In this document: positions 1 through 64,000 of the stretch, in pieces
Numbering within the stretch: position 1 is the first letter of the stretch
Layout of the letters: each line of letters begins with the position of its first letter
Assembly (NCBI GenBank): GCA_016290215.1
Contig: JAEETH010000013.1
Location: 1-64,000, forward strand
DNA length: 64,000 bases
DNA from: Bacteroidales bacterium
GTDB lineage: Bacteria > Bacteroidota > Bacteroidia > Bacteroidales > F082
Reading direction: 5' to 3'
Translations under genes and position numbers: made by a program
Notes under the pieces: generated by a model
Databases searched by the model: none
What the model saw: the letters and a program-made list of their open reading frames with translations, nothing else
Told to the model about the DNA's origin: nothing

Positions 1-41
1 TTGCTCCCCAGCAGAGCCTTCCTCCGTTTCAGCTCGCACTG

Positions 42-49
42 CAAAGATA
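42..49 (-). promoter_or_regulatory. possible -7 promoter box reading out of the window
   Basis: On the minus strand this reads TATCTTTG, a full match to the Bacteroidetes -7 consensus TAnnTTTG. It would drive a gene beyond the left edge. No clear -33 TTG is seen at the right distance, so this rests on one box only. Confidence 0.3.
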
Positions 50-129
50 CTCTTTTAGACTTATCTCTGCCTATCATATTTTGTCGTTTTTTGACCTCCG
101 TCACCAACCATTTTTGGCAACATTACCAT

Positions 130-154
130 AAAAAAAGTGGCCTGTTGTGGCCAC
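130..154 (-). terminator. intrinsic terminator, perfect 6-bp stem plus U-tract
   Basis: Read on the minus strand: GTGGCC, loop ACAACA, GGCCAC, then seven T. The stem is at 137-142 and 149-154 and the T-run at 130-136. It lies about 330 nt downstream of the promoter at 494-522, with no ORF of useful size between them on that strand, so it most simply ends a short non-coding transcript. Confidence 0.75.
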
Positions 155-487
155 CCAATGCTATTGTTCTTGCGCTTTCAGGTATCAAATGCCCTACTGA
201 GATTCGAAGTTATCCTTGCCCGTGTGCGAGCTGTGCGCCGCGCGCCGAACAGATGCGGTTGGTCAGCACCCCAGCAGAATTGTCGTTAACAGAACTCATC
301 ACGTGAACAGCGTGTCGTCACGGAACTGATGGAGCCAACTGTCACAGAGCCAACTCGCGCCGGGACTGACCGCACACCTGTAGCCCTTGGCCGTCCCTCG
401 CATACAACCGGGCGTGAGCGGAGTCCCATCTACTTTTTCCAGCTAACAGCTAGATCCCTACTAATAGCCGCCTCGAACGCTAGTTGT
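130..487 (-). ncRNA. candidate structured non-coding RNA, ~350 nt
   Basis: A minus-strand -33/-7 promoter (494-522) and a perfect intrinsic terminator (130-154) bracket a segment with no minus-strand ORF of 60 codons. By eye it folds well. GGGACT (426-421) pairs with AGTCCC (367-362) and the helix continues inward with CCGC/GCGG and CAC/GTG. CATCA..CGTGA..TCACG..TGATG forms a nested hairpin near 332-297. GCGCGA-GTTGG (360-350) can pair with CCAAC..GCGCGC near 261-240. It lacks the RNase P motif GAGGAAAGTCC, a tmRNA tRNA-like end and the SRP GGAAGGAAGCA loop, so it is none of these. The alternative is a long 3' UTR of the injection-system operon that ends at 550. Identity unknown. Confidence 0.5.
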
Positions 488-493
488 TTGATG

Positions 494-522
494 CAAAAAT
501 ACAATTTTTTTCTTTTATACAA
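494..522 (-). promoter_or_regulatory. Bacteroidetes-type promoter (-33 TTG, -7 TATTTTTG)
   Basis: On the minus strand TTG lies at 522-520 and TATTTTTG at 501-494, with 18 bp between. Transcription would start near 487 and run left into the RNA candidate. It sits in an A/T-run-rich gap just after the last gene of the injection-system operon. Confidence 0.5.
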
Positions 523-549
523 GAAAAAAAGCGATTTTTTTTTCGTTTT

Positions 550-2769
550 TTACTCTTTTTTCGCTGGAATACTGGCAATTTTGATTAGACGATTACGGAA
601 ATGGAACAATACCAATGTCGATCCGTTCCTTGAACCTTCTATGAATTCTGCAAAACGGAGGTCCGAATCCTTTTGCTTTTCCAAGAAACTCTTTAGCGCA
701 AATAGGGCAGCAACATGCTTTTGGCTATAGGGTGCCTTGGTGTAATTGGCTGCATTGTTGTAGAACACCATCTGGATGAAATTCAGCAATTGTGTTTCGC
801 TGCTAAGCCCAGCCAACAGGTTGTTGCCTTTTTCGATGTCGTTGGCAGAAAGGATTTCGTTGTTGCATATGCTTTTGAGGATATCCGTCTTTGAGAAATC
901 AAGCAAAGTATTGGCGATTTTGAGGTAGGGGTCGTTTTTTAGGATAGCTTTTCTCGTAATTAACGCAAGTTGTTCTTCCCGCAGTTTCTTGAGTTTGACG
1001 TTGCCTAAGATTGACTCCTTTAAGAAAGTTCTTGGGGAATATTGCTCTTTGCCATTGATTACGGTTTTGGTCAAAACTCGGTATCCAAACTTGGTTTTTG
1101 CAGGAACACGCATCATCATCAAATCTGTTTCCTTGAATTCGGAAAGGGTGTGCTGCTCAAATACTAGCCTGGTTTTATCCTGTTTTTTCCCCTTATAAAC
1201 AGGGACTCTGATGTGAACCTGTGCGAGACCGTTACTCATTGACATGACCTCTTTCTTGAACTTCTCGATTTGACTGATGCCGTTGGCGTCGAAGATCTTT
1301 GATTTAAGGGTCTCGATATGCTGCTTCTTGATGGCAGTCTTGTTCATTTCGAAGGACTGCACCTGGATGTTGAGGTCGTTGTCTTCAATATAGGCTTCCA
1401 GTAGCTTTTTGATTCCGTCGACGTTTTTCCCGTAGTATCCTTGCAAAAGCAGGGCCCAGTCGGTTCCGTTGGCGGGATGCGTGATCGCTACCGGCAGTGT
1501 GTCGTAATTGTTGGGGCGATTCTTCTTGGCAAGCATCGGGGCCGACCAAACTTTTTGAAGGGTTTCGGTAATCCTGTAGTAATAGGGGATGGGGCGCTCA
1601 GATAACGGTATGTCCGGGTTTTGCATAGTGATCTTGAATGGCAGCAACTTCGACTTGCCCATGTCTCCTCCGATAAAACATCTCGACATCACTATGATTC
1701 TGTAAAACAGTCTTCTGAGTGCTTTGCTAGACGTGATAAAATCCTGGTCGTCGGTCAAGGCTTGGTAGGTTTGCCTAAACGCATTGTCTTTGCATGCTTC
1801 ACCGTTGCCTAAAAGGACAATTTGTCCATAGTGGTGTCTGTTGACGGTGAAAATGGGGTACTTTTCACGGAAGTCGTTGTAATAGTCAACAAATTCATTC
1901 ATGGCTTCGCCCATGTCGCGGAGATACCAAAGGTAGTAATCGGGGATTTCTTGGTGCTCATTACACAGATATAGGAGACTTTTGTAGGTGTTGTAAAATC
2001 TTTGGGTGCCTCTTTTGTCGTTGTCCAATATCTTATGCCAGGCTTTGTCGTTATATAAATGACCGATGCGGAGGGCAAGTTCGAGTACCTTGGCTTTGTT
2101 GGTCTCAAAAAGGGCTCTTGTCTTTTTCATGAGCGTGTTGACATTGATGGCGTTGCTGATGCCAACAAAACGCTCCATCTGAACATGCCCTTCAAGGGGC
2201 GAAAACTTGGCTCGCAATGGTTTGGGGAAGAATTTGGCGTCAATGAGCACGGGGCGAGGCGTGATTGTGTAATTGATTTTGCCGATGTCGCAGGTGACCT
2301 CGCTGCACTTGATTTCCTCGTCTGTGGGCTTGAATTCTGCAAAGATTGCTATAACATATTTCGAGATGTCCGGGATTTTTTCGACACTCCCATAACTCTT
2401 GGCTTCTGCGTTTTCTTTCTCGAAAAGAAAGTACATCTCGTTAGGGGTATTCTCATTGGAGCCTTTGGATAGGGGGTTGGGCTCAATCGTATCAATCTTT
2501 ACCACTCTGGTGAATGTGGTGTCTTTGCCAAGTTGTAGAAAGTAACCCTCGGAAGTGACGGCAGACCCCGCTCTTATGGTGAGTTTTATTTCATTCTTTT
2601 TAATGGTGCTCCATGAATAATGCAGCCCTTCAACGATGCCGCCACCGAGCATGAGTGACCGGGTCAATCGGGATTGCTCTTCCGTGTAACCGAAAGCATT
2701 ATTCAGGAATTCGCTCGTCAGGATTTGGCCAGCCTGAAATTTTGGGAAGTTGTTGATGGTCTGTTTCAT
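550..2769 (-). CDS. large eCIS-locus protein of unknown function, probably baseplate-associated
   Basis: 739 aa, soluble, with no signal peptide or membrane segment. The only part I recognise is residues 11-50 (F-x-A-G-Q-x-L-T-S near the start, then EEQSRLTR and GGGIVEGL). This resembles the N-terminal motif of proteins encoded beside Bacteroidota contractile injection systems, where an AGQVLTADQLN-type stretch precedes an IGIGIVCGL-type stretch. The rest (many Lys/Glu, alpha/beta mixture) matches nothing I know. It is the last gene of the operon, 17 bp after the second baseplate protein, in the place where Afp-type loci carry fibre or late baseplate genes. A role in the baseplate or in target contact is inferred from position only. 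Confidence 0.6.
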   Translation of the reverse strand: MKQTINNFPKFQAGQILTSEFLNNAFGYTEEQSRLTRSLMLGGGIVEGLHYSWSTIKKNEIKLTIRAGSAVTSEGYFLQLGKDTTFTRVVKIDTIEPNPLSKGSNENTPNEMYFLFEKENAEAKSYGSVEKIPDISKYVIAIFAEFKPTDEEIKCSEVTCDIGKINYTITPRPVLIDAKFFPKPLRAKFSPLEGHVQMERFVGISNAINVNTLMKKTRALFETNKAKVLELALRIGHLYNDKAWHKILDNDKRGTQRFYNTYKSLLYLCNEHQEIPDYYLWYLRDMGEAMNEFVDYYNDFREKYPIFTVNRHHYGQIVLLGNGEACKDNAFRQTYQALTDDQDFITSSKALRRLFYRIIVMSRCFIGGDMGKSKLLPFKITMQNPDIPLSERPIPYYYRITETLQKVWSAPMLAKKNRPNNYDTLPVAITHPANGTDWALLLQGYYGKNVDGIKKLLEAYIEDNDLNIQVQSFEMNKTAIKKQHIETLKSKIFDANGISQIEKFKKEVMSMSNGLAQVHIRVPVYKGKKQDKTRLVFEQHTLSEFKETDLMMMRVPAKTKFGYRVLTKTVINGKEQYSPRTFLKESILGNVKLKKLREEQLALITRKAILKNDPYLKIANTLLDFSKTDILKSICNNEILSANDIEKGNNLLAGLSSETQLLNFIQMVFYNNAANYTKAPYSQKHVAALFALKSFLEKQKDSDLRFAEFIEGSRNGSTLVLFHFRNRLIKIASIPAKKE

Positions 2770-2786
2770 TTTTTATGTTGTTTTGT

Positions 2787-5300
2787 TTATTTGTTATCAT
2801 TAAGGAAAGCCCACTCTTCGGTGTCTTCGTCATCGTACCACTCGTCCAAGATCATGAAATCAAGTCTTGGCATGTTTTCGATGGTAAGGTCGTCGGCCGA
2901 TGGGACGACAAGGCCAGAATAAATGTTCCTGAAGGAGTTGAATACATCAAGCAACTCTTTGAGACAGTCAGACCAAGGTTGCCATTTCCCGTCTGGCTGT
3001 GTCGGATGTTTTGGCTTTGAAGCATACTTTAACGGCCTTTGTTTCATGGCTTCCACGAAGGCCCGATAGCTATTTTCAAAATTCCACATCACCATCGGGT
3101 CAACCCAACATATCTTGGCGATCACATGGGCAGGAATCTCGTTGTGGATGGTGTTTTCGACAAATTTCCTGAATTCCAAGTTTTGGCTGATTTCAAGCCA
3201 TCCTGGGACAAGTACGGTAATATGGAACGAGTAGGGGTCTTCAAGCAATTGGCTGCTGTTCTCGGCTTTTATCCGCAAGAAATGCTCTCTGTCGGGGGTG
3301 TATCTGTCAAGCGGGAGCAACAGCGAATGCTCAACGATGTGGAGACCAAAGGTTTGGTCGTAGGGGTCGTGAGAATTGTTTTTGAAGTAACGCTTGGTCT
3401 TTCCGTTCTTTTTACGGTAGGTGCGCAACACGGGAGGAACGATGTCGAACTTGGGCTCGTTGACACCCAATTTGGCCAGTATCTGCCGCTCCATGCCGCT
3501 CAAACAGACGGTCTCGGTATAGTCTATGGCTTGGGAGCGGTGGTAGCTCAATTGGGCGAAGTTGAGCAATAGTCTTTTCTTGTCCTCCAATTCTTCTCGC
3601 TCGTTGAAAGATTTCAGGTAGCTTTGGTTTCCGTCCTTTGGACTGTTCAGGAAGGATAAGACGGAATAGTCGACGAAAGAGTCGTTGAAACGAGCCAACA
3701 AATGGTCCATGAGTCGGTTGCGACGTTCAAGGTTGATTTCGTTTCTTCTCGACTCGATGTCAGCTGCCGTTTTTTCGTCCCAGTCTTTCAGCACGGTTTT
3801 GACATCAACGATTTCCTTTTCGTTCAACTCATGGAAGAAATAGGAAAGGTCTGCCGGCAGGCTGCAGTCGACAGGGTTGACGGAGAAGTATTGCTCCATG
3901 GAGCTGAGTTGTTCCAGATAATCGGCTAGCAGCTGGTCAAAGAAAGTGAGGTAGGCTTTCAGTTGCAGCCGCTCAGCCTTGCGCTTGTTGCTGGCATTGT
4001 TGGAAATTCTTTCGGCTCCCATGCAGTAGGCCTTGGGGAACAAGTGCTGGAAGGAGTAATAGGTCTTGGTGTCACGGTGCTTGCTCTCTGACAAGGGGAT
4101 GTCAGTGTCGGGGTTCTTGAAGGCGTTGGTCTCTGCGTCAAGTGGCAACTGGTCTTTTGGGTCGAGATGGAAAGTGAACCCGTCTCTGACGAAGAAATAG
4201 TGCGAGTCAGCCTTTTTCGTTGTGCCATATGGCGAAAGAAACAGCGTATAATCGTTCTTGTATTTTTCTTTAATGCTGACACTGGTGCATAAACCATTGC
4301 TGTTTGTGGTGGACAATTTGTCCTGGTCCTTGTCGTCAACAATGAAATAGAGTTCCCGGATTCCGACTACTCCTTTGATTTTCATGATGATGTTGAGGAT
4401 GTCGGAAATATGGATGGTGTTGCGCTTTTGATAATGCTCAAGTTCGTCCATGTCGACGAAACCAATGCGAGGTAATATGCCTTGGTAGATTTCCTCAGGG
4501 GTTTTGCCTTTCTTGAGCATTTCGGGAAGGGTGTATCGTTTGATTGAGGGAGAAATATACTCTCCCACTTGTTTGGTAATCTCTCTCATGATGGCCTTCA
4601 TCTGTGGGACATTGGCGCTCTTCTCTATCTCTATTTCTGCATGAAGACCAATGTGGATAGGGCTGAGAATGCTTACTTCTTGAAGGTCTTCGCAGAGGTT
4701 CCGGTGTTTCAGATAAAGGTTCCTGATGTGGTTCTTATAGGTGTCTTGGAGTTTGGTGTAAAACGACTTGCTGTATCTCCAGTTTTCATCGTGGCCTAAG
4801 GTGGCTTGGACGAGATTGTTGGCAATCAGTTGAGGCTCGTCTTCCAATTCAAGGGCGAATTTGTAATAGCCATGCACTTCGATATTCTTCTCCTCTAGAT
4901 ATGTGGAAATGCCAGGCGTGCGTAGGTGGCAGGTGTTGTCTGTATGTATTTCCACGTTTCTTACCCCTGGGAAATATTCCAGGATGAATTTCTTATAGTC
5001 GTTGATGCTGATAGGCTCGTGTGAGAGGATTTTCTGGGCAGGAAACAGAGTGCCGTCGAGATGTGGATGGCTCTCGCCTTCTGGTGTCAAATGGTCTGCT
5101 ATGCTAAAACGGGTGCGGAAGGCCAAGTCGGTCAGCGAGAAGCAAAAGGCTTCGAGGATGGTTACACCAGGGTCATGCAGGTTGTAGTCGGTCCACTGCT
5201 TGTTGGCGATGCTGCGGATATACTCAAGTCCGTACTTCTTCAGCTGCTCGTAGTCTAAAGGCTCGGGTAGTGTGGGGTTATATGTGTCGTTGCTATTCAT
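2787..5300 (-). CDS. eCIS baseplate protein, Afp12-like
   Basis: 837 aa. Residues 36-50 contain W-T-D-Y-N-x-H-D-P-G-x-T-I-L-E. This is the signature at the N-terminus of the large wedge proteins (gp6/J-related) of contractile injection systems, and is followed by a helical stretch (FSLTDLAFRTRF). In Afp and PVC particles this protein builds the outer baseplate wedge with the Afp11 homologue and the gp25 protein. The start codon overlaps the stop of the upstream baseplate gene by 4 bp (ATGA), so the two are probably translated together in fixed ratio. Length is near that of Afp12 relatives. There is no transmembrane segment, as expected for a cytoplasmically assembled particle. Confidence 0.8.
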   Translation of the reverse strand: MNSNDTYNPTLPEPLDYEQLKKYGLEYIRSIANKQWTDYNLHDPGVTILEAFCFSLTDLAFRTRFSIADHLTPEGESHPHLDGTLFPAQKILSHEPISINDYKKFILEYFPGVRNVEIHTDNTCHLRTPGISTYLEEKNIEVHGYYKFALELEDEPQLIANNLVQATLGHDENWRYSKSFYTKLQDTYKNHIRNLYLKHRNLCEDLQEVSILSPIHIGLHAEIEIEKSANVPQMKAIMREITKQVGEYISPSIKRYTLPEMLKKGKTPEEIYQGILPRIGFVDMDELEHYQKRNTIHISDILNIIMKIKGVVGIRELYFIVDDKDQDKLSTTNSNGLCTSVSIKEKYKNDYTLFLSPYGTTKKADSHYFFVRDGFTFHLDPKDQLPLDAETNAFKNPDTDIPLSESKHRDTKTYYSFQHLFPKAYCMGAERISNNASNKRKAERLQLKAYLTFFDQLLADYLEQLSSMEQYFSVNPVDCSLPADLSYFFHELNEKEIVDVKTVLKDWDEKTAADIESRRNEINLERRNRLMDHLLARFNDSFVDYSVLSFLNSPKDGNQSYLKSFNEREELEDKKRLLLNFAQLSYHRSQAIDYTETVCLSGMERQILAKLGVNEPKFDIVPPVLRTYRKKNGKTKRYFKNNSHDPYDQTFGLHIVEHSLLLPLDRYTPDREHFLRIKAENSSQLLEDPYSFHITVLVPGWLEISQNLEFRKFVENTIHNEIPAHVIAKICWVDPMVMWNFENSYRAFVEAMKQRPLKYASKPKHPTQPDGKWQPWSDCLKELLDVFNSFRNIYSGLVVPSADDLTIENMPRLDFMILDEWYDDEDTEEWAFLNDNK

Positions 5301-7774
5301 AGCTGTGTCTTTTCAAATGTGATAGTGTGGTCGTCGGCAGAGGTGATGATGCTGATGGCATCTTCGGGCTGTAACGCGGAGCCTTTCTCAACAGGCATAT
5401 CGTCTACTTTGCACTCGAAAGTGACGATGTTGTCAATGTAGTCTTGGTTCTCGATGAACTCTTGTATGTGCGATTCGTTTTGTTTGGTCTTGAAATCAAC
5501 CCCTTGCGCTCCAGTCGACCAAGGTGCGATGAATTGGGTGAGTTGCTCCTTCAGGAGTGTACCGTAGTATTCCTCGTCGGTGTACTCTTTCTTGAGGGTT
5601 AGCGTGCACGTGACTTTGACTTTCTTGTATATGGGGTCGATTACATAGATGTTCGCGAAACTTGAGCAGTGCTTTTTCAAGTAGTCCTCGATCTCCGTTT
5701 TCAGCGTCTGACCGATGCTGGGTTCAAGCGGATTCTCTTGGGGAATAGATTGAAAGTCGGGGACGACGAGGAGGGTCACGCAGCCCGCTTTCATTGTTCC
5801 GCTGTCATCGCAGCGGGGCAGGCATTTCACTTTGGCAACCTGCGGGAAGTGCTCCAGCACCATGCGTTCATAGTCCCAACAGTTCCATGCTCTCTCCTTG
5901 TGGCGCAGTTTCTCGCTCACGCGGCAGTAGAATTTTTCGTCCGATTCGTCTGCATAGCCTTCGTCGCCGTCGTAGGGCTGCTCCACTTTCTTGATGCCTT
6001 TAATGCTGACCTTGGTTTTCGTGATGCTGCCGGCAGGCAAGGCGGTGCCATGCGGGATGCGTCCTTCCGATGTCGGGTCAAGCTCTACTTCTACAGCCTG
6101 TGCCTTCACTCCCTCAAGTGCCACAAAGGGGTTGGACGGGTCACTCGTCATAAGCCAAAGACCGTCTTTGCCGGCTTTTATTGCGGCTTGTGCTACAGCT
6201 TCGTTGACAACGAGTTGCACGATGCCGCTTCGCTGGAATCGGTTGGTGGTGTCGCTCACGATGTCATTGCGGTCGAATGGTTGCCAGCCTTGTGAAGAGA
6301 AGTAATACCAAGAGGCAGCGTTCTCTCCGTATTTACCATTGGAAAGGTATTTGAAGGGGTTCGTCTTAAAGTGAAGCGTGATGAATCCGGTCGCGTTTAT
6401 CCCTTGCATTTTCATACATACCGATTCCGTTTCGGGTAGTAAGGTGTTGCTTTTTGGTTGTATGTCCAATGTGCAATAGGGCGAGATGAAAGTGACGGAG
6501 GCTTTCCCTTTGTCGACTTTCAGGGTGTATTCTACGGTGATGGGCTTGGTCAAAGTAGGAGCCTGTGGAGGTTGCGGTAGAGCTGTAGAATTATTCTTTT
6601 GTCTATTGGCATGGCTTTTTATCGGCTTAAACCTGGATCTGCTCGAATTGGTTGTCGTGGTGTTTTCGCCATTTAATTCCTTGATGAATTGCTTCAAATT
6701 GTTGGTGTAGGTCGTCCAGTCAAGTTCTCCGTTAAAGGTTATAATATAGCCCTCAGGGAGGTTGTTATTGTTTTTATTGAACTTGGATTTATCGAAACCC
6801 TTGCAATCCATTGTGACGTTTGCGGAAGAGACATTGTCGGCATTAGGGATGTAAATCTTGAAAGAGTCACCTTTTTTGGGTTGGGCGCCAAAGGGCATGG
6901 TACCGGTTTGGTTGGCCAATGCACCTTGGATGTTCTCCATGGTGAAGTCGGTGCTGCCTTTTACGGCGACAGTAAGATAATGGAATTTGTTGATCACCTT
7001 GGCTAGATCTTGGTATTGATCTGTCGCCTTAATGTGAACGGATCCGTCAATCAGTTCGGGTTTGATGCCGTTTATGCCCAAAAGGATATTATTATCATTG
7101 CTATCGTATAGCGTGACGGTTCCTTCAATGTTGGTAAGAAGGGGAGAGGTTATGACCAACTCGAAAGGCTCTTGGTTGTTGAGGCTTTCCGAATATCTTT
7201 TGTATTCCTCGACTTTGGCTTGGTTTACGGTTACGTCTCTAACCGACCTGAAGGTGACGGGTTTGCCGTCAGCGTCTTTTCCGGCATCAAAGATGGTCCC
7301 TTTGGGTACAAAGGCTCCAGAGATGCTTTTCGCTGGCTCGAAAAACACGGTGGCGTTGCCGTTGCTGCCTGTCTTCGGCTTGAACCCCAAGATGTCTTTA
7401 TAATAGAAGTTCAAGTGCTTTTCAGTCAGGGTGTTGAGGTTACTTTGCTCAATCTGGAACAACTTAATGAAGGCCATTATCAGGGCCATGTGGGGGGGCA
7501 TGTCGCCAGCTTCCTTCAGGGCTTCGATGCGATCTTTCTTCAGTGTGTTTGTTTCGTAGTTGTACACATCTTTGAAGAAAGCAATCCAGTTGTCGTTGGG
7601 GTTGAGGTCGCTATCGTAATAAGTCAAGCGTTTTGCGTATACCGCCATTTGAGCGAGGATGTCGTCGAAACTGCGCTCGTCAATCTTCACGTATTCGTTC
7701 GACAACGCCTTAGGCAGTCGGTCGCTCTGCTGGGTGCCGTTGTTATTCCATTCGTATGTATTGGATATAGCCAT
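5297..7774 (-). CDS. eCIS baseplate J-like protein, Afp11-like
   Basis: 825 aa. An N-terminal helical region (residues 1-110) is followed by a J-like beta domain near 130-190 (GNATVFFEPAK, FVPKGTIFDAG, TFRSVRDV). A C-terminal half ends in the J-like pattern GCVTLLVVPD...I...L and a segment K-V-K-V-T-C-T-L-T-L near 700-760. These features place it in the phage baseplate J / gp6 superfamily. A Ser/Thr/Asn/Pro-rich low-complexity stretch around 360-400 looks like a linker. It lies 2 bp after the gp25 gene and overlaps the next gene by 4 bp. Two adjacent J/gp6-type wedge genes is the standard arrangement in extracellular injection systems. Confidence 0.8.
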   Translation of the reverse strand: MAISNTYEWNNNGTQQSDRLPKALSNEYVKIDERSFDDILAQMAVYAKRLTYYDSDLNPNDNWIAFFKDVYNYETNTLKKDRIEALKEAGDMPPHMALIMAFIKLFQIEQSNLNTLTEKHLNFYYKDILGFKPKTGSNGNATVFFEPAKSISGAFVPKGTIFDAGKDADGKPVTFRSVRDVTVNQAKVEEYKRYSESLNNQEPFELVITSPLLTNIEGTVTLYDSNDNNILLGINGIKPELIDGSVHIKATDQYQDLAKVINKFHYLTVAVKGSTDFTMENIQGALANQTGTMPFGAQPKKGDSFKIYIPNADNVSSANVTMDCKGFDKSKFNKNNNNLPEGYIITFNGELDWTTYTNNLKQFIKELNGENTTTTNSSRSRFKPIKSHANRQKNNSTALPQPPQAPTLTKPITVEYTLKVDKGKASVTFISPYCTLDIQPKSNTLLPETESVCMKMQGINATGFITLHFKTNPFKYLSNGKYGENAASWYYFSSQGWQPFDRNDIVSDTTNRFQRSGIVQLVVNEAVAQAAIKAGKDGLWLMTSDPSNPFVALEGVKAQAVEVELDPTSEGRIPHGTALPAGSITKTKVSIKGIKKVEQPYDGDEGYADESDEKFYCRVSEKLRHKERAWNCWDYERMVLEHFPQVAKVKCLPRCDDSGTMKAGCVTLLVVPDFQSIPQENPLEPSIGQTLKTEIEDYLKKHCSSFANIYVIDPIYKKVKVTCTLTLKKEYTDEEYYGTLLKEQLTQFIAPWSTGAQGVDFKTKQNESHIQEFIENQDYIDNIVTFECKVDDMPVEKGSALQPEDAISIITSADDHTITFEKTQL

Positions 7775-7776
7775 GA

Positions 7777-8196
7777 TCAGATACCGTTTTCAAAGTAATA
7801 GGGATAAACCATGTTGTTGCTTGAGTTGGTCTCATTGATGGTGTAGGAGATGGTGATGACGATCTTGCCTTCCATGATGTTGTCGAGGTCAATGTCGACT
7901 TTGTCTAATGTAATGCGAGGCTCGTGTTCCCTGATAGCGTGAGAAATCATCCCCTTGATAGAAAGCAAGGTGTGGTTGTCGTTTCTGGCAAATTGGTAGT
8001 CAATCAAACTACAGCCGAAGTCGTCATGGAAGAGTCGTTCCTTGAGTTGAGTGGAAAAGAGAATGGCGAGGCTTTCTTCTATCTCTTGTCGGCCCGAAAC
8101 CATGTCGACGCCACCGGAGAAACAATCTTCTCGCAAGTATAGTTTTTTTTCGAAGTGGGGCGGAAAGCTCCAACCTTTACCAATGAAATCGTCCAT
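7777..8196 (-). CDS. gp25-like baseplate wedge protein (Afp9 family)
   Basis: 139 aa, the usual length for the GPW_gp25 family. The central part carries the family pattern: EIEESLAILFSTQLKERLF, then a D-F-G-C stretch, a helix ending in I-x-x-H-E-P-R-I, then a beta strand (KIVITISYTI). In T4, Afp and PVC particles gp25 links the wedge to the first sheath ring and helps trigger contraction. It sits 4 bp after the PAAR gene and 2 bp before the J-like gene, in the canonical order. The start ATG at 8196 gives the full N-terminus. Confidence 0.88.
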   Translation of the reverse strand: MDDFIGKGWSFPPHFEKKLYLREDCFSGGVDMVSGRQEIEESLAILFSTQLKERLFHDDFGCSLIDYQFARNDNHTLLSIKGMISHAIREHEPRITLDKVDIDLDNIMEGKIVITISYTINETNSSNNMVYPYYFENGI

Positions 8197-8200
8197 GTGT

Positions 8201-8479
8201 CTATCCTCCTATCATTACTGTGGGACAACCGACTATAGGCATGGCGCCGCAGGCACAAGTGTCGGTGATGCGCAATGCGGGCTTGCCGCCAAGCATCACC
8301 GTCGTGCTGCCGATGATGAACGGCGAAGAGGGTATGTGTCCTGGAGGTGGTATAGGACAGACGTGGGTGTCGCCCATCACTGCGGCGGGCATGCCGCCTA
8401 TCATCACTGTGGGTGCACCGGGCCCTATAATTATTCCACCATGGTTGGTGGGGTCGCCTACTCTTGCTGCTGCTGCCAT
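8201..8479 (-). CDS. PAAR-domain spike tip protein
   Basis: 92 aa. Repeated short beta motifs with Pro, Gly and conserved His/Cys characterise PAAR tips: GDPTNHGG, GAPTVMIGGMPAAVMGD, THVCP, GSTTVMLGGKPALRITD and CACGAMPIVG. The metal-binding His and Cys residues expected at the cone apex are present. The protein sharpens the spike trimer. There is no extension domain, so it is a plain tip and not a PAAR-linked toxin. It is encoded 19 bp after the VgrG-like spike gene. Confidence 0.9.
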   Translation of the reverse strand: MAAAARVGDPTNHGGIIIGPGAPTVMIGGMPAAVMGDTHVCPIPPPGHIPSSPFIIGSTTVMLGGKPALRITDTCACGAMPIVGCPTVMIGG

Positions 8480-8498
8480 GTCGAAGTCGTGTTTGTTG

Positions 8499-10247
8499 TC
8501 AATTGATTTGTACTATGGCGCCTTTCACCACGGTGTTGCCGCTGGCCGAGATTTCGGCCGAGGCACTGCCCGTGGCTTTCAGTTGCGCGTTGGCTTTAAT
8601 GTTGATGTTGTTGCCCTCGATGCTTACATCTTGGGCGGCTTTCAAGGTGAGGGCTTTCTTGCTCTCGATGGTCACACCTTGGTCGTTCATGACTAGGGTG
8701 TTGCCGTTTTGGTCTTCAAGGCTGATGCCTTTCAGGTCGTCGCTGACGAGGAGTTTGTTGCCGCCAGGTGTCTCTATCCGCAAGGCTTTTTTCTCGTCGT
8801 CGAATTCTATGGTGATTTTTTCGCGGGTCACAAAGCCCTTGATGTTGTTGTCGTCGGCCAATGGGTAGGGCGAAGCGGCTTGGCTGCTGTGGAGCATGCC
8901 GAGCACGACGGCTTGGTTGGGGTTGCTGTCGATGAAGCCGACCACCACCTCGTCGTCGGTTTCAGGCATGAAGAAACTGCCTCTTTGGTCGCCGGCGTCG
9001 AGGGTGGCGACACGTGCCCATAGCTTGGTTTCACTGTCGTTCATCAAACGGATGTAGATGCGCTCCTCGCCCAAGGGGTCGCCTTCTAAGGCGTCAACTT
9101 TGGCAATTTGCAAGCCGTTGACACCGGGAACCGAGCCCATGGCAGGATGGTCGACGATGTCGCTGAACTTGTAGGAAAACAGTGTTCGGTCGAAACCAAT
9201 GCTTAGCATGGTCTTCCAAAGGCCTTCCTTGATGGAGTGGTATACCGACGAGACCAAGGTCTTGCCGTCGAAGTGCTTGCCGATGCCCTCCAGTTGGATG
9301 AAGTCGGAAGGTTGCAAAGGCGCATAGCCGATGATGGTCATCTTGCCGACGATACGCGACAGGTTGTCGCGCATCACCATGGCATTGGTCCATGCTTCAA
9401 GTGCGTCTTGGCTCTCATGGTTGCTCATCGCTATGATGTTGCGCTCCTCGTTGTCGTTCATGGAGGAGAGTTGGCCGCTGTCGAGGTCGCCTTGCGCCGT
9501 GTCGAATTGGCTGCCTTGCACCGACACTTCGTCGGTGTCCTGCGAGGTGTAGTTCCATGCCTTGGCGGTATAGTTGCCGAAGGCGTGGCGACTGTCGATT
9601 TCGGTGTTGATGTCGTATATGGATTCGTCGCTGGCGACCAAAAGGACCGGGTCGGCACTCATATCGGGCTTTTTGACCACGATGCCGTCGTTAGAGGTGA
9701 AGAGCAGCCAACCGTTGGCTTCGGCCCTCAGGTTGATGAAGTCCCAGTCGGAGCAGTTGTATTGCACCATTCGCTCGTGTATGACGGTGCTGTCTTCCAC
9801 GTCGACGTCGATACCGTAGTTGCCGCAGATTTCTTCGATGATGTCCTTGTCGGTCATATCCTCGAAGTTGCGGAATTGCCGGTTGAGGGTCATCTTGTAG
9901 GCTTTGTGCTTGGCCGTGACCACCAATTGCGCTTGGCCTCGTGAGTAGTTGATGGCTTGCTTGACAATGACGCCTTTGAACAAGGTTTCGGAAGGCTCAT
10001 CATACCCCGCTTTCACTTCAATTTCCTTCCCGATGAGAAACAGGTCGGTATCGCCAATGGGATCGTCTTGGTTGAAATTGACAACGTTTTTTAATGCGAT
10101 TTCTGACGTGGCAATCTTTCCGTACTCGCATGAGGTTGTGATGGAGATGACATGCTGAATACACTCTGGGTCCTTGCCATCGCTTAAAAGAGCAATGTTG
10201 AAGGGACGATAGAAGTCGGGACGTGGTATGTCATTGCTTGTGCTCAT
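8499..10247 (-). CDS. VgrG-like spike protein (Afp8 family)
   Basis: 582 aa. The N-terminal two thirds are the gp27/VgrG hub-like region: two beta domains, with the typical Y-N-C-S-D-W-D-F-I-N-L-R-A-E-A-N-G-W stretch around residues 165-185. An OB-fold follows near 380-450 (RVATLDAGDQRGSFFMPE, DDEVVVGF, PNQAVVLGMLHS). The C-terminus is a repetitive beta-prism needle (GNTLVMNDQGVTIESKKALTLKAAQDVSIEGNN and similar 10-residue units, split here for reading). It forms the trimeric spike under the PAAR tip. Its start overlaps the upstream stop by 4 bp. No extra catalytic domain is visible, so it appears structural. Confidence 0.9.
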   Translation of the reverse strand: MSTSNDIPRPDFYRPFNIALLSDGKDPECIQHVISITTSCEYGKIATSEIALKNVVNFNQDDPIGDTDLFLIGKEIEVKAGYDEPSETLFKGVIVKQAINYSRGQAQLVVTAKHKAYKMTLNRQFRNFEDMTDKDIIEEICGNYGIDVDVEDSTVIHERMVQYNCSDWDFINLRAEANGWLLFTSNDGIVVKKPDMSADPVLLVASDESIYDINTEIDSRHAFGNYTAKAWNYTSQDTDEVSVQGSQFDTAQGDLDSGQLSSMNDNEERNIIAMSNHESQDALEAWTNAMVMRDNLSRIVGKMTIIGYAPLQPSDFIQLEGIGKHFDGKTLVSSVYHSIKEGLWKTMLSIGFDRTLFSYKFSDIVDHPAMGSVPGVNGLQIAKVDALEGDPLGEERIYIRLMNDSETKLWARVATLDAGDQRGSFFMPETDDEVVVGFIDSNPNQAVVLGMLHSSQAASPYPLADDNNIKGFVTREKITIEFDDEKKALRIETPGGNKLLVSDDLKGISLEDQNGNTLVMNDQGVTIESKKALTLKAAQDVSIEGNNINIKANAQLKATGSASAEISASGNTVVKGAIVQIN

Positions 10248-10882
10248 CTTTCAAAACTATTAGGGCTAAACATGCTGCTTTGGCCATTGGACATGGCGAT
10301 ATCCATGGCTTCTTGGGGACTTTGGTTGCTGCAGATGCAGACGAGGCCTTGCAGAGGATCGTTCTTTTTTTTGTCGTCTTTCTTTGCCTTTCTTGGTGGT
10401 TTATTCGCGCTTAAAGATGCTAATCCGCAGGATACTTTTGCTCTCAGAGGTTTTCCATCAAAATTAAATAAGGTGTATGAGATTTTGAAAGAAGTTACAG
10501 TGCAATCGAAATCCTTGCCGCAATAGTGCAACCTGACATGATTAGGATGATGTCTACCATAATCATCATAAGTAAACAGCACACTCGACAATTGATTCAA
10601 TTGATCTTCAACGCTTGCTAAATTCTCGCCCAAAACACCTGTCCCGTCAATCACCAAGGTGAAGCTATAGCTTTCTGGATCTGTGCGTACGAGTTTTCCT
10701 TCTGAACCGCCAGCGGGTTCAGGGTCGGGGTCGTCGTAATGGAACGCATAACTCCTTTCAAAGCTGTCGGGACTTATCATTGCCCTATATTCATTATTTT
10801 GGAAAATATCGAAATCTTTGCCGGTCCCGAATTGTTTGAAGGTCATGAAATAACTACTGGTGCTTTCTTCTGTGTCGCTCAT
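10244..10882 (-). CDS. CIS tube-adaptor protein (Afp7-like), without visible LysM domain
   Basis: 212 aa. The N-terminal domain fits the CIS_tube family (Afp7/PVC7 type): a strand with Y-R-A-M-I-S-P-D-S-F-E-R-S-Y, a long acidic loop, then SYSFTLVIDGTGV and V-R-L-H-Y-C-G-K-D-F. In Afp-type particles this protein joins the inner tube to the spike, and many members end in a LysM module. Here the tail is only a Lys-rich linker (about 160-175) plus 35 residues with two Cys and no LysM pattern, so it appears shortened. Both ends overlap neighbouring genes by 4 bp. Confidence 0.75.
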   Translation of the reverse strand: MSDTEESTSSYFMTFKQFGTGKDFDIFQNNEYRAMISPDSFERSYAFHYDDPDPEPAGGSEGKLVRTDPESYSFTLVIDGTGVLGENLASVEDQLNQLSSVLFTYDDYGRHHPNHVRLHYCGKDFDCTVTSFKISYTLFNFDGKPLRAKVSCGLASLSANKPPRKAKKDDKKKNDPLQGLVCICSNQSPQEAMDIAMSNGQSSMFSPNSFER

Positions 10883-11031
10883 CGTTCGGTGCTTTTTAGG
10901 GGTTGGTTTCCATAAAATTCTTGCAGGAGGCCGCTCATGGGGCTTTGCTTCCTTTCCTCAGGTTGGGCCTTGGGAGGAGTGTCCTGCGCAATGTTCGCTT
11001 TGATGTTGAGCTCTCTTATTTTGATGGTCAT
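10879..11031 (-). CDS. DUF5908-type small eCIS protein, 50 aa
   Basis: A 50-codon gene that is easily missed. It starts MTIKIRELNIKANI, which fits the small DUF5908 family (consensus like M-P-I-E-I-R-E-L) found inside Bacteroidota injection-system operons. The remainder is Pro/Gln/Glu/Lys-rich. ATGA overlaps on both sides (start with the tube stop at 11028-11031, stop with the adaptor start at 10879-10882) show it is a genuine coupled gene. Its exact role is unknown. From its position between tube and adaptor, a part in tube-spike joining or cargo docking is possible. Confidence 0.8.
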   Translation of the reverse strand: MTIKIRELNIKANIAQDTPPKAQPEERKQSPMSGLLQEFYGNQPLKSTER

Positions 11032-11513
11032 AGCGGAACAGTCAATCTTTTCAGTTGTAGGTATGCTAGTTCTAACGTTTGGATGACGAGTTCGCCTTTG
11101 CTAGCATTAAGGCCGGATAGTTCTAACTTGATGGGATAGGCATTGGTGAAGACCCAGTTGGCTACGGGCATGTGCATGCTGTTGAGAATCGACACCAGCA
11201 CCGTACAGGGATGAAACTCCAGGTTGTTGATGGCAGCCTCGGCCCAACGTGTGATGGGCGATGGCGTGGTGGCCAAGGCGCGTTTCAGCACGAGGTTCTT
11301 TGGCTTCGAAGGCTTGGGCAGGCGGTAAGTGAGGTTGGAGCCACCTTCGGTCACGTCTTCGGTCTGAAGCTCTGCGCTGATGCCGCTCACTTCGGCGAAG
11401 GGTATGACCAAGGGTGTCACGAGCCCTTTGGGGTAATTGAGGCCGATGAAGGTGACGTTGAAATGAAATGTCGTCAAAAACGTGTCGGTCCGTATGGTGT
11501 TTAGGTCTGCCAT
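11028..11513 (-). CDS. eCIS inner tube protein, second paralogue (gp19/Afp5-like)
   Basis: 161 aa. It matches the phage tail tube/gp19 family in pattern: FHFNVTFIGL, then FAEVSGISAELQTEDVTEGGSN, LVLKRAL, W-A-E-A-A-I-N-N, and a C-terminal GLNASKGELVIQTLELAY. The last motif is shared almost word for word with the neighbouring tube gene (GALNASDGKVLIESVELAY). Tube proteins stack as hexamers. A second divergent copy usually forms the specialised first rings that meet the spike. It follows the other tube gene after a 73-bp gap with a strong hairpin and overlaps the DUF5908 gene by 4 bp. Confidence 0.85.
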   Translation of the reverse strand: MADLNTIRTDTFLTTFHFNVTFIGLNYPKGLVTPLVIPFAEVSGISAELQTEDVTEGGSNLTYRLPKPSKPKNLVLKRALATTPSPITRWAEAAINNLEFHPCTVLVSILNSMHMPVANWVFTNAYPIKLELSGLNASKGELVIQTLELAYLQLKRLTVPL

Positions 11514-11540
11514 ATCACATTTCCTGTTGGGCAGCGGGGA

Positions 11541-11563
11541 CCGGCCTTCAAGGTGAAGGCCGG
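11541..11563. promoter_or_regulatory. perfect 10-bp hairpin between the two tube genes
   Basis: CCGGCCTTCA (11541-11550) is exactly complementary to TGAAGGCCGG (11554-11563), with a 3-nt loop. There is no T-run after it on the minus strand, so it is not a standard terminator. Its place, right behind the major tube gene, suits an RNA-stability or partial-termination element. Confidence 0.6.
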
Positions 11564-11586
11564 CACCGTTTGCCGCTTGTTAGTGT

Positions 11587-12039
11587 TTATTTGTTCCTTG
11601 TGGTAGTGAAGCTCTCATAGGCCAGCTCGACGCTCTCGATGAGCACCTTGCCGTCGGAAGCGTTCAACGCACCCGGGTCGTATTTGACGGGGAAGGCGTT
11701 GTTGAGGTTCCAAGTGATGACGGGCTCGTGGTTCTCGTCAAGCAGCTTGATGACGACGTCGCGACGTTCCACCGTGTTGTTGGCAATGGAGTTGAACCAG
11801 TTGTAGAAACCGTTATCGCTCGCCATCGAGCCGCGCTTGAGCGTGACGTTGTTGTAGGTCTTGAGGCCAGGCATCTTGTAGCTGGTGTAGTCCTTGTTGA
11901 ATCCCTCGCGGTATTCGATGACTTTGGTGCTGACATTCAGCCCTGAAACCTCAGAGAAGCTGACACTTTCTTCGTTTTCGCCGTTCCATTCCACACTGAA
12001 GTGGAAGCCGGTCAATGGATAGTTATTTGTTGTAGGCAT
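11587..12039 (-). CDS. eCIS inner tube protein, main copy (Afp1-like)
   Basis: 150 aa, typical for phage-tail-region/gp19-family tube subunits. Pattern: PLTGFHFSVEW, FSEVSGLNVSTKVIEYREG, MPGLKTYNNVTLKRG, F-Y-N-W-F-N, then WNLNNAFPVKYDPG and GALNASDGKVLIESVELAYE. It builds the tube inside the sheath and carries cargo in its lumen. It follows the sheath gene by 26 bp, the usual sheath-tube order, and is followed by the hairpin at 11541-11563. Between the two tube paralogues this one is closest to a canonical main tube protein. Confidence 0.9.
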   Translation of the reverse strand: MPTTNNYPLTGFHFSVEWNGENEESVSFSEVSGLNVSTKVIEYREGFNKDYTSYKMPGLKTYNNVTLKRGSMASDNGFYNWFNSIANNTVERRDVVIKLLDENHEPVITWNLNNAFPVKYDPGALNASDGKVLIESVELAYESFTTTRNK

Positions 12040-12065
12040 TGTCTTAATGATTTAGGGTTGATAAC

Positions 12066-13736
12066 TTATGCTTCTTGTAATTTGTGCGAGAACTTCAGGA
12101 CGATGAACTCGGCGGGACGCACGGCGGCGATACCGATTTCAACAATCAGGTAGCCGGCGAGGATGTCGGCGGCGGTCATGGTGATATCTTGGCCCACCTT
12201 GACATAGAAGGCCTTCTCCGGTGAGGAACCAGCCAAGGCACCGTCGCGCCACAGGTTGTTGAGGAAGTTCTCAATCTGGCATTGGATCTTCACCCAAGTA
12301 TTGGCGTCGTTGGGTTGGAAGACGGCCCATGCGGTCGACTTCTGCACGCTCTCTTCAATGTAGTTGAACAAGCGGCGTACAGGCACGTAGCGCCATTCGT
12401 TGCTGTTGCCGTCTAAGGTACGGGCGCCCCACACAAGGATGCCCTTGCCGGCAAAGTAGCGGATGGCATTCACCGACTTGCCTGTGTTTGCATCCACGTT
12501 CATGTCAGCTTGATCCGCATCGGAAAGACGTCGGGTGAGGCCCGAAATGGAGGCGATGCCCACGTTGGCAGGTGCCTGCCACACGCCCTTGCTGCTGTCG
12601 TTGGCAGCATAGATGCCAGCAATGGCGCCACTCGGCGGGATGACACAAGCCTCGGCTTGAAGCTCGGCAAGCTTTTCAGCATAGCCTGGGATTTGGGGAA
12701 TGATGGCCTTGATCCTTAACTTCTTTTCGTCTTCTTCAATGGCAGTGTCGATGGCTTCGAACAGAGCCTTCAATTCGGTTTTTTTCTTTTCGACTTTGAT
12801 GCCTTCAAGAATTTTGGGTACTCCTCCAAGCGCTATGATTATACTTTCGAAGTCTATTTCCTTGGAGTATGAGCTGATCAGGTTGGGATAATAAGCTGCA
12901 CCATAAGAGAGATGGTCGGTCACGCCGTTCCTAAAATTGCTTAAGGTTGTTTGCAGCGAGTCTTCCTCGATCAGGTCGAGGATGGCGAAACGATCGCCAA
13001 GTTCACCACATTGTATGAGCATTTGCTTTTGCAAATCCTGAAGTTTGTCTCCAAGCAACATGGCTGCGTCGGGTGCCAGCAAGAGGGTCACCTCGTCGAT
13101 GTTTCTCAAGGAATTGAGAGCGGGAATGTAATGGTTATCCCATGTCGGATTGCTGTTTTCGAACTGTTCATACGTTCCGATAGAGGCCACGTAGCAAACG
13201 CCACCGCCATTGTCGTAGAAGAGACGGATGCTGTCGTAAAGGACGAAGTTTTTGCCTTTTAAAGTGTAGTCTTCCGAGTAGGTTGGGAATTCGGTTTCCC
13301 CCTCGTTTCTCATAAGCCTTAATGGAATGACTTCTTCACCGCTATCGCCGATGGGCTCAGCCTCGGAATCATTACCTTCGTCTAATTCTTCTTCATATTC
13401 TTCCTGAGAATATTCTACTTCAGTTGAGTTCTCTTCTTCAATTAAGTTCTCTTCTTCAGTTTCCTTCTCTTCTTCACCTGAGTTCTCTCCTTCAGGAGTG
13501 ACATCGGTGGTGAGTTCTTCATCATCTTCTGCTTCGTTGGCTGAAACGACCAACTTAGGCCCATAACCGAACTTTTTCTCGAAGTCGAGAAGGCTGGTGA
13601 TTCTTACAGGTTGGTTCGTCGGGTACTTTTCTGTGACGCCGATGAATGCTGGAATTGCGGTTGCCACGCCGGCCACTGATGGTGGGAACTTGGAAATTTC
13701 TTCCACGTAAACTCCCGGTGTTTTGTACTCTGCCAT
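12066..13736 (-). CDS. eCIS contractile sheath protein with acidic insertion
   Basis: 556 aa. The N-terminus MAEYKTPGVYVEEIS and the C-terminal block (ADILAGYLIVEIGIAAVRPAEFIVLKF, split for reading) are hallmarks of contractile tail sheath proteins. Other sheath blocks are present: WGARTLDGN, Y-V-P-V-R-R-L-F-N-Y-I-E-E-S and Q-I-E-N-F-L. Between residues about 68 and 136, after FGYGP, there is a 70-residue Glu/Asp-rich insertion that looks unstructured and would lie on the outer face of the sheath. The protein forms the spring-like outer cylinder. It is the first structural gene after the cap gene, 82 bp downstream. Confidence 0.92.
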   Translation of the reverse strand: MAEYKTPGVYVEEISKFPPSVAGVATAIPAFIGVTEKYPTNQPVRITSLLDFEKKFGYGPKLVVSANEAEDDEELTTDVTPEGENSGEEEKETEEENLIEEENSTEVEYSQEEYEEELDEGNDSEAEPIGDSGEEVIPLRLMRNEGETEFPTYSEDYTLKGKNFVLYDSIRLFYDNGGGVCYVASIGTYEQFENSNPTWDNHYIPALNSLRNIDEVTLLLAPDAAMLLGDKLQDLQKQMLIQCGELGDRFAILDLIEEDSLQTTLSNFRNGVTDHLSYGAAYYPNLISSYSKEIDFESIIIALGGVPKILEGIKVEKKKTELKALFEAIDTAIEEDEKKLRIKAIIPQIPGYAEKLAELQAEACVIPPSGAIAGIYAANDSSKGVWQAPANVGIASISGLTRRLSDADQADMNVDANTGKSVNAIRYFAGKGILVWGARTLDGNSNEWRYVPVRRLFNYIEESVQKSTAWAVFQPNDANTWVKIQCQIENFLNNLWRDGALAGSSPEKAFYVKVGQDITMTAADILAGYLIVEIGIAAVRPAEFIVLKFSHKLQEA

Positions 13737-13818
13737 AGTTTCTTGTTTTAATTGGTTAGTAATTGTTTATTTATTGTTGTGTTGTTGAATTAGGTTCGTT
13801 TCTTCTGCCGACATCGCA

Positions 13819-14568
13819 TCAGTCTTGGCCGTTGAGCTCTTTCAGGTAGTCGGCCAATTGCTTTTGCTCATCCTCGTCTAACAGTATTCCGTTCTCGAAC
13901 AGGAAGTTCAGTTCAACGGGCGTCAGGTGGGGCAATTTCTTTGCTCTTAAGTTAGTGAGCACAGAAAGAAGCTCCTTGGTTTCTTCCTCGTTCAGGTTCT
14001 TGCCTTGCTCCAGTTTTCTGCGCAGGGGCGACTTGGGGTCGATGATGACGCCGTCTTTGTCCACCACGTGGACTTCCTTGGCCGAAAGGATCGAATTGAT
14101 GGAGATCATCCTCGCCTTGTATAACACGGCGGGCACCACCTTGCCGCCAAGGGTCTGCCACAGGCTGTTCCACTGCTCGGCGGTGGGCGATTGCAGCTCG
14201 ATGCTGAGTTTCTTTATGTCCTCCGGAATACTTTTGTCGTCGCGGTAGATGGAGTTGAGGAAATAAACGGTGTTGTTGATTTGTTGCAACGCGAGGTTGT
14301 AACTGGCGTGAGACGAGATGAGGATATATAGGTTGAGGCACATGTCGGGGTTGGCGTAGAAGGCCGTGCCGTCGTTGGTTTTCCGTATAGAGGCGTGCTG
14401 CTTCTTCACGGAGGTCTCTTCCTCGATGCGCACAAGAGTGATGAGCAGGTTCTTTTCTATCTGCCCTTCCTTCTCGATAGCCCCAAGCTCAACCGTACAT
14501 TCGTTGTTTTCGATACCGTCGAATTTGGCTTGCAGGTAGGTCTTTATGGTGTTTAGGGTGGTGTACAT
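13819..14568 (-). CDS. DUF4255 (Pvc16_N) tube cap / terminator protein
   Basis: 249 aa. The N-terminus (TLNTIKTYLQAKF, VELGAIEKEG, LLITLVRIEEE, NLYILISSHASYNLALQQIN) fits DUF4255, the domain of Afp16/PVC16 that caps the sheath and tube at the distal end. A Leu/Glu/Lys-rich helical tail (residues 180-249) is longer than the core domain and may contact cargo or the particle end. It precedes the sheath gene, the common eCIS order, and follows the first cargo gene by 93 bp. Confidence 0.85.
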   Translation of the reverse strand: MYTTLNTIKTYLQAKFDGIENNECTVELGAIEKEGQIEKNLLITLVRIEEETSVKKQHASIRKTNDGTAFYANPDMCLNLYILISSHASYNLALQQINNTVYFLNSIYRDDKSIPEDIKKLSIELQSPTAEQWNSLWQTLGGKVVPAVLYKARMISINSILSAKEVHVVDKDGVIIDPKSPLRRKLEQGKNLNEEETKELLSVLTNLRAKKLPHLTPVELNFLFENGILLDEDEQKQLADYLKELNGQD

Positions 14569-14661
14569 GGATAGAGTTGTTATGTTATATTCTGTTTTTA
14601 TTTATATCGAGAATGATATTGATGGTGTTAAAACTTTGACTGGTTAATCGATAAGAATTGT

Positions 14662-16617
14662 CTATTCTGTTTGAACCTTTTCATCCTCTGGAATAGCCTT
14701 GTCTAATTGGGGGTTCTGCTCGCTTGATGCATCTTGATCAAATGATTCTACTTCTCCGATAATATTTTCCTTCGATATCCAATTAATAGTGACCTCGTTA
14801 AGACTGTTTTTGAATACAGAACGCATAGTCAAGGGCGTTTTTTTATCTACAGGGGCCAAATCTGGGACCTCGTATTCGCCAGTAGCGACATTCTTATAAG
14901 TCTGCTGCTCATATTGCATATCAGAGATATCCACTGATACAAAGTCATCACTTCTTTGGATGGGGAACAGTCTCATCATTCGTCCATTCCGTATGGAATT
15001 AGCACTTTTCCAGTCCAGATCTCCGTTTCCATTCCGTGCGATGCCATTTGTTTTCTTGGAATCATGGGCACCTGATAACAAAAACTTCTTGCTTGATCCA
15101 GAACCTTGGACTCCGGCAATAATCTCAATATGACTTGCGTTAACATTCTTCGTTTTAATTAGGTCATCGAGAACAGTAAACTTGTTATCATTTGCTAGCT
15201 TTATCAATTGATCCCTTCTGTCTTTTTTTGTCCGCTCCTCCTTCGGCTCTTTTTCAATGGATTTCTCTGTTAGCCACTCATCGAAACTATCCAATAAAGA
15301 ATCCTTAATCCATTCCGCGCTTAAATTCCAAAAAATGACAACATCTCCTTGTTTCGCATTATCCAAAGCTTTTTCCCCATATCCCGAGCCCTGCAAATTA
15401 TAATCAGACCAATTGTACCTGTCTCCCGATGAAAGACCACTGATACGTCCCTTATTACTCCTCTGACTTTTATTATGTGCTTCCTTTGGATTAAACTGAT
15501 ATACGGCATCAGAAGCGATGAGTGATCCATATACAGCATTATTACAGACAGCACCATATTTGGAGAGACCGGAAGAAAGTCCTTCTTTAGCAGCATTTTC
15601 AGTTGCACCATTCAATACCGGATTATAGTCGGAACGATAATACGTTCCCTCGTACATTAATACTGCGATTGCTGGATTATGAGCCTTGTTTGCAAGGCTT
15701 CGGACAACATTAACGAAGTGATCCCTCGTCTCTATCCAATCTGTCATAGAAAGGTTGCCAGCGGCATCCTTCTCAGGATTAATCAACTTGGCATTAACAA
15801 GGATATCCATGGCCGAAGATACTTGCGTCAGTGTGTTATACACCTGTTGAACGACTTGCTCCTTCCCTACTTTTTTACCAATCTGATTGATTAATGATTC
15901 GCAATCATCCAGAATATTATCTATAATAATCAAGCCGTCGGTTTGATTATTGGAGATAATAACAACCCTTGATTGGAAGCTGTCATCTTTTAGGTCATTA
16001 TATAGACCGTGCCGGATTTCTTTTTCTTTTTTCAATCGTTCATCCTTTTTCCGTTGAGCTCTTTCCTCCGGAGTCTCTTTTTTCTTTTTCCTCGCAATCA
16101 CCCCGTTATTCTGGATTGTATGTGCCAATTCATGTGCCACAAGGCGTTGTCCTTCAGTAGTGTCGGGGGCGAACTGGCCACGGTTGAAATAAATGTCGTT
16201 GCCATGGGTGAAGGCCTTGGCATGGATGCTGCTGCTCATTCTGGCCGCCTCATTGTCGGTGTGGAGCCGCACTTGCGAGAAGTCCAGCCCGAAGCCGCTT
16301 TCCATCATGCTCTTCAAACCTTGTGGCATGGGCCGCCCGCCGCCTTGCAGCTGCGAGAGTTGGCTCTCCATTTGCGGTGACACGGCAATGCCGGACGAGT
16401 TACTGCCACCGCTTGAAATCTTCCGTGCTATTTTTCCACCGCTCATGATAGTGTTTGCCACGGCATCGGCTTCCTGTTCGTCGTGGTCGTTTGGCTCGGT
16501 CATCTCCAATTTGGCATGGACGATGGTGCGCGAAGGGAAGGCTTTCGCGCTTTGGCTTTCGTGGTGTTGTGCTCGTTGCGTTTGAGCTAAAGTTTTGTGT
16601 TCCAAAGAGGTGTTCAT
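14662..16617 (-). CDS. eCIS cargo protein: eCIS_core (DUF4157) leader plus papain-fold-like C-terminus
   Basis: 651 aa from the chosen start at 16617 (MNTSLEHK); MNTPSMNT at 16632 is the alternative. An in-frame ATG at 16701 lies inside the promoter and is rejected. Residues 35-175 are the eCIS_core domain: DHDEQEADAVAN, FGLDFSQVRLHTD, NDIYFNRGQF and the zinc-type motif HELAH (162-166). A charged coil (176-205) and helices follow. The C-terminal part has Cys358 (YGAVCNNAVYGSL), GDVVIFW (424-430) and His496 (ASHIEIIAG), the order of Cys, GD-x-V and His seen in NlpC/P60 and CHAP hydrolases. Loading into the particle and a hydrolase toxin role are inferred. It shares its leader with the next gene upstream. 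No immunity gene is evident. Confidence 0.72.
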   Translation of the reverse strand: MNTSLEHKTLAQTQRAQHHESQSAKAFPSRTIVHAKLEMTEPNDHDEQEADAVANTIMSGGKIARKISSGGSNSSGIAVSPQMESQLSQLQGGGRPMPQGLKSMMESGFGLDFSQVRLHTDNEAARMSSSIHAKAFTHGNDIYFNRGQFAPDTTEGQRLVAHELAHTIQNNGVIARKKKKETPEERAQRKKDERLKKEKEIRHGLYNDLKDDSFQSRVVIISNNQTDGLIIIDNILDDCESLINQIGKKVGKEQVVQQVYNTLTQVSSAMDILVNAKLINPEKDAAGNLSMTDWIETRDHFVNVVRSLANKAHNPAIAVLMYEGTYYRSDYNPVLNGATENAAKEGLSSGLSKYGAVCNNAVYGSLIASDAVYQFNPKEAHNKSQRSNKGRISGLSSGDRYNWSDYNLQGSGYGEKALDNAKQGDVVIFWNLSAEWIKDSLLDSFDEWLTEKSIEKEPKEERTKKDRRDQLIKLANDNKFTVLDDLIKTKNVNASHIEIIAGVQGSGSSKKFLLSGAHDSKKTNGIARNGNGDLDWKSANSIRNGRMMRLFPIQRSDDFVSVDISDMQYEQQTYKNVATGEYEVPDLAPVDKKTPLTMRSVFKNSLNEVTINWISKENIIGEVESFDQDASSEQNPQLDKAIPEDEKVQTE

Positions 16618-16670
16618 GGAAGGTGTGTTCATACTGCGCACAAAAATGCCGCTTGTTGGTTTGCAAGCGG

Positions 16671-16701
16671 CAAAATTAAACCAAAAAAAGCGTAAAAACA
16701 A
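16671..16701 (-). promoter_or_regulatory. promoter of the downstream cargo gene
   Basis: On the minus strand TAATTTTG (16678-16671) is a perfect TAnnTTTG box with TTG 20 bp upstream (16701-16699). It lies about 40-55 bp before the cargo start. The same stretch, slightly changed, precedes the paralogous gene (about 19061-19091), so promoter and leader were duplicated together. Confidence 0.55.
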
Positions 16702-17249
16702 TAAAAATGTGAATTTTTTTTGCAGTCTTAGAAAAAACGTTATAGGTTGGTGTTGATAGATATAGAAAAGGTGTTTATTCCAGTGCTTTATGTTGTCGTT
16801 TGTCGTTGCTGTTCAGTTGTCGGTCTCCTTGGATAACAGGAAAATGATGAAACTTTGAATGTTCTTGAAATTGCAGACTTTACTCCAAACACACTGGATG
16901 GAACGCAACCGCCATGATCTTTCCTCATCCTTATTTTGAAGGCCGATACAGTTTGAAAATACTCTCAGGCATAATCAATAATAAGTTTCTCCCATACCTT
17001 CTCTATGGCGAGAGTGTTGTGACCTTGACAAATATAGAAAATGATCTGGAAAAGCAGTGTTGAGCACCATAATTTGCCCCCTTAGTACAGGTAATTGCCC
17101 ACCCTCACTCTTTTATCCGTCTAGAATAGACAAGCAGCCAGAAGGAAGCCCCCGCTTCGGTTCGCATTCTATATTAAGTTTTCTCTTTTCAGCATAAGCG
17201 GTCAATTTGGAGTACCAGAGTGAATCACTTTTAAGAGAATATGACTGTG
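16702..17249. other. 548-bp gap between the two cargo genes, no gene recognised
   Basis: No ORF of 60 codons is seen on either strand. On the minus strand near 17085-16976 one frame reads about 36 plausible residues (ending GHNTLAIEKVWEKLIIDYA) before a stop. This may be a gene relic, possibly of a lost cargo or mobile gene. I cannot assign it. Confidence 0.4.
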
Positions 17250-19013
17250 TCACTTTGTGTAAGAACTACCATTATAATACTCGATTAAAAAATGCAATAA
17301 ACCTTTATAATCGGGGCGTCCATATCCATCTATGCTCTCATCGGTGATTTTGTACTGTTTAATAAAAACTCCATTTCCGGCTCCTTCGACATTACTAGAC
17401 TCACCATGAACGCTATTACCAAACGCATCCTCTTTAGTAACACTCCCCTTGTTGTCTGTGTTTCCTTCAATCGTATAGACCATATCGCTTTTAACATTTA
17501 TGACAAGTCCAATATGGTGAGGTCCTTCAGCCGCCTGTTTTATAAAGTAAATTACATCCCCCTTTTTAGGTGTTCCTTCCTTTCCAATAGAAGTTATAAA
17601 ATCAGAGGGCACTGGATTGGACGGATCATTGTATTTCTTGGCGTCCATGGCTTCATTATAAAGTCTTTTAGTATCTGGAACATTTCCTCTTGTAGGATGC
17701 TTTGGAAAAGTTCTTTTCGTCGTATTTGTCAAAAGATCACCTTTTCTTACGTAAATATCTAAATTCTCGTACATTGTGTATTCATAAATAGAATTCTTAA
17801 TTGTTTCTTGCACTTTTGTGTTCTTTTCGTCCATCTCTAATCCCATTGGATGAAAGGCATTAACAAAACACCAATGGACAAACCAATCGCACCATGCCAA
17901 ACCAAATTCTGATTCTAGACCTATATCATATTGAAACTTGGTAATATTGGCTTCACTCGGTAAACCTTTATTAATAACACCTGTAAAATACTCAGTTTCA
18001 AATTTATTAGTGTCGCCATTTAAAAAACGGATAAAAGCCTTGTTCTTTAATATGGCTCTTCTTAATGTCTTTAAAAAAGCATATTCTTCTGTTTCTGATT
18101 TTAGATTCTGTAGTTTTATCGTTAAAGCTGACAGATAAATAGATTTGGATTTTATTTGTAACTTATCAAATATTCTTTTCTTTTTTATTGAATATACCTC
18201 CTCGCCTTCTTCCCTTTCTTCCTTGGTCAGGTATCGATTGACATAAAACTTATCAATATCTTTTATCAACACATCTCTTTCTATGTAACCTTCCGCAGCC
18301 ACAGCCTTAGTAACCAATAGTTCAATAAGGTCATCCACTTTTTGATCCTCTGTGTCCTGAGATGTCACAATGCTTTTAAGATCCTTGGGTTGAGGCTCTG
18401 TGTCTTGGGTGAGATCCGGTTCTTGTCCATTAGAAGCAACATCTTGGCTTTGATTTGTATCTGGATTTGGATCCGGCTCCGGGTCTCTACTAATCCGACC
18501 CCCTCCCAGTGCCACATGCGTCAATTCATGCGCCACAAGGCGTTGCCCTTCGGTGGTTTCAGGGGAAAACTGCCCACGGTTGAAGTAAATGTCATTGCCG
18601 AGGGTGAAAGCCTTGGCGTGGATGCTGCTGCTCATGCTGGCCGCCTCGCTGTCGGTGTGGAGCCGCACCTGTGAGAAGTCCTGCCCGAAACCGCTCTCCA
18701 TCATGTTGCGCAAACCCTCTGGCATGGCTTGTCCACCACCCTGTAAATGGTTCAGTTGACTCTCCATCTGCCGCGACACGGCAATGCCTGAAGAGCTACT
18801 GCCACCGCCCGAAATCTTCCTTGCAATCCTTCCTTCGCTCACCATGGTGTTGGCCACGGCATCGGCTTCTTGCTCATCGTGGTCGCCTGGCTCGGTCATC
18901 TCAAGCTTGGCGTGGACGATGGTGCGCGAAGGATAAGCTTTTGCACTATGGTTCTCACGGTGGGCTACTCTTTGCGTTGGAGCTTGGCTTTTGGGTTCAA
19001 AAGAAGTGTTCAT
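17250..19013 (-). CDS. eCIS cargo protein: eCIS_core (DUF4157) leader plus CHAP-like amidase domain
   Basis: 587 aa from ATG 19013 (MNTSFEPK), the position matching its paralogue; seven more residues are possible upstream. The first ~169 residues align without gaps to the neighbouring cargo protein and are about four-fifths identical, including HELTH at 162-166. A Pro/Asp/Gln linker (175-215) and a helical region follow. Then comes a clear CHAP-type hydrolase: W-C-D-W-F (Cys375), KKGDVIYF (483-490), HHIGLVI (His499/500), YTIEGNT (513-519) and a terminal YGRPDY. CHAP domains cut peptidoglycan peptides or amides, so an antibacterial or wall-modifying cargo is likely (inference). It is first in the operon, 94 bp after aspartate kinase. 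Confidence 0.78.
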   Translation of the reverse strand: MNTSFEPKSQAPTQRVAHRENHSAKAYPSRTIVHAKLEMTEPGDHDEQEADAVANTMVSEGRIARKISGGGSSSSGIAVSRQMESQLNHLQGGGQAMPEGLRNMMESGFGQDFSQVRLHTDSEAASMSSSIHAKAFTLGNDIYFNRGQFSPETTEGQRLVAHELTHVALGGGRISRDPEPDPNPDTNQSQDVASNGQEPDLTQDTEPQPKDLKSIVTSQDTEDQKVDDLIELLVTKAVAAEGYIERDVLIKDIDKFYVNRYLTKEEREEGEEVYSIKKKRIFDKLQIKSKSIYLSALTIKLQNLKSETEEYAFLKTLRRAILKNKAFIRFLNGDTNKFETEYFTGVINKGLPSEANITKFQYDIGLESEFGLAWCDWFVHWCFVNAFHPMGLEMDEKNTKVQETIKNSIYEYTMYENLDIYVRKGDLLTNTTKRTFPKHPTRGNVPDTKRLYNEAMDAKKYNDPSNPVPSDFITSIGKEGTPKKGDVIYFIKQAAEGPHHIGLVINVKSDMVYTIEGNTDNKGSVTKEDAFGNSVHGESSNVEGAGNGVFIKQYKITDESIDGYGRPDYKGLLHFLIEYYNGSSYTK

Positions 19014-19060
19014 ATCAATAGTCTTATGGCACAAGATGGCTCATGTTGGTTAACAAGCGG

Positions 19061-19092
19061 CAAAATAAAGCCAAAAAAAGCATAAAAACAAG
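19061..19092 (-). promoter_or_regulatory. probable promoter of the first cargo gene / eCIS operon
   Basis: The minus strand carries TTATTTTG, one mismatch from TAnnTTTG, followed upstream by the same GGCTTT/T-run sequence as at the paralogue (16671-16705). Conservation of about 35 bp between the two sites, outside any coding frame, supports function. Confidence 0.4.
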
Positions 19093-19107
19093 AAAATAGT
19101 ACTTTTT

Positions 19108-20388
19108 TTAACCCAAAACAAACTGCATCGTACTCCTACTACTTTGCTTCACCAAAATCTTTCTGCCTTTGATGAAGTCGTTTTCCAAACCGTCTTGATA
19201 GTGGCGAATGGTGAATAGCTGCAAACCGTCGTTGTACTTGATACTGAAACCTTCTTTGAGGTTGGCTCTCAGCTGTTTCAGCTTCTGCTCGTTGCTGTCG
19301 AAACAGAAGGAAAGCATCAGCGCGGAGGTCTGAATCATGTTCGCGTGGATGTTGAGGTCAGCGCAAACGGCGAAGATGGTCTTCAGGTTGCGTTCGTCCA
19401 TGAACGAGTAGTCGCGGGGCGAGATGGAAACTAGTGTTTGGTTGTCCTTGACAATATACGAGGGGATGGTCTCGTCGTTTTTCCTATGGCCGCCGTCGAT
19501 GAGCGAAGGCTCGTGGTCGGGGTGGAGGAACGACTGTACTTTGAGTGTTATCCCCTTGTTTTGCAACGGTTTGATGGTTTTTGGGTGGATGATGGTCGCA
19601 CCGTAGAAGGCCAACTCGATGGCTTCGGAGTAGGGAATATGTGGCAGCTGAACTGTGTTAGTGAAGCGTTTCGGGTCGGCGTTGAGCAGGCCGTCCACAT
19701 CCTTCCAGATGGTAACCTCTTCAGCATCAAGGCAGTTGGCGAAGATGGCCGCTGTGAAGTCGGAACCTTCGCGCCCGAGAGTGACACTGTGTTTGCCATC
19801 GGCAGTGCCGCCGATGAATCCCTGGGTCAGGCATACGATACCTCGGATATGCTCATCGTTCAATTTGCTGATTCTGAGTCTTGTCTCATCCCAATCGGGG
19901 TTGGCGGCGCGGTAGTGGGTCTCATCTTCGGCAATGACATATTGGCGTGCGTCGAGCCAGCGTGTTGGGATGTCGCATTTGCTGAGGTATTCGTGGATGA
20001 TGCTGGTCGAGATGAGCTCGCCGTAGCACACGGTCTGGTCATATTGGTAATCGTAGGGGTCTTCGGTCTTTTGCAGTTTCTCCCACAGCTCGATGAAAAG
20101 TCCGGCGATGTTTTCGTCGAAATGTGGGTCGGTGTTGCCGTCGAACAGGCCTTGGATGATGCTGTCGTGGTAAGCGATGACCTCATGAAGGGCTTCCATG
20201 CCGAGATTGCCGTCATGTTCACGGAAGTTGGCCAGGGCCTTTTCGAGCATATTGGTCGTCTTACCCATGGCGGAGATCACCAACAAAATATCCTCGTCCT
20301 TGTGTTGGCCCACGATGTCAGCCAAATTGCGCACAGCCTCGGCATCCTTCACCGACGCGCCACCGAATTTATAGATTTTTTTGATCAT
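19108..20388 (-). CDS. lysC: aspartate kinase
   Basis: 426 aa from MIKKIYKFGG at 20388. The longer frame to 20430 is rejected because a -7 box lies at 20409-20416. It catalyses ATP-dependent phosphorylation of aspartate, the first step to lysine, threonine, methionine and diaminopimelate. Visible signatures: K-F-G-G-A-S-V at the N-terminus, GFIGGTADGKHSVTLGREGSD (substrate/nucleotide loop, about 205-225), IWKDVDGLLNADPK, and two C-terminal ACT-like regions (about 310-425) for feedback control. It is monofunctional, with no homoserine dehydrogenase domain. It lies upstream of the eCIS cargo genes on the same strand but is unrelated in function. Confidence 0.93.
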   Translation of the reverse strand: MIKKIYKFGGASVKDAEAVRNLADIVGQHKDEDILLVISAMGKTTNMLEKALANFREHDGNLGMEALHEVIAYHDSIIQGLFDGNTDPHFDENIAGLFIELWEKLQKTEDPYDYQYDQTVCYGELISTSIIHEYLSKCDIPTRWLDARQYVIAEDETHYRAANPDWDETRLRISKLNDEHIRGIVCLTQGFIGGTADGKHSVTLGREGSDFTAAIFANCLDAEEVTIWKDVDGLLNADPKRFTNTVQLPHIPYSEAIELAFYGATIIHPKTIKPLQNKGITLKVQSFLHPDHEPSLIDGGHRKNDETIPSYIVKDNQTLVSISPRDYSFMDERNLKTIFAVCADLNIHANMIQTSALMLSFCFDSNEQKLKQLRANLKEGFSIKYNDGLQLFTIRHYQDGLENDFIKGRKILVKQSSRSTMQFVLG

Positions 20389-20408
20389 TTTTCTCGTGAT
20401 TGAAAGTG

Positions 20409-20416
20409 CAAAAGTA
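20409..20416 (-). promoter_or_regulatory. -7 box of the aspartate kinase gene
   Basis: TACTTTTG on the minus strand fits TAnnTTTG and lies 21 bp before the chosen ATG at 20388. A good -33 TTG at standard spacing is not obvious. It decides the start codon. Confidence 0.45.
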
Positions 20417-20469
20417 AGAAATCCCCGCAATAAATTTATTAAATAGGAGTTATTTACCCAAATAACCGC

Positions 20470-20477
20470 TATTTTTG
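20470..20477 (+). promoter_or_regulatory. -7 box of the moxR-bat operon
   Basis: TATTTTTG on the plus strand, about 100 bp before the moxR start. The leader between carries two small hairpins (20500-20550). Confidence 0.45.
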
Positions 20478-20484
20478 CACGATT

Positions 20485-20550
20485 TTTGACGGGCCGAAAA
20501 AGCCCTGAAGGGGCGGGCCAATTTCATCGGGGAATTCATTCCCCGACCTA
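20485..20550. repeat. hairpin pair in the moxR leader
   Basis: GGGCC...GGGCC-type GC-rich inverted sequence around CCCTGAAGGGG is followed by a perfect stem CGGGGAA/TTCCCCG with a TTCA loop (about 20529-20546). It looks like a dispersed intergenic element. It could also fold in the mRNA leader of the aerotolerance operon. Confidence 0.4.
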
Positions 20551-20579
20551 CGAGTAAACAATCAAACAATCAACATAAA

Positions 20580-21572
20580 ATGATAGAAACTGACATTCGT
20601 GAACTGAACGAAAAAATCCAACGTGAGAGTCAATTCCTCGACCTCATCAACCTCGAAATGAACAAGGTCATCGTCGGACAGAAACAGATGACCGAACGCC
20701 TTTTGATTGGCTTGTTAGCTAACGGTCACATCCTTCTCGAAGGTGTGCCTGGTTTGGCTAAGACCTTGGCCATCAAGTCAATGGCCAGTGCCATCGACGC
20801 CGACTTCGCCCGTATCCAATTCACCCCCGACCTGCTGCCCGCCGACCTCATCGGTACGCTGATTTACAGCCAGAAGAAGGAGGAATTTGTGGTGCGTCGC
20901 GGTCCCATCTTCGCCAACTTCGTCCTCGCTGATGAAATCAACCGTTCTCCCGCCAAGGTGCAGAGTGCCCTGCTTGAAGCCATGCAGGAGCATCAGGTGA
21001 CCATCGGCGACGAGACCTTTAAGTTGCCGGATCCCTTCCTCGTCATGGCTACCCAAAACCCCATCGAGCAGGAAGGTACCTATCCGCTGCCCGAGGCCCA
21101 GGTGGACCGTTTCATGCTGAAGGTGGTCATCAACTACCCCAAGAAGGAAGAGGAGAAACTGATTCTGCGTCAGAATATTGCTAATGCCGGTGCCAAGATC
21201 AACGCCGTGGTGAAGCCCGAGGACATCATCCGCGCCCGCGAGGTGTGCCGCGAAATCTACCTCGACGAGAAGATTGAGAATTACATCACCGACATCGTTT
21301 TCGCCTCACGTTATCCTTCTGATTACAAGCTGAAGAAGTTTGCCAACATGATCAGCTACGGCGGCTCACCGCGTGCCACCATCAACCTCGCCTTGGCTGC
21401 CAAAGCCTACGCCTTCATCAAGCACCGTGGCTACGTTATCCCCGAGGACATCCGTGCCGTGGCCCCCGACGTGTTGCGCCACCGTATCGGTTTGACCTAC
21501 GAGGCCGAAGCCGAAAACATCACCACCGAAGAAATCATCAACGAAATATTGAATACCATCGAGGTGCCGTAA
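20580..21572 (+). CDS. MoxR-family AAA+ ATPase
   Basis: 330 aa. AAA+ chaperone-like ATPase of the MoxR type. Walker A is GVPGLAKT (55-62), Walker B FVLADE (114-119), and sensor-like NPIEQEGTYPLPEAQ is in the middle. MoxR proteins work with VWA-domain partners to remodel or activate other proteins. Here the next genes encode exactly those partners (DUF58, BatA, BatB). It is the first gene of the operon, 129 bp before the DUF58 gene, with a -7 box upstream and a hairpin-bearing leader. It is cytoplasmic. Confidence 0.93.
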   Translation: MIETDIRELNEKIQRESQFLDLINLEMNKVIVGQKQMTERLLIGLLANGHILLEGVPGLAKTLAIKSMASAIDADFARIQFTPDLLPADLIGTLIYSQKKEEFVVRRGPIFANFVLADEINRSPAKVQSALLEAMQEHQVTIGDETFKLPDPFLVMATQNPIEQEGTYPLPEAQVDRFMLKVVINYPKKEEEKLILRQNIANAGAKINAVVKPEDIIRAREVCREIYLDEKIENYITDIVFASRYPSDYKLKKFANMISYGGSPRATINLALAAKAYAFIKHRGYVIPEDIRAVAPDVLRHRIGLTYEAEAENITTEEIINEILNTIEVP

Positions 21573-21577
21573 CCCTC

Positions 21578-21597
21578 AGTCCCGTAGGGACGACGGA
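21578..21597. repeat. copy 1 of a 20-bp dispersed intergenic motif
   Basis: AGTCCCGTAGGGACGACGGA, with internal GTCCC/GGGAC stem, is followed by a related AGGCAGGCG stretch. The same 20 bases recur at 61105-61124, again between genes. Probably part of a genome-wide repeat. Confidence 0.6.
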
Positions 21598-21701
21598 AAT
21601 TAGGCAGGCGATGGAATGAAATGGAATCCCTGCCTGCCGAAAAAATCGGCGAACGGGGTGTAAACCCCAAGCCGAATAATGAAAAAATGATGGTTTAAAA
21701 T

Positions 21702-22580
21702 ATGGAATCAACAGAAATATTCAAAAAAGTCCGAAAAATCGAAATCAAGACGCGAGGCTTGTCCAACCACATTTTCTCGGGACAGTACCACAGCGCCTTC
21801 AAGGGGCGTGGTATGACCTTCAGCGAGGTGCGTGAGTACGAGTACGGCGACGACATCCGTAACATCGACTGGAACGTCACCGCCCGCTTCAACAAGCCTT
21901 TCGTCAAGATTTTCGAGGAAGAGCGTGAGATGACGGTGATGCTGCTCATCGACGTGTCGGGTTCCAACGACTTCGGCTCGCAGAGCCAGTCGAAGCGCGA
22001 CCTGACTGCCGAATTGGCAGCAGTCTTGGCGTTTTCTGCCATCCAGAACAACGACAAGGTGGGTGTGATTTTCTTCAGCAGCAAAATCGAGAAGTTCATC
22101 CCGCCGAAGAAGGGCAGTTCCCATATCCTGCGTATCATCCGCGAAATCGTCGACTTCAAGCCGATGGAACGCGGTACCGATATTGGTGAGGGCCTGCGTT
22201 TCCTGACTTCGGCCATTAAACGTCGCACCACGGCTTTCCTCATCTCCGACTTCATGACGGATCAAAGTTTCGAGAAAGAGATGCAGATTTGTGCTAATAA
22301 GCACGACCTTGTTGCGCTGCGCATCACCGACCACCGTGAAATGGACATTCCTAAGGTGGGTTTGGTCAAGTTCCGCGACTCGGAGACGGGCAAGGAACGT
22401 TGGGTCGACACGTCGAGCCGTGCATGGCACGATGCCTACCAGCAGATGATTCAGTATAAATCGGCGGAGCTAAACCGTGAGTTTACCAAACATGGCATCG
22501 ACAACTCGTTGATTTACACCGATGAAGACTATGTGAAACCTTTGATGCAACTCTTTAAGAAAAGGGAGGCAAGAAGATGA
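21702..22580 (+). CDS. DUF58 protein of the Bat operon
   Basis: 292 aa. DUF58 proteins have a degenerate von Willebrand A fold. The domain signature G-x-G-M-x-F-S-E-V-R-E-Y-x-x-G-D-D-I-R-N-I-D-W lies at residues 36-57, and a MIDAS-like D84-V-S-G-S follows, so metal binding may be retained. It has no membrane segment, so it is cytoplasmic and is the probable direct client of the MoxR ATPase. Its stop overlaps the start of the next gene by 4 bp. Confidence 0.9.
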   Translation: MESTEIFKKVRKIEIKTRGLSNHIFSGQYHSAFKGRGMTFSEVREYEYGDDIRNIDWNVTARFNKPFVKIFEEEREMTVMLLIDVSGSNDFGSQSQSKRDLTAELAAVLAFSAIQNNDKVGVIFFSSKIEKFIPPKKGSSHILRIIREIVDFKPMERGTDIGEGLRFLTSAIKRRTTAFLISDFMTDQSFEKEMQICANKHDLVALRITDHREMDIPKVGLVKFRDSETGKERWVDTSSRAWHDAYQQMIQYKSAELNREFTKHGIDNSLIYTDEDYVKPLMQLFKKREARR

Positions 22581-23605
22581 AGAAATATGTTTTGATTTTG
22601 ATGGCGACGTTCGCTTTGCTTGGCGGCCTCAACGCGCAAAACGTGGAGGTGGAAGGCAAGGTCAACGACACGAAGGTGCAGGTGGGCAAGCCTTTTACGC
22701 TCGACTTGAGCCTCAAGGTGCCCTACGGCTGGTTTGTGGAATGGAACGATTTCGCCATCGACACGCTGTCGGAGCAGCTCGACATCATCAAGCGTGGCAA
22801 TGTGGAACGTACCGCCGACGCCGATAGCAATGTCATCGTGAAGCAGCAACTGACCTTGATGACCTTTGATACCGGCCAAATCCAAGTTCCGGCTGTCGGC
22901 CTGACCTACGCCAAGTCGTTCGACGACCCGATGCGGATGCAAGCTTTTACGGAGCCTATTGATTTGTATGCCACTACGATAGCCGTTGATACCTTGCAGC
23001 CTTACAAACCCATCGTGGGTCCCATTGACGCGCCGATTCAGATGAAAGAGGTGTTCCCGTGGATTCTCGGTGTGTTGCTGTTAGCGTTGATCGTTGTCGG
23101 CATTTTGTATTGGCGCAAGCATCGCAAAACCAAGGTGGATGCCGATGGCAATATTGTCAGAGGTCCAGTCATTCCGCCATACGACAAGGCTGTCGATGAC
23201 TTGAAACGCTTGCGTGAGGAAAAGATGTGGCAGTCGGGCAAGGTGAAGGAATATTTCTCTACGCTGACCGACATCGCCCGCGAATATATCGAAGGTCAGT
23301 TTGGCGTGAATGCTGTTGAAATGACCACCGACGACATTTTGGAAGAGGTCAAACCGTTGCGTTTCTCGTCAGAGACCTACAATAAGTTGAAAGAAACGAT
23401 GGAAGTCGCTGATTTGGTGAAGTTTGCCAAGTATTCGAGCTCCAGCTTGGAAAGCGAAAACGCCATGAACAGCATGACCGACTTCGTCAATGAGAGCTAT
23501 GCGCAATTCCAGAAGCGGAAGGCTGAGGAAGAAGCGAGACTCGCGGAGCAGCAGAAGCAGAAACAAGAAGTAAAAGTTGGAAAGGAGGGTGAGACAAATG
23601 TTTGA
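22577..23605 (+). CDS. membrane-anchored periplasmic protein of the Bat operon (short BatD-like)
   Basis: 342 aa. It has an N-terminal signal peptide (about 1-20, ending GGLNAQ), a periplasmic beta-type domain (21-150), and one membrane helix (about 156-175, WILGVLLLALIVVGILYW). The cytoplasmic tail begins with RKHRK and ends in a Glu/Lys/Gln-rich coil. The topology resembles BatD, but the protein is half its length. Bacteroidota Bat operons often hold such a protein between DUF58 and batA. The specific role is unknown; a membrane scaffold for the MoxR/VWA complex is the reasonable guess. Confidence 0.75.
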   Translation: MKKYVLILMATFALLGGLNAQNVEVEGKVNDTKVQVGKPFTLDLSLKVPYGWFVEWNDFAIDTLSEQLDIIKRGNVERTADADSNVIVKQQLTLMTFDTGQIQVPAVGLTYAKSFDDPMRMQAFTEPIDLYATTIAVDTLQPYKPIVGPIDAPIQMKEVFPWILGVLLLALIVVGILYWRKHRKTKVDADGNIVRGPVIPPYDKAVDDLKRLREEKMWQSGKVKEYFSTLTDIAREYIEGQFGVNAVEMTTDDILEEVKPLRFSSETYNKLKETMEVADLVKFAKYSSSSLESENAMNSMTDFVNESYAQFQKRKAEEEARLAEQQKQKQEVKVGKEGETNV

Positions 23606-24599
23606 AAACATTGAATTTGCTAATCCTAAACTGCTGTGGCTCTTGCTTTTGGTGCCGCTGACCATCGTTTGGTACATCCTGCGCCACAAGAAACAGGAAG
23701 CCGCGGTGAACTTTTCCGACCTGAAAGGCATGGTCAAGTTGCCGAAGACATGGAAAGCCTACTTGCGTCACCTGCTTTTCGCTTTGAAGATGGCGGCTTT
23801 GGCATTGCTCATCGTGGCTTTGGCACGCCCTCAAAGTTCCTCGACCAACTCGACATCCAACATCGAAGGCATCGACATCGTGATGGCCATGGACGTCTCA
23901 GGCTCCATGTTGGCCCGTGACCTCAAACCCGACCGACTGACCGCAGCCAAAAACGTGGCCTCCGACTTCGTGAAAGGACGTCCCGGCGACCGCATGGGTT
24001 TGGTCATCTTTTCGGGTGAGTCTTTCACCCAGGTGCCGTTGACCACCGACCATGGTGTGATGCTCAACATGCTGGCTGAGATGAAAAACGGCCTCATTGA
24101 TGATGGCACCGCTATCGGTGATGGTCTCGCCACCGCAGTCAGCCGACTCAAGGACAGCGAAGCCATCTCCAAGGTGGTCATTCTCCTTACCGATGGTATG
24201 AACAACGCAGGTTCCGTCGACCCGTATACCGCCGCCGAGATTGCCAAACTCTATGGCATTCGCGTTTACACCATCGGCGTGGGTACATACGGCATGGCTC
24301 CAATGCCAATGCAGAGTCCCTTCGGTGGCACTGTGATTCAGCAAGTGAAAGTCGAAATCGATGAGAAACTGCTGTCCAACATCGCCAACTCGACGGGTGG
24401 CAAGTATTTCCGAGCCAACAACAACCAGAAGTTGGACGAAATCTATCAGGAAATCGACAAGCTGGAACGTTCCAAAATCGAGGTGACGGAGTTCCGCCGC
24501 CTTCACGAGGAGTTTTATCCTTTGGTGGCTTGGGCTTTGGCATTGTTGTTGCTCGAATTCCTGCTGCGTAAGACTATTTTCAGAACGATAACTGATTAG
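23598..24599 (+). CDS. batA: BatA, VWA-domain membrane protein
   Basis: 333 aa from MFENIEF at 23598, which has an AGGAGGGTGAG-like sequence just upstream; the longer frame from 23577 is unlikely. Membrane helices lie at about 11-28 and 60-77, then a VWA domain with an intact MIDAS (D99-V-S-G-S, later T and DGMNN), and a C-terminal helix (AWALALLLLEFLL). It overlaps the upstream gene by 8 bp. BatA is linked by genetics in Bacteroides to survival under oxygen, and is thought to work with BatB and the MoxR ATPase at the inner membrane. Confidence 0.92.
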   Translation: MFENIEFANPKLLWLLLLVPLTIVWYILRHKKQEAAVNFSDLKGMVKLPKTWKAYLRHLLFALKMAALALLIVALARPQSSSTNSTSNIEGIDIVMAMDVSGSMLARDLKPDRLTAAKNVASDFVKGRPGDRMGLVIFSGESFTQVPLTTDHGVMLNMLAEMKNGLIDDGTAIGDGLATAVSRLKDSEAISKVVILLTDGMNNAGSVDPYTAAEIAKLYGIRVYTIGVGTYGMAPMPMQSPFGGTVIQQVKVEIDEKLLSNIANSTGGKYFRANNNQKLDEIYQEIDKLERSKIEVTEFRRLHEEFYPLVAWALALLLLEFLLRKTIFRTITD

Positions 24600-24626
24600 T
24601 AGATAAGAAATGAAGCGTTACATTTT

Positions 24627-24698
24627 GACACGAGACTTCGAGACACGAGACGCGAGACATTTGGCTGTCCCGTGTTTCGCAGTCCCGTGTCCCGTGTC
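24627..24698. repeat. word-based palindrome between batA and batB
   Basis: Left arm made of GACACGAGAC, GAGACACGAGAC and GCGAGAC words, right arm of GTCCCGTGTT, GTCCCGTGT and CCCGTGTC words. The arms can pair over most of their length. A sibling lies at 49340-49398. Confidence 0.6.
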
Positions 24699-24710
24699 AA
24701 TATAATTCTT

Positions 24711-25763
24711 ATGGAAAACGTATTGCGATTTGAACACCCCGAGTACCTCTACTGGTTGATTGTCATCCCAGTATTGGTCATCATTTATATTTTGTTCCGC
24801 GTCAGCCAAAAACGCCGTTTCGAACGTTTCGCCAAACTGGAAATGCGGGAACAGTTGGTGCCGAGTTATTCTACCCGTCGCGCCAATTTCAAGTTCGTTA
24901 TCTTCCTTCTTATGATTGCCTGTACTATTTTGGCTTTGGCCAACTTGCAGAGTGGCAGTAAGATGGAGGAAGTGAAACGCGAAGGCATCGACCTTTATTT
25001 GGCGGTCGACGTATCCAACTCAATGAATGCCGAAGACATTGTACCAAGTCGTTTGGAACGCTCCAAGCAGGCCATCAACAAACTCATCAGCGACATGAGA
25101 GGTGACCGTATCGGTGTCATCGTCTTTGCTGACAAGGCTTTCGTGCAGTTGCCCATCACCACCGACTATTCGGCGGCGAAGATGTTCCTTTCGACCATCA
25201 ATACCAGCCTCGTGGCTTCGCAAGGTACAGCCATTGCTGAGGCTATCAATTTGGCGCTGAAGTCGTTCCCCGATGAAGCCCACAGCCGTGCCATCATCAT
25301 CATCTCCGATGGTGAAGACCACGAGAACGATGCTGCCGTGAAGGCAGCGCAAGAGGCCGCGAAGCAAGGCGTACACGTCTATACCATCGGTATGGGCCTC
25401 CCCGATGGTGCACCGATTCCGGAATACAACCAGTATGGCCATCAGATTGGCTACCGCAAGGACCGTAACGGCAACACCATCATCACCCGCCTCGACGAGC
25501 AGATGCTGCAAAAGATTGCTGCGGCAGGTAATGGCATTTATGTGCGAGCCAGCAATTCCAACGTGGGTTTGGAGAAGATTTACGAAGACATCAACAAACT
25601 CGACAAGTCGGAAATCGATGCCAAGGTTTTCACCGATTACGAGGACCAATTCCAGTGGTTTGTGGCCGCTGCCATCATCCTTTTGTTGATTGAGGTTTTC
25701 TTTTCCTCGGGCAAAAAAGGCTGGGAGAGGAAGTTTAATATTTTTGAGAAGAAAGATGAATAA
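24711..25763 (+). CDS. batB: BatB, VWA-domain membrane protein
   Basis: 350 aa from MENVLRFEHP at 24711. The longer frame would begin inside the palindrome at 24627-24698. Two N-terminal helices (about 14-30 and 58-75) are followed by a VWA domain with MIDAS D-V-S-N-S-M and the block ISDGEDHENDA, and a C-terminal helix. It is similar in design to BatA, and the pair probably forms a membrane complex. The reading frame overlaps batC by 8 bp (25756-25763). Confidence 0.92.
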   Translation: MENVLRFEHPEYLYWLIVIPVLVIIYILFRVSQKRRFERFAKLEMREQLVPSYSTRRANFKFVIFLLMIACTILALANLQSGSKMEEVKREGIDLYLAVDVSNSMNAEDIVPSRLERSKQAINKLISDMRGDRIGVIVFADKAFVQLPITTDYSAAKMFLSTINTSLVASQGTAIAEAINLALKSFPDEAHSRAIIIISDGEDHENDAAVKAAQEAAKQGVHVYTIGMGLPDGAPIPEYNQYGHQIGYRKDRNGNTIITRLDEQMLQKIAAAGNGIYVRASNSNVGLEKIYEDINKLDKSEIDAKVFTDYEDQFQWFVAAAIILLLIEVFFSSGKKGWERKFNIFEKKDE

Positions 25764-27381
25764 GCTCATTAAATATCTGACAATCATTGTTTTTTTGTCG
25801 TCTGCACTGACGGTTTCGGCACAGAGCGACGAGAAGGCCATACGCAAGGGCAACCGAAACTACAAGGGTGGCAATTACGAACAAGCCATCTCCAATTATC
25901 GGAAAGCGTTGGAAATCAGGCCTAACAACGCGAAGGCACAGTTCAACTTGGGCGATGTGTATTACGCCAAGCAGTCGTACGACACGGCTTATACTGAGTT
26001 CCAAAAGGTGTTGGAGCTTTCGCCCGATGCCAAACTGAAATCGGATGCTTTGTTCAATATGGGCAACTGCTTGCTGGCCCAAGACAAGTTCTATGACGCA
26101 TTTAGTATATATAAGGTGTCGCTGAAGATGAACCCCGAGAACGAAAACGCGTTGTATAACCTTGAGTATTGCCGCGCCCATTTAGTCAAGAGCGAGATTT
26201 GGGTGGTACAGCCTGAGCATGGTAGGGTAGAGGCGAATGAAAAGATGGCATATAATGGGCAGCGCGTCACGTTGACTTCGCAAGCAGATGAGGATTATGC
26301 CTTGTCGGAGTATATTGTGGCACGAGCCGACAATATGGAGGTGAAGGTCGACGTGAGTGGCAACAGTTTCATTATGCCCAAGTTTGATGTGATGGTCACG
26401 GCTGTGTTTAAACCGTCGCATAAGATTGAAATCGAAAAGAACATCAAGCATGGCACGGTGCGTGCAGACCGACAAAAAGCCGTTGAAGGCCAGCAGGTTG
26501 CACTATCTGGGAAAGGCGAGGATGGCTATGTTGTGGATAAGTTCATTGTGTATAAGACAGGGAGCCGCAGTGATACGGTGACAGTCAATGATACGGTATT
26601 CCAAATGCCCAACTTCGACGTGACGGTGACAGCCACTTTCCGTACAGCATTGAAAGTCAGCGTCGACAGCGTGGCTAATGGTACCATTAAGGTGACCGAT
26701 AGTTTGGTCAAACCTGGAACCAACATTGGCATTATCGTAAAACCCGACAAAGGCTACCAATTGGATGACTTGCGGGTGGTCAGCGACAAGGATGCTACTG
26801 AGTCGGCACCCGTTTCCGACGACAACATGTTCCAGATGATTGACTCCGATGTGACGGTGAAGGCCAATTTCGTGGAAGCGACGAATTATTTCAAGGTCAA
26901 TGCCGACTCCACGCTGAAAGGCGGTCATGTCTTGCTCGACCAAGTGGAAGCCACACGCCGCGAGACGGTGAAGCTGAACAACGTTCCCGAGCCTGGCTAC
27001 CAGTTCAAGGAGTATGTCATCCATCAGGTGGGCGACACTGCCGTGAAGGTGCAGCCTTTGGGTAACTTCTTCACCATGCCTGACTTCGATGTGGAGGTCT
27101 CCGCCATCTTTGAAAAGAGTGAAGGCGAGAACCAGCAGCAACAACAGCAGCAAGACCAACAACAAGACCAGCAGAATCAAGAGCAACAACAAGACCAGCA
27201 GCAGAACCAAGACCAGCAACAGCAGCAGCAAAACCAACAACAGCAAAACCAGCAGATGTCGAAGGAAGATGCCCAGCGCATGTTGGATGCCCTTGAGAAC
27301 CAGGAAAAGAAGACCATGGAGAAGGTCAACGAACAAAAAGTAAGACAACAACCCAAGAAGAAGAGTGATAAAGATTGGTAA
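25756..27381 (+). CDS. batC: BatC, TPR protein with four inserted beta-repeat modules and a Gln-rich tail
   Basis: 541 aa from MNKLIKYL at 25756. Signal peptide 1-22, TPR region 24-140 (GNRNYKGGNYEQAISNYRKAL, then two more units). Residues ~148-455 are four tandem ~75-aa repeats, each with H/N-G-x-V/I near the start and a closing F-x-M-P-x-F-D-V-x-V-x-A-x-F. This is the bacterial-repeat type seen in surface proteins. A Gln/Asn run (~460-505) follows, then SKEDAQRMLDALENQEK, the usual BatC ending. Ordinary BatC goes straight from TPR to the Gln-rich part, so the insertion is unusual. It is exported and probably periplasmic. Confidence 0.85.
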   Translation: MNKLIKYLTIIVFLSSALTVSAQSDEKAIRKGNRNYKGGNYEQAISNYRKALEIRPNNAKAQFNLGDVYYAKQSYDTAYTEFQKVLELSPDAKLKSDALFNMGNCLLAQDKFYDAFSIYKVSLKMNPENENALYNLEYCRAHLVKSEIWVVQPEHGRVEANEKMAYNGQRVTLTSQADEDYALSEYIVARADNMEVKVDVSGNSFIMPKFDVMVTAVFKPSHKIEIEKNIKHGTVRADRQKAVEGQQVALSGKGEDGYVVDKFIVYKTGSRSDTVTVNDTVFQMPNFDVTVTATFRTALKVSVDSVANGTIKVTDSLVKPGTNIGIIVKPDKGYQLDDLRVVSDKDATESAPVSDDNMFQMIDSDVTVKANFVEATNYFKVNADSTLKGGHVLLDQVEATRRETVKLNNVPEPGYQFKEYVIHQVGDTAVKVQPLGNFFTMPDFDVEVSAIFEKSEGENQQQQQQQDQQQDQQNQEQQQDQQQNQDQQQQQQNQQQQNQQMSKEDAQRMLDALENQEKKTMEKVNEQKVRQQPKKKSDKDW

Positions 27382-27383
27382 TT

Positions 27384-29243
27384 ATGAATAAACGAATCAT
27401 TTTGTTTTTGATGTTATGCCCGCTGTGGCTATGGGCGCAAGACAACCCGACCCTGACCGTTTCCACCAAGAAACAAGTTATGGTGGGCGAGCGTTTCCAG
27501 GTGGTGTTTGAAGCCAATGCCGAAGGCAAGAATTTCCAAGCGCCTTCGTTTGATGGCCTTACAGTGTTGGGTGGCCCGTTCACTTCGACGAGTTCAAGCT
27601 TCTCGATGGTCAACGGCTCGATGTCGCACACCGTCAAGTGTACCTATACCTATGCCTTGCAGGCTTATCAGGAGGGTACGGTACATGTGGGTTCGGCATC
27701 GCTTACCGTGAAAGGAAATAAAATCACCAGCCAGCCTTTCGACATCAAGGTGATTCCTGACGATGGTAGTCATGCGGCGCCTTCGGGAGGAGGCACTTCT
27801 TCGGGACAAGGGCAGTCGCAGCAGAATACTACCGACTCGCAAGTCAGTGGCAAGGATTTGTTTCTCAGGGTTATACCGTCAAAGAAATCAGCATACGTCG
27901 GCGAACAGGTCGTACTGACCTATAAGCTTTACACCAAAGTGCCCGTGTCGTCGGTGTCGCTCTCCAAGATGCCTTCATACGCAGGTTTTTGGACGAAAGA
28001 TGTCTCCGACAATAGCGGCACCTTGAAGCAGTCTAGCGAATACATCAATGGCATTGAATACACGACTGCGGAAATCCAAAAGGTGATTGTAGTTCCTCAG
28101 CGTTCGGGCAAGCTTGCTCTCGACCCAATGACAATGGAATGCATTGCCCAAATCCGCACCGAGCGCAACAACACCCGCAGCATGGACCCCTTCGAGGCCT
28201 TCTTCAACGATCCTTTCTTCAACCGTAACATCGTCAACGTGAAGAAGGAACTCTCATCGCAAGCCTTAACCCTTGAGGTGAAGAACCTTCCTGAAAACGG
28301 CAAACCTGCCTCGTTTGCCGGCGCTGTAGGTAATTATAGTTTCAAGTCTGACATCGACAAGACGGAACTGAGCACCAACGAGGCTGTTACCTTAACCCTT
28401 ACCGTTTCGGGTACGGGCAATGTGGAGCTGCTTCAGATGCCCGAGCCTGTCTTCCCGCCTGACTTTGAAGTGTATGACCCCAAAATCTCCACATCAACCA
28501 ATGTGGGCCCGCAAGGTCTGACAGGAACGAAAAAGGCGGAATATTTGGCAATCCCACGTCGTGCAGGCAGTTTTACCATCCCTTCGGTGGAGTTCTCTTA
28601 TTACAACTCGTCGACTGATTCTTACGAGGTTATGTCCTCCGATCCATACGAAATTAAGGTGGAAAAGGGCTCTGGCTCCGACGACGGTGGCGGTGTTTTC
28701 ACCTCCAACCAAGAGGATATCAAGTATTTGGGTAGCGACATCCGCCATATCATGACGGGCGATGCGCGTTTGAAGCCTACGCATACGGTATTCTTTGGGT
28801 CGGCAGCCTATTTCGTGGCACTTCTCGTGCTGTTGCTGCTCTTCATCATCTTGTTGTTTGTCTTGAAGAAGCGCGAACAGATGAGCAAAGATACGGCCGC
28901 AAATCGTAACAGAAAAGCCGACAAGGTGGCCCGTGGCCGTTTGAAGAATGCTTATCTGCACTTGAAAGCCAAGGACCAAGAGAAGTTCTATGTGGAGATG
29001 TCGCAAGCCTTGTGGGGCTACATCGCCGACAAATTAGGCATCGAACGCTCCAAACTCTCAATGGACACGGTGAGTGAGACCATGAAGGGTAAAAATGTGC
29101 CCGATGAATTGACGCAGCAGTTTGTCGATACGCTCAACAACTGTGAGTTTGCCCGTTTTGCTCCCGGCAGCGCCGAGGAAAAGATGGACGACCTCTATCA
29201 ACGCGGCATCGACGTGATTTCGAAAGCGGAAAAAGTCTTGTAA
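27384..29243 (+). CDS. batD: BatD, oxygen-tolerance membrane protein
   Basis: 619 aa from MNKRIILF at 27384, 2 bp after batC. Signal peptide 1-18 (ending LWAQ), long periplasmic region of tandem Ig-like beta domains (20-450) broken by a Gly/Ser/Gln-rich linker near 130-150, one membrane helix (~475-497), and a cytoplasmic tail with a conserved helical domain (AYLHLKAKDQEKFYVEMSQA, LGIERSKLS). This layout and size are standard for BatD. It is probably the periplasmic arm of the Bat complex. Confidence 0.92.
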   Translation: MNKRIILFLMLCPLWLWAQDNPTLTVSTKKQVMVGERFQVVFEANAEGKNFQAPSFDGLTVLGGPFTSTSSSFSMVNGSMSHTVKCTYTYALQAYQEGTVHVGSASLTVKGNKITSQPFDIKVIPDDGSHAAPSGGGTSSGQGQSQQNTTDSQVSGKDLFLRVIPSKKSAYVGEQVVLTYKLYTKVPVSSVSLSKMPSYAGFWTKDVSDNSGTLKQSSEYINGIEYTTAEIQKVIVVPQRSGKLALDPMTMECIAQIRTERNNTRSMDPFEAFFNDPFFNRNIVNVKKELSSQALTLEVKNLPENGKPASFAGAVGNYSFKSDIDKTELSTNEAVTLTLTVSGTGNVELLQMPEPVFPPDFEVYDPKISTSTNVGPQGLTGTKKAEYLAIPRRAGSFTIPSVEFSYYNSSTDSYEVMSSDPYEIKVEKGSGSDDGGGVFTSNQEDIKYLGSDIRHIMTGDARLKPTHTVFFGSAAYFVALLVLLLLFIILLFVLKKREQMSKDTAANRNRKADKVARGRLKNAYLHLKAKDQEKFYVEMSQALWGYIADKLGIERSKLSMDTVSETMKGKNVPDELTQQFVDTLNNCEFARFAPGSAEEKMDDLYQRGIDVISKAEKVL

Positions 29244-29263
29244 ACAATGAAAGGGAAAAAGAG

Positions 29264-30022
29264 ATGAAACGATACACCTTATTTATATTATTGTCGCTAT
29301 TCGCCTTCATGGGCAAGGCACAGGAAAGTGTCGACGTTTGGTTTGAGCAAGCCAATGCTGCCTACAATATGGGCAACTACGACTCGGCTAAAATCATCTA
29401 TGAGAAGATATTGGCTACCGACATGGAGTCGGTGCCGCTCTATTATAATTTGGGCAATGCTTACTATAAGATGCATGAGTATCCCCTGGCGATTTACTAT
29501 TACGAAAAAGCCCTGAAACTTGACCCTTCGAACGAAGAAGTGCAGACCAACCTCGCCATTGCCAACCATGCCATTGTCGACAAGATTGAGCCTGTTCCAC
29601 AGTCGTTTATCGTCAGAGGATGGCGTAATGCCAGGGCTTCGCTTTCGGGCAACCAATGGGCTTGGTGCTCCATTGTTTTCTTCGCCTTGCTGTTGGTTTC
29701 ACTGTTCTTGTTTTTGCGTTCACGCAAGGTGGGACTGAGGAAGTTGGGCTTTTTCGCTGGCCTCGTTTTCCTGCTTGCCTTTGGATTGTCGGTGGTCTTT
29801 GCCGCACAACTAAAGGTGGCTTCCGAGAAGCAGGACCAAGCCATTCTTATGACGCCGACGGTGACGGTGAAAAGCTCGCCCAGCGAAACCAGTGTCGACC
29901 TCTTTGTGTTGCACGAAGGCACGAAAGTCAGCATTTTGGAGACGGCCGACGGATGGTGCAAGATCAAAATCGCCAATGGCAGTGTAGGCTGGCTGATGGA
30001 AGATTCCATGCGCCCATTTTGA
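29264..30022 (+). CDS. batE: BatE, TPR plus SH3-like membrane protein
   Basis: 252 aa. Signal peptide 1-19, two TPR units (about 25-95: ANAAYNMGNYDSAKIIYEKI, then Y-Y-N-L-G-N-A-Y-Y-K), two membrane helices (about 135-155 and 163-182), and a C-terminal bacterial SH3 domain (190-252) with VKSSPSE and GWCKIKIANGSVGW. It ends the Bat operon, 20 bp after batD. The order batA-B-C-D-E is complete. Confidence 0.9.
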   Translation: MKRYTLFILLSLFAFMGKAQESVDVWFEQANAAYNMGNYDSAKIIYEKILATDMESVPLYYNLGNAYYKMHEYPLAIYYYEKALKLDPSNEEVQTNLAIANHAIVDKIEPVPQSFIVRGWRNARASLSGNQWAWCSIVFFALLLVSLFLFLRSRKVGLRKLGFFAGLVFLLAFGLSVVFAAQLKVASEKQDQAILMTPTVTVKSSPSETSVDLFVLHEGTKVSILETADGWCKIKIANGSVGWLMEDSMRPF

Positions 30023-30107
30023 CCTTTTTGGTAAGCTCTAAAAAGGCTTGTTGAGAAAAAAATCACTTTTTTTTTCGGCAAAATGCTTTTTCTTTGGGAG
30101 AATGTCC

Positions 30108-30115
30108 TATATTTG
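30108..30115 (+). promoter_or_regulatory. -7 promoter box of the T9SS propeller gene
   Basis: TATATTTG, a perfect TAnnTTTG match, 80 bp before the start at 30195. The leader is A/T-rich. It separates this gene from the Bat operon. Confidence 0.5.
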
Positions 30116-30194
30116 CAGACCATATTAAAGTGAAAAAGTGTCGTTAGACGCAATGACTTAGTGTAATACAGATAATTAATTAAAATTTCGTGAT

Positions 30195-33188
30195 ATGAAA
30201 AAGAGATTTTTACCTTTCAGTTTACTTCTGGTAATCATGATCTTGGGTCAGTCGGTTATCGCTGACCAAGGTGGACACTATGTGCCACGCACACAACCCA
30301 CAATGAATTCGGAAAGCTTCATGGGAAGCCTTCGCGTTAACCAAAAAACAGGTTTGATTGACCCTGTCGACATGTTCAAGGCAATGCAAACCCCTGTGAT
30401 GAGCGACAGAGCCGAAGACGCTTTGTATTGGATCAATATGGGTCCCGACAACATGGGTGGCCAGACTACCGCTATTTTGTATGATAACACTTTGAACGCT
30501 TCCAACAATCCTAATGGCGTCGTCTATATCGGTTCAAAAGGCGGTGGCGTTTATAAGACTTACAATCAAGGTATCACTTGGCACCAGGTGGGCAATGTTG
30601 ACTTGATGGTCAGCACCATGGCTCAAGACAAGGACGGCGTCATCTATGTGGGTACTGGCGATTGCGGTACTATTTCCAAGTTTGGTAATAACACTTACGA
30701 TTACAATGGTCTCAGCCAACAGGGTTATACCAATAGCTTCATTGGAACGGGCATCTGGACTATCGATGCAAGAAACAACGATGCAATGACCCAGATTGTG
30801 GCTCCCACGGCTGATGAATGGCTTTATATCAACGAAGTTGCAGTTGTTGGCAACAAGCTTTTGGTCGCCACTCCTGAAGGCCTGAAGTATACTTCTAACA
30901 AGGGTCAAAGCTGGCATACGGTCCTTGAAGGCAATGCCGCTCAAGTGAAAGTCGGTAGCGGCAATGTCATCGTTGCTTCTGTCGATGGTAAGATTTATAT
31001 TGGTGACGATATCAATAACCTCGTGTGCCATTCTGGAGAGACCACACAAATGGAAGGTGACACCCTTCTGCCTTTGGCAGCTGCCATTCTTGACATCGCA
31101 GTTTCTCCTAAGAACGATAACGTCATTTATGCTTCAAGCATCGATGCCCAAGGCAACCACGCCGGTGTTTTCATGACATCGGACAAGGGCGCTACTTGGA
31201 GCAGAATTTTGCCCAATGTAGGTACTGACCTTGGTCACAACATTTATGAAGGCAGAGGCGTTTACAACCAGGGTATCGTTGTTGACCCCAGCAATGACGG
31301 CATTCTTTATGTGACTGGTTATAAATTATGGCGTTTGCAGCGTCCTTCAAGTGGATCAGGTTATTATCTGTGCGAAGCCGTCACCCTCAATTCCATGATT
31401 TCATCACCCGCCTATCTCCATGTTGGCCTTCACGTGATGACCTTTAATCCTAACGACCCGAATGAGTATTACATTGGCACCGATGGCGGTCTCTACAAAG
31501 GCGATAGGAATTTCATGTTCTTTAACTGCAATAGAAACTATGTCACCATGCGTGCCTTCAGCGTGGCCTACTCTGGCAAAGACACGCGTGTCATGGCTTC
31601 CGGCCTTGACCATGGTACCGTTCTGATTGAGGGTGATGAAAACACGAATACCCTTGGCACAGGCCTTTGGATTAATCCTTCTGGCGACAATATGGGTATG
31701 TACTCAAATGGATCGGATGCAGGTCCGTGCGCATTCTCAATGATCAACTCCAACACGATTTTCGTGACCTATAAGGGTAGTGACGGACATCCGGCGATTG
31801 CTCGTTCCGAAACTGCAGGTGAAGACTGGGTTTCCACCAACTTCACTTCAGGTTTGAGTGTGAACGGCTCTTCCTACCGTCTGCCTTTCGTGATGACTGA
31901 AGAATATGATGCAACTTGGAATATTGATTCTGTGTGGTACTACAACACAACAGAAGAGGTTGAACCTGCTGGAAAAGTGGTCGAATGCATCAGTAACAAC
32001 AATTACCCCTTCAATTTCACTTTGACTGCTCCCCTTGCTGCTGGCGACTCTGTCTTGGTTCATGACCCCATTGCAGCCAAGTTGTTTGTCTCCTTCACGG
32101 ATGCTCTTTATTTGTCGCTGACTCCCCTGAATTTCGGCGTGGAATCAGAATGGATTAAAATCGCTGGTAAGTTGTCAAATAGCATGATCAATCAGCATCC
32201 TGAACTCGCCAGCTACAGCTATACGGGCGAACCTCTTAGCATGGGTCTCTCCGCTGATGGCGACAATCTGTTTGTTGGCTTCAAGAATGGCAAGCTTTAT
32301 CGTATTACGCACTTGAATACGGTTTCTAATCTTGCAACGGGTGTCAACACCGTCACCGTTACCGACTCCTTGGGCCATGCAAGCACTATCATGAATCCTG
32401 ATTGCCAAGTGGTTACCACACTCATTGAGCTCCCCATTGATGGTCAATGTATCACTTCAGTTTCATTTGATCCTCGCAACTCCAATAAGGTCGTCATTAC
32501 CTGTGGTAACTATGGCAACGAAAGCTATGTGTTCTATTCCACTAACGCTTTGTCGGATAATCCGGTGTTTACCTCAGTGCAAGGCAACCTGCCGCTGATG
32601 CCCGTCTATTCTTCACTGATTGAAATGGGAACGGGTGATGTCATTATTGGCACGGAACGCGGTATCTTCAGAACGAAGGACATCGCCAGTGCCAACTGGA
32701 CGGCTGAAAGTCGCATGTTGGGTGAGGTTCCTGTGATGGAGCTGAAGCAACAAAGAATGAGCAAAGAGGACAAGCAAATTGTTGAAGTGACTGAAGATGG
32801 TACTTTCATCACCGATTATCCTGGTGTTCATAATACGGGTATCATCTACGCCGCCACTTATGGCAAGGGTGTGTTCCGTTGCGAGAACTACAAAGTTTCT
32901 GGCACCAGTGTTCCTGAAACACCCGCCGCTGTTGAAACCTCTGTGTTGCTCTATCCTAACCCGGTTCAGGGTGAGGCTACTGTGAGCTTCGAAATGACTG
33001 AAAGCGCCAATGTCAACTACCAAGTGTTTGACTTGACAGGTCGCATGGTGATGAACCGAAGCGTTGGTCGCATGTCAGAAGGCTCGCATGAGTTCAGAAT
33101 CAACACCGAAAACCTCAGCACAGGCTCATACGTCTTGCGCCTCAACCAAGGTGGCAACAGCAGTTGCGTGAAGTTCTTGGTGTACTAA
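30195..33188 (+). CDS. secreted beta-propeller protein with T9SS sorting domain
   Basis: 997 aa. Signal peptide 1-23 (MKKRFLPF..SVIA). The body contains several sortilin/BNR-type propeller motifs (GGGVYKTYNQGITWHQVG, YTSNKGQSWHTV, MTSDKGATWSRI), so it is likely one or two beta-propellers. The last ~80 residues are a type A T9SS C-terminal domain: V-L-L-Y-P-N-P-V-Q-G, VFDLTGRMV, STGSYVLRL, ending KFLVY. The protein would be exported by type IX secretion and attached to or released from the surface. Substrate unknown. It has its own promoter and an intrinsic terminator behind it. Confidence 0.85.
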   Translation: MKKRFLPFSLLLVIMILGQSVIADQGGHYVPRTQPTMNSESFMGSLRVNQKTGLIDPVDMFKAMQTPVMSDRAEDALYWINMGPDNMGGQTTAILYDNTLNASNNPNGVVYIGSKGGGVYKTYNQGITWHQVGNVDLMVSTMAQDKDGVIYVGTGDCGTISKFGNNTYDYNGLSQQGYTNSFIGTGIWTIDARNNDAMTQIVAPTADEWLYINEVAVVGNKLLVATPEGLKYTSNKGQSWHTVLEGNAAQVKVGSGNVIVASVDGKIYIGDDINNLVCHSGETTQMEGDTLLPLAAAILDIAVSPKNDNVIYASSIDAQGNHAGVFMTSDKGATWSRILPNVGTDLGHNIYEGRGVYNQGIVVDPSNDGILYVTGYKLWRLQRPSSGSGYYLCEAVTLNSMISSPAYLHVGLHVMTFNPNDPNEYYIGTDGGLYKGDRNFMFFNCNRNYVTMRAFSVAYSGKDTRVMASGLDHGTVLIEGDENTNTLGTGLWINPSGDNMGMYSNGSDAGPCAFSMINSNTIFVTYKGSDGHPAIARSETAGEDWVSTNFTSGLSVNGSSYRLPFVMTEEYDATWNIDSVWYYNTTEEVEPAGKVVECISNNNYPFNFTLTAPLAAGDSVLVHDPIAAKLFVSFTDALYLSLTPLNFGVESEWIKIAGKLSNSMINQHPELASYSYTGEPLSMGLSADGDNLFVGFKNGKLYRITHLNTVSNLATGVNTVTVTDSLGHASTIMNPDCQVVTTLIELPIDGQCITSVSFDPRNSNKVVITCGNYGNESYVFYSTNALSDNPVFTSVQGNLPLMPVYSSLIEMGTGDVIIGTERGIFRTKDIASANWTAESRMLGEVPVMELKQQRMSKEDKQIVEVTEDGTFITDYPGVHNTGIIYAATYGKGVFRCENYKVSGTSVPETPAAVETSVLLYPNPVQGEATVSFEMTESANVNYQVFDLTGRMVMNRSVGRMSEGSHEFRINTENLSTGSYVLRLNQGGNSSCVKFLVY

Positions 33189-33201
33189 TTCACCAATGGT
33201 T

Positions 33202-33229
33202 GTAGAGACGTGCATGGGCGCGTCTATAC
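33202..33229. repeat. GTAGAGACG-type hairpin, copy 1
   Basis: GTAGAGACG and CGTCTATAC (one mismatch) form a stem 13 bp after the propeller gene. Related hairpins follow genes at 40482, 55800 and 60930. Confidence 0.55.
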
Positions 33230-33242
33230 CAACCAATGTAAA

Positions 33243-33280
33243 AAAGGAAAGACAATCTGTTAAAGGTTGTCTTTCTTTTT
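33243..33280 (+). terminator. intrinsic terminator after the propeller gene
   Basis: GAAAGACAA pairs with TTGTCTTTC around a loop, with A-runs before and a T-run after, so it can work in both directions. Confidence 0.7.
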
Positions 33281-33281
33281 G

Positions 33282-33289
33282 TATTTTTG
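33282..33289 (+). promoter_or_regulatory. -7 box of the acyl-CoA carboxylase alpha gene
   Basis: TATTTTTG, 18 bp before the chosen ATG at 33308. It rules out the longer TTG-initiated frame at 33287. A leader of about 12 nt would result. Confidence 0.45.
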
Positions 33290-33307
33290 CGGTATCATTA
33301 TGACGCT

Positions 33308-35299
33308 ATGAACAGCAAAAAGATAAATAAAATACTGATTGCTAACCGAGGTGAAATTGCAGTGCGTATCAATAAGAGTCTGCGGAAACTGCATATCGCT
33401 TCGGTGGCGGTCTTTGCCGACAATGATGCCAACGCGCTGCATAGGAGGATGGCTGATGAGGCGTGCCCTTTGGGTGGCGGTGCTTTGAAAGACACGTATC
33501 TCAATGTCCGGAAAATCATCGATGCGGCTTTGGATGCTGGTGCCGATGCCATTCATCCTGGTTATGGCTTCCTCTCCGAAAGTCCCGAATTGGTGGAGGC
33601 TTGTGAAGCCAACAACTTGATTTTCATCGGTCCCGACGCGCAGTCGATGCGCTTGATGGGCAATAAGATTGAAGCGAGGAAAGTGGCTATAAAAAATGGC
33701 ATTCCCGTCACATTTGGCACCATGGGTAGCCACGACGACATCATCGCACAGGCCGACAGCTTGCCGTATCCTGTCTTGATTAAGGCAGCGGCGGGTGGCG
33801 GCGGAAAAGGCATGCACATTGTTTGGCAAAAAGAAGATTTGAAAGACGAGTTGGAACGTGCCTCGCGCGAAGCCGAGAAGTATTTCGGTGACGGGACGGT
33901 GTTCGTTGAGCAATACATTGAAAACCCACGACATATCGAAGTGCAGGTGTTGGCCGACCATTTTGGCAATGTCATTCATTTGCATGAACGCGAATGTACC
34001 ATCCAACGCCGTTATCAAAAAATCATCGAGGAATCGCCTTCGCCGACCTTGACGGAGGAGAAACGCAAGCAACTGTGCGACACGGCAGTCAAGTTGTGCA
34101 AGGCTATAGGCTACCGTAATGCAGGAACGGTGGAATTTTTGGTCGACAAGGACTTGAACTTCTATTTCTTGGAGATGAACACCCGCATCCAGGTGGAACA
34201 TCCCGTTACCGAAATGCGTACCGGCATTGACATTGTGGAGGAACAGATTCGTATCGCGAGAGGGAAGGAGATGGGCTGGACACAAGACGCCATCCAGCCT
34301 CAAGGCCATGCCATAGAATTGCGTATTTATGCCGAAGACCCCGCTAATGGCTTCTTGCCTACGCCAGGCAAGGTGACCGCTTACCACGAGCCTCAAGTGC
34401 GTGGTGCCCGTGTGGACAGCAGTATCGACGGTGCTTGCTCGATTTCAGAGGCTTACGACCCCATGATTGCCAAGCTGACCTGCCATGGCAAAACCCGTCA
34501 GTCAGCCCTCGAAACAGCCCGCCAAGCCTTGAGGGAGTTTATCATTCAAGGTCTTACCACCAACAAGGCCTATCTTTGGGAAGTGATTAAAAATGAGGAT
34601 TTTATCGCTAACAAGATCGACACCTCGTTTTGCGCAACCCATCAAGAAACTCTTCTGAAAGCTTTGGAATCGAGTCGTAATAATCAGAATGTGAACGATA
34701 TAGTAGTTGCATTTCTGATGTACGATTTCTGCAAGAAGCAGGTGGAGTGCCATCCCGAGAATGTCTGGGAAGAAATAGGCTATTGGCGTTATCGGATGCA
34801 ACTGACGGTGGATGTGGAAGGCAAGAAGGTGCCAGTGAATATATTCGCTGCCGAAGCTGGAAAAATCAGCGGTGCGATAGGGGAGACCCCTTTCGTGGTG
34901 GAATTCATCCAATACGACAACAAGCAGCTGAAAATCATGCTCAACGGCCGTACTGAAACCGTGTATTGCTCCGTCAACGACGAACAGAAGACCATCGTCA
35001 ATTTCCGAGGTCTCAATTTCACTTGTTTCCGCACTGACCAACTGAATGAGACTTGGGATTATGCCTGCAAGGAAATGGTGAACGACAAAACCAAATTGGT
35101 GTCACCGATGCCAGGTAAGGTGGTGAAAATCAATGTCAAAGAAGGTGATGAGGTGAAAGAAGGAACGATAATGATGGTGGTGGAGGCTATGAAGATGGAA
35201 AACAACATCGTGGCTTCGGGCACCGCCAAAGTGAAGAAGATTCTTGTCGCCGATGGACAAATGGTAGATAATAAGATGCAATTAATTGAGTTGGAATAA
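33308..35299 (+). CDS. biotin-dependent acyl-CoA carboxylase alpha subunit (biotin carboxylase plus BCCP)
   Basis: 663 aa. The N-terminal biotin carboxylase (1-450) has ANRGEIAVR, HPGYGFLSE, the ATP-grasp Gly loop AAAGGGGKGMH, HEREC, and FLEMNTRIQVEHPVTE. A linker domain (450-590) follows. The C-terminal biotinyl domain has the lysine in EAMKMENN (about residue 630). It carboxylates its own biotin with bicarbonate and ATP; a separate beta subunit transfers CO2 to the acyl-CoA. The only beta subunit in the window, at 42843-44450, looks methylcrotonyl-CoA-like. Propionyl-CoA specificity is possible. It is followed by acyl-CoA dehydrogenase. Confidence 0.88.
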   Translation: MNSKKINKILIANRGEIAVRINKSLRKLHIASVAVFADNDANALHRRMADEACPLGGGALKDTYLNVRKIIDAALDAGADAIHPGYGFLSESPELVEACEANNLIFIGPDAQSMRLMGNKIEARKVAIKNGIPVTFGTMGSHDDIIAQADSLPYPVLIKAAAGGGGKGMHIVWQKEDLKDELERASREAEKYFGDGTVFVEQYIENPRHIEVQVLADHFGNVIHLHERECTIQRRYQKIIEESPSPTLTEEKRKQLCDTAVKLCKAIGYRNAGTVEFLVDKDLNFYFLEMNTRIQVEHPVTEMRTGIDIVEEQIRIARGKEMGWTQDAIQPQGHAIELRIYAEDPANGFLPTPGKVTAYHEPQVRGARVDSSIDGACSISEAYDPMIAKLTCHGKTRQSALETARQALREFIIQGLTTNKAYLWEVIKNEDFIANKIDTSFCATHQETLLKALESSRNNQNVNDIVVAFLMYDFCKKQVECHPENVWEEIGYWRYRMQLTVDVEGKKVPVNIFAAEAGKISGAIGETPFVVEFIQYDNKQLKIMLNGRTETVYCSVNDEQKTIVNFRGLNFTCFRTDQLNETWDYACKEMVNDKTKLVSPMPGKVVKINVKEGDEVKEGTIMMVVEAMKMENNIVASGTAKVKKILVADGQMVDNKMQLIELE

Positions 35300-35307
35300 T
35301 AATGAAG

Positions 35308-35385
35308 CTTTCAGCTGTCGGCAGTCAGCAATCAGCATGGTGTCACCGTGCTGAAAGCTGAGGGTTGAAAGCTGATAGCCAACAA
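35308..35385. repeat. word-based palindrome in the carboxylase-dehydrogenase gap
   Basis: GCTTTCAGCTGTCGGCAG and CAGCAATCAGCATGG words face GTGCTGAAAGCTGAG and TGAAAGCTGATAG words. It belongs to the set of intergenic palindromes made of short repeated words in this genome. Confidence 0.5.
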
Positions 35386-35395
35386 ATAAAACACT

Positions 35396-36538
35396 ATGAA
35401 TTTCGATCTCACACAAGAACAGGAAGCCCTCCGCCAGCGTGTGCGCGACTTCGCCGAACAGGAAGTGAAACCCGTAGCTCGTGAAAACGATGAAGACCAG
35501 CATTTTGATGTCGGCCTGACCCTCAAGATGGCCGAACTCGGTTTGCTGGGCATGACCGTCCCGAAAGAATACGGCGGTCAGGGTCTCGACAACCTGAGTT
35601 ATATTATCGCAGTGGAAGAACTTGCCCGCGTGGATGGTTCCACAGCTGCCACCATTGCCGCCGACAATTCGTTGGGCATTGGTCCCATCAAGGACTACGG
35701 CACTGAGGAACAGAAACGCAAATACTTACCCCAACTTTGCAAGGATCGCCTTTGGGGCTTCGGCCTGACCGAAGAAGATGCTGGCAGCGACTCGCGTGGC
35801 ACCAAGACCACAGCCCAGTTCGACGGCACCTTCTGGCACCTTAATGGCTCCAAAATCTTCATCACCAACAGTGCCACTCCTATCAGTTTGGGTACCACTG
35901 TGCAGGCCGTTTCGGGCGTGAAGGAGGGTAAGCCGGAGTTTACCGCTTTGTTGGTGGAAAACAAGAAAGAGGGTTTCACCCAAACCCCCATGCATGACAA
36001 GATGATGTGGCGTGCTTCCAACACGGGTAAGCTTATCTTCAACGATGTCCGTCTCTCCGAAGACTGCATCCTCGGCAAACCAGGTGAAGGTTCCCACATC
36101 ATGCTCGCCACCTTGGATTCGGGCCGACTCTCCATTGCAGCAATGGGTTTGGGCTGTGCACAAGGTGCCTATGAGATGGCTTTGGCTTATTCCAAGAAGC
36201 GTGAGCAGTTTGGCAAACCGGTGTGCAAGTTCCAGGCGGTGAGTTTCAAATTGGCTGATATGGCCATGAAAATCGATGCCGCACGAGGCTTGCTCTATCG
36301 TGCTTGCTGGCTCAAGGACCAACACCGTCCCTTCGGCAAGGAAGCAGCTATGGCGAAGTTGTACTGCTCCGAGGTGGCTGCCGAGGTCTGCGACAAGGCT
36401 GTCCAGGTGATGGGCGGTCACGGTCTGCTGAAGGAATTCGACATGGAGCGCTTCTATCGTGACCAGCGCATCCTTCAAATCGGTGAGGGCACCTCTGAAA
36501 TCCTTCGTCTCGTGATTTCTCGTGCCATCGGTTGCTGA
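35396..36538 (+). CDS. short-chain acyl-CoA dehydrogenase
   Basis: 380 aa, the normal family length. FAD enzyme that forms the alpha-beta double bond of acyl-CoA. Signatures: GLTEEDAGSDSRG, the FAD-binding K-I-F-I-T-N stretch, R-E-Q-F-G-K-P, QVMGGHG, and the C-terminal IGEGTSEILRLVI. The first Glu of GEGTSE sits where short- and medium-chain enzymes keep the catalytic base. Isovaleryl-CoA dehydrogenases have a small residue there, so this is more likely butyryl-CoA-type. It is likely cotranscribed with the carboxylase alpha subunit. Confidence 0.9.
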   Translation: MNFDLTQEQEALRQRVRDFAEQEVKPVARENDEDQHFDVGLTLKMAELGLLGMTVPKEYGGQGLDNLSYIIAVEELARVDGSTAATIAADNSLGIGPIKDYGTEEQKRKYLPQLCKDRLWGFGLTEEDAGSDSRGTKTTAQFDGTFWHLNGSKIFITNSATPISLGTTVQAVSGVKEGKPEFTALLVENKKEGFTQTPMHDKMMWRASNTGKLIFNDVRLSEDCILGKPGEGSHIMLATLDSGRLSIAAMGLGCAQGAYEMALAYSKKREQFGKPVCKFQAVSFKLADMAMKIDAARGLLYRACWLKDQHRPFGKEAAMAKLYCSEVAAEVCDKAVQVMGGHGLLKEFDMERFYRDQRILQIGEGTSEILRLVISRAIGC

Positions 36539-36555
36539 TCAATCGTCATTGCATT

Positions 36556-37572
36556 ATGGAAAAACGCATTCTTTTAGGAAAGACACCTGCTGAGATTCAG
36601 GAGGTTGTTGAACAGCTGGAATTGCCTAAGTTCACGGGCAAGCAGCTTGTGGACTGGCTCTACCAGAAACGTTGTGCCTCGTTTGACGACATGACCAACC
36701 TCAGCAAGAGCACAAGAGCTTTGTTGTCGGAACAATTTGAAACAGGTTTTCATGCTCCTGTCAAGGAGCAAGTGTCGGCTGACGGCACAAAGAAATACCT
36801 TTTCCCTGCCGGGGAACATTTCGTTGAGGCGGCTTACATCCCCGACCGTGAACGCGCCACGTTGTGTGTTTCCACGCAAGTGGGCTGTCAGATGGACTGC
36901 CTCTTTTGCGCCACAGGCAAACAAGGTTTCCAGAAGAACCTTTCAGTGGCCGAAATCATGAACCAGATTCTCAGTTTGCCCGAGTTTGACGAGTTGACCA
37001 ATATCGTGTTCATGGGCATGGGCGAGCCTTTAGCCAACTACGACAACCTGATGCGCAGCCTCGACATCCTCACTCAGGAATGGGCCTTGGGCTGGAGCCC
37101 GACACGCATCACCGTGTCGACTTGTGGTCTCATCCCCAACTTGAAGCGTTTCCTCGAAGAGTCGAAATGCAACTTGGCCATCAGCATGCACAGCCCCTTC
37201 CATGACGAGCGTCTCAAGCTGATGCCTGTAGAGAAGACCTATCCCATCAAAGAGGTCATCCATGCGGTGAAACAACACGACTGGCATGGACAACGTCGCC
37301 TTTCGTTTGAGTATATTATCTTTAAGGACCTCAACCACAGCAAGGACCACATCAAGGAAATTGCAAGGCTGTTGGGCAGCACGCGATGCCGCTTTAATTT
37401 AATTAGGTATCACGCGGTGCCAGGCATTCCGCTGAAGAGTCCCGATGCCGCCACGATGACTTGGTTCCGCGATGCCTTGAATGAGAAAGGCATCATCGCT
37501 ACCATTCGCGCTTCTCGCGGACAGGATATCGATGCCGCCTGTGGATTGCTGTCGACAAAAAATTTATTGTAA
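36556..37572 (+). CDS. rlmN: 23S rRNA (adenine2503-C2)/tRNA methyltransferase RlmN
   Basis: 338 aa from MEKRILLG at 36556, 17 bp after the dehydrogenase. Radical SAM enzyme with the iron-sulfur motif C111-Q-M-D-C115-L-F-C118 and downstream MGMGEPL, STCGL and SMHSPF blocks. The C-terminal Cys in DAACGLL (about 331) forms the methyl-transfer intermediate. It methylates A2503 of 23S rRNA and A37 of some tRNAs. Its operon neighbours are metabolic and give no functional hint. Confidence 0.93.
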   Translation: MEKRILLGKTPAEIQEVVEQLELPKFTGKQLVDWLYQKRCASFDDMTNLSKSTRALLSEQFETGFHAPVKEQVSADGTKKYLFPAGEHFVEAAYIPDRERATLCVSTQVGCQMDCLFCATGKQGFQKNLSVAEIMNQILSLPEFDELTNIVFMGMGEPLANYDNLMRSLDILTQEWALGWSPTRITVSTCGLIPNLKRFLEESKCNLAISMHSPFHDERLKLMPVEKTYPIKEVIHAVKQHDWHGQRRLSFEYIIFKDLNHSKDHIKEIARLLGSTRCRFNLIRYHAVPGIPLKSPDAATMTWFRDALNEKGIIATIRASRGQDIDAACGLLSTKNLL

Positions 37573-37601
37573 ACAATTAGTAATCATTAAAATAACACAA
37601 G

Positions 37602-39092
37602 ATGAGCGATTATTTCAAATCGATGCTTCCTGCCGAAGAACTCGCGCAGTTGAAGTACATTCCCACCCTTTCCGAATTTGTGACCTGGATTGAGCAAAAA
37701 TGGGGAGACCTTCCTTGTCTTTCCGACACGGTGAACACATATAGTTACAAACAAGCCTGCGACCTTGTGGCACGCAAGCGTGCCTTGCTCAACGACATGG
37801 GTCTGCAAAAAGGCGACAAAGTGGCCATCCTCGACAATACTACCATTGAAGCTGTTGAGATGTTCCTTGCTGTCACCTCAGCGGGCTTCGTCGCCATCAA
37901 CCTGCCTTCGCAACTGCCTCCACAAGCCATTGTGGGTTGCTGCATGAAGTTTGGCGTCAAGGTGTTGGCAGCTGGAAAAGACTTTATGGAAGCTGTGAAA
38001 GGTGCTCCCTGTAAAGTCATCGCCATCACGGATTGCGCCGACCATACTGCTCCCGTTGCCACGGTCGACAAGAACGACCCCGCCGCCATCTTCTTCACGG
38101 GTGGCACTACGGGCGCTCCCAAGGGTGCCATCTTGCCTCACAGAGCTTTGATGCGTGGCGCGTTGAATGGCTGCTACGCTCCTGGAAAGCAACTTGGCTG
38201 CCATCGTTATGCTACCGTGTTGCCCTTGAGCCATGTCTTCGGCTTGATTGCCAGCACATTGTCGGCCCTCTACAAAGGTGCCGAATGGGTGTCGGCAGGC
38301 AACGTGAAGGAAACGGTTTCCAAGTTCCCGATGATTAAGCCGACTTATTTGGTGGCTGTTCCTGGCATCTGCGAGATTCTTATGGGTCTCATCAAGATGT
38401 ACGGTGTTGGTTATCTTGGTAGTAACCTTAAATACATCATCTCGGGCGCGGCCAACGTGCCTCCGAAACTCATCGCTGAGTTCGATAAGATGGGCATTCA
38501 ACTCTTTGAAGGTTATGGTATGACTGAAGGCGCTAACCTCACGACGGGCAACATCGACGTCAAGGAGAGACCTACGTCGGTTGGTAAACTCTATCCCGAA
38601 CAGGAAGCCAAGGTGGTGGATGGTGAACTCTGGTTCCGTGGCGACAATGTGTTCCTCGGCTACTATGGCGACCCTGAAAAGACCGCTGAAACCCTGACTC
38701 CCGATGGTTGGGTGAAGACGGGCGACCTCGTCCGTTTCGACGAAGAAGGCTACATGTATATCGTGGGCCGCATCAAGAACCTCATCATTCTCGCCAATGG
38801 TGAAAATGTGAGCCCCGAGAGTATTGAGGAGCCGTTCTACAAGGACAGCAAACTTCGCGATTGCCTCGTCAAGGAAGAGGAAGTGGATGGTCGCAAGGTG
38901 ATTGCCATCGAGATTCTTCCCCGAATGGAAGAATTCGGCAATGGTCCGTGGGAAGAGGTGGAAGCCTATTTCAAGGATCTTGTTGGTAAGGTCAACGCCA
39001 CTATGCCGAGCACGCACCAAGTGAGCAAAATCACCGTTCGCAGGGAAGACTTCAAACGTACGGGTGCTATGAAAGTATCACGTAATCAATAA
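37602..39092 (+). CDS. AMP-forming acyl ligase (acyl-CoA/acyl-ACP synthetase family)
   Basis: 496 aa. ANL-superfamily enzyme. P-loop FTGGTTGAPKG (about 166-176), FEGYGMTEG (A5 motif), WVKTGDLVRFDEEGYMYIVGR (A7-A8, split) and NGENVSPESIE. The C-terminal catalytic Lys appears in FKRTGAMKVSR. It activates a carboxylic acid as the adenylate and passes it to a thiol. An acyl carrier protein gene begins 6 bp after its stop, so transfer to that ACP rather than to CoA is plausible. The predicted acid is probably a fatty acid. Confidence 0.85.
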   Translation: MSDYFKSMLPAEELAQLKYIPTLSEFVTWIEQKWGDLPCLSDTVNTYSYKQACDLVARKRALLNDMGLQKGDKVAILDNTTIEAVEMFLAVTSAGFVAINLPSQLPPQAIVGCCMKFGVKVLAAGKDFMEAVKGAPCKVIAITDCADHTAPVATVDKNDPAAIFFTGGTTGAPKGAILPHRALMRGALNGCYAPGKQLGCHRYATVLPLSHVFGLIASTLSALYKGAEWVSAGNVKETVSKFPMIKPTYLVAVPGICEILMGLIKMYGVGYLGSNLKYIISGAANVPPKLIAEFDKMGIQLFEGYGMTEGANLTTGNIDVKERPTSVGKLYPEQEAKVVDGELWFRGDNVFLGYYGDPEKTAETLTPDGWVKTGDLVRFDEEGYMYIVGRIKNLIILANGENVSPESIEEPFYKDSKLRDCLVKEEEVDGRKVIAIEILPRMEEFGNGPWEEVEAYFKDLVGKVNATMPSTHQVSKITVRREDFKRTGAMKVSRNQ

Positions 39093-39098
39093 TGTAAC

Positions 39099-39341
39099 AT
39101 GCAAAGAGAAACCATATTTGAAGGACTGAAAGAGATCTTGATACAAATCAAGCCCTCAATGGATTTTTCCTCAGTCAACGAAGATTCGCAACTCGTCCGT
39201 GATTTGGGCTTGGATTCCTTGACTATACTGCTGTTGAGTCTTGCCATCGAAAACAAGTACGGGTTCAGGTTCGAAGGCAACCCGAAGTTCATCACGGTGC
39301 GCGAGGTACTGGACTACATTGCTGCTAACACAACTCTTTAA
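39099..39341 (+). CDS. acyl carrier protein, stand-alone
   Basis: 80 aa. Four-helix ACP with the phosphopantetheine serine in L-G-L-D-S-L-T (Ser about 41), preceded by S-Q-L-V-R-D. It is not the fatty-acid-synthesis acpP, which is usually beside fabF and has an acidic helix 2; this one is less acidic. It sits 6 bp after the ligase and 3 bp before a GNAT-like protein, so it most likely carries an acyl group between the two. Confidence 0.85.
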   Translation: MQRETIFEGLKEILIQIKPSMDFSSVNEDSQLVRDLGLDSLTILLLSLAIENKYGFRFEGNPKFITVREVLDYIAANTTL

Positions 39342-39344
39342 TCT

Positions 39345-40460
39345 ATGTCTATCAACATTATAAAGGTGGAAAGTCACAAGCAATTGAAAAAGTTTGTGGC
39401 TTTCCCTTTGGAACTTTACAAAAACTGTGAAAACTGGGTGCCAGCGTTGGAAGGCGATGAATACGACACCTTCAACCCCGAGAAAAACGGTGCCTACGAC
39501 TTCTGCGAAGCCGACTGTTTCTTGGCCTATCGTGGTGATGAAATCGTCGGTCGCGTGGCCGCCATCATCAACAACAAGGCCAACAAGGATGTGAAAAAAG
39601 TACGCTTCGGTTGGCTCGATTTTATTGAGGACGAGGAAGTGCTGAAGGCCTTGTTAGACACCGTCATAGCATGGGGAAAGCAACGCGGCTGCACCGAGAT
39701 CATCGGGCCGTGGGGCTTCACCGACATGGACAAGGAAGGTCTTCTCGTGGAAGGTTATGAAAACCTCAGCCCTTTCACCTGTCTTTACAACTATCCCTAC
39801 TACGACACGATGCTGCAAAAGCTTGGCTACGTGAAGGATGTGGACTGGACGCAGAGCGTGCTTATACTTGATGGTAGTATTCCGCCCACCTACAAATTTG
39901 CCCACCTCATTGAGGAGCGTTACGGTGTCCATGTGGTTCAGCCCAAGAGCATGAGGCAGATGGGTAAGCAATACGGTATGGAAATCTTCCACATGTATAA
40001 CGATGCCTTTGCCCCGCTGATGGGATTTTCGCCGCTGACCGACAAGCAGATAGCGAACTATTTGGATACCTACGTTCCCATTTTGGACAAAGATTTCGTG
40101 GCAGTGGCCGTCGACAAGGAAGACAAGCCCATCGGGTTCCTGTTTTGCGTGCCCTCGCTCTCCAAGGCAGTGAAAAAAGCCAACGGAAGGTTGTTCCCCT
40201 TCGGCTTTATCCACATTCTCAAAGCCTTGAAGAAAAACGACACTTTGGAGGCCCTCATCATCGGTGTGGCACCTAAGTATCAAGGTTGTGGCGTGCCTTT
40301 GCTGATGTTCAAGTATCTTCACGAGAACTGCATACGGCGTGGTGTCACTCAAGTCATCCTCAACCCACAGTTGGAGGAAAACTACAAGGTGCAGTCGTTG
40401 TTCGGCGACTACAAGACCGTGCCGTTTATGCGGCGTCGGGCCTACAAGAAATCAATCTGA
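39345..40460 (+). CDS. GNAT-like acyltransferase of an ACP-linked trio
   Basis: 371 aa. Soluble. It looks like a tandem GNAT fold: an N-terminal half with FLAYRGDEIVGRVAAIIN and GFTDMDKEGLLV, and a C-terminal half with AVAVDKEDKPIGFLF and IIGVAPKYQGCGVPLLMFKY (acyl-donor binding loop). Similar proteins are common in Bacteroidota but mostly uncharacterised. With a ligase and ACP just upstream (3-6 bp gaps), it may move an acyl chain from ACP to an amine or hydroxyl, for example to make an N-acyl amino acid or lipid. That is inference. Confidence 0.7.
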   Translation: MSINIIKVESHKQLKKFVAFPLELYKNCENWVPALEGDEYDTFNPEKNGAYDFCEADCFLAYRGDEIVGRVAAIINNKANKDVKKVRFGWLDFIEDEEVLKALLDTVIAWGKQRGCTEIIGPWGFTDMDKEGLLVEGYENLSPFTCLYNYPYYDTMLQKLGYVKDVDWTQSVLILDGSIPPTYKFAHLIEERYGVHVVQPKSMRQMGKQYGMEIFHMYNDAFAPLMGFSPLTDKQIANYLDTYVPILDKDFVAVAVDKEDKPIGFLFCVPSLSKAVKKANGRLFPFGFIHILKALKKNDTLEALIIGVAPKYQGCGVPLLMFKYLHENCIRRGVTQVILNPQLEENYKVQSLFGDYKTVPFMRRRAYKKSI

Positions 40461-40481
40461 TTTACTATCTGGATAATATTA

Positions 40482-40509
40482 GTAGAGACGGTGCACGCAC
40501 CGTCTCTAC
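40482..40509. repeat. GTAGAGACG-type hairpin, copy 2, perfect 13-bp arms
   Basis: GTAGAGACGGTGC and GCACCGTCTCTAC are exactly complementary. The hairpin sits between two convergent genes (ends 40460 and 40515), so it may end transcription from both sides, although there is no long T-run. Confidence 0.65.
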
Positions 40510-40514
40510 TCGTA

Positions 40515-42836
<2,322 letters not shown>

Positions 42837-42842
42837 TTAAAC

Positions 42843-44450
42843 TTACATCCTAAACACCCCAAATTGTTGCGGCGGGAAGGGTTGGTTCAATGAGGCGGCG
42901 ATGCCCAAGGCGAGGATTTTGCGGGTGTCGATGGGGTCGATGATGCCGTCGTCCCAGAGGCGGGCGGTACTGTAGAAGGCCGAGCCTTCGTAGTCGTACT
43001 TGGCCAAGATTTCTTTCTTCAACTGCGCGATCTCATCCTTTGGCACTTCAAGGCCTTTGTATTTGTATTGGTCTTCCTTCACCGTGGCAAGGACGCTGGC
43101 TGCCTGTTCGCCACCCATGACGGAGATTTTGGCGTTGGGCCACATGAAGAGTAACCTCGGGCTATAGGCGCGACCCGCCATGCCGTAGTTGCCCGCGCCA
43201 AACGAGCCACCGAAGATGACCGTGAACTTGGGCACGTTGGCATTGGAGACCGCGTGCACCATCTTGGCACCGTCCTTGGCAATGCCACCTTGCTCGTACT
43301 GCTTGCCGACCATGAACCCCGTGATGTTCTGCAAAAACACCAACGGAATATTGCGTTGGCAGCATAGTTCGATGAAGTGCGTGGCTTTCAGTGCTGACTC
43401 GGAGAACAACACGCCGTAGTTGGCGATGATGCCCACGGGGAAGCCCATTAAATGTGCAAAGCCGCAGACGAGCGTGGTGGCATATCTTGACTTGAATTCC
43501 TGGAAACGGCTGCCGTCGACAATGCGGGCGATGATTTCCCTCGGGTCGACGAGCTTATGGAAGTCGATGGGAGCGAGGCCATAGAGGTCGTGCGCGTCAT
43601 ATAAAGGTGCCTCAACGGGCAGCATGTCCAACTTCTGACGATGCGACTTTTCTAAGGTCTTGAAGATGTTACGGCAAATCTGCAAGGCGTGTTGGTCGTT
43701 TTCGGCCAAGTGGTCGGCCACACCCGACACGGAGGTATGCATCTCGCCACCGCCCAATTCTTCCGCAGTGACCACCTCACCCGTAGCGGCCTTCACCAAC
43801 GGAGGTCCGCCGAGGTAAATAGTGCCTTGGTTGCGCACGATGATGGTCTCGTCGCTCATGGCCGGCACGTAGGCACCACCGGCGGTACACATGCCCATCA
43901 CAATGGCGATTTGGGGAATGCCCATCGCTGACATGCGCGCCTGGTTGTAAAAGAAACGTCCGAAGTGGTCGCGGTCAGGGAAGACGGTATCCTGCTCGGG
44001 CAAGAAGGCGCCACCGCTGTCGACCATATAGACGCAGGGGAGGTGGTTCTCCATGGCAATCTCCTGGGCGCGAAGGTGTTTCTTCACCGTGTATTGCATG
44101 TAGGTGCCGCCTTTCACTGTGGCATCGTTGGCCACGATGACCGCCTCACGTCCCTGGATGACCCCGATGCCCGTGATGATGCCCGCAGATGGGAAATCGT
44201 TGTTGTAGGTGCCGTAGGCCGCCATCGGTGACAGTTCAAGGAACGGCGTGTTCGGGTCGATGAGCAGGTCGATGCGCTCGCGGGCCAGCAGCTTGTTGCG
44301 TTTCTTGTGCTTGGCCACGGCGCTCTCACCACCGCCTTGCATCGAGGCCGCCATCGCCTCGCGGTATTGCGCCATCAGGGCGAGCATGTTCTTCTCGTTC
44401 TGCTTGAACTCCTCGGAGTCGGTCTTTATGTTAGATTTAAGCGTTTGCAT
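42843..44450 (-). CDS. acyl-CoA carboxylase beta subunit, methylcrotonyl-CoA-like
   Basis: 535 aa, usual length. Crotonase-fold carboxyltransferase: N-terminal RERIDLLID, central [56 protein letters not shown] and the ending F-G-V-F-R-M. The [12 protein letters not shown] stretch and the ending are typical of MccB rather than PccB. It transfers CO2 from biotin on the alpha subunit (best candidate at 33308-35299, opposite strand, 7.5 kb away). Its start lies only 3 bp after the stop of a toxin gene. Confidence 0.88.
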
Positions 44451-44453
44451 ATC

Positions 44454-44783
44454 TTATTCTTCCCTTGTTTTGATAATATCGTTAAGCCTGTTTGGATTTT
44501 GATAGTTATTCCAAATGGCAATCAATGTAATTATTTCATTTTCAATACTATATATCACAGAAATCTGTCGCAAGTGCAAAATGCGCACTTTTTGACCCTT
44601 ATATAATACATCTTCCTCATAGCAAACCCCAGAATATGGGAATTGACACAGCTGCTGTACTCCTTCATGCACTTTGCTTTCAGTTTGGCGAGCCGCTTTC
44701 AAACCAAATTCATTGCACACATATTCTATTTCATGCGCCATGTCATCAAGAGCCTGACTGAGCCATCTGTATTTATAAGCCAT
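44454..44783 (-). CDS. RelE/ParE-family toxin
   Basis: 109 aa from MAYKYRWLSQAL at 44783; the longer frame to 44822 is inside the antitoxin gene. Short alpha/beta toxin fold: N-terminal helix A-L-D-D-M-A-H-E-I-E-Y, GLKAARQTESKVHEGV, LCQFPYSGVCYEE, then strands VRILHLRQISVIYSI and ITLIAIWNNYQNP. The final W-x-x-x-x-x-P is usual in ParE/RelE proteins. It overlaps the antitoxin by 11 bp. Whether it acts on ribosomes or gyrase cannot be told. Confidence 0.82.
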   Translation of the reverse strand: MAYKYRWLSQALDDMAHEIEYVCNEFGLKAARQTESKVHEGVQQLCQFPYSGVCYEEDVLYKGQKVRILHLRQISVIYSIENEIITLIAIWNNYQNPNRLNDIIKTREE

Positions 44784-45051
44784 AGCGCATCCGTATTTGT
44801 GCAAATCCTTCCTCTCCATCAATGTAGGTAGCCTTGCCCGTTTCCATCAGATGAATACGTTCGTTGACAATAGCTTTCATTTCCTCAGCTGTATGGGCAT
44901 TGGGCGACATATTAGTATGCTTAACCGCCATTTCCTTTAGCCATTCGTCCACTTGCAGCTGAAGCCACTGTCCAATGCTTTCACGAGATGTGAGGTTGGG
45001 ATTGATATGGCGCACAATGGTTTCGTCAATGTTTAAACTTACTGTACACAT
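44773..45051 (-). CDS. antitoxin, ribbon-helix-helix type
   Basis: 92 aa. The N-terminus CTVSLNIDETIVRHINP starts with a strand-helix pattern like RelB/ParD-class repressors. The C-terminal part (EEMKAIVNERIHLMETGKAT) would wrap the toxin. The gene comes first, with the toxin overlapping it by 11 bp, the standard order. It probably represses its own promoter at 45072-45103. Confidence 0.78.
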   Translation of the reverse strand: MCTVSLNIDETIVRHINPNLTSRESIGQWLQLQVDEWLKEMAVKHTNMSPNAHTAEEMKAIVNERIHLMETGKATYIDGEEGFAQIRMRYGL

Positions 45052-45071
45052 GTATTTTCTTTTTTAAAAGG

Positions 45072-45103
45072 CAAAAATAGTAAAAAAAATTGCTACAGCG
45101 CAA
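45072..45103 (-). promoter_or_regulatory. promoter of the toxin-antitoxin / carboxylase beta transcript
   Basis: Minus strand TATTTTTG at 45079-45072 with TTG 21 bp upstream (45103-45101). It lies 21 bp before the antitoxin start. It is divergent from the ftsX promoter at 45134-45141. Confidence 0.5.
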
Positions 45104-45133
45104 GAAATCTGTGATTCAACGAAGTTAATTGTT

Positions 45134-45141
45134 TATCTTTG
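45134..45141 (+). promoter_or_regulatory. -7 box of the ftsX operon
   Basis: TATCTTTG, 41 bp before the ftsX start; matches TAnnTTTG. No exact -33 TTG at standard spacing. Confidence 0.45.
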
Positions 45142-45182
45142 CCGTTTCAAATTTATAGTTTGGCAAATACCACCAACAAAAT

Positions 45183-46061
45183 ATGTCAGGAAAGAGTTCA
45201 AGCAAACGCCGCGTGGCAGGGTCTTATTTAATGTCGATGGTGAGTATCGCATTGGTACTCTTCCTCTTAGGCGTGTTTGCCCTGCTTATGATGCATGCCC
45301 AAAGCCTTTCCAATCACCTCAAGGAAAACATCGGTTTCGAGGTGGTGATGAACAGCAATGTCAAGGAAGACAAAATCCTGCAACTGCAAAAGGAACTGGA
45401 TGCCATGCCTGCCGTGAAGTCGACGGAATACATCACCAAGGAAGAAGCCATCCGCCGCTTGAGCGACGACCTCGGTGAGGATTTCCTTCAATGGCTTGGC
45501 AACGAGGAAAACCCGCTGCTGCCGTCCATCGACGTGCGTTTCAACGCGGAGTGGGCTAACAACGACAGCATCACTGCCATACAAACACAACTATTGAAAA
45601 ACAAAGACATCAAGGATGTTTATTACCAGAAGTCGCTCGTCGGCCTCATCGACCAAAATGTGCGTCGCATCGGTATCGTCCTGATGATAGCCAGTTTGGT
45701 GCTGTTGATTATCGCCATTACATTGATACGTAACACCATACGGCTGATTATCTATTCCAAGCGTTTTCTTGTGCGTAGCATGCAGCTTGTAGGTGCCACG
45801 CCTGCTTATATCCGTCGACCTTTCATTAGGGGGGGCATCCTGCAAGGTTTCTTCGGTGCTTTGTTAGCCGACATCCTTCTCGCCCTGCTGCTTTACGGCA
45901 TCACACAGCGTTTGCCCGAACTGACATTCGTCCAAGACTATACGATCATCATTGGCATCTTTGTTGGCATCATCGCTTTGGGCATCTTGCTTGGAGGTCT
46001 CTCCACACGCATCGCTTTGCGGAAATATCTCCATGCCGATGTCGACCGACTATATGTGTAA
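45183..46061 (+). CDS. ftsX: cell division protein FtsX
   Basis: 292 aa. Four membrane helices (about 17-37, 165-185, 215-240, 260-280) with a large extracytoplasmic domain (40-160) between the first two: V-M-N-S-N-V, PAVKSTEYITKEEAI, FLQWLGNEENPLLPSI. Permease-like partner of the ATPase FtsE that activates cell-wall hydrolases during division. ftsE is not in the window, which is usual in Bacteroidota. First gene of the ftsX-DUF3098-uppP-truB-queA cluster. Confidence 0.92.
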   Translation: MSGKSSSKRRVAGSYLMSMVSIALVLFLLGVFALLMMHAQSLSNHLKENIGFEVVMNSNVKEDKILQLQKELDAMPAVKSTEYITKEEAIRRLSDDLGEDFLQWLGNEENPLLPSIDVRFNAEWANNDSITAIQTQLLKNKDIKDVYYQKSLVGLIDQNVRRIGIVLMIASLVLLIIAITLIRNTIRLIIYSKRFLVRSMQLVGATPAYIRRPFIRGGILQGFFGALLADILLALLLYGITQRLPELTFVQDYTIIIGIFVGIIALGILLGGLSTRIALRKYLHADVDRLYV

Positions 46062-46099
46062 ATCAAGGGCCTCTGAGCTCGTCGAAGGGCCCGCCAATT

Positions 46100-46145
46100 T
46101 TAAATTTTGAAATTTGAAATCTTGAAATCTTGAAATAACAAATAA
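46100..46145. repeat. short AATCTTGA-type tandem repeat before the DUF3098 gene
   Basis: Two to three units of the 8-bp word AATCTTGA, next to AAATTTGA variants. The same word builds the larger arrays at 57076-57194 and 59080-59174. Confidence 0.5.
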
Positions 46146-46146
46146 T

Positions 46147-46428
46147 ATGGCAAAAGAATTGAAGAAAGAAAAAACAAAAACAGCTGAAGTTACTGAAAAT
46201 CAAAAGGCCATGCCTTTTGGCAAGCAGAACTTCATCATCGTACTCATCGGCCTTGCCCTCATCGCATTGGGTTTCATCCTGATGATTGGTGGCGGCTCCA
46301 ACGACCCCGACGTCTTTAATGAGCAGATGTTCAACTTCAGAAGACTCACCTTGGCGCCCATTTTGGTCTTGGCGGGCTTTGTCGTCGAAATCGTTGCAAT
46401 ATTCTGGAAAGGAAAGAAACAAGAATGA
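46147..46428 (+). CDS. DUF3098 small membrane protein
   Basis: 93 aa. Lys/Glu-rich cytosolic N-terminus (1-20), M-P-F-G-K-Q-N-F motif, then two membrane helices (about 28-48 and 66-86) joined by GGGSNDPDVFNEQMFNFRR. The motif and the place between ftsX and uppP identify it as DUF3098, a Bacteroidota-specific family. Function unknown; context suggests division or envelope. Confidence 0.88.
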   Translation: MAKELKKEKTKTAEVTENQKAMPFGKQNFIIVLIGLALIALGFILMIGGGSNDPDVFNEQMFNFRRLTLAPILVLAGFVVEIVAIFWKGKKQE

Positions 46429-46502
46429 GGAATGATGAATGCAGAATGCGGAATGGGTAGAAACCAATCATTCCGAATTCAGCATTCAGCATTCATAATT
46501 AA
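46424..46502. repeat. word-based palindrome between DUF3098 gene and uppP
   Basis: GAATGATGAATGCAGAATGC words face AATTCAGCATTCAGCATTC words. The arms can pair across the gap. Confidence 0.5.
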
Positions 46503-46513
46503 AAGAATCTATT

Positions 46514-47347
46514 ATGAGTTGGTTAGAAGCATTAATCTTAGGCATTCTTCAAGGTCTGACGGAGTATCTTCCCGTCAGTAGCAGCGGCCATTTGGCCATC
46601 GGACAAGCTTTGTTCGGATTGGATGACGGCGCGTCGAATCTTACCTTCACCGTGTTGCTCCATGTGGCCACTGTGCTCAGCACCTTGGTCATCCTTTGGA
46701 AGGAAATCGTGTGGATTTTCAAGGACTTGTTCACCAAACAGCCGTGGAGTAGCTACCAAGGTCTCAACGGCGGCACCAAATATGCCATCAACATCCTCAT
46801 CTCGATGATTCCCGTAGCCATCGTCGGATTCTTCTTCAAAGATAAGGTGGAAGAAGTCTTTGGCTCAGGGTTGCTCATCGTGGGCATCATGCTTTTGGTG
46901 ACGGCCTCATTGTTGGCCTTCTCTTATTTCGCCAAACCGCGCCAAAAAGAAAACATCAGTCCTTTGCACGCTTTCATCATCGGTATCGCCCAGGCTTGTG
47001 CCGTGATGCCGGGCTTGTCGCGTTCAGGTTCCACCATCGCCACAGGTTTGCTCCTTGGCAATAAGAAGGAAAAACTGGCTCAGTTCTCCTTCCTGATGGT
47101 CATTCCGCCCATCCTCGGCGAGGCTTTGCTCGACGTTAAGGACATCTTTGAAGTAGGTTTCAGCGAGGCCATGAGTGGCATCTCACCCGTGGCGGCCATC
47201 GTCGGTTTCCTGGCTGCTTTCATCTCCGGCTGCTTCGCCTGCAAGTGGATGCTTAATATCGTGAAGAAGGGCAAGCTGATTTGGTTTGCCGTGTATTGTG
47301 CCATCGTTGGTATATTGGCCATTGTTCTGCCTTATATCCTTAAGTAA
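46514..47347 (+). CDS. uppP: undecaprenyl-diphosphatase UppP (BacA)
   Basis: 277 aa, about eight membrane helices. Catalytic motifs: [15 protein letters not shown] (14-28) with the Glu, and [14 protein letters not shown] near 163-176 with the Arg/Ser set. Removes a phosphate from undecaprenyl pyrophosphate to recycle the cell-wall lipid carrier; gives some bacitracin resistance. Third gene of the ftsX cluster. Confidence 0.95.
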
Positions 47348-47448
47348 CAGCTTTGAAGAAGCGTTATCGGCAGCCCGATTAGGGCAAGCCGACAGATAGA
47401 GACTGGAAAAAGATTTATTATAGATTGATGTAAGATTTGCTTCCAAAG

Positions 47449-48192
47449 ATGTTTAATTTCGAAGAAGGCGAGGTCATCCTCATCGACAAGCCTTTGGACT
47501 GGACGTCGTTCGACACGGTCAACTTCATCCGTTCATTGCTTAACCGTTGCTATGGCATCCGCAAGTTGAAGGTAGGCCATGCGGGGACATTGGACCCTTT
47601 GGCTACTGGTCTGCTCATCCTTTGTACGGGCAAGATGACCAAACAAATCGACAACTATCAGGCGCAGGTGAAGACCTATACGGGCACGATTCTTCTAGGT
47701 CAGACCACCCCGACCTTTGACTTGGAGAGCGAGCCCAATGCGTTTTTCCCGACTGAGGGCATCACGCCAGAGCAGATTGAAGCTGCACGTGTGCAGTTTA
47801 TCGGCGACCTCAAGCAATATCCGCCCAAGTATTCCGCCATCAAAATCAAGGGGAAACGCGCCTTCGACTATGCCCGTTCCGACGAGGAAATCGAATTGAA
47901 AGCCCGCGACGTCCGCATCGATGACTTTAAGCTGAGCCTTGACCGCTTTCCCGAACTCGACTTTGAAGTGACCTGTAGCAAAGGCACTTATATTCGCAGC
48001 CTCGCCAACGACTTCGGCAAGGCCCTGGGCAACGGTGCCTGTCTGACTTCATTGCGCCGCACGCGCATCGGCGACTTCCGTGTAGAAGACGCTTGGCCAC
48101 TTGAAAAGCTTCGGCAGCATATTGTTGACACGGGTGACGAGTACAAGGCTTGGAAAAAAGAGCAGCAGGAAAAAGAGCAAAAACAAAGCTGA
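47449..48192 (+). CDS. truB: tRNA pseudouridine55 synthase TruB
   Basis: 247 aa from MFNFEEGEVI at 47449 (a TTG-started frame at 47437 adds four residues). Catalytic Asp in G-H-A-G-T-L-D-P-L-A-T-G (about 48-59), plus KPLDWTSFD at the N-terminus and SKGTYIRSLANDFG. Makes pseudouridine 55 in the tRNA T-loop. The C-terminus ends in a Lys/Glu/Gln tail and lacks the PUA domain of the longer E. coli enzyme, normal for Bacteroidota. Confidence 0.94.
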   Translation: MFNFEEGEVILIDKPLDWTSFDTVNFIRSLLNRCYGIRKLKVGHAGTLDPLATGLLILCTGKMTKQIDNYQAQVKTYTGTILLGQTTPTFDLESEPNAFFPTEGITPEQIEAARVQFIGDLKQYPPKYSAIKIKGKRAFDYARSDEEIELKARDVRIDDFKLSLDRFPELDFEVTCSKGTYIRSLANDFGKALGNGACLTSLRRTRIGDFRVEDAWPLEKLRQHIVDTGDEYKAWKKEQQEKEQKQS

Positions 48193-48217
48193 AAATCAGT
48201 TTGTTAATAAAAAACAC

Positions 48218-48248
48218 TTGACAAAATTTTGTTTTTGTCGTATCTTTG
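48218..48248 (+). promoter_or_regulatory. promoter of queA
   Basis: TTG at 48218-48220 (within TTGACA) and TATCTTTG at 48241-48248, 20 bp apart, is the best promoter in the window. It lies 40 bp before the queA start. Confidence 0.65.
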
Positions 48249-48287
48249 TAGTTTGTATCAATCGAAAAGCAACAATAATAGCATAAA

Positions 48288-49337
48288 ATGAAACTATCAC
48301 AATTCAAATTTAACTTACCAAGCGAGCTCATCGCCCTGCAGCCTATCCAGAACCGCGATGAAGCCCGCTTGATGGTCGTCGACCGCAAGACCGGAAAAAT
48401 CGAGCACCGCGTTTTCAAGGATTTGGTGGATTATACGAAAGATGGCGACGTGTTCGTCATTAATAATACTAAGGTGTTTCCCGCCAAGCTCTATGGTGAG
48501 AAGGAAAAGACCGGAGCTAAGATTGAGGTGCTGCTGCTGCGTGAGTTGGATCACGAAAGCCGCCTGTGGGATGTGCTCGTCGACCCAGCCCGTAAGATCC
48601 GTATCGGTAACAAACTCTACTTTGGTGAAGGTGATGAACTGGTGGCCGAAGTCATCGACAACACCACATCGCGTGGCCGTACCCTGCGTTTCCTCTTTGA
48701 CGGAACTTACGACGAGTTTAAGAAGACCCTTTCTTCACTTGGTCACACGCCCATTCCTAAGGAATTGAACCGTGAAGAACGTCCTGAAGACGCCGAGGAT
48801 TTCCAGACCATCTACGCCAAGGTGGAAGGTGCTGTTTCGGCACCCACCGCAGGTATGCACTTCAGCAAAATCCTAATGAAACGCCTTGAAATCGTTGGCG
48901 CTTCGTTCGCCGAGCTGACCTTGCATCCAGGCATGGGCAACTTCCGCGACATTGAAGTGGAAGACCTCACCAAGCACAAGCCTGACTCTGAAGAGATGTA
49001 TATCGACGAGGAGTGCTGCACTTTGGTCAATGAGGCCAATGCGCGCCACAATAATGTGTTTGCCGTGGGCACCACTTCGCTTAAGGCTTTGGAAACGGCC
49101 ATGACCATCGGTGGCAAAATCAAGCCTTACAAAGGCTGGACGAACAAGTTCATCTTCCCGCCTTACACCTTCTCGGTGGCCAACTGCATGATTACCAACT
49201 TCCACCTACCTAAGTCGCCTATGATGATGGAGGTGGCTGCCTTCGCTGGCTATGACCTGCTGATGAAGGCCTATAAGGAAGCCATCGCTGAGAAATACCG
49301 CTTTTTCACCTACGGTGACGCCATGCTGATCATTTAA
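48288..49337 (+). CDS. queA: S-adenosylmethionine:tRNA ribosyltransferase-isomerase QueA
   Basis: 349 aa. Full-length family member: [56 protein letters not shown], and the C-terminal [19 protein letters not shown] (split for reading). It moves the ribose of SAM onto preQ1 at tRNA position 34 to make epoxyqueuosine. It has its own promoter despite following truB by 95 bp. Confidence 0.95.
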
Positions 49338-49339
49338 AA

Positions 49340-49398
49340 GACACGAGACTGCGAGACGCGGGACAGCGAGACGTTGGTCTTGTCCCGTAGTCCCGCAG
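49340..49398. repeat. GAGAC-word palindrome, sibling of 24627-24698
   Basis: GACACGAGAC, GCGAGACGCGGGAC words face TGTCCCGTAG, TCCCGCAG words. Same vocabulary as the element between batA and batB, different order. Confidence 0.55.
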
Positions 49399-49435
49399 CA
49401 TAATCTTGAATAATTATTTACCAAAATAAAATCAA

Positions 49436-51082
49436 ATGAAAATCAAACATTTAGCGATTATTGCGGTTGTGGCACTCGTGGCCACAGCTTGCGGCAACAA
49501 GAAAGTGGAACAGCCTCAAGAGCCTGTTCAAGAACAAACCACTAACCTGTCGGACAAGTACGCCGAGTACACTCTGACCACCGACATCAGCCATCTCAGC
49601 GACAACGAGCGCGAGATGCTGCGTCTGCTCTTTGAAGCCGCCGACATCATGGACGGCCTCTTCTGGAAAGAAAACTATGGTGATAAGGAAGAACTTATGG
49701 CCCGCATTGGCGACAATGCCGACCTGTGTAAGTTGGCCACCATCGCCTACGGTCCTTGGGATGGCCTTGATGGCAACAAACCTTTTGTGGAAGGCATCGG
49801 ACCAAAGCCTGCCGGTGCACAGTTCTATCCTGCCGACATGACTGAAGAGGAATGGAATGCTTTTGACGACCCCAACAAGACCAGCCAATACACCATGATT
49901 GTCCGTGACGAGAATGGTGCCTTGAAGTGCGTGTGGTATCACGACTACTTTGCCGAGCAAATCAAGAAGGCTGCCTCCTTGCTTGACGATGCTTCTGAAC
50001 TGGCTGGCGACGAGGAGTTTGCCGAATACCTGCGCCTCCGTGCCAAGGCTCTCCGTACCGACGACTACCTGGAGAGCGACATGCAGTGGATGGACGTCCG
50101 CAACAACAATGTCGACCTTGTGATTGGCCCCATCGAGAACTACACCGATGCCCGTTACGGCATCAAGGCCTCTCACGAAGCCTTTATCCTCATCAAGGAT
50201 CAGGAATGGACCAAGCAGTTGGCTCGTTACGCCGCTTTCGTGCCCGAGTTGCAGAAGCAACTGCCTGTGCCTGAAGAGTATAAGAAAGAGGTGCCTGGTA
50301 GCGATGTCGACCTGGCCGCCTACGATGTGGTCTATTATGCCGGCGACTGCAACGCTAACAGCAAGACTATCGCCATCAACCTGCCTAACGACGAACGCGT
50401 GCAGCTGCAACGTGGCACCCGCAAGCTTCAACTCAAGAATGCCATGCAAGCCAAGTTCGACAAGATTTTGGCCCCGATTTCCGAGGTGCTGATGACGCCT
50501 GAATCGATGGAACACATCAAGTTTGACGCTTTCTTCGCCAATGTGATGTTCCACGAGACCGCCCACGGCATGGGCATCAAGAACACCATCACGGGCAAAG
50601 GTACCGTTCGTGAGGCTTTGGGCAACCAATACAACGCCCTCGAAGAAGCCAAAGCCGACGTGCTGGGTCTCTACCTCGTCACGAAGCTTGCCGAGATGGG
50701 CGAGTACACCAACACCACGATGGAAGACAACTACACCACCTTCATGGCGGGCATCTTCCGCTCGGTGCGCTTCGGTGCTGCCAGCGCTCATGGTAAAGCC
50801 AACATGCTTACCTTCAATTACTTCCAGAACGAAGGCGCTTTCGTCCGTACTGAAGACGGTCGCTATGCCATCGACTTCGACAAGATGAAAGTGGCAGTTG
50901 AGAAGCTCGCAGGCGACATCCTGAAGCACCAAGGTGACGGCGATTACGAAGTCACCAAGGCTTGGATGGGCGAAATGTCCGTCATCAAACCAGAGCTGCA
51001 AGCCGACCTTGACCGCGTCAACGAGGCTGGCATCCCTGTTGACATTTATTACAACATGGGTCCGGATGTGTTGCTGAAATGA
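49436..51082 (+). CDS. M49-like (dipeptidyl-peptidase III-type) zinc peptidase, lipoprotein
   Basis: 548 aa. The N-terminus is a likely lipoprotein signal (MKIKHLAIIAVVALVATAC, Cys19), followed by a Gln/Glu-rich linker. The zinc site is H373-E-T-A-H377 with downstream E403-E-A-K-A-D408, the paired-motif layout of family M49. M49 DPP III normally has the six-residue HELLGH, so this HEXXH-like member is a divergent group common in Bacteroidota. Likely periplasmic or outer-membrane-bound and cuts short peptides. Its last 34 bp overlap the convergent ABC gene. Confidence 0.8.
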   Translation: MKIKHLAIIAVVALVATACGNKKVEQPQEPVQEQTTNLSDKYAEYTLTTDISHLSDNEREMLRLLFEAADIMDGLFWKENYGDKEELMARIGDNADLCKLATIAYGPWDGLDGNKPFVEGIGPKPAGAQFYPADMTEEEWNAFDDPNKTSQYTMIVRDENGALKCVWYHDYFAEQIKKAASLLDDASELAGDEEFAEYLRLRAKALRTDDYLESDMQWMDVRNNNVDLVIGPIENYTDARYGIKASHEAFILIKDQEWTKQLARYAAFVPELQKQLPVPEEYKKEVPGSDVDLAAYDVVYYAGDCNANSKTIAINLPNDERVQLQRGTRKLQLKNAMQAKFDKILAPISEVLMTPESMEHIKFDAFFANVMFHETAHGMGIKNTITGKGTVREALGNQYNALEEAKADVLGLYLVTKLAEMGEYTNTTMEDNYTTFMAGIFRSVRFGAASAHGKANMLTFNYFQNEGAFVRTEDGRYAIDFDKMKVAVEKLAGDILKHQGDGDYEVTKAWMGEMSVIKPELQADLDRVNEAGIPVDIYYNMGPDVLLK

Positions 51083-52797
51083 TGTCTTCTCCCCGGAAGG
51101 GCATCGATCAATTTCTGGGTATAAGCGTTAAGCGGATGTTCGAAAAGGGCATCCGCTTCGTTTATTTCTACGGGCTTGCCGTTGTACATCACCACCACGC
51201 GGTCGCTCATGAAACGCACCACGCTGAGATCGTGGGAGATGAAGATATAGGTAAGATGCCGTTCTTCTTTCAGCTTGTTCAGCAGGTTCAGAACTTGAGC
51301 TTGCACCGATACGTCCAAGGCCGATACCGACTCATCGCAGATGACTAAACGCGGGTTCACAGCCAAGGCGCGGGCGATGCAGATGCGTTGGCGTTGTCCG
51401 CCCGAAAACTCGTGTGGGTACCGGTCGTAATGCGCGGCTTGCAAGCCCACCTGCTCCAGGAGGTCGCAAACCTTTTGGCGGCATTTCTCCTTGTCACTCT
51501 CGATGTTGTGTACAAGCATAGGTTCGGCGATGGCTTCGCCGATGGTGAGGCGTGGGTTGAGGGAAGAGTAGGGGTCTTGGAACACAATTTGTGCCTGTTT
51601 GCGGAAGTCGCGCAGGGCTTGCCCTTTCAAGGCTGTCACTTCGATGCCGTCGAACCACACCTTGCCGTCAGTAGGCTCTGCTAAGCGCAAGATGCTGCGC
51701 CCTAACGTGGTCTTGCCGCAGCCCGATTCGCCCACAAGGCCGAGGGTTTCGCCTTCATACACTTCGAGCGTCACATCGTCAACGGCTTTCACATGGTCGT
51801 AGACGCGACTGAACACGCCTTTGCGCAAGGGATACCAGGTCTTCAGCCCTTCCACTTTCAAGAGTGGCGGCTGGCTATAGAGTCGTTGCAAGTGCTCTTT
51901 GCGCTCCTCGGCGGTGATTTGCAGGTCGTGCAGAATCTGTTCCTTGCCGCCTTGCCATTGTCCGTCGAGGAACTCCTTTACGATGGGCAGCCTTTTAAGG
52001 CGCACGTCCATAGGCGGACGGCAGGCCAAAAGTCCTTGGGTGTAAGGATGCTGGGGGTGGTTGAGGATGTGCTGCACTGTGCCACGTTCCAGTATCTCGC
52101 CGTTGTGCATGACGGCCACATCATCGGCGATTTCGGCCACCACACCGAGGTCGTGGGTGATGAAAATCATGCCCATGCCCGTCTCGGCTTGCAGCTTGCG
52201 CAATAGCTTGAGGATTTCCAACTGCACGGTAACGTCTAAGGCGGTAGTCGGCTCGTCGGCAATCAACAGTTTTGGGTTGCAGGCGATGGCCATGGCTATC
52301 ATCACGCGCTGTTTTTGTCCCCCCGAAAGCTCGTGGGGATAGCTGTCGTAGATGGCTTCTGGTCGCGGCAGCATCACCTGCTTGAAAAGCTCGATGACAC
52401 GCTTTTTGGCTTCGGCCTTACTCACATCTTCATGTTGCAATATCATCTCGCTGACTTGATACCCGCATTTGTAGACTGGGTTGAGCGAGGTCATCGGCTC
52501 CTGGAAAATCATGGAAATGCACTTGCCGCGCACGTCGGCCATCTGGCTTTCGGTGAAGTTCTTGATTTCCTCGCCTTCTATTTGGATGCTGTCGGCGCTG
52601 ATGCGGCTGATTTTGTCGTTCAGCAAACGCATCACAGCCAACGAACTCACCGATTTGCCCGAGCCTGACTCGCCAACAAGCCCCAATGTCCTTCCCGCAA
52701 ACACGTCGAGGTCAATGCCGTGCACGGCCTCAGTCCATTTCCCATCACGGGAAAAGGAGACATGGAGATTTTTGACGGATAGCAGCGGGATAGACAT
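51049..52797 (-). CDS. peptide/nickel-type ABC transporter ATPase with two fused nucleotide-binding domains
   Basis: 582 aa. Domain 1 (1-250) has [16 protein letters not shown] and [11 protein letters not shown]; domain 2 (about 310-565) has [20 protein letters not shown] and [12 protein letters not shown]. Between them is an OppD-type C-terminal segment ([13 protein letters not shown]). This is a DppD-DppF fusion energising uptake of peptides or similar. No permease or binding-protein gene is adjacent. A neighbouring M49-like peptidase fits a peptide-use theme. Convergent overlap of 34 bp at its 3' end. Confidence 0.92.
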
Positions 52798-52836
52798 AGG
52801 TTTGAGATTTGGTGCAAAGATACAGCTTTTTTGGTT

Positions 52837-53018
52837 AAAACTAGCCGCCTATGTCATTCCGAGGAGAGGAAGGAGCGTATGGAAATGCTTTGCATTCGAT
52901 GGAGTCAATCTATAGGCGGCGAAAAAGGGAGTCATGTCTTTCACGACGGCATTAGAAAACATAGATTCCATCCCCGGCAAGCCTCCGCAAGGAATGACAT
53001 GCTTTCTAATGCCTGTTT
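52837..53018. repeat. 182-bp direct repeat, left copy (flanks GIY-YIG gene)
   Basis: Nearly identical to 53455-53636 (two differences seen by eye). It opens with GCCGCCTAT and contains ATAGGCGGC, a perfect 9-bp inverted pair at about 52845 and 52912. GTCATTCC near the left end and GGAATGAC near the right end form a second inverted pair. A short frame inside it is coincidental. Confidence 0.85.
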
Positions 53019-53060
53019 GATCCTTTTAGATTGGGTTTGTTTGGACAAATAGTATTATGC

Positions 53061-53117
53061 CAGCTGCCTATGTCATTCCAAGGAGAGGAATGTGCGTATG
53101 GAATCTATAGGCAGCGG
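53061..53117. repeat. short internal copy of the GIY-YIG-linked repeat
   Basis: About 57 bp matching the first part of the 182-bp repeat but lacking a 24-bp internal stretch. Its stem reads GCTGCCTAT / ATAGGCAGC, so a C:G pair has changed to T:A on both arms together. Confidence 0.8.
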
Positions 53118-53136
53118 TTCAATTCAGTAAAATGTT

Positions 53137-53144
53137 TATTTTTG
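53137..53144 (+). promoter_or_regulatory. -7 box of the GIY-YIG gene
   Basis: TATTTTTG, 26 bp before the ATG at 53170; lies between the short repeat copy and the gene. Confidence 0.45.
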
Positions 53145-53169
53145 TGTCGTCATTATATCGTTATTAAGG

Positions 53170-53451
53170 ATGAATAAGTATTGGGTATATATGATGCAAA
53201 GTGCAAATGGAAGAGCACTATATACTGGTGTTACCAACAATCTGGAAAGACGTGTGGGTGAACATAAAGAGGGTAGAGGCTCAATCTTTACCGCAAAATA
53301 CAAATGCCACAAGTTGGTATATTTTGAGGAATTTGGTTTAATTGATCAGGCGATTTTGAGGGAAAAAGAGATTAAAAATATGACTAGAGCTAATAAGGAA
53401 AAGTTAATAGATACTATTAATCCAGATAGGCGAGATTTGTTTGAACAATAG
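53170..53451 (+). CDS. single-domain GIY-YIG endonuclease
   Basis: 93 aa, the size of the stand-alone (YhbQ/UPF0213-like) GIY-YIG group. Motifs: W-V-Y-M-M at the start (GIY position), L-Y-T-G-V-T-N-N-L (YIG position), catalytic Arg in L-E-R-R-V, His in EHKEG, and the metal-binding Glu in REKEIK. It has its own promoter and no operon partner. It is bracketed by two 182-bp direct repeats and preceded by a short third copy, which suggests it belongs to, or acts on, that repeat. Codon use is more A/T-rich than neighbouring genes, a hint of transfer. Confidence 0.88.
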   Translation: MNKYWVYMMQSANGRALYTGVTNNLERRVGEHKEGRGSIFTAKYKCHKLVYFEEFGLIDQAILREKEIKNMTRANKEKLIDTINPDRRDLFEQ

Positions 53452-53454
53452 TAT

Positions 53455-53636
53455 AAAACTAGCCGCCTATGTCATTCCGAGGAGAGGAAGGAGCGTATGG
53501 AAATGCTTTGCATTCGATGGAGTCAATCTATAGGCGGCGGAAAAGGGAGTCATGTCTTTCACGACGGCATTAGAAAACATAGATTCCATCCCCAGCAAGC
53601 CTCCGCAAGGAATGACATGCTTTCTAATGCCTGTTT
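53455..53636. repeat. 182-bp direct repeat, right copy
   Basis: Begins 4 bp after the GIY-YIG stop codon and ends 40 bp before the -7 box of the next gene. Two base changes relative to the left copy. Together the copies frame a unit of 800 bp (52837-53636). Confidence 0.85.
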
Positions 53637-53676
53637 AACGCTGAATAAAAAAACACCATGCTATTTAAAAAAAGTG

Positions 53677-53684
53677 TATTTTTG
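53677..53684 (+). promoter_or_regulatory. -7 box of the M64 peptidase gene
   Basis: TATTTTTG, 16 bp before the ATG at 53701. It shows that an apparent longer reading frame, running back through the repeat, is not used. Confidence 0.5.
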
Positions 53685-53700
53685 TAGAAAATATCCAGTC

Positions 53701-54969
53701 ATGAAAAAACAAGTGCTTTTATTGTTTGTTATGCTGCCCATGATAGCCATGGCGCAGTTCGACCAGTATTTTACCGAATCCTCCCTCCGCGTGGATTATT
53801 GCCTGACCGGCAACGGTAAGGCGACCACGTTTTCCCTCAAGGAACTCATTCACGAGCCTTACTGGAGCGGCTCCAAGACCAACCTCATCGACAATTTAGA
53901 GTTTGGCAACTATATCGTCAAGGTGTATGAGGCTGGAACCGATAAACTGCTGTTTTCCAAAGGCTACCAAAACCTTTACGGCGAGTGGCAGACCACCGAC
54001 GAGGCCAAAGTCGTCACCAAGACCTTTGACGAATCCGTCATCGTGCCCTTCCCCAAGGTGAAGATTGAAGTTGCCATTTGCTACAAAACTTGGGAAGGCG
54101 AGTTGGTGGAAGGAATGCGCATCACGGTCAAGCCTGACGATTATTTCATCCGTGATTACGACAACCTGAACTTACCCGTCTACGATGCCTGGATTGGCAA
54201 TAAAGACATCACCAAAGCCGTTGATGTGGTGATACTTCCTGAGGGTTACACGCAAGCCGAGATGGGCAAGTTCATCAAGGACTGCGACTTTTTCGTGAAG
54301 AGCATGTTCGATTATGCCCCTTACGACCGCTATCGCGAGAGTTTCAACATCCGTGGCGTGATGGTGCCCTCGGCAGAGAGTGGCTGCACGATGCCCGGCG
54401 ACCACATCTACAAAAACACCGTCATGCGCTTCAGCTTCTGGACCTTTGATTCGGAGCGCTACTGCATGAGTACTGACAACCGCGACATCCGCGACTTGGC
54501 AGGGCAGGTGCCTTACGACCAGATTTACATCCTCGTCAACACGGAGAAATACGGTGGCGGCGGCATATATAACTTCTACTGCTCCAGCGCGAGCAGCAAC
54601 GGCTTTTCAAGCGATGTCATCATCCACGAGTTCGGGCACGGCTTTGCGGGCTTGGCTGATGAGTATTACGACGACGACACTTACGGCGACATGTACAACA
54701 ACGACTTGGAACCTTGGGAGCCTAACCTCACCACGCTCGTCGACTTCGACATTAAGTGGAAGGACATGATGGACAAGAAAACGCCCATTCCCACGCCTCG
54801 CGAGGAGAAATACGAGCACATCATTGGCGTGTTTGAAGGCGGAGGTTACGAGCCCGAAGGCGTCTACAGCCCCCAAATGGACTGTCTGATGAAAACCTTC
54901 AAGGGCCACGACTTCTGTCCCGTCTGCCAACGCGCCATTGAACGGATGATTCTTTATTATAGTAAATAG
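53701..54969 (+). CDS. M64-family (IgA-peptidase-type) secreted metallopeptidase
   Basis: 422 aa from MKKQVLLL at 53701; the frame open upstream crosses the repeat and is rejected. Signal peptide 1-18 (ending AMAQ). N-terminal beta domain (20-150), then peptidase M64: VDVVILPEGYT, F-N-I-R-G-V, and the zinc motif H309-E-F-G-H313-G-F-A-G-L-A-D-E-Y. The C-terminus has a Cys-x-x-C pair (DFCPVCQRAIERM). Founding members cut immunoglobulin A, but substrates of Bacteroidota relatives are mostly unknown. Likely periplasmic or surface-linked; no T9SS domain. Confidence 0.88.
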   Translation: MKKQVLLLFVMLPMIAMAQFDQYFTESSLRVDYCLTGNGKATTFSLKELIHEPYWSGSKTNLIDNLEFGNYIVKVYEAGTDKLLFSKGYQNLYGEWQTTDEAKVVTKTFDESVIVPFPKVKIEVAICYKTWEGELVEGMRITVKPDDYFIRDYDNLNLPVYDAWIGNKDITKAVDVVILPEGYTQAEMGKFIKDCDFFVKSMFDYAPYDRYRESFNIRGVMVPSAESGCTMPGDHIYKNTVMRFSFWTFDSERYCMSTDNRDIRDLAGQVPYDQIYILVNTEKYGGGGIYNFYCSSASSNGFSSDVIIHEFGHGFAGLADEYYDDDTYGDMYNNDLEPWEPNLTTLVDFDIKWKDMMDKKTPIPTPREEKYEHIIGVFEGGGYEPEGVYSPQMDCLMKTFKGHDFCPVCQRAIERMILYYSK

Positions 54970-55032
54970 TGAGGAGAGTTGAGTGAGGAGTTAAGTAGAT
55001 GAGCAGAATTAGTTTACCTATAGGGACGATGA

Positions 55033-55132
55033 CTTGTGACTATGACAATGACCACCTCAACCAAGAGCTGAAATTTCAGCATTTCTGTGAAAGCGGTCAT
55101 AGTCATTGTCAATGGTCATAGTCAATAAGTCC
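55033..55132. repeat. GACTATGAC-word palindrome before cvpA, copy 1
   Basis: TGACTATGACAATGACC faces GGTCATAGTCATTGTC and GGTCATAGTC. A second member with the same words lies at 57408-57522. Confidence 0.6.
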
Positions 55133-55257
55133 AGCGTCAAAAAAGTGTAGTTTAATTTTGAACAGTTACTTAACAGTTAATAGTTTTACGAATTACTCCT
55201 AACTCCACACTCCTAACTGCAAACTGAACAACTGAACAACTGCAAACTGAACAACTG

Positions 55258-55803
55258 ATGAACTATCTCGACATCATCATCGCCATCATCCTTTTCCTCT
55301 TCGGTTTCAAAGGCTTCCGCAAGGGTCTGGTCATCGAGGTGGTCACGCTGTTGGCTTTTGCGGTGGGTATCTATGGCGCGATGCATTTCTCCGACTTCAC
55401 GGCAGCGCATTTGGAAGAGTTTATGGAAATCAACCCGAAGTACCTGAATACTGTCGCTTTTGTGCTGACATTCATTTTGTTGGTGATAGGTGTCAATCTC
55501 TTGGGGAAATGGGTGACCAACCTAATCAAAGCGATGAACCTGAACTTCTGGAACAAGTTGGGCGGCGGTGTCTTCGGGGTGCTCAAGGGCGTGCTGCTAT
55601 GTAGTGTCCTCTTGATGGTGCTCAACAATTTCCAGCTGATTGGCGTGGTGAAGCCTGAGGTGAGGGAGCAATCGAAACTGTATCCTTACATTGAGCAAAC
55701 GGTTCCTTACGTCTATCGCGGCTTCGATTTGGTGAAGGATTATGCCAAAGAGGTTTTGCCCGAGGACAAAGAAAAAACGGAGCCCGAAAGCCCCGTCGTG
55801 TAG
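55258..55803 (+). CDS. CvpA-family membrane protein
   Basis: 181 aa. Four membrane helices (about 5-22, 28-46, 68-88, 104-124), N-terminal Y-L-D-I-I-I-A-I-I-L and the F-K-G-F-R-K-G-L motif of CvpA, and G-G-G-V-F-G-V-L-K-G in the third helix region. C-terminal acidic tail. CvpA was first linked to colicin V export and now to envelope stress and bile tolerance in enterobacteria. Direct word repeats (AACTGAACAACTG) precede the start. Confidence 0.88.
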   Translation: MNYLDIIIAIILFLFGFKGFRKGLVIEVVTLLAFAVGIYGAMHFSDFTAAHLEEFMEINPKYLNTVAFVLTFILLVIGVNLLGKWVTNLIKAMNLNFWNKLGGGVFGVLKGVLLCSVLLMVLNNFQLIGVVKPEVREQSKLYPYIEQTVPYVYRGFDLVKDYAKEVLPEDKEKTEPESPVV

Positions 55804-55827
55804 AGATGCGTTTTTATTGCGTCTCCT
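55800..55827. repeat. GTAGAGA-type hairpin, copy 3, overlapping a stop codon
   Basis: GTAGAGATGCG faces GCGTCTCCTA. The TAG inside the left arm is the cvpA stop codon, so the element has become the gene end. Confidence 0.5.
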
Positions 55828-55838
55828 AATTCGCGTTT

Positions 55839-56519
55839 TTAAATCACCCCTCGTTCCAGCAAGGTCATGATGGTCTCAATCTCGTCGTCCTCGGGGTTGT
55901 TGTGCGGGTCATATTCCGTCTTGAGGTTGTAGCCCCACAGCCGCGCGAAGCCTTGGTAGAAGAAGGCGCGCACCTTGCCGCGCAGTTCCTGCACCACTTG
56001 GTAGGACGTGCTGCCTGTCTCGCGGTCGATGAGGCGGACGAGGATGAGCCCTTGGGTGATGGTGAGGTTCTTCAGCTCTTCCGTATATTGGTCGGTGATT
56101 TCCTTTTCGGCTTGACGCATCAGGCGGTTGCGTTCCGATTTGTCGGACACATGGGCCAAAATCGAGTCGTATTCATGCATCTTGGCTCCCGCCAGTTTGG
56201 CGTAGGGGAACACCTTCTTCACGTTGCTGGCCAAGCGGCGGCCTTGGCGCGTGTCGGTGATTTGCAGGTAGCGTTGCATCAGGTCGATGTCAACCTCGGG
56301 CAGGTAGACGATGAGGGTGGTGTCGCCGTTCTCCTCGATGCGGCCGTAGACCACCGTGCCCGTGATGGGCTCTGAGGGATTGGAGAAGTCGACCACGCTC
56401 GATTTAGGAGTGCTGTGCTTCCCGCCTAAGATTTGACCGTTGGATTGTCTCATAACCAACTGGGCGTTGCCCATCAAGGCCATCATGACCATCGCTGCGA
56501 TTAAGGCTATCTTTTTCAT
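55839..56519 (-). CDS. DUF4294 exported protein
   Basis: 226 aa from MKKIALIAAM at 56519; the longer frame reaches the -7 box at 56594-56601 and is rejected. Signal peptide 1-20 (ending GNAQ). Family pattern: GDTTLIVYLPEVDI, KKVFPYAKLAGAKMHEY, ERNRLMRQAEKEI, LTITQGLILVRLIDRETG, and A-F-F-Y-Q-G-F-A-R-L-W-G-Y-N. This fits DUF4294, a Bacteroidota family of unknown function. The C-terminal Asp/Glu tail is typical. Confidence 0.85.
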   Translation of the reverse strand: MKKIALIAAMVMMALMGNAQLVMRQSNGQILGGKHSTPKSSVVDFSNPSEPITGTVVYGRIEENGDTTLIVYLPEVDIDLMQRYLQITDTRQGRRLASNVKKVFPYAKLAGAKMHEYDSILAHVSDKSERNRLMRQAEKEITDQYTEELKNLTITQGLILVRLIDRETGSTSYQVVQELRGKVRAFFYQGFARLWGYNLKTEYDPHNNPEDDEIETIMTLLERGVI

Positions 56520-56593
56520 GGCAATCAGTTTTTCATTGTTTAACGCTGGAGTGTTTGCAACTATTGTGCCAAACTTTTTCAATGTTCCACCCG

Positions 56594-56601
56594 CAAAGGT
56601 A
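56594..56601 (-). promoter_or_regulatory. -7 box of the DUF4294 gene
   Basis: TACCTTTG on the minus strand, 75 bp before the ATG at 56519. Confidence 0.45.
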
Positions 56602-56622
56602 AACATATTTTGCCAAACACAC

Positions 56623-56651
56623 TTGAATCTAAATTTTTTTTCCTACCTTTG
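56623..56651 (+). promoter_or_regulatory. divergent plus-strand promoter
   Basis: TTG (56623-56625), 18 bp, then TACCTTTG (56644-56651). It reads into a region with only tiny ORFs; the first is 56674-56787. Confidence 0.45.
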
Positions 56652-56673
56652 CGCTGTCAAAACAACACCCCCA

Positions 56674-56787
56674 ATGTGCGCCCAAACAAACATATTTCCA
56701 CCCAAAACGCCAAAGAAAATGCCAATAAGACTTGACATTGTCGGAAATATTTTTACACACACACACACAATTACCCCTCATTATTAA
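56674..56787 (+). CDS. possible 37-aa ORF behind a promoter
   Basis: Starts 23 bp after the -7 box TACCTTTG and reads MCAQTNIFPPK..., ending in THTHTITPHY, which is encoded by an (AC)n run. The composition is not convincingly protein-like; it may be a leader or chance ORF. Confidence 0.2.
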   Translation: MCAQTNIFPPKTPKKMPIRLDIVGNIFTHTHTITPHY

Positions 56788-57075
56788 TTATTGCGCAGAG
56801 CGCAGTCAATGCCTTGCCGCCCGTCGCCACGCCGTGGGACGCCCCTACAAGTATGAGTGGACCGACGAGGACTACGACGACGAGCCCGACGAGGAAATCG
56901 ACGGCGAAGCGCCCACCGACAACGGCGACGAGATGCCGACGGAGAAAAACGGCGAATTGAACGAATGAAACGAATTGTTGAAATCTTGAAATAATGAAAA
57001 GCCATATGCAATAAGCCGTAAGCCCTAAGCTCAGATGCTGCCAAGCTAACAGCTAACGGCTAAAAGCTAAAAGCC
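56788..57075. other. gene-poor stretch with an acidic reading-frame remnant and palindromes
   Basis: Around 56845-56968 one plus frame gives a strongly acidic sequence (YEWTDEDYDDEPDEE and on to a stop) with normal-looking codons but no start in frame; it may be the tail of a lost gene. Then follow AGCTAAC/GGCTAAAAGC word palindromes (57012-57075). Confidence 0.3.
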
Positions 57076-57194
57076 AATCCTGAAATCTTGAAATCTTGAA
57101 ATCCTGAAATCTTTGAATCTTTAAATCTTTGAATCTTTAAATCTTTAAATCTTTAAATCTTTAAATCTTTAAATCTTTGAATCTTTAAATCTTA
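57076..57194. repeat. 8-bp tandem array, about 14 units, upstream of peptide cassette 1
   Basis: Units AATCTTGA, AATCCTGA, AATCTTTG and AATCTTTA run head to tail in 8-bp register and end 36 bp before the start of the small ORF. The second cassette has about 11 units. Confidence 0.85.
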
Positions 57195-57229
57195 AATTCA
57201 TCTTATTGTTTAATTAAAACCTAATCAAA

Positions 57230-57391
57230 ATGAGAAAAAACACATTCAAGCACTATGAGGCTCCGCAGGTGGAGGTCATAGAAATCGAAAACCAAGGCGT
57301 GCTGTGCGCTTCGGGCAATGGTGGCGGCGAAACGTCAGGCTTCGGCGCAGGAACCACTAACATGAACATGCAAGGCGGCTACGGCTGGTAA
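57230..57391 (+). CDS. small peptide gene, cassette 1 (53 aa)
   Basis: 53 codons, too short for routine ORF calls. The first 29 residues (MRKNTFKHYEAP, then E-V-I-E-I-E-N-Q-G-V-L-C-A-S-G) are almost identical to those of the second copy at 59210-59368. The tail (Gly/Asn/Met-rich, ending YGW) is different. No signal peptide. Small Bacteroidales proteins with a Y-x-x-P-x-x-E-x-I pattern and a Cys-x-Ser near residue 27 exist, but I know no function. The conserved-leader/variable-tail form recalls peptide precursors. The gene is followed by a FISUMP lipoprotein gene. Confidence 0.7.
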   Translation: MRKNTFKHYEAPQVEVIEIENQGVLCASGNGGGETSGFGAGTTNMNMQGGYGW

Positions 57392-57407
57392 AGGTTGACG
57401 CGAGACT

Positions 57408-57522
57408 ATTATACTATGACTTGTGACAATGACTATGACAGGGCTGTTAGCAATTAGCTTAGCTACCATGCTAAAAGCCAAAAGCCCGTCAAAGCGGTCA
57501 TAGTCAATGGTCATAGTCAAAA
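57408..57522. repeat. GACTATGAC-word palindrome, copy 2, with nested AGC palindrome
   Basis: CTATGACTTGTGACAATGAC faces GGTCATAGTCAATGGTCATAG, as at 55033-55132. The loop holds a second palindrome (TTAGCAATTAGCTTAGC / GCTAAAAGCC). Confidence 0.55.
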
Positions 57523-57582
57523 AAGTCCCGAAGTCAAAAGAAACGAAAAAGCATAATTATGAACCATCTAACAGAAATCACT

Positions 57583-59046
57583 ATGAAGAGAGTTACATTA
57601 TTGATTGCATTGGCAGCCCTCGTCGTGTTTGCAGGCTGCAAGAAAGAGAAAGAAACCAATGGAGTCGTGCTGAAGGCTTCCATCGAGCAGAACAAGGGCG
57701 AGGGCCGCACCTCGCTCAACCCCATTGTCACGCCCACGGGCTCGACAGCCGAAATCCTATGGACGGCGGGCGACCAAATCCTCGTCAACAACGGCACCTC
57801 AAACGCCATCTTCACCCTCACGGGCGGAGCAGGCACCACCGAGGGCACCTTCGTCTACAACGGTGACTACGCATTTGACGCAAACAATGTGGCCGTCTAT
57901 CCCGAGACCGCGACCCTCAGCGGCAACACGGTGAGCCTCACCCTGCCCGCCGCGCAAACCGCGGCGGCAGGCACCTTCGGCAACGGCGCGAACCCGATGC
58001 TGGGCACCTTCACTGGCCCAAACGACTTGCGCTTCAAGAGCCTCTGTGGCGTGTTGGGCGTGAGCCTGACGGGCGACAACGTGGTCATCACGGGCATTGA
58101 AATCGTTTCGAATGCCCCCACCGACAAGCTGAACGGCATGTTTGAGGCCGACTGCACGGCGGCCGACCCCGTGCTGGCAGCCACGGCGGGCAACACGGGC
58201 ACAAATCACTTGATGCTGAACTGCAATGCTACGCTGACCACCTCGGAAACGCAGGAATTCTACATGGTGCTGCCCGTGGGCGCGTTGGCCAATGGTTTCA
58301 CCATGAATGTCTATAACGGCGGCCCTGATCCCATCTTCAGCAAGAGCACCCAAAGCACTGAGCTTGCGGTGGAATGGAACACCGTGAAGGTGATGAGCGT
58401 CGTGGAAGTGACAGTGGCTGGTGGCGGCGGCGATGACCACGCCTATGTCGACCTCGGCCTGCCGAGCGGCCTGCTGTGGGCAACCAGCAATGTGGGCGCC
58501 AATGCCCCCGAAGAATACGGCGACTACTTCGCATGGGGTGAAACCCAGCCCAAGGTCACCTACAACTGGAGCACCTACCAATACTGCAACGGCGGTGATG
58601 GCTGGAACACACTGACCAAGTACTGCAACAACTCAAGTTATGGCTACAACGGCTACACCGACAACCTGACCACATTGTTGCCCGAGGATGACGCAGCCGC
58701 AGCCAATTGGGGCAACGGCTGGCGTATGCCCACCAAGGAAGAGTTCGAGGAGCTCTACAACAACACGACCGTCACCTGGACACAGCAGAACGGCGTGAAC
58801 GGAAGGCTCTTCACCGCCACGAACGGCAACAGTCTCTTCCTGCCTGTCGCTGGCTCCCGCTACGATAGCAGTCTCTACCTCGCTGGAAGCGTCGGCTACT
58901 ACTGGTCGAGTTCGCTCTACACGGACGACCCGATCAGCGCGTGGAGCTTCGGCTTCAATTCGGACGATTACGGTTACTTCATGGTCAGCAACTATCGCAG
59001 CGGTGGGTTCACTGTACGGCCCGTTTGTTCCTCGCGTCAGAACTAA
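57583..59046 (+). CDS. FISUMP-domain lipoprotein 1, fimbrillin-like N-terminus
   Basis: 487 aa from MKRVTLLI at 57583. Lipoprotein signal with lipobox V-F-A-G-C (Cys18). Residues 25-270 look like a fimbrillin-type beta-sandwich pair (TAGDQILVNNG, YPETATLSGNTVSL, LRFKSLCGVLGVSLTG). After a Gly hinge (AGGGGDDHAYVDLGLPSG) comes the FISUMP (Fib_succ_major) domain of C-type-lectin-like fold: GLLWATSNVGA, YGDYFAWGET, WRMPTKEEFEEL, YYWSSS, and the ending FTVRPVC. The last ~60 codons differ sharply from the second copy, while the preceding 200 bp are nearly identical. Surface-exposed binding role inferred. Confidence 0.82.
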   Translation: MKRVTLLIALAALVVFAGCKKEKETNGVVLKASIEQNKGEGRTSLNPIVTPTGSTAEILWTAGDQILVNNGTSNAIFTLTGGAGTTEGTFVYNGDYAFDANNVAVYPETATLSGNTVSLTLPAAQTAAAGTFGNGANPMLGTFTGPNDLRFKSLCGVLGVSLTGDNVVITGIEIVSNAPTDKLNGMFEADCTAADPVLAATAGNTGTNHLMLNCNATLTTSETQEFYMVLPVGALANGFTMNVYNGGPDPIFSKSTQSTELAVEWNTVKVMSVVEVTVAGGGGDDHAYVDLGLPSGLLWATSNVGANAPEEYGDYFAWGETQPKVTYNWSTYQYCNGGDGWNTLTKYCNNSSYGYNGYTDNLTTLLPEDDAAAANWGNGWRMPTKEEFEELYNNTTVTWTQQNGVNGRLFTATNGNSLFLPVAGSRYDSSLYLAGSVGYYWSSSLYTDDPISAWSFGFNSDDYGYFMVSNYRSGGFTVRPVCSSRQN

Positions 59047-59079
59047 CCTTTGTTTGTTCCGTCACGGGCAATACGGGCA

Positions 59080-59174
59080 AAACCTGAAATCCTGAAATCC
59101 TGAAATCTTTGAATCTTTAAATCTTTGAATCTTTAAATCTTTGAATCTTTAAATCTTTAAATCTTTAAATCTTA
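59080..59174. repeat. 8-bp tandem array, about 11 units, upstream of peptide cassette 2
   Basis: Same words (AATCCTGA, AATCTTTG, AATCTTTA) and same 3' flank as the array at 57076-57194, with fewer units. It ends 36 bp before the second small ORF. Confidence 0.85.
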
Positions 59175-59209
59175 AATTCACCTTATTGTTTAATTAAAAC
59201 CTAATCGAA

Positions 59210-59368
59210 ATGAGAAAAAACACATTCAAGCACTATGAGGCTCCGAAGATGGAGATTATAGAAATCGAAAACCAAGGCGTACTATGTGCCTCAGGCGGCG
59301 GTGCGCAACCACAAAACTTCAACGGAAACGGATTCCAATTCAACACGCGTGATGGCGTGTGGGGCTGA
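59210..59368 (+). CDS. small peptide gene, cassette 2 (52 aa)
   Basis: 52 codons. The leader is nearly identical to the first copy (MRKNTFKHYEAP, I-E-I-E-N-Q-G-V-L-C-A-S-G). The tail differs (Gln/Asn/Phe-rich, ending VWG). The base identity continues upstream through the A/T-rich leader and the tandem array, so the whole unit was duplicated. Several third-position changes within the conserved leader (for example GTG/GTA, CTG/CTA) keep the protein the same, supporting a real coding gene. Confidence 0.72.
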   Translation: MRKNTFKHYEAPKMEIIEIENQGVLCASGGGAQPQNFNGNGFQFNTRDGVWG

Positions 59369-59395
59369 TGTCTAACCTTTAAAACTACTTGAAAA

Positions 59396-60826
59396 ATGAA
59401 GAAAGTATTCAGAACTATGGGCCTCTGCGGCCTCTTAGCGCTTGCCTTCGTATCGTGCAAGAAGGACAAGGAAACCACCGGCAACATGACCTTTGAGGCC
59501 ACCATCAGCCAGCCGACAAGCAATAGCAAAACCCACATCGGGCCCGACAACATGTTGGTGTGGGATGCGGGCAACACCATCAAGGTGTTCAACGCTGCTG
59601 GACAGTACGGCGACTTCACGACCAACGACAACAACGCGGTGACGGCCACCTTCGCGGGCACTTTGACGGCCTCCGAGAGCTACACGGCCTTCTATCCGAA
59701 CGCCCAGTTTGACGGCACTAACGTGCGCGTCGCCGTGGGCGGCACCCAGACTTACGTGGCCGACAACTTCGCGAACAACAGCTACCCGATGCTTGCGACG
59801 AATAGCGGCGACAATTTCCTCTTCCACAGCCATGCAGGTGTGCTGCGCCTCCAGTTCACTTCGGAAGTGGGCGCCACGGTGGGCAGCATTACGGTGGCGG
59901 GTGTAGGCAACGACGTGCTGGCCGGCACGATGGTCTATCCCTATGGCTACCACTACGACTTCAACGACGTGATGCCTTATACGGTAGAGGGCGGCGTGCA
60001 GGAGGTGACCTTGAACTGCGGCGCGGGTGTGACCTTGCAGAGCACCCCTACGGTCTTCAACATCATCCTGCTTGAGAACGCTTTGAGCAACGGCTTCACC
60101 GTTACGCTGAAGGCAGTAGACGGTAGCGAGCTGCAATCGTTCACTGCCCCTGAGGGCAACACGATTATGGCGGAAAACATCGTCATCATGCCCGAGTTGG
60201 CAGTGACGGGAACAGGCGGTGGCGGCGGCGACGAGCACGCCTACGTCGACCTCGGCCTGCCGAGCGGCCTCTTGTGGGCCACCTGCAATGTGGGCGCCAA
60301 CGCTCCTGAGGAATACGGCGACTACTTCGCCTGGGGCGAGACCACGCCGAAGACCACCTTCAACTGGAGCAATTACCAACTCTGCAACGGCAGCGAGAAC
60401 ACCCTCACCAAGTACTGCGACAATTCCAACTACGGCTACAACGGCTTCACCGACAACCTGACCACATTGTTGCCCGAGGATGACGCTGCCACGGCCAATT
60501 GGGGCGATGGCTGGCGTATGCCCACCAATGAAGAGTTCGAGGAGCTCTACAACAACACGACCGTCACCTGGACACAGCAGAACGGCGTGAACGGAAGGCT
60601 CTTCACCGCCGCTAACGGCAACAGTCTCTTCCTGCCTGCCGCTGGCTACCGTTGGGACGTTGGGCTCTACGGCGCTGGCGACTGGGGCTACTTCTGGTCG
60701 AGTTCGCTCCTCACGGGCGGCCCGGGCTACGCGTTGTACTTCATCATCGGTTCGAACTACTACTGCAGTATAAGCTACGACAACCGCTACATCGGGTTAA
60801 CTGTGCGCCCTGTCCGAGAGAACTAA
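59396..60826 (+). CDS. FISUMP-domain lipoprotein 2, fimbrillin-like N-terminus
   Basis: 476 aa, 27 bp after the second small ORF. Lipobox A-F-V-S-C (Cys21). The N-terminal fimbrillin-like part (25-275; VWDAGNTIKVFN, YTAFYPNAQF, LRLQFTSEVGA) is clearly different from copy 1, whereas the FISUMP part after the hinge GGGGGDEHAYVDLGLPSG is nearly the same until about base 60650. There the sequence becomes divergent (WDVGLYGAGDWGYFWSSSLL and on) and ends LTVRPVREN. Divergent N-terminus, conserved core and divergent tip make it a mosaic. Anchored in the outer membrane, by inference facing outward. Confidence 0.82.
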   Translation: MKKVFRTMGLCGLLALAFVSCKKDKETTGNMTFEATISQPTSNSKTHIGPDNMLVWDAGNTIKVFNAAGQYGDFTTNDNNAVTATFAGTLTASESYTAFYPNAQFDGTNVRVAVGGTQTYVADNFANNSYPMLATNSGDNFLFHSHAGVLRLQFTSEVGATVGSITVAGVGNDVLAGTMVYPYGYHYDFNDVMPYTVEGGVQEVTLNCGAGVTLQSTPTVFNIILLENALSNGFTVTLKAVDGSELQSFTAPEGNTIMAENIVIMPELAVTGTGGGGGDEHAYVDLGLPSGLLWATCNVGANAPEEYGDYFAWGETTPKTTFNWSNYQLCNGSENTLTKYCDNSNYGYNGFTDNLTTLLPEDDAATANWGDGWRMPTNEEFEELYNNTTVTWTQQNGVNGRLFTAANGNSLFLPAAGYRWDVGLYGAGDWGYFWSSSLLTGGPGYALYFIIGSNYYCSISYDNRYIGLTVRPVREN

Positions 60827-60929
60827 CTTTTGTTCCGTTACGGGCACGGGCGAAAAAGTTGGCGGGCGGGGCGCCCGCGGTAGCAGGCTACCCAGCCTCG
60901 CCCAGCGGTTTTTTCGCGGCGCATGTTAT

Positions 60930-60965
60930 GTAGAGACGTCGATTTATCGCGTCTCTACTTTTTTT
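60930..60965. terminator. intrinsic terminator of the GTAGAGACG family, copy 4
   Basis: GTAGAGACG (60930-60938) and CGTCTCTAC (60950-60958) pair exactly and are followed by a seven-T run. It would end the cassette transcript. Confidence 0.7.
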
Positions 60966-61104
60966 GTGTGTCGGGTGCAGCAGCCATGTCATCCCCACGC
61001 AGGCTTGTGCGGTGGTGGGGATCTATGGCTGCGACTTTGTACGCAGGGGTTGCGCTGCGCTCCACCGCCTGCTTAAGGTACCTCACCTCTAAGGGGTTCC
61101 GCTG

Positions 61105-61124
61105 AGTCCCGTAGGGACGACGGA
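61105..61124. repeat. copy 2 of the 20-bp dispersed intergenic motif
   Basis: Identical to 21578-21597, followed by a related GCAGGCGG stretch. Confidence 0.6.
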
Positions 61125-61190
61125 CAATAAGCAGGCGGAGCCAACCCCTGCTAACGGTGATGTCGTCTATAGATAAGATAAGGGAAAACC

Positions 61191-62429
61191 TCAATCCCCC
61201 ACATGCAGCTTCTGCAATCCCGACTTCTCAAGCTTGGCCTCAGCGTATGCGCGGTCGATGACCAATTCCGTCGCATTGATGTCGGAGGGCAGTTCAAACA
61301 TGGCATCGTTCAAGATGGCCTCCATGATGCTGCGCAGTCCGCGTGCGCCCACCTTGAACTCGATGGCTTTTTCCACCACGAAGTCGAGCACCTCGTCTTC
61401 AATCACCAAGTTGATGTGGTCCATGGCGAAGAGCTTCTGGAACTGCTTCACCAAGGCGTTCTTGGGTTCGGTGAGGATGCGTTTCAGTGCCTCGGCATCC
61501 AAGGGGTTGAGGTGGGTGATGACGGGCAGACGACCTACGATTTCGGGGATTAGGCCGTATTTCTTCAGGTCGGCGGGTGAGAGGTATTGCAACATGTTGT
61601 CGCGGTCGATGGCCTCGTTGCCTCCGGCACCGTAGCCAATCACATTGGTGCGCTTGCGGGCTGCAATGAGGCGGTCGATGCCGTCGAAGGCACCACCGGC
61701 GATGAAGAGGATGTCCTTCGTGTTGACGGCAATCATTTTCTGCTCGGGGTGTTTGCGTCCGCCTTGGGGTGGCACGTTGACGACCGAGCCTTCCAACAGC
61801 TTCAGCATGGCCTGCTGCACGCCCTCGCCGCTCACGTCGCGGGTGATGCTGGGGTTGTCGCTCTTGCGGGCAATCTTGTCGATTTCGTCGATGAAGACGA
61901 TGCCGCGCTCGGTGGCGGCCACGTCGTAGTCGGCAGCCTGCAACAGCTTGACGAGGATGTTTTCCACGTCTTCGCCCACGTAACCGGCCTCGGTGAGCAC
62001 AGTGGCGTCGGCGATGGCGAAGGGCACGTTGAGCATCTTGGCGATGGTTCGGGCCAGCAGGGTCTTGCCCGTGCCAGTCTCGCCCACGAGGATGATGTTC
62101 GATTTCTCGATTTCCACCTCGTCGGATTCCACTTTCTGGCTGATGCGCTTGTAGTGGTTGTAGACGGCCACGGCCAAGGTGCGCTTGGCTTCGTCTTGCC
62201 CGATGACATACTGGTCGAGGAAACGCTTGATTTCGGTGGGTTTCTTCAGAATGAGGCCTTTCGAATCGAAGCCCTTGCCTTGCTTGGGCTCGCCAAACTG
62301 TTCTTTGACGATGAGATGGGCTTGCTCGGCGCAGTTGTCGCAAATCTCGGCATCGATGCCTTGGATGAGCAGCCGAACTTCGCTGGCTTTACGTCCACAA
62401 AAAGCACAAACTCCTGACTTCTTTGCCAT
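61191..62429 (-). CDS. clpX: ATP-dependent protease ATPase subunit ClpX
   Basis: 412 aa from [10 protein letters not shown] at 62429. N-terminal zinc finger (C8, C11, C30, C33), AAA+ core with Walker A GETGTGKT, Walker B VFIDEIDK, pore loop G-Y-V-G-E-D-V, and the ClpP-docking and sensor-2 regions. It unfolds tagged substrates and feeds them to ClpP. It starts 4 bp after the clpP stop, so the pair is cotranscribed. Confidence 0.97.
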
Positions 62430-62433
62430 TGTA

Positions 62434-63111
62434 TTAGGCTTGTTTCTTGATGAGTACCTCGTCAATCATGCCGTAGGCTTTGGCTTCTTCTGCGGTCATC
62501 CAATAGTCACGGTCGCTGTCGGCCCACACCTTGTCGTAGGTTTGGCCCGAATGTTTGGCGATGATTTCGTACAGTTCTTTCTTCAGCTTCTGGATTTCGC
62601 GTGCCGTGATTTCAATCTCGGTGGCTTGGCCTTCCACGCCGCCCATGGGTTGGTGGATCATGATGCGGGAGTGGGGCAGGGCAGAACGTTTGCCTTTTGC
62701 TCCGGCGCACATCAGTACGGCGGCCATCGAAGCGGCCATGCCGGTGCAGATGGTGGCCACGTCGGGATTGATGAACTGCATGGTGTCGTAGATGCCCAAG
62801 CCGGCATACACGCTACCACCAGGTGAGTTGAGGTAGATTTGGATGTCGCGCTTCGAGTCGGTCGACTCAAGGAAAAGCAACTGGGCTTGGATGATATTGG
62901 CCACGTAGTCGTCGATGGCGGTGCCCAGGAAGATGATGCGGTCCATCATCAGGCGGCTGAACACGTCCATCTGTGCCACGTTGAGTTGGCGTTCCTCGAT
63001 GACGGTAGGGCTGATGTAGCCGCTGTTGTTGATTTTCGAAATATATTGCTCAAGGCCGAGGGTGTTCAATCCCACATGCTTGGTGGCGTATTTGAAAAAT
63101 TCGTTGTTCAT
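62434..63111 (-). CDS. clpP: ATP-dependent Clp protease proteolytic subunit
   Basis: 225 aa. Serine protease with catalytic Ser128 (GMAASMA), His153 (MIHQP) and, by alignment to E. coli ClpP, Asp198 (W-A-D-S-D-R-D). A longer N-terminus than E. coli (about 30 residues before the core) is usual in Bacteroidota. It forms the tetradecameric chamber for ClpX. It follows tig after a 128-bp gap with a palindrome. Confidence 0.97.
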
Positions 63112-63144
63112 TTGTTAGGAGAGTTTTTGAGTTAAAGAGTTTTT

Positions 63145-63237
63145 TGTAGCTTTTAGCTATTAGCCGTTAGCTTTTAGCGATAGTTTCATGCTAATAGCTA
63201 ACGGCTAACAGCTAATGGCCATTTGCCAAAAGCCATA
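63145..63237. repeat. AGCTAAC-word palindrome between tig and clpP
   Basis: TTTTAGCTATTAGCCGTTAGC faces GCTAATAGCTAACGGCTAACAGC (split arms). Same words as at 57012-57075 and inside 57408-57522. Confidence 0.55.
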
Positions 63238-63239
63238 GT

Positions 63240-64000
63240 TTATCTTGCTTTCCGCTCCTCTTCCAGCTTCTTCATGAAGTCGGCGGAGGTGGTTTCGGCG
63301 TAGTTGATGTTCATCTTGCCTTTCAAGAACTTGGTCATCTTAATGTCGGCCAGTTGGTTCTTGAGGTTGTTGACTTGCTTCTCGTCCTTGAGGTAGTTGG
63401 CGGCAATCTTGTCGAGGTTGGCTTTCATGTCGTCTTCCAAGGTGGCGTAGTCGATGCCGGGGAAGATTTGTTTCAGCACGAAGTCTTTCACTTCTTCATC
63501 CTTGATGATGAGCTCGGGGTTGGCTTTCACGATGGCGTCTTCAATGAGTTGCCAACGCAGACCCTTCACGTAGTCTTTCTCGTAGTTCTTTTCGATGTCC
63601 TCGGCGGAGATGTTGCCTTGGCTGTTGTCAACAATCCAACGCTTCATGAAGGCATCGGGCAGGTCGAAGCGGACGGCGGCCACCAACTCGTCAATCATCT
63701 TGTTGAAGAGGATGGGGTCGATTTCGGCTTCATGCTGCTTCTCCATTTCGGCTTTGACGGCAGCCTTGAAAGCGTCGAGGTCCTTGATTTCTTGGTCGGG
63801 GAAAATCTTCTTGAAGAAGTCTTCGTCAAGCTCGGGCTTCTCGTCGCGGATGGCATCGTCGATGATGATGTTGAAGTCGCTGGCGGCGGGAGCATCTTCG
63901 CCCAAAATCTTGGCGGCTTCCTCTTCAGAACCGAATACCTTGGCGAAGTTGACGATGAACTCTGAGCCCACTTCCTTGTCGATGAACTTCTTGCGTTGGG
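63240..64000 (-). CDS. tig: trigger factor, C-terminal part (cut by window edge)
   Basis: About 253 residues are visible. The frame stays open to base 64000, so the apparent GTG at 63971 is not the real start. The visible part is the C-terminal chaperone domain: long helices with FDLPDAFMKRWI, EKDYVKGLRWQLIEDAI, I-K-D-E-E-V-K-D-F-V and the ending KKLEEERKAR. Trigger factor binds the ribosome exit and shields nascent chains. Its place before clpP-clpX is the classic order. The N-terminal ribosome-binding domain lies outside the window. Confidence 0.92.
   Translation of the reverse strand, partial: QRKKFIDKEVGSEFIVNFAKVFGSEEEAAKILGEDAPAASDFNIIIDDAIRDEKPELDEDFFKKIFPDQEIKDLDAFKAAVKAEMEKQHEAEIDPILFNKMIDELVAAVRFDLPDAFMKRWIVDNSQGNISAEDIEKNYEKDYVKGLRWQLIEDAIVKANPELIIKDEEVKDFVLKQIFPGIDYATLEDDMKANLDKIAANYLKDEKQVNNLKNQLADIKMTKFLKGKMNINYAETTSADFMKKLEEERKAR

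Follow-up and report, generated by a model that had tools for sequence, protein, structure and literature searches.

YxxP-leader peptides paired with one lipoprotein family in a Bacteroidales genus, and their possible modification by an LPP-like system

The window, a stretch of 64,000 nucleotides from a Bacteroidales bacterium, carries a tandem pair of cassettes, each made of an octamer array, a short peptide gene, and a lipoprotein gene. What is such a small protein for, and which parts of the cassette belong together? The duplication proposed in the sequence-only reading was borne out, as arrays, peptides, and lipoproteins could be placed in both copies (Table 1) and positions 57099-57323 are repeated at 59079-59303 with 90% identity. 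In peptide 1, YEAP occupies residues 9 to 12, the conserved serine (Ser28) lies at Tyr+19, and the tail is Gly/Asn-rich. An Rfam search of positions 52000-64000 returned nothing at gathering scores.

Table 1. Positions of the cassette features within the window
Feature	Position	Strand	Remark
Octamer array (AAATCTTT/GAATCTTT)n, copy 1, 8-bp unit	57083..57197	+	dispersed genomic repeat
A/T-rich leader 5' of peptide 1	57198..57229	+	inside 90%-identical repeat
Peptide 1, 53 aa, proposed LPP-like precursor	57230..57391	+	
Partner lipoprotein 1	57559..59046	+	likely start 57586, signal-peptide start MKRVTLLIALAALVVFAGC
Lipoprotein 1 C-terminal Lcl_C/FISUMP-like domain	about 58588-59025	+	
Octamer array, copy 2, 8-bp unit	59087..59177	+	
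A/T-rich leader 5' of peptide 2	59178..59209	+	inside 90%-identical repeat
Peptide 2, 52 aa, proposed LPP-like precursor	59210..59368	+	leader as peptide 1, tail different
Partner lipoprotein 2	59396..60826	+	
Lipoprotein 2 C-terminal Lcl_C/FISUMP-like domain	about 60263-60817	+	

Two elements of the cassette as initially read, the array and the FISUMP domain, proved not to be constant. We scanned 20 regions around other matches with a strict pattern of at least three clean units and found 15 array stretches in 13 of the regions. None of the 15 was followed within 400 nt by a YxxP open reading frame (ORF), and 9 of them sat in front of an unrelated ORF of the same orientation, no more than about 135 bp from its start; the array was therefore ruled out as a functional part of the cassette and is treated as a dispersed repeat. 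FISUMP (TIGR02145) matched the two window lipoproteins at 21.9 and 16.0 bits, below the curated cut-off of 41.65 bits, and a FISUMP-like motif was present in just 9 of 97 partner lipoproteins (19 of the 97 being cut by the end of the sequence), which rules it out as a constant partner domain. The constant unit is the peptide plus the lipoprotein, with FISUMP optional and the array a genome-wide repeat. We also considered whether a diversity-generating retroelement could account for the variability at the C-terminal end of the FISUMP domain and rejected it: when that stretch was searched against the same genome, it matched the second copy in the window and five more places on contigs C85 and C118 (68-79% identity, with one short match at 96%), and no near-identical template was found.

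We then compared the peptides across the genus, in which 104 copies of 37 to 69 aa were found in 35 of 99 genomes (the peptide tables hold 103 of these, with one copy, G068 C18, left out). No signal sequence was seen by eye, as had been claimed. Selection at the protein level, also claimed, was confirmed by a pN/pS of 0.34 for a 21-codon stretch of the leader in 72 dispersed homologues, taken over 899 pairs differing at 3 to 22 of 63 bases, and by the first 29 codons of the two window peptides, which differ at 8 positions, 5 silent and 3 non-silent. The supposedly fixed L-C-A-S-G motif held in part, since LC.S occurs in 62 of 73 dispersed copies and the G after it is variable. In dispersed peptides with a YxxP leader the serine stands exactly at Y+19 in 69 of 72, and among peptides adjacent to the modifying module described below it does so in only 14 of 30, with no serine between Y+15 and Y+23 in 9 of the 30. 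Mean pairwise identity was 0.49 over 20 leader residues versus 0.24 over the aligned tails. Comparing the peptide sequence directly with solved structures gave no meaningful match. Database searches returned 151 matching proteins at E<=0.01, and a Pfam domain was found in 0 of 120 among the matches listed. One genome, G041, gave a weak match (E 8e-4) that is probably of another kind; the next gene has a signal peptide and fails the lipoprotein family test.

The partner genes were examined next. All five peptides in the genome of the window precede lipoprotein genes, and a lipoprotein-like start lies directly downstream of 97 of the 100 testable genus peptides, i.e., those with at least 450 nt downstream (the doubtful G041 is counted among the 97), compared to 56 of 240 control genes given the same loose test. 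A profile built from the 30 module-adjacent partners matched 63 of the 67 other partners at E<1e-3 and none of 223 controls; the four failures were G012 C95, two in G014, and G041. The pairing of a peptide precursor with a surface lipoprotein, as first suggested, is thus well supported within the genus, where small ORFs lacking such a partner were not the rule. The partner family has its lipoprotein layout in common with the Bacteroidales fimbrillin-like proteins (PF13149; PDB 4k4k), and the similarity itself is far from any accepted threshold: profile similarity to 4k4k was weak (E 0.023), and Mfa_like_1 matched 1 of 29 family members (E 0.014).

The peptides were next set against a gene module composed of an HprK-like kinase, an S26 peptidase, a PqqD protein (RRE), and a PF14907 nucleotidyltransferase (NTase), which in the genome of the window lies on contig C73. 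Across the 99 genomes, the peptide and the module NTase occurred together in 34, neither occurred in 64, the NTase alone in none, and the peptide alone in 1, as a weak match. In 31 of the 34 genomes a peptide follows the module directly after the NTase, at a distance of 114-224 bp, and the seven genus module loci that were read gene by gene share one syntenic site beside Lnt/Dus with the peptide directly behind. For a ClpX tree, 30 genomes were chosen, 15 with the module and 15 without (including G045, G022, and G030), and G012 was dropped for a partial ClpX. On the remaining 29, the joint module/peptide label needs 7 changes, at least 3 of them on well-supported branches. Independent pairs number 3 (or 7 when every branch is counted), not enough for a sign test to reach significance, and the module-peptide association is partly phylogenetic. 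In G045, G022, and G030 the lipoprotein gene lies just 114-318 bp from Lnt, so that the module and peptide are gone and the lipoprotein was kept.

The module proteins were assigned with differing strength. The NTase matched PF14907 at E 1.6e-37 and the PqqD protein matched PF05402 at E 2.9e-16. The best PDB match of the PqqD profile was TfuB1 (E 0.0023), which the accessible part of PMC13381572 lists among lasso RRE-leader complexes; LppB was not among the returns of a profile search of the PDB. According to the same source, LppB holds the leader with N33 and D70. Residues N35 and D73 of the PqqD protein are invariant in 5 aligned sequences and align with an Asn and an Asp of TfuB1; by spacing through this alignment, they would correspond to N33 and D70 of LppB. 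The HprK-like P-loop protein matched two families below their cut-offs, TIGR04352 (E 1.1e-5) and TIGR04249 (E 4e-8). BLAST recovered a homologue of the S26 protein from each of the 23 module loci, all with the Ser/His/Asp motifs S[MT].P, HR, and GD[GN], and similarity to SipW was weak (the G060 protein gave E 0.094). Simple patterns applied to the 23 metagenome-assembled loci, which appear to come from genus-set contigs and were not taken as independent, found HprK in 22, S26 in 22 (by motif), PqqD in 23, the peptide in 20, and the lipoprotein in 22. An exporter accompanies the module in G060 and G014; it is absent from the C73 locus, and the other genus loci that were read likewise have none linked to the module. 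Of 11 genomes with the module that were tested, only 4, G060 among them, had a relative at least 51% identical to the G060 exporter; the genome of the window had no match at E 1e-40, and matches in G058 reached just 26%.

Linear Polyphosphorylated Peptides (LPP), made by the lpp cluster, were described by Popov et al. in 2026 (PMC13381572), and the accessible part of that paper states that they are restricted to Bacillota and that their biological role is unknown. The sequence-only reading knew of no described system of this make-up, a statement that does not stand, as the module matches the LPP core set: the features listed for LPP in the accessible text and found here are an HprK-like kinase, a discrete RRE with the putative leader-contacting Asn and Asp, an SpI-type leader peptidase of the S26 type (termed an archaeal-type signal peptidase), and an NTP transferase. 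In both systems a conserved YxxP...S N-terminus precedes a highly variable C-terminus, and the peptide lengths fit the LPP precursor range of 35-200 aa. There are also differences from the system described in that text (PMC13381572). The serine is at Tyr+18 in LPP versus Tyr+19 here; of the LPP motif YxxPxVLxHQxIxFETxxS only YxxP and the Ser are in common; LPP precursors lie within the cluster, 1-3 per cluster, whereas here they are dispersed; the cluster ABC exporter (MsbA-like in LPP) is missing from C73; and no lipoprotein partner is described for LPP. Phosphorylated lasso peptides of the paeninodin and pseudomycoidin type, as far as the available sources describe them, also combine a YxxP/WxxP leader with a discrete RRE (B1), an HprK-like kinase, and a nucleotidyltransferase, but no lasso cyclase or B2 peptidase was seen by eye in the ORFs of L009, L060-L064, and L068 or of the Phocaeicola cluster (L272), where an S26-type peptidase is found instead. 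Likeness to SynChlorMet was slight: peptide 2 matched ScmA (TIGR04252) at E 0.002 and 18.3 bits versus a curated cut-off of 35 bits, peptide 1 did not match, the match of the HprK-like protein to ScmC (TIGR04249) is far below cut-off, and inspection of the module loci by eye showed no radical SAM gene.

We consider it probable that these peptides, which each have a lipoprotein partner of their own, are RiPP-type precursors of an LPP-like system and are modified in trans. This reading draws on the gene pairing, the single partner family, the co-occurrence and adjacency of the module in the genus, the complete Phocaeicola cluster, the leader motif, the serine spacing, and the intact catalytic motifs. 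The Y-x-A-P-x-x-E... leader would be bound through YxxP by the stand-alone PqqD-type RRE encoded elsewhere in the genome, the HprK-like kinase would phosphorylate the conserved serine 19 residues past the Tyr, the PF14907 nucleotidyltransferase would decorate the phosphate, and the S26-type peptidase would cut the leader off near that serine, by analogy with LPP two or three residues before it. A single module could serve several scattered precursors. Peptide and lipoprotein may be co-transcribed, and the mature product, once exported, would most likely be bound at the cell surface by its own same-family lipoprotein acting as receptor, carrier, or immunity protein. Small lipoproteins serve as immunity proteins in lantibiotic clusters, and the lipoprotein might accordingly confer self-immunity to a product that is antagonistic and modified as proposed above. 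One lipoprotein per precursor directly downstream, variable tails that go with different partners, and patchy gain and loss all suit this, but the lipoprotein outlasts the module and peptide in G045, G022, and G030, and full-length partners span 121 to 772 aa, many with long C-terminal parts, for which adhesion or reception is the better fit. We regard an immunity role as unlikely.

Outside the genus, the peptide-lipoprotein pairing and the co-occurrence with the module are looser. Among 343 genomes of the order that lie outside the genus, the peptide matched in 11, the NTase in 24, and both in 5 (Fisher p 0.0004), several of these peptide matches being weak or spurious. Two genomes, G421 (6 peptide matches, 95% complete) and G153 (2 matches, 98% complete), had no NTase at E 1e-10 with the in-genus profile, which may miss distant NTases. 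From 17 distant peptide loci (L102-L118), 14 were analyzed after L109-L111 were excluded as spurious (large or out-of-frame ORFs), and 13 of these yielded a result, the exception, L107, consisting of one long ORF. In these peptides of other families, the downstream partner matched the lipoprotein family in 3 of the 13 at E<1e-3 and in 5 of 13 at E<0.01, so that small ORFs without this lipoprotein do occur here in part. The serine of these peptides was at Y+19 in 9 of 13 and at Y+20 in the other 4. When a plasmid collection was searched with the PqqD protein, three records were returned (Phocaeicola, Prevotella, and Butyrivibrio), and the Phocaeicola one held the complete cluster; no matching peptide was seen in the other two, and in Prevotella oral taxon 299 HprK-S26-PqqD was present with no YxxP peptide alongside. 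In Phocaeicola massiliensis, which belongs to another family, a single cluster carries the peptide, lipoprotein, PqqD, NTase, ABC exporter, HprK, and S26.

That complete cluster also bears on whether the small protein is modified at all. It could instead be an unmodified cytosolic partner, chaperone-like or regulatory, of lipoprotein expression, its link to the module being one of descent; the lack of a visible signal peptide, its consistent placement ahead of a lipoprotein gene, and the peptide-bearing genomes of the wider order without an NTase match would all agree with this. The cluster in another family argues against it, as do the absence of any genus module genome without the peptide (with 1 of 65 module-less genomes giving a weak peptide match), the repeated joint loss of module and peptide, and a YxxP-Ser leader geometry like that of known RRE substrates in the sources available, and we judge it decidedly improbable. 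Slightly less probable still is that the module acts on something else, such as capsule, and travels with the peptide for another reason, for while several distant NTases in other Bacteroidales sit amid sugar-nucleotide and glycosyltransferase genes and the accessible part of PMC13381572 mentions capsule loci, the seven genus loci share one syntenic Lnt/Dus site with the peptide directly behind the module, and adjacency holds in 31 of 34.

It is possible, though we hold this only tentatively, that one trans-acting LPP-like machine serves an expandable genome-wide set of precursor-lipoprotein pairs, so that several phosphorylated peptides are on display on one cell and every one of them is held or sensed by a lipoprotein of its own. 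If true, this would amount to a Bacteroidales system for surface peptide display or self-recognition that is modular in build, and no description of one was found in the open-licence PMC literature. The occurrence of LPP core enzymes in Bacteroidales together with one lipoprotein family would provide a first candidate for what binds such a product, and could help to explain the unnamed small Bacteroidales proteins that the database search returned. Phocaeicola massiliensis is a named human gut species carrying the whole cluster and is open to testing. The host genus of the window is one of rumen Bacteroidales, and in it the peptides recur beside one lipoprotein family.

The small genes of the two tandem cassettes in the window encode products of 53 aa (cassette 1) and 52 aa (cassette 2), and three further peptides of this type are encoded in the own genome (G000), in each case immediately 5' of a lipoprotein gene. 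A search of the 99 genomes of the genus with a 55-row peptide profile found 104 peptides in 35 of them, and 103 of the 104 are covered by our peptide tables. A lipoprotein-like start lay directly downstream of 97 of the 100 peptides with at least 450 nt of downstream sequence, compared to 56 of 240 control genes given the same loose downstream test. A profile made from 30 partners of module-adjacent peptides, those directly behind the nucleotidyltransferase gene of the module described below, recovered 63 of the 67 remaining partners at E<1e-3 and none of 223 control proteins; the four failing partners were from G012 (one), G014 (two), and G041 (one). The FISUMP-like motif, which the sequence-only reading had made a constant feature of the partner, was present in only 9 of the 97 partners (19 of the 97 were cut by the fetched stretch). 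What stays constant, going by the pairing counts, the partner profile, and the scarcity of this motif, is therefore the peptide together with a lipoprotein of one family, whose C-terminal domains are optional. Several lipoproteins matching the partner profile, several of them weakly, had no YxAP peptide (L224, L225, L226, L233, L234, L238, L239, and L240). Upstream of these was a small secreted protein, in most cases with a C-terminal P(L/V/I)G(S/G)G...hydrophobic tail, and 2 of 3 scanned examples matched LPXTG_anchor (E 0.008-0.012); it is possibly an alternative small partner of these lipoproteins.

Features of the window and of one fetched locus, with their coordinates
Feature	Coordinates	Description
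Two tandem cassettes	57083-60826	Per cassette: octamer array, A/T-rich leader, small gene, lipoprotein gene
Octamer array (AAATCTTT)n	57083-57197 and 59087-59177	Window copies
Repeated stretch	57099-57323 and 59079-59303	90% identity in repeat comparison within the window
Variable patch in the FISUMP-like domains	~58837-59043 and 60629-60823	Last 65 aligned codons of the two domains
183-bp direct repeat	52836-53018 and 53454-53636	99% identity, 618 bp spacing
Open frame at L107 (G341)	1501-2610 (+)	One 369-aa frame, YxxP leader fused to lipoprotein-like sequence

All 103 tabulated peptides contained Y..P. A Ser at exactly Tyr+19 was found in 69 of the 72 dispersed copies, which lie away from the module (G041 left out), and in 14 of the 30 module-adjacent copies. 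Across 20 leader residues the mean pairwise identity was 0.49, against 0.24 for the aligned tails. The leader pN/pS was 0.34 over 899 pairs differing at 3 to 22 of 63 bases. The peptide leader is thus under purifying selection, bearing out the earlier claim of selection at the protein level. Between the two window peptides, 5 of the 8 differences in the 29 leader codons were silent. The 3' parts of the two lipoprotein genes contained two further repeated stretches (85% and 88% identity); differences in the variable patch fell at all three codon positions (22/23/19), and those in the 130 codons before it were mostly at third positions (10/7/25). The octamer array had been read as a cassette component, a role that was not sustained. 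Its pattern occurred at many sites across the own genome on either strand. When 20 regions surrounding other matches (L011-L030) were scanned with a strict pattern, 13 of them yielded a total of 15 arrays, and no YxxP ORF lay in the 400 nt after any of these. Nine of the 15 were within ~135 bp upstream of an unrelated same-strand ORF start. The array is a dispersed genome-wide repeat.

On contig C73 of G000, genes for an HprK-like kinase, an S26-type peptidase, a PqqD (RRE) protein, and a PF14907 nucleotidyltransferase (the module) are followed by a peptide–lipoprotein pair. A profile search found close relatives of the nucleotidyltransferase in 34 of the 99 genomes, all at E 1.5e-80 or below; seven genomes with only distant matches were scored as negative. 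Peptides were present in all 34 positive genomes and in 1 of the 65 others (G041, a weak match), a co-occurrence with a Fisher p of 9e-26 when relatedness is ignored. In 31 of the 34, a peptide lay 114-224 bp behind the nucleotidyltransferase gene; the exceptions were G133, where the contig ended ~200 bp past this gene, and G060 and G014, where an ABC exporter followed the module and peptides were elsewhere. An S26 homologue with intact Ser/His/Asp motifs occurred at each of 23 module loci. In a ClpX tree built from 29 chosen genomes (14 positive, 15 negative), the joint module/peptide label changed 7 times, at least 3 of these on well-supported branches. Counting independent pairs gave 3 on such branches and 7 when every branch is used, numbers too small for the sign test to reach significance. 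The module and peptide are gone from G045, G022, and G030 and the lipoprotein is kept, with its gene only 114, 198, and 318 bp, respectively, from Lnt; in other genomes the module occupies this site.

The module enzymes correspond to the core machinery described for Linear Polyphosphorylated Peptides (LPP) in PMC13381572, which lists LppS (signal-peptidase-like), LppB (RRE), LppK (kinase), LppN (NTP transferase), and LppD (exporter) and calls LPP restricted to Bacillota and of unknown role. According to this paper, the precursors are of the form YxxP...S, with a Ser near the new N-terminus phosphorylated by LppK; LppS cleavage is aided by the RRE, the leader is held by N33 and D70 of LppB, and LppN had no effect in a heterologous host. 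The best PDB match of our PqqD profile was TfuB1 (E 0.0023), an entry placed by the same paper among lasso RRE–leader complexes. The PqqD proteins have an invariant Asn and an invariant Asp, aligned with an Asn and Asp of TfuB1, and these probably correspond to the N33 and D70 positions of LppB. The module probably binds, phosphorylates, and trims the dispersed peptides in trans, and the partner lipoprotein, whose likeness to fimbrillins is weak, probably serves at the cell surface as a receptor, a carrier, or an immunity protein. The weakest point of this mechanism is export: of 11 module-bearing genomes tested, only 4, counting G060 itself, have a protein at least 51% identical to the G060 exporter, and none was found in G000. 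Because it departs from LPP in both the leader motif and the exporter criterion, the system is an LPP-like new variant rather than LPP proper. Among matches in the open-licence literature, most judged from the listing, we found no description of a Bacteroidales form or of the lipoprotein pairing, and the word "nucleotidyltransferase" is absent from the available text of a Bacteroidales RiPP survey (PMC10352776).

A tblastn search of plasmid records with PqqD matched a record of 76.9 kb, deposited as a plasmid within a Phocaeicola massiliensis assembly, where the gene order is peptide, lipoprotein, PqqD, nucleotidyltransferase, ABC exporter, HprK-like kinase, and S26-type peptidase. The peptide has 38 aa, carries YEAP, and has a Ser at Tyr+19. 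Identity to the G000 counterparts is 31-34% for the kinase, PqqD, and peptidase (E 3e-41, 2e-19, and 6e-14, respectively) and 29% over 141 residues for the nucleotidyltransferase. Against a profile of 40 dispersed partners, the lipoprotein scored E 1.8e-15 (best control, 0.008). The same parts thus occur together in one cluster in another family. At an HprK-S26-PqqD locus of Prevotella oral taxon 299 no YxxP peptide was found, which counts against the link.

A search of 343 further genomes of the order, outside the genus, gave peptide matches (E<=0.01) in 11 and nucleotidyltransferase matches (E<=1e-10) in 24; 5 genomes had the two together (Fisher p 0.0004). Some of the peptide matches are spurious. 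G421 and G153, each with several peptides, gave no nucleotidyltransferase match with the in-genus profile at E<=1e-10. Distant nucleotidyltransferases may escape this profile, because the Phocaeicola enzyme scores only 33 bits against it. Among 13 distant peptides, all from other families within the order, Ser was at Tyr+19 in 9 and at Tyr+20 in 4. Their downstream partners matched the lipoprotein family in 3 of 13 cases at E<1e-3 (5 of 13 at E<0.01), and therefore the peptide–lipoprotein pairing proposed earlier, which held within the genus (97/100), is loose outside it. The fused leader at L107 also has Ser at Tyr+19, as judged by eye. At L103, L104, L113, L114, and L117 (G208, G388, G307), YxxP peptides lie directly 3' of large open frames and not before partner lipoproteins. 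At L125, L126, L128, L133, and L137, from other Bacteroidales, distant PF14907-like nucleotidyltransferases were seen by eye amid glycosyltransferase and sugar-nucleotide genes.
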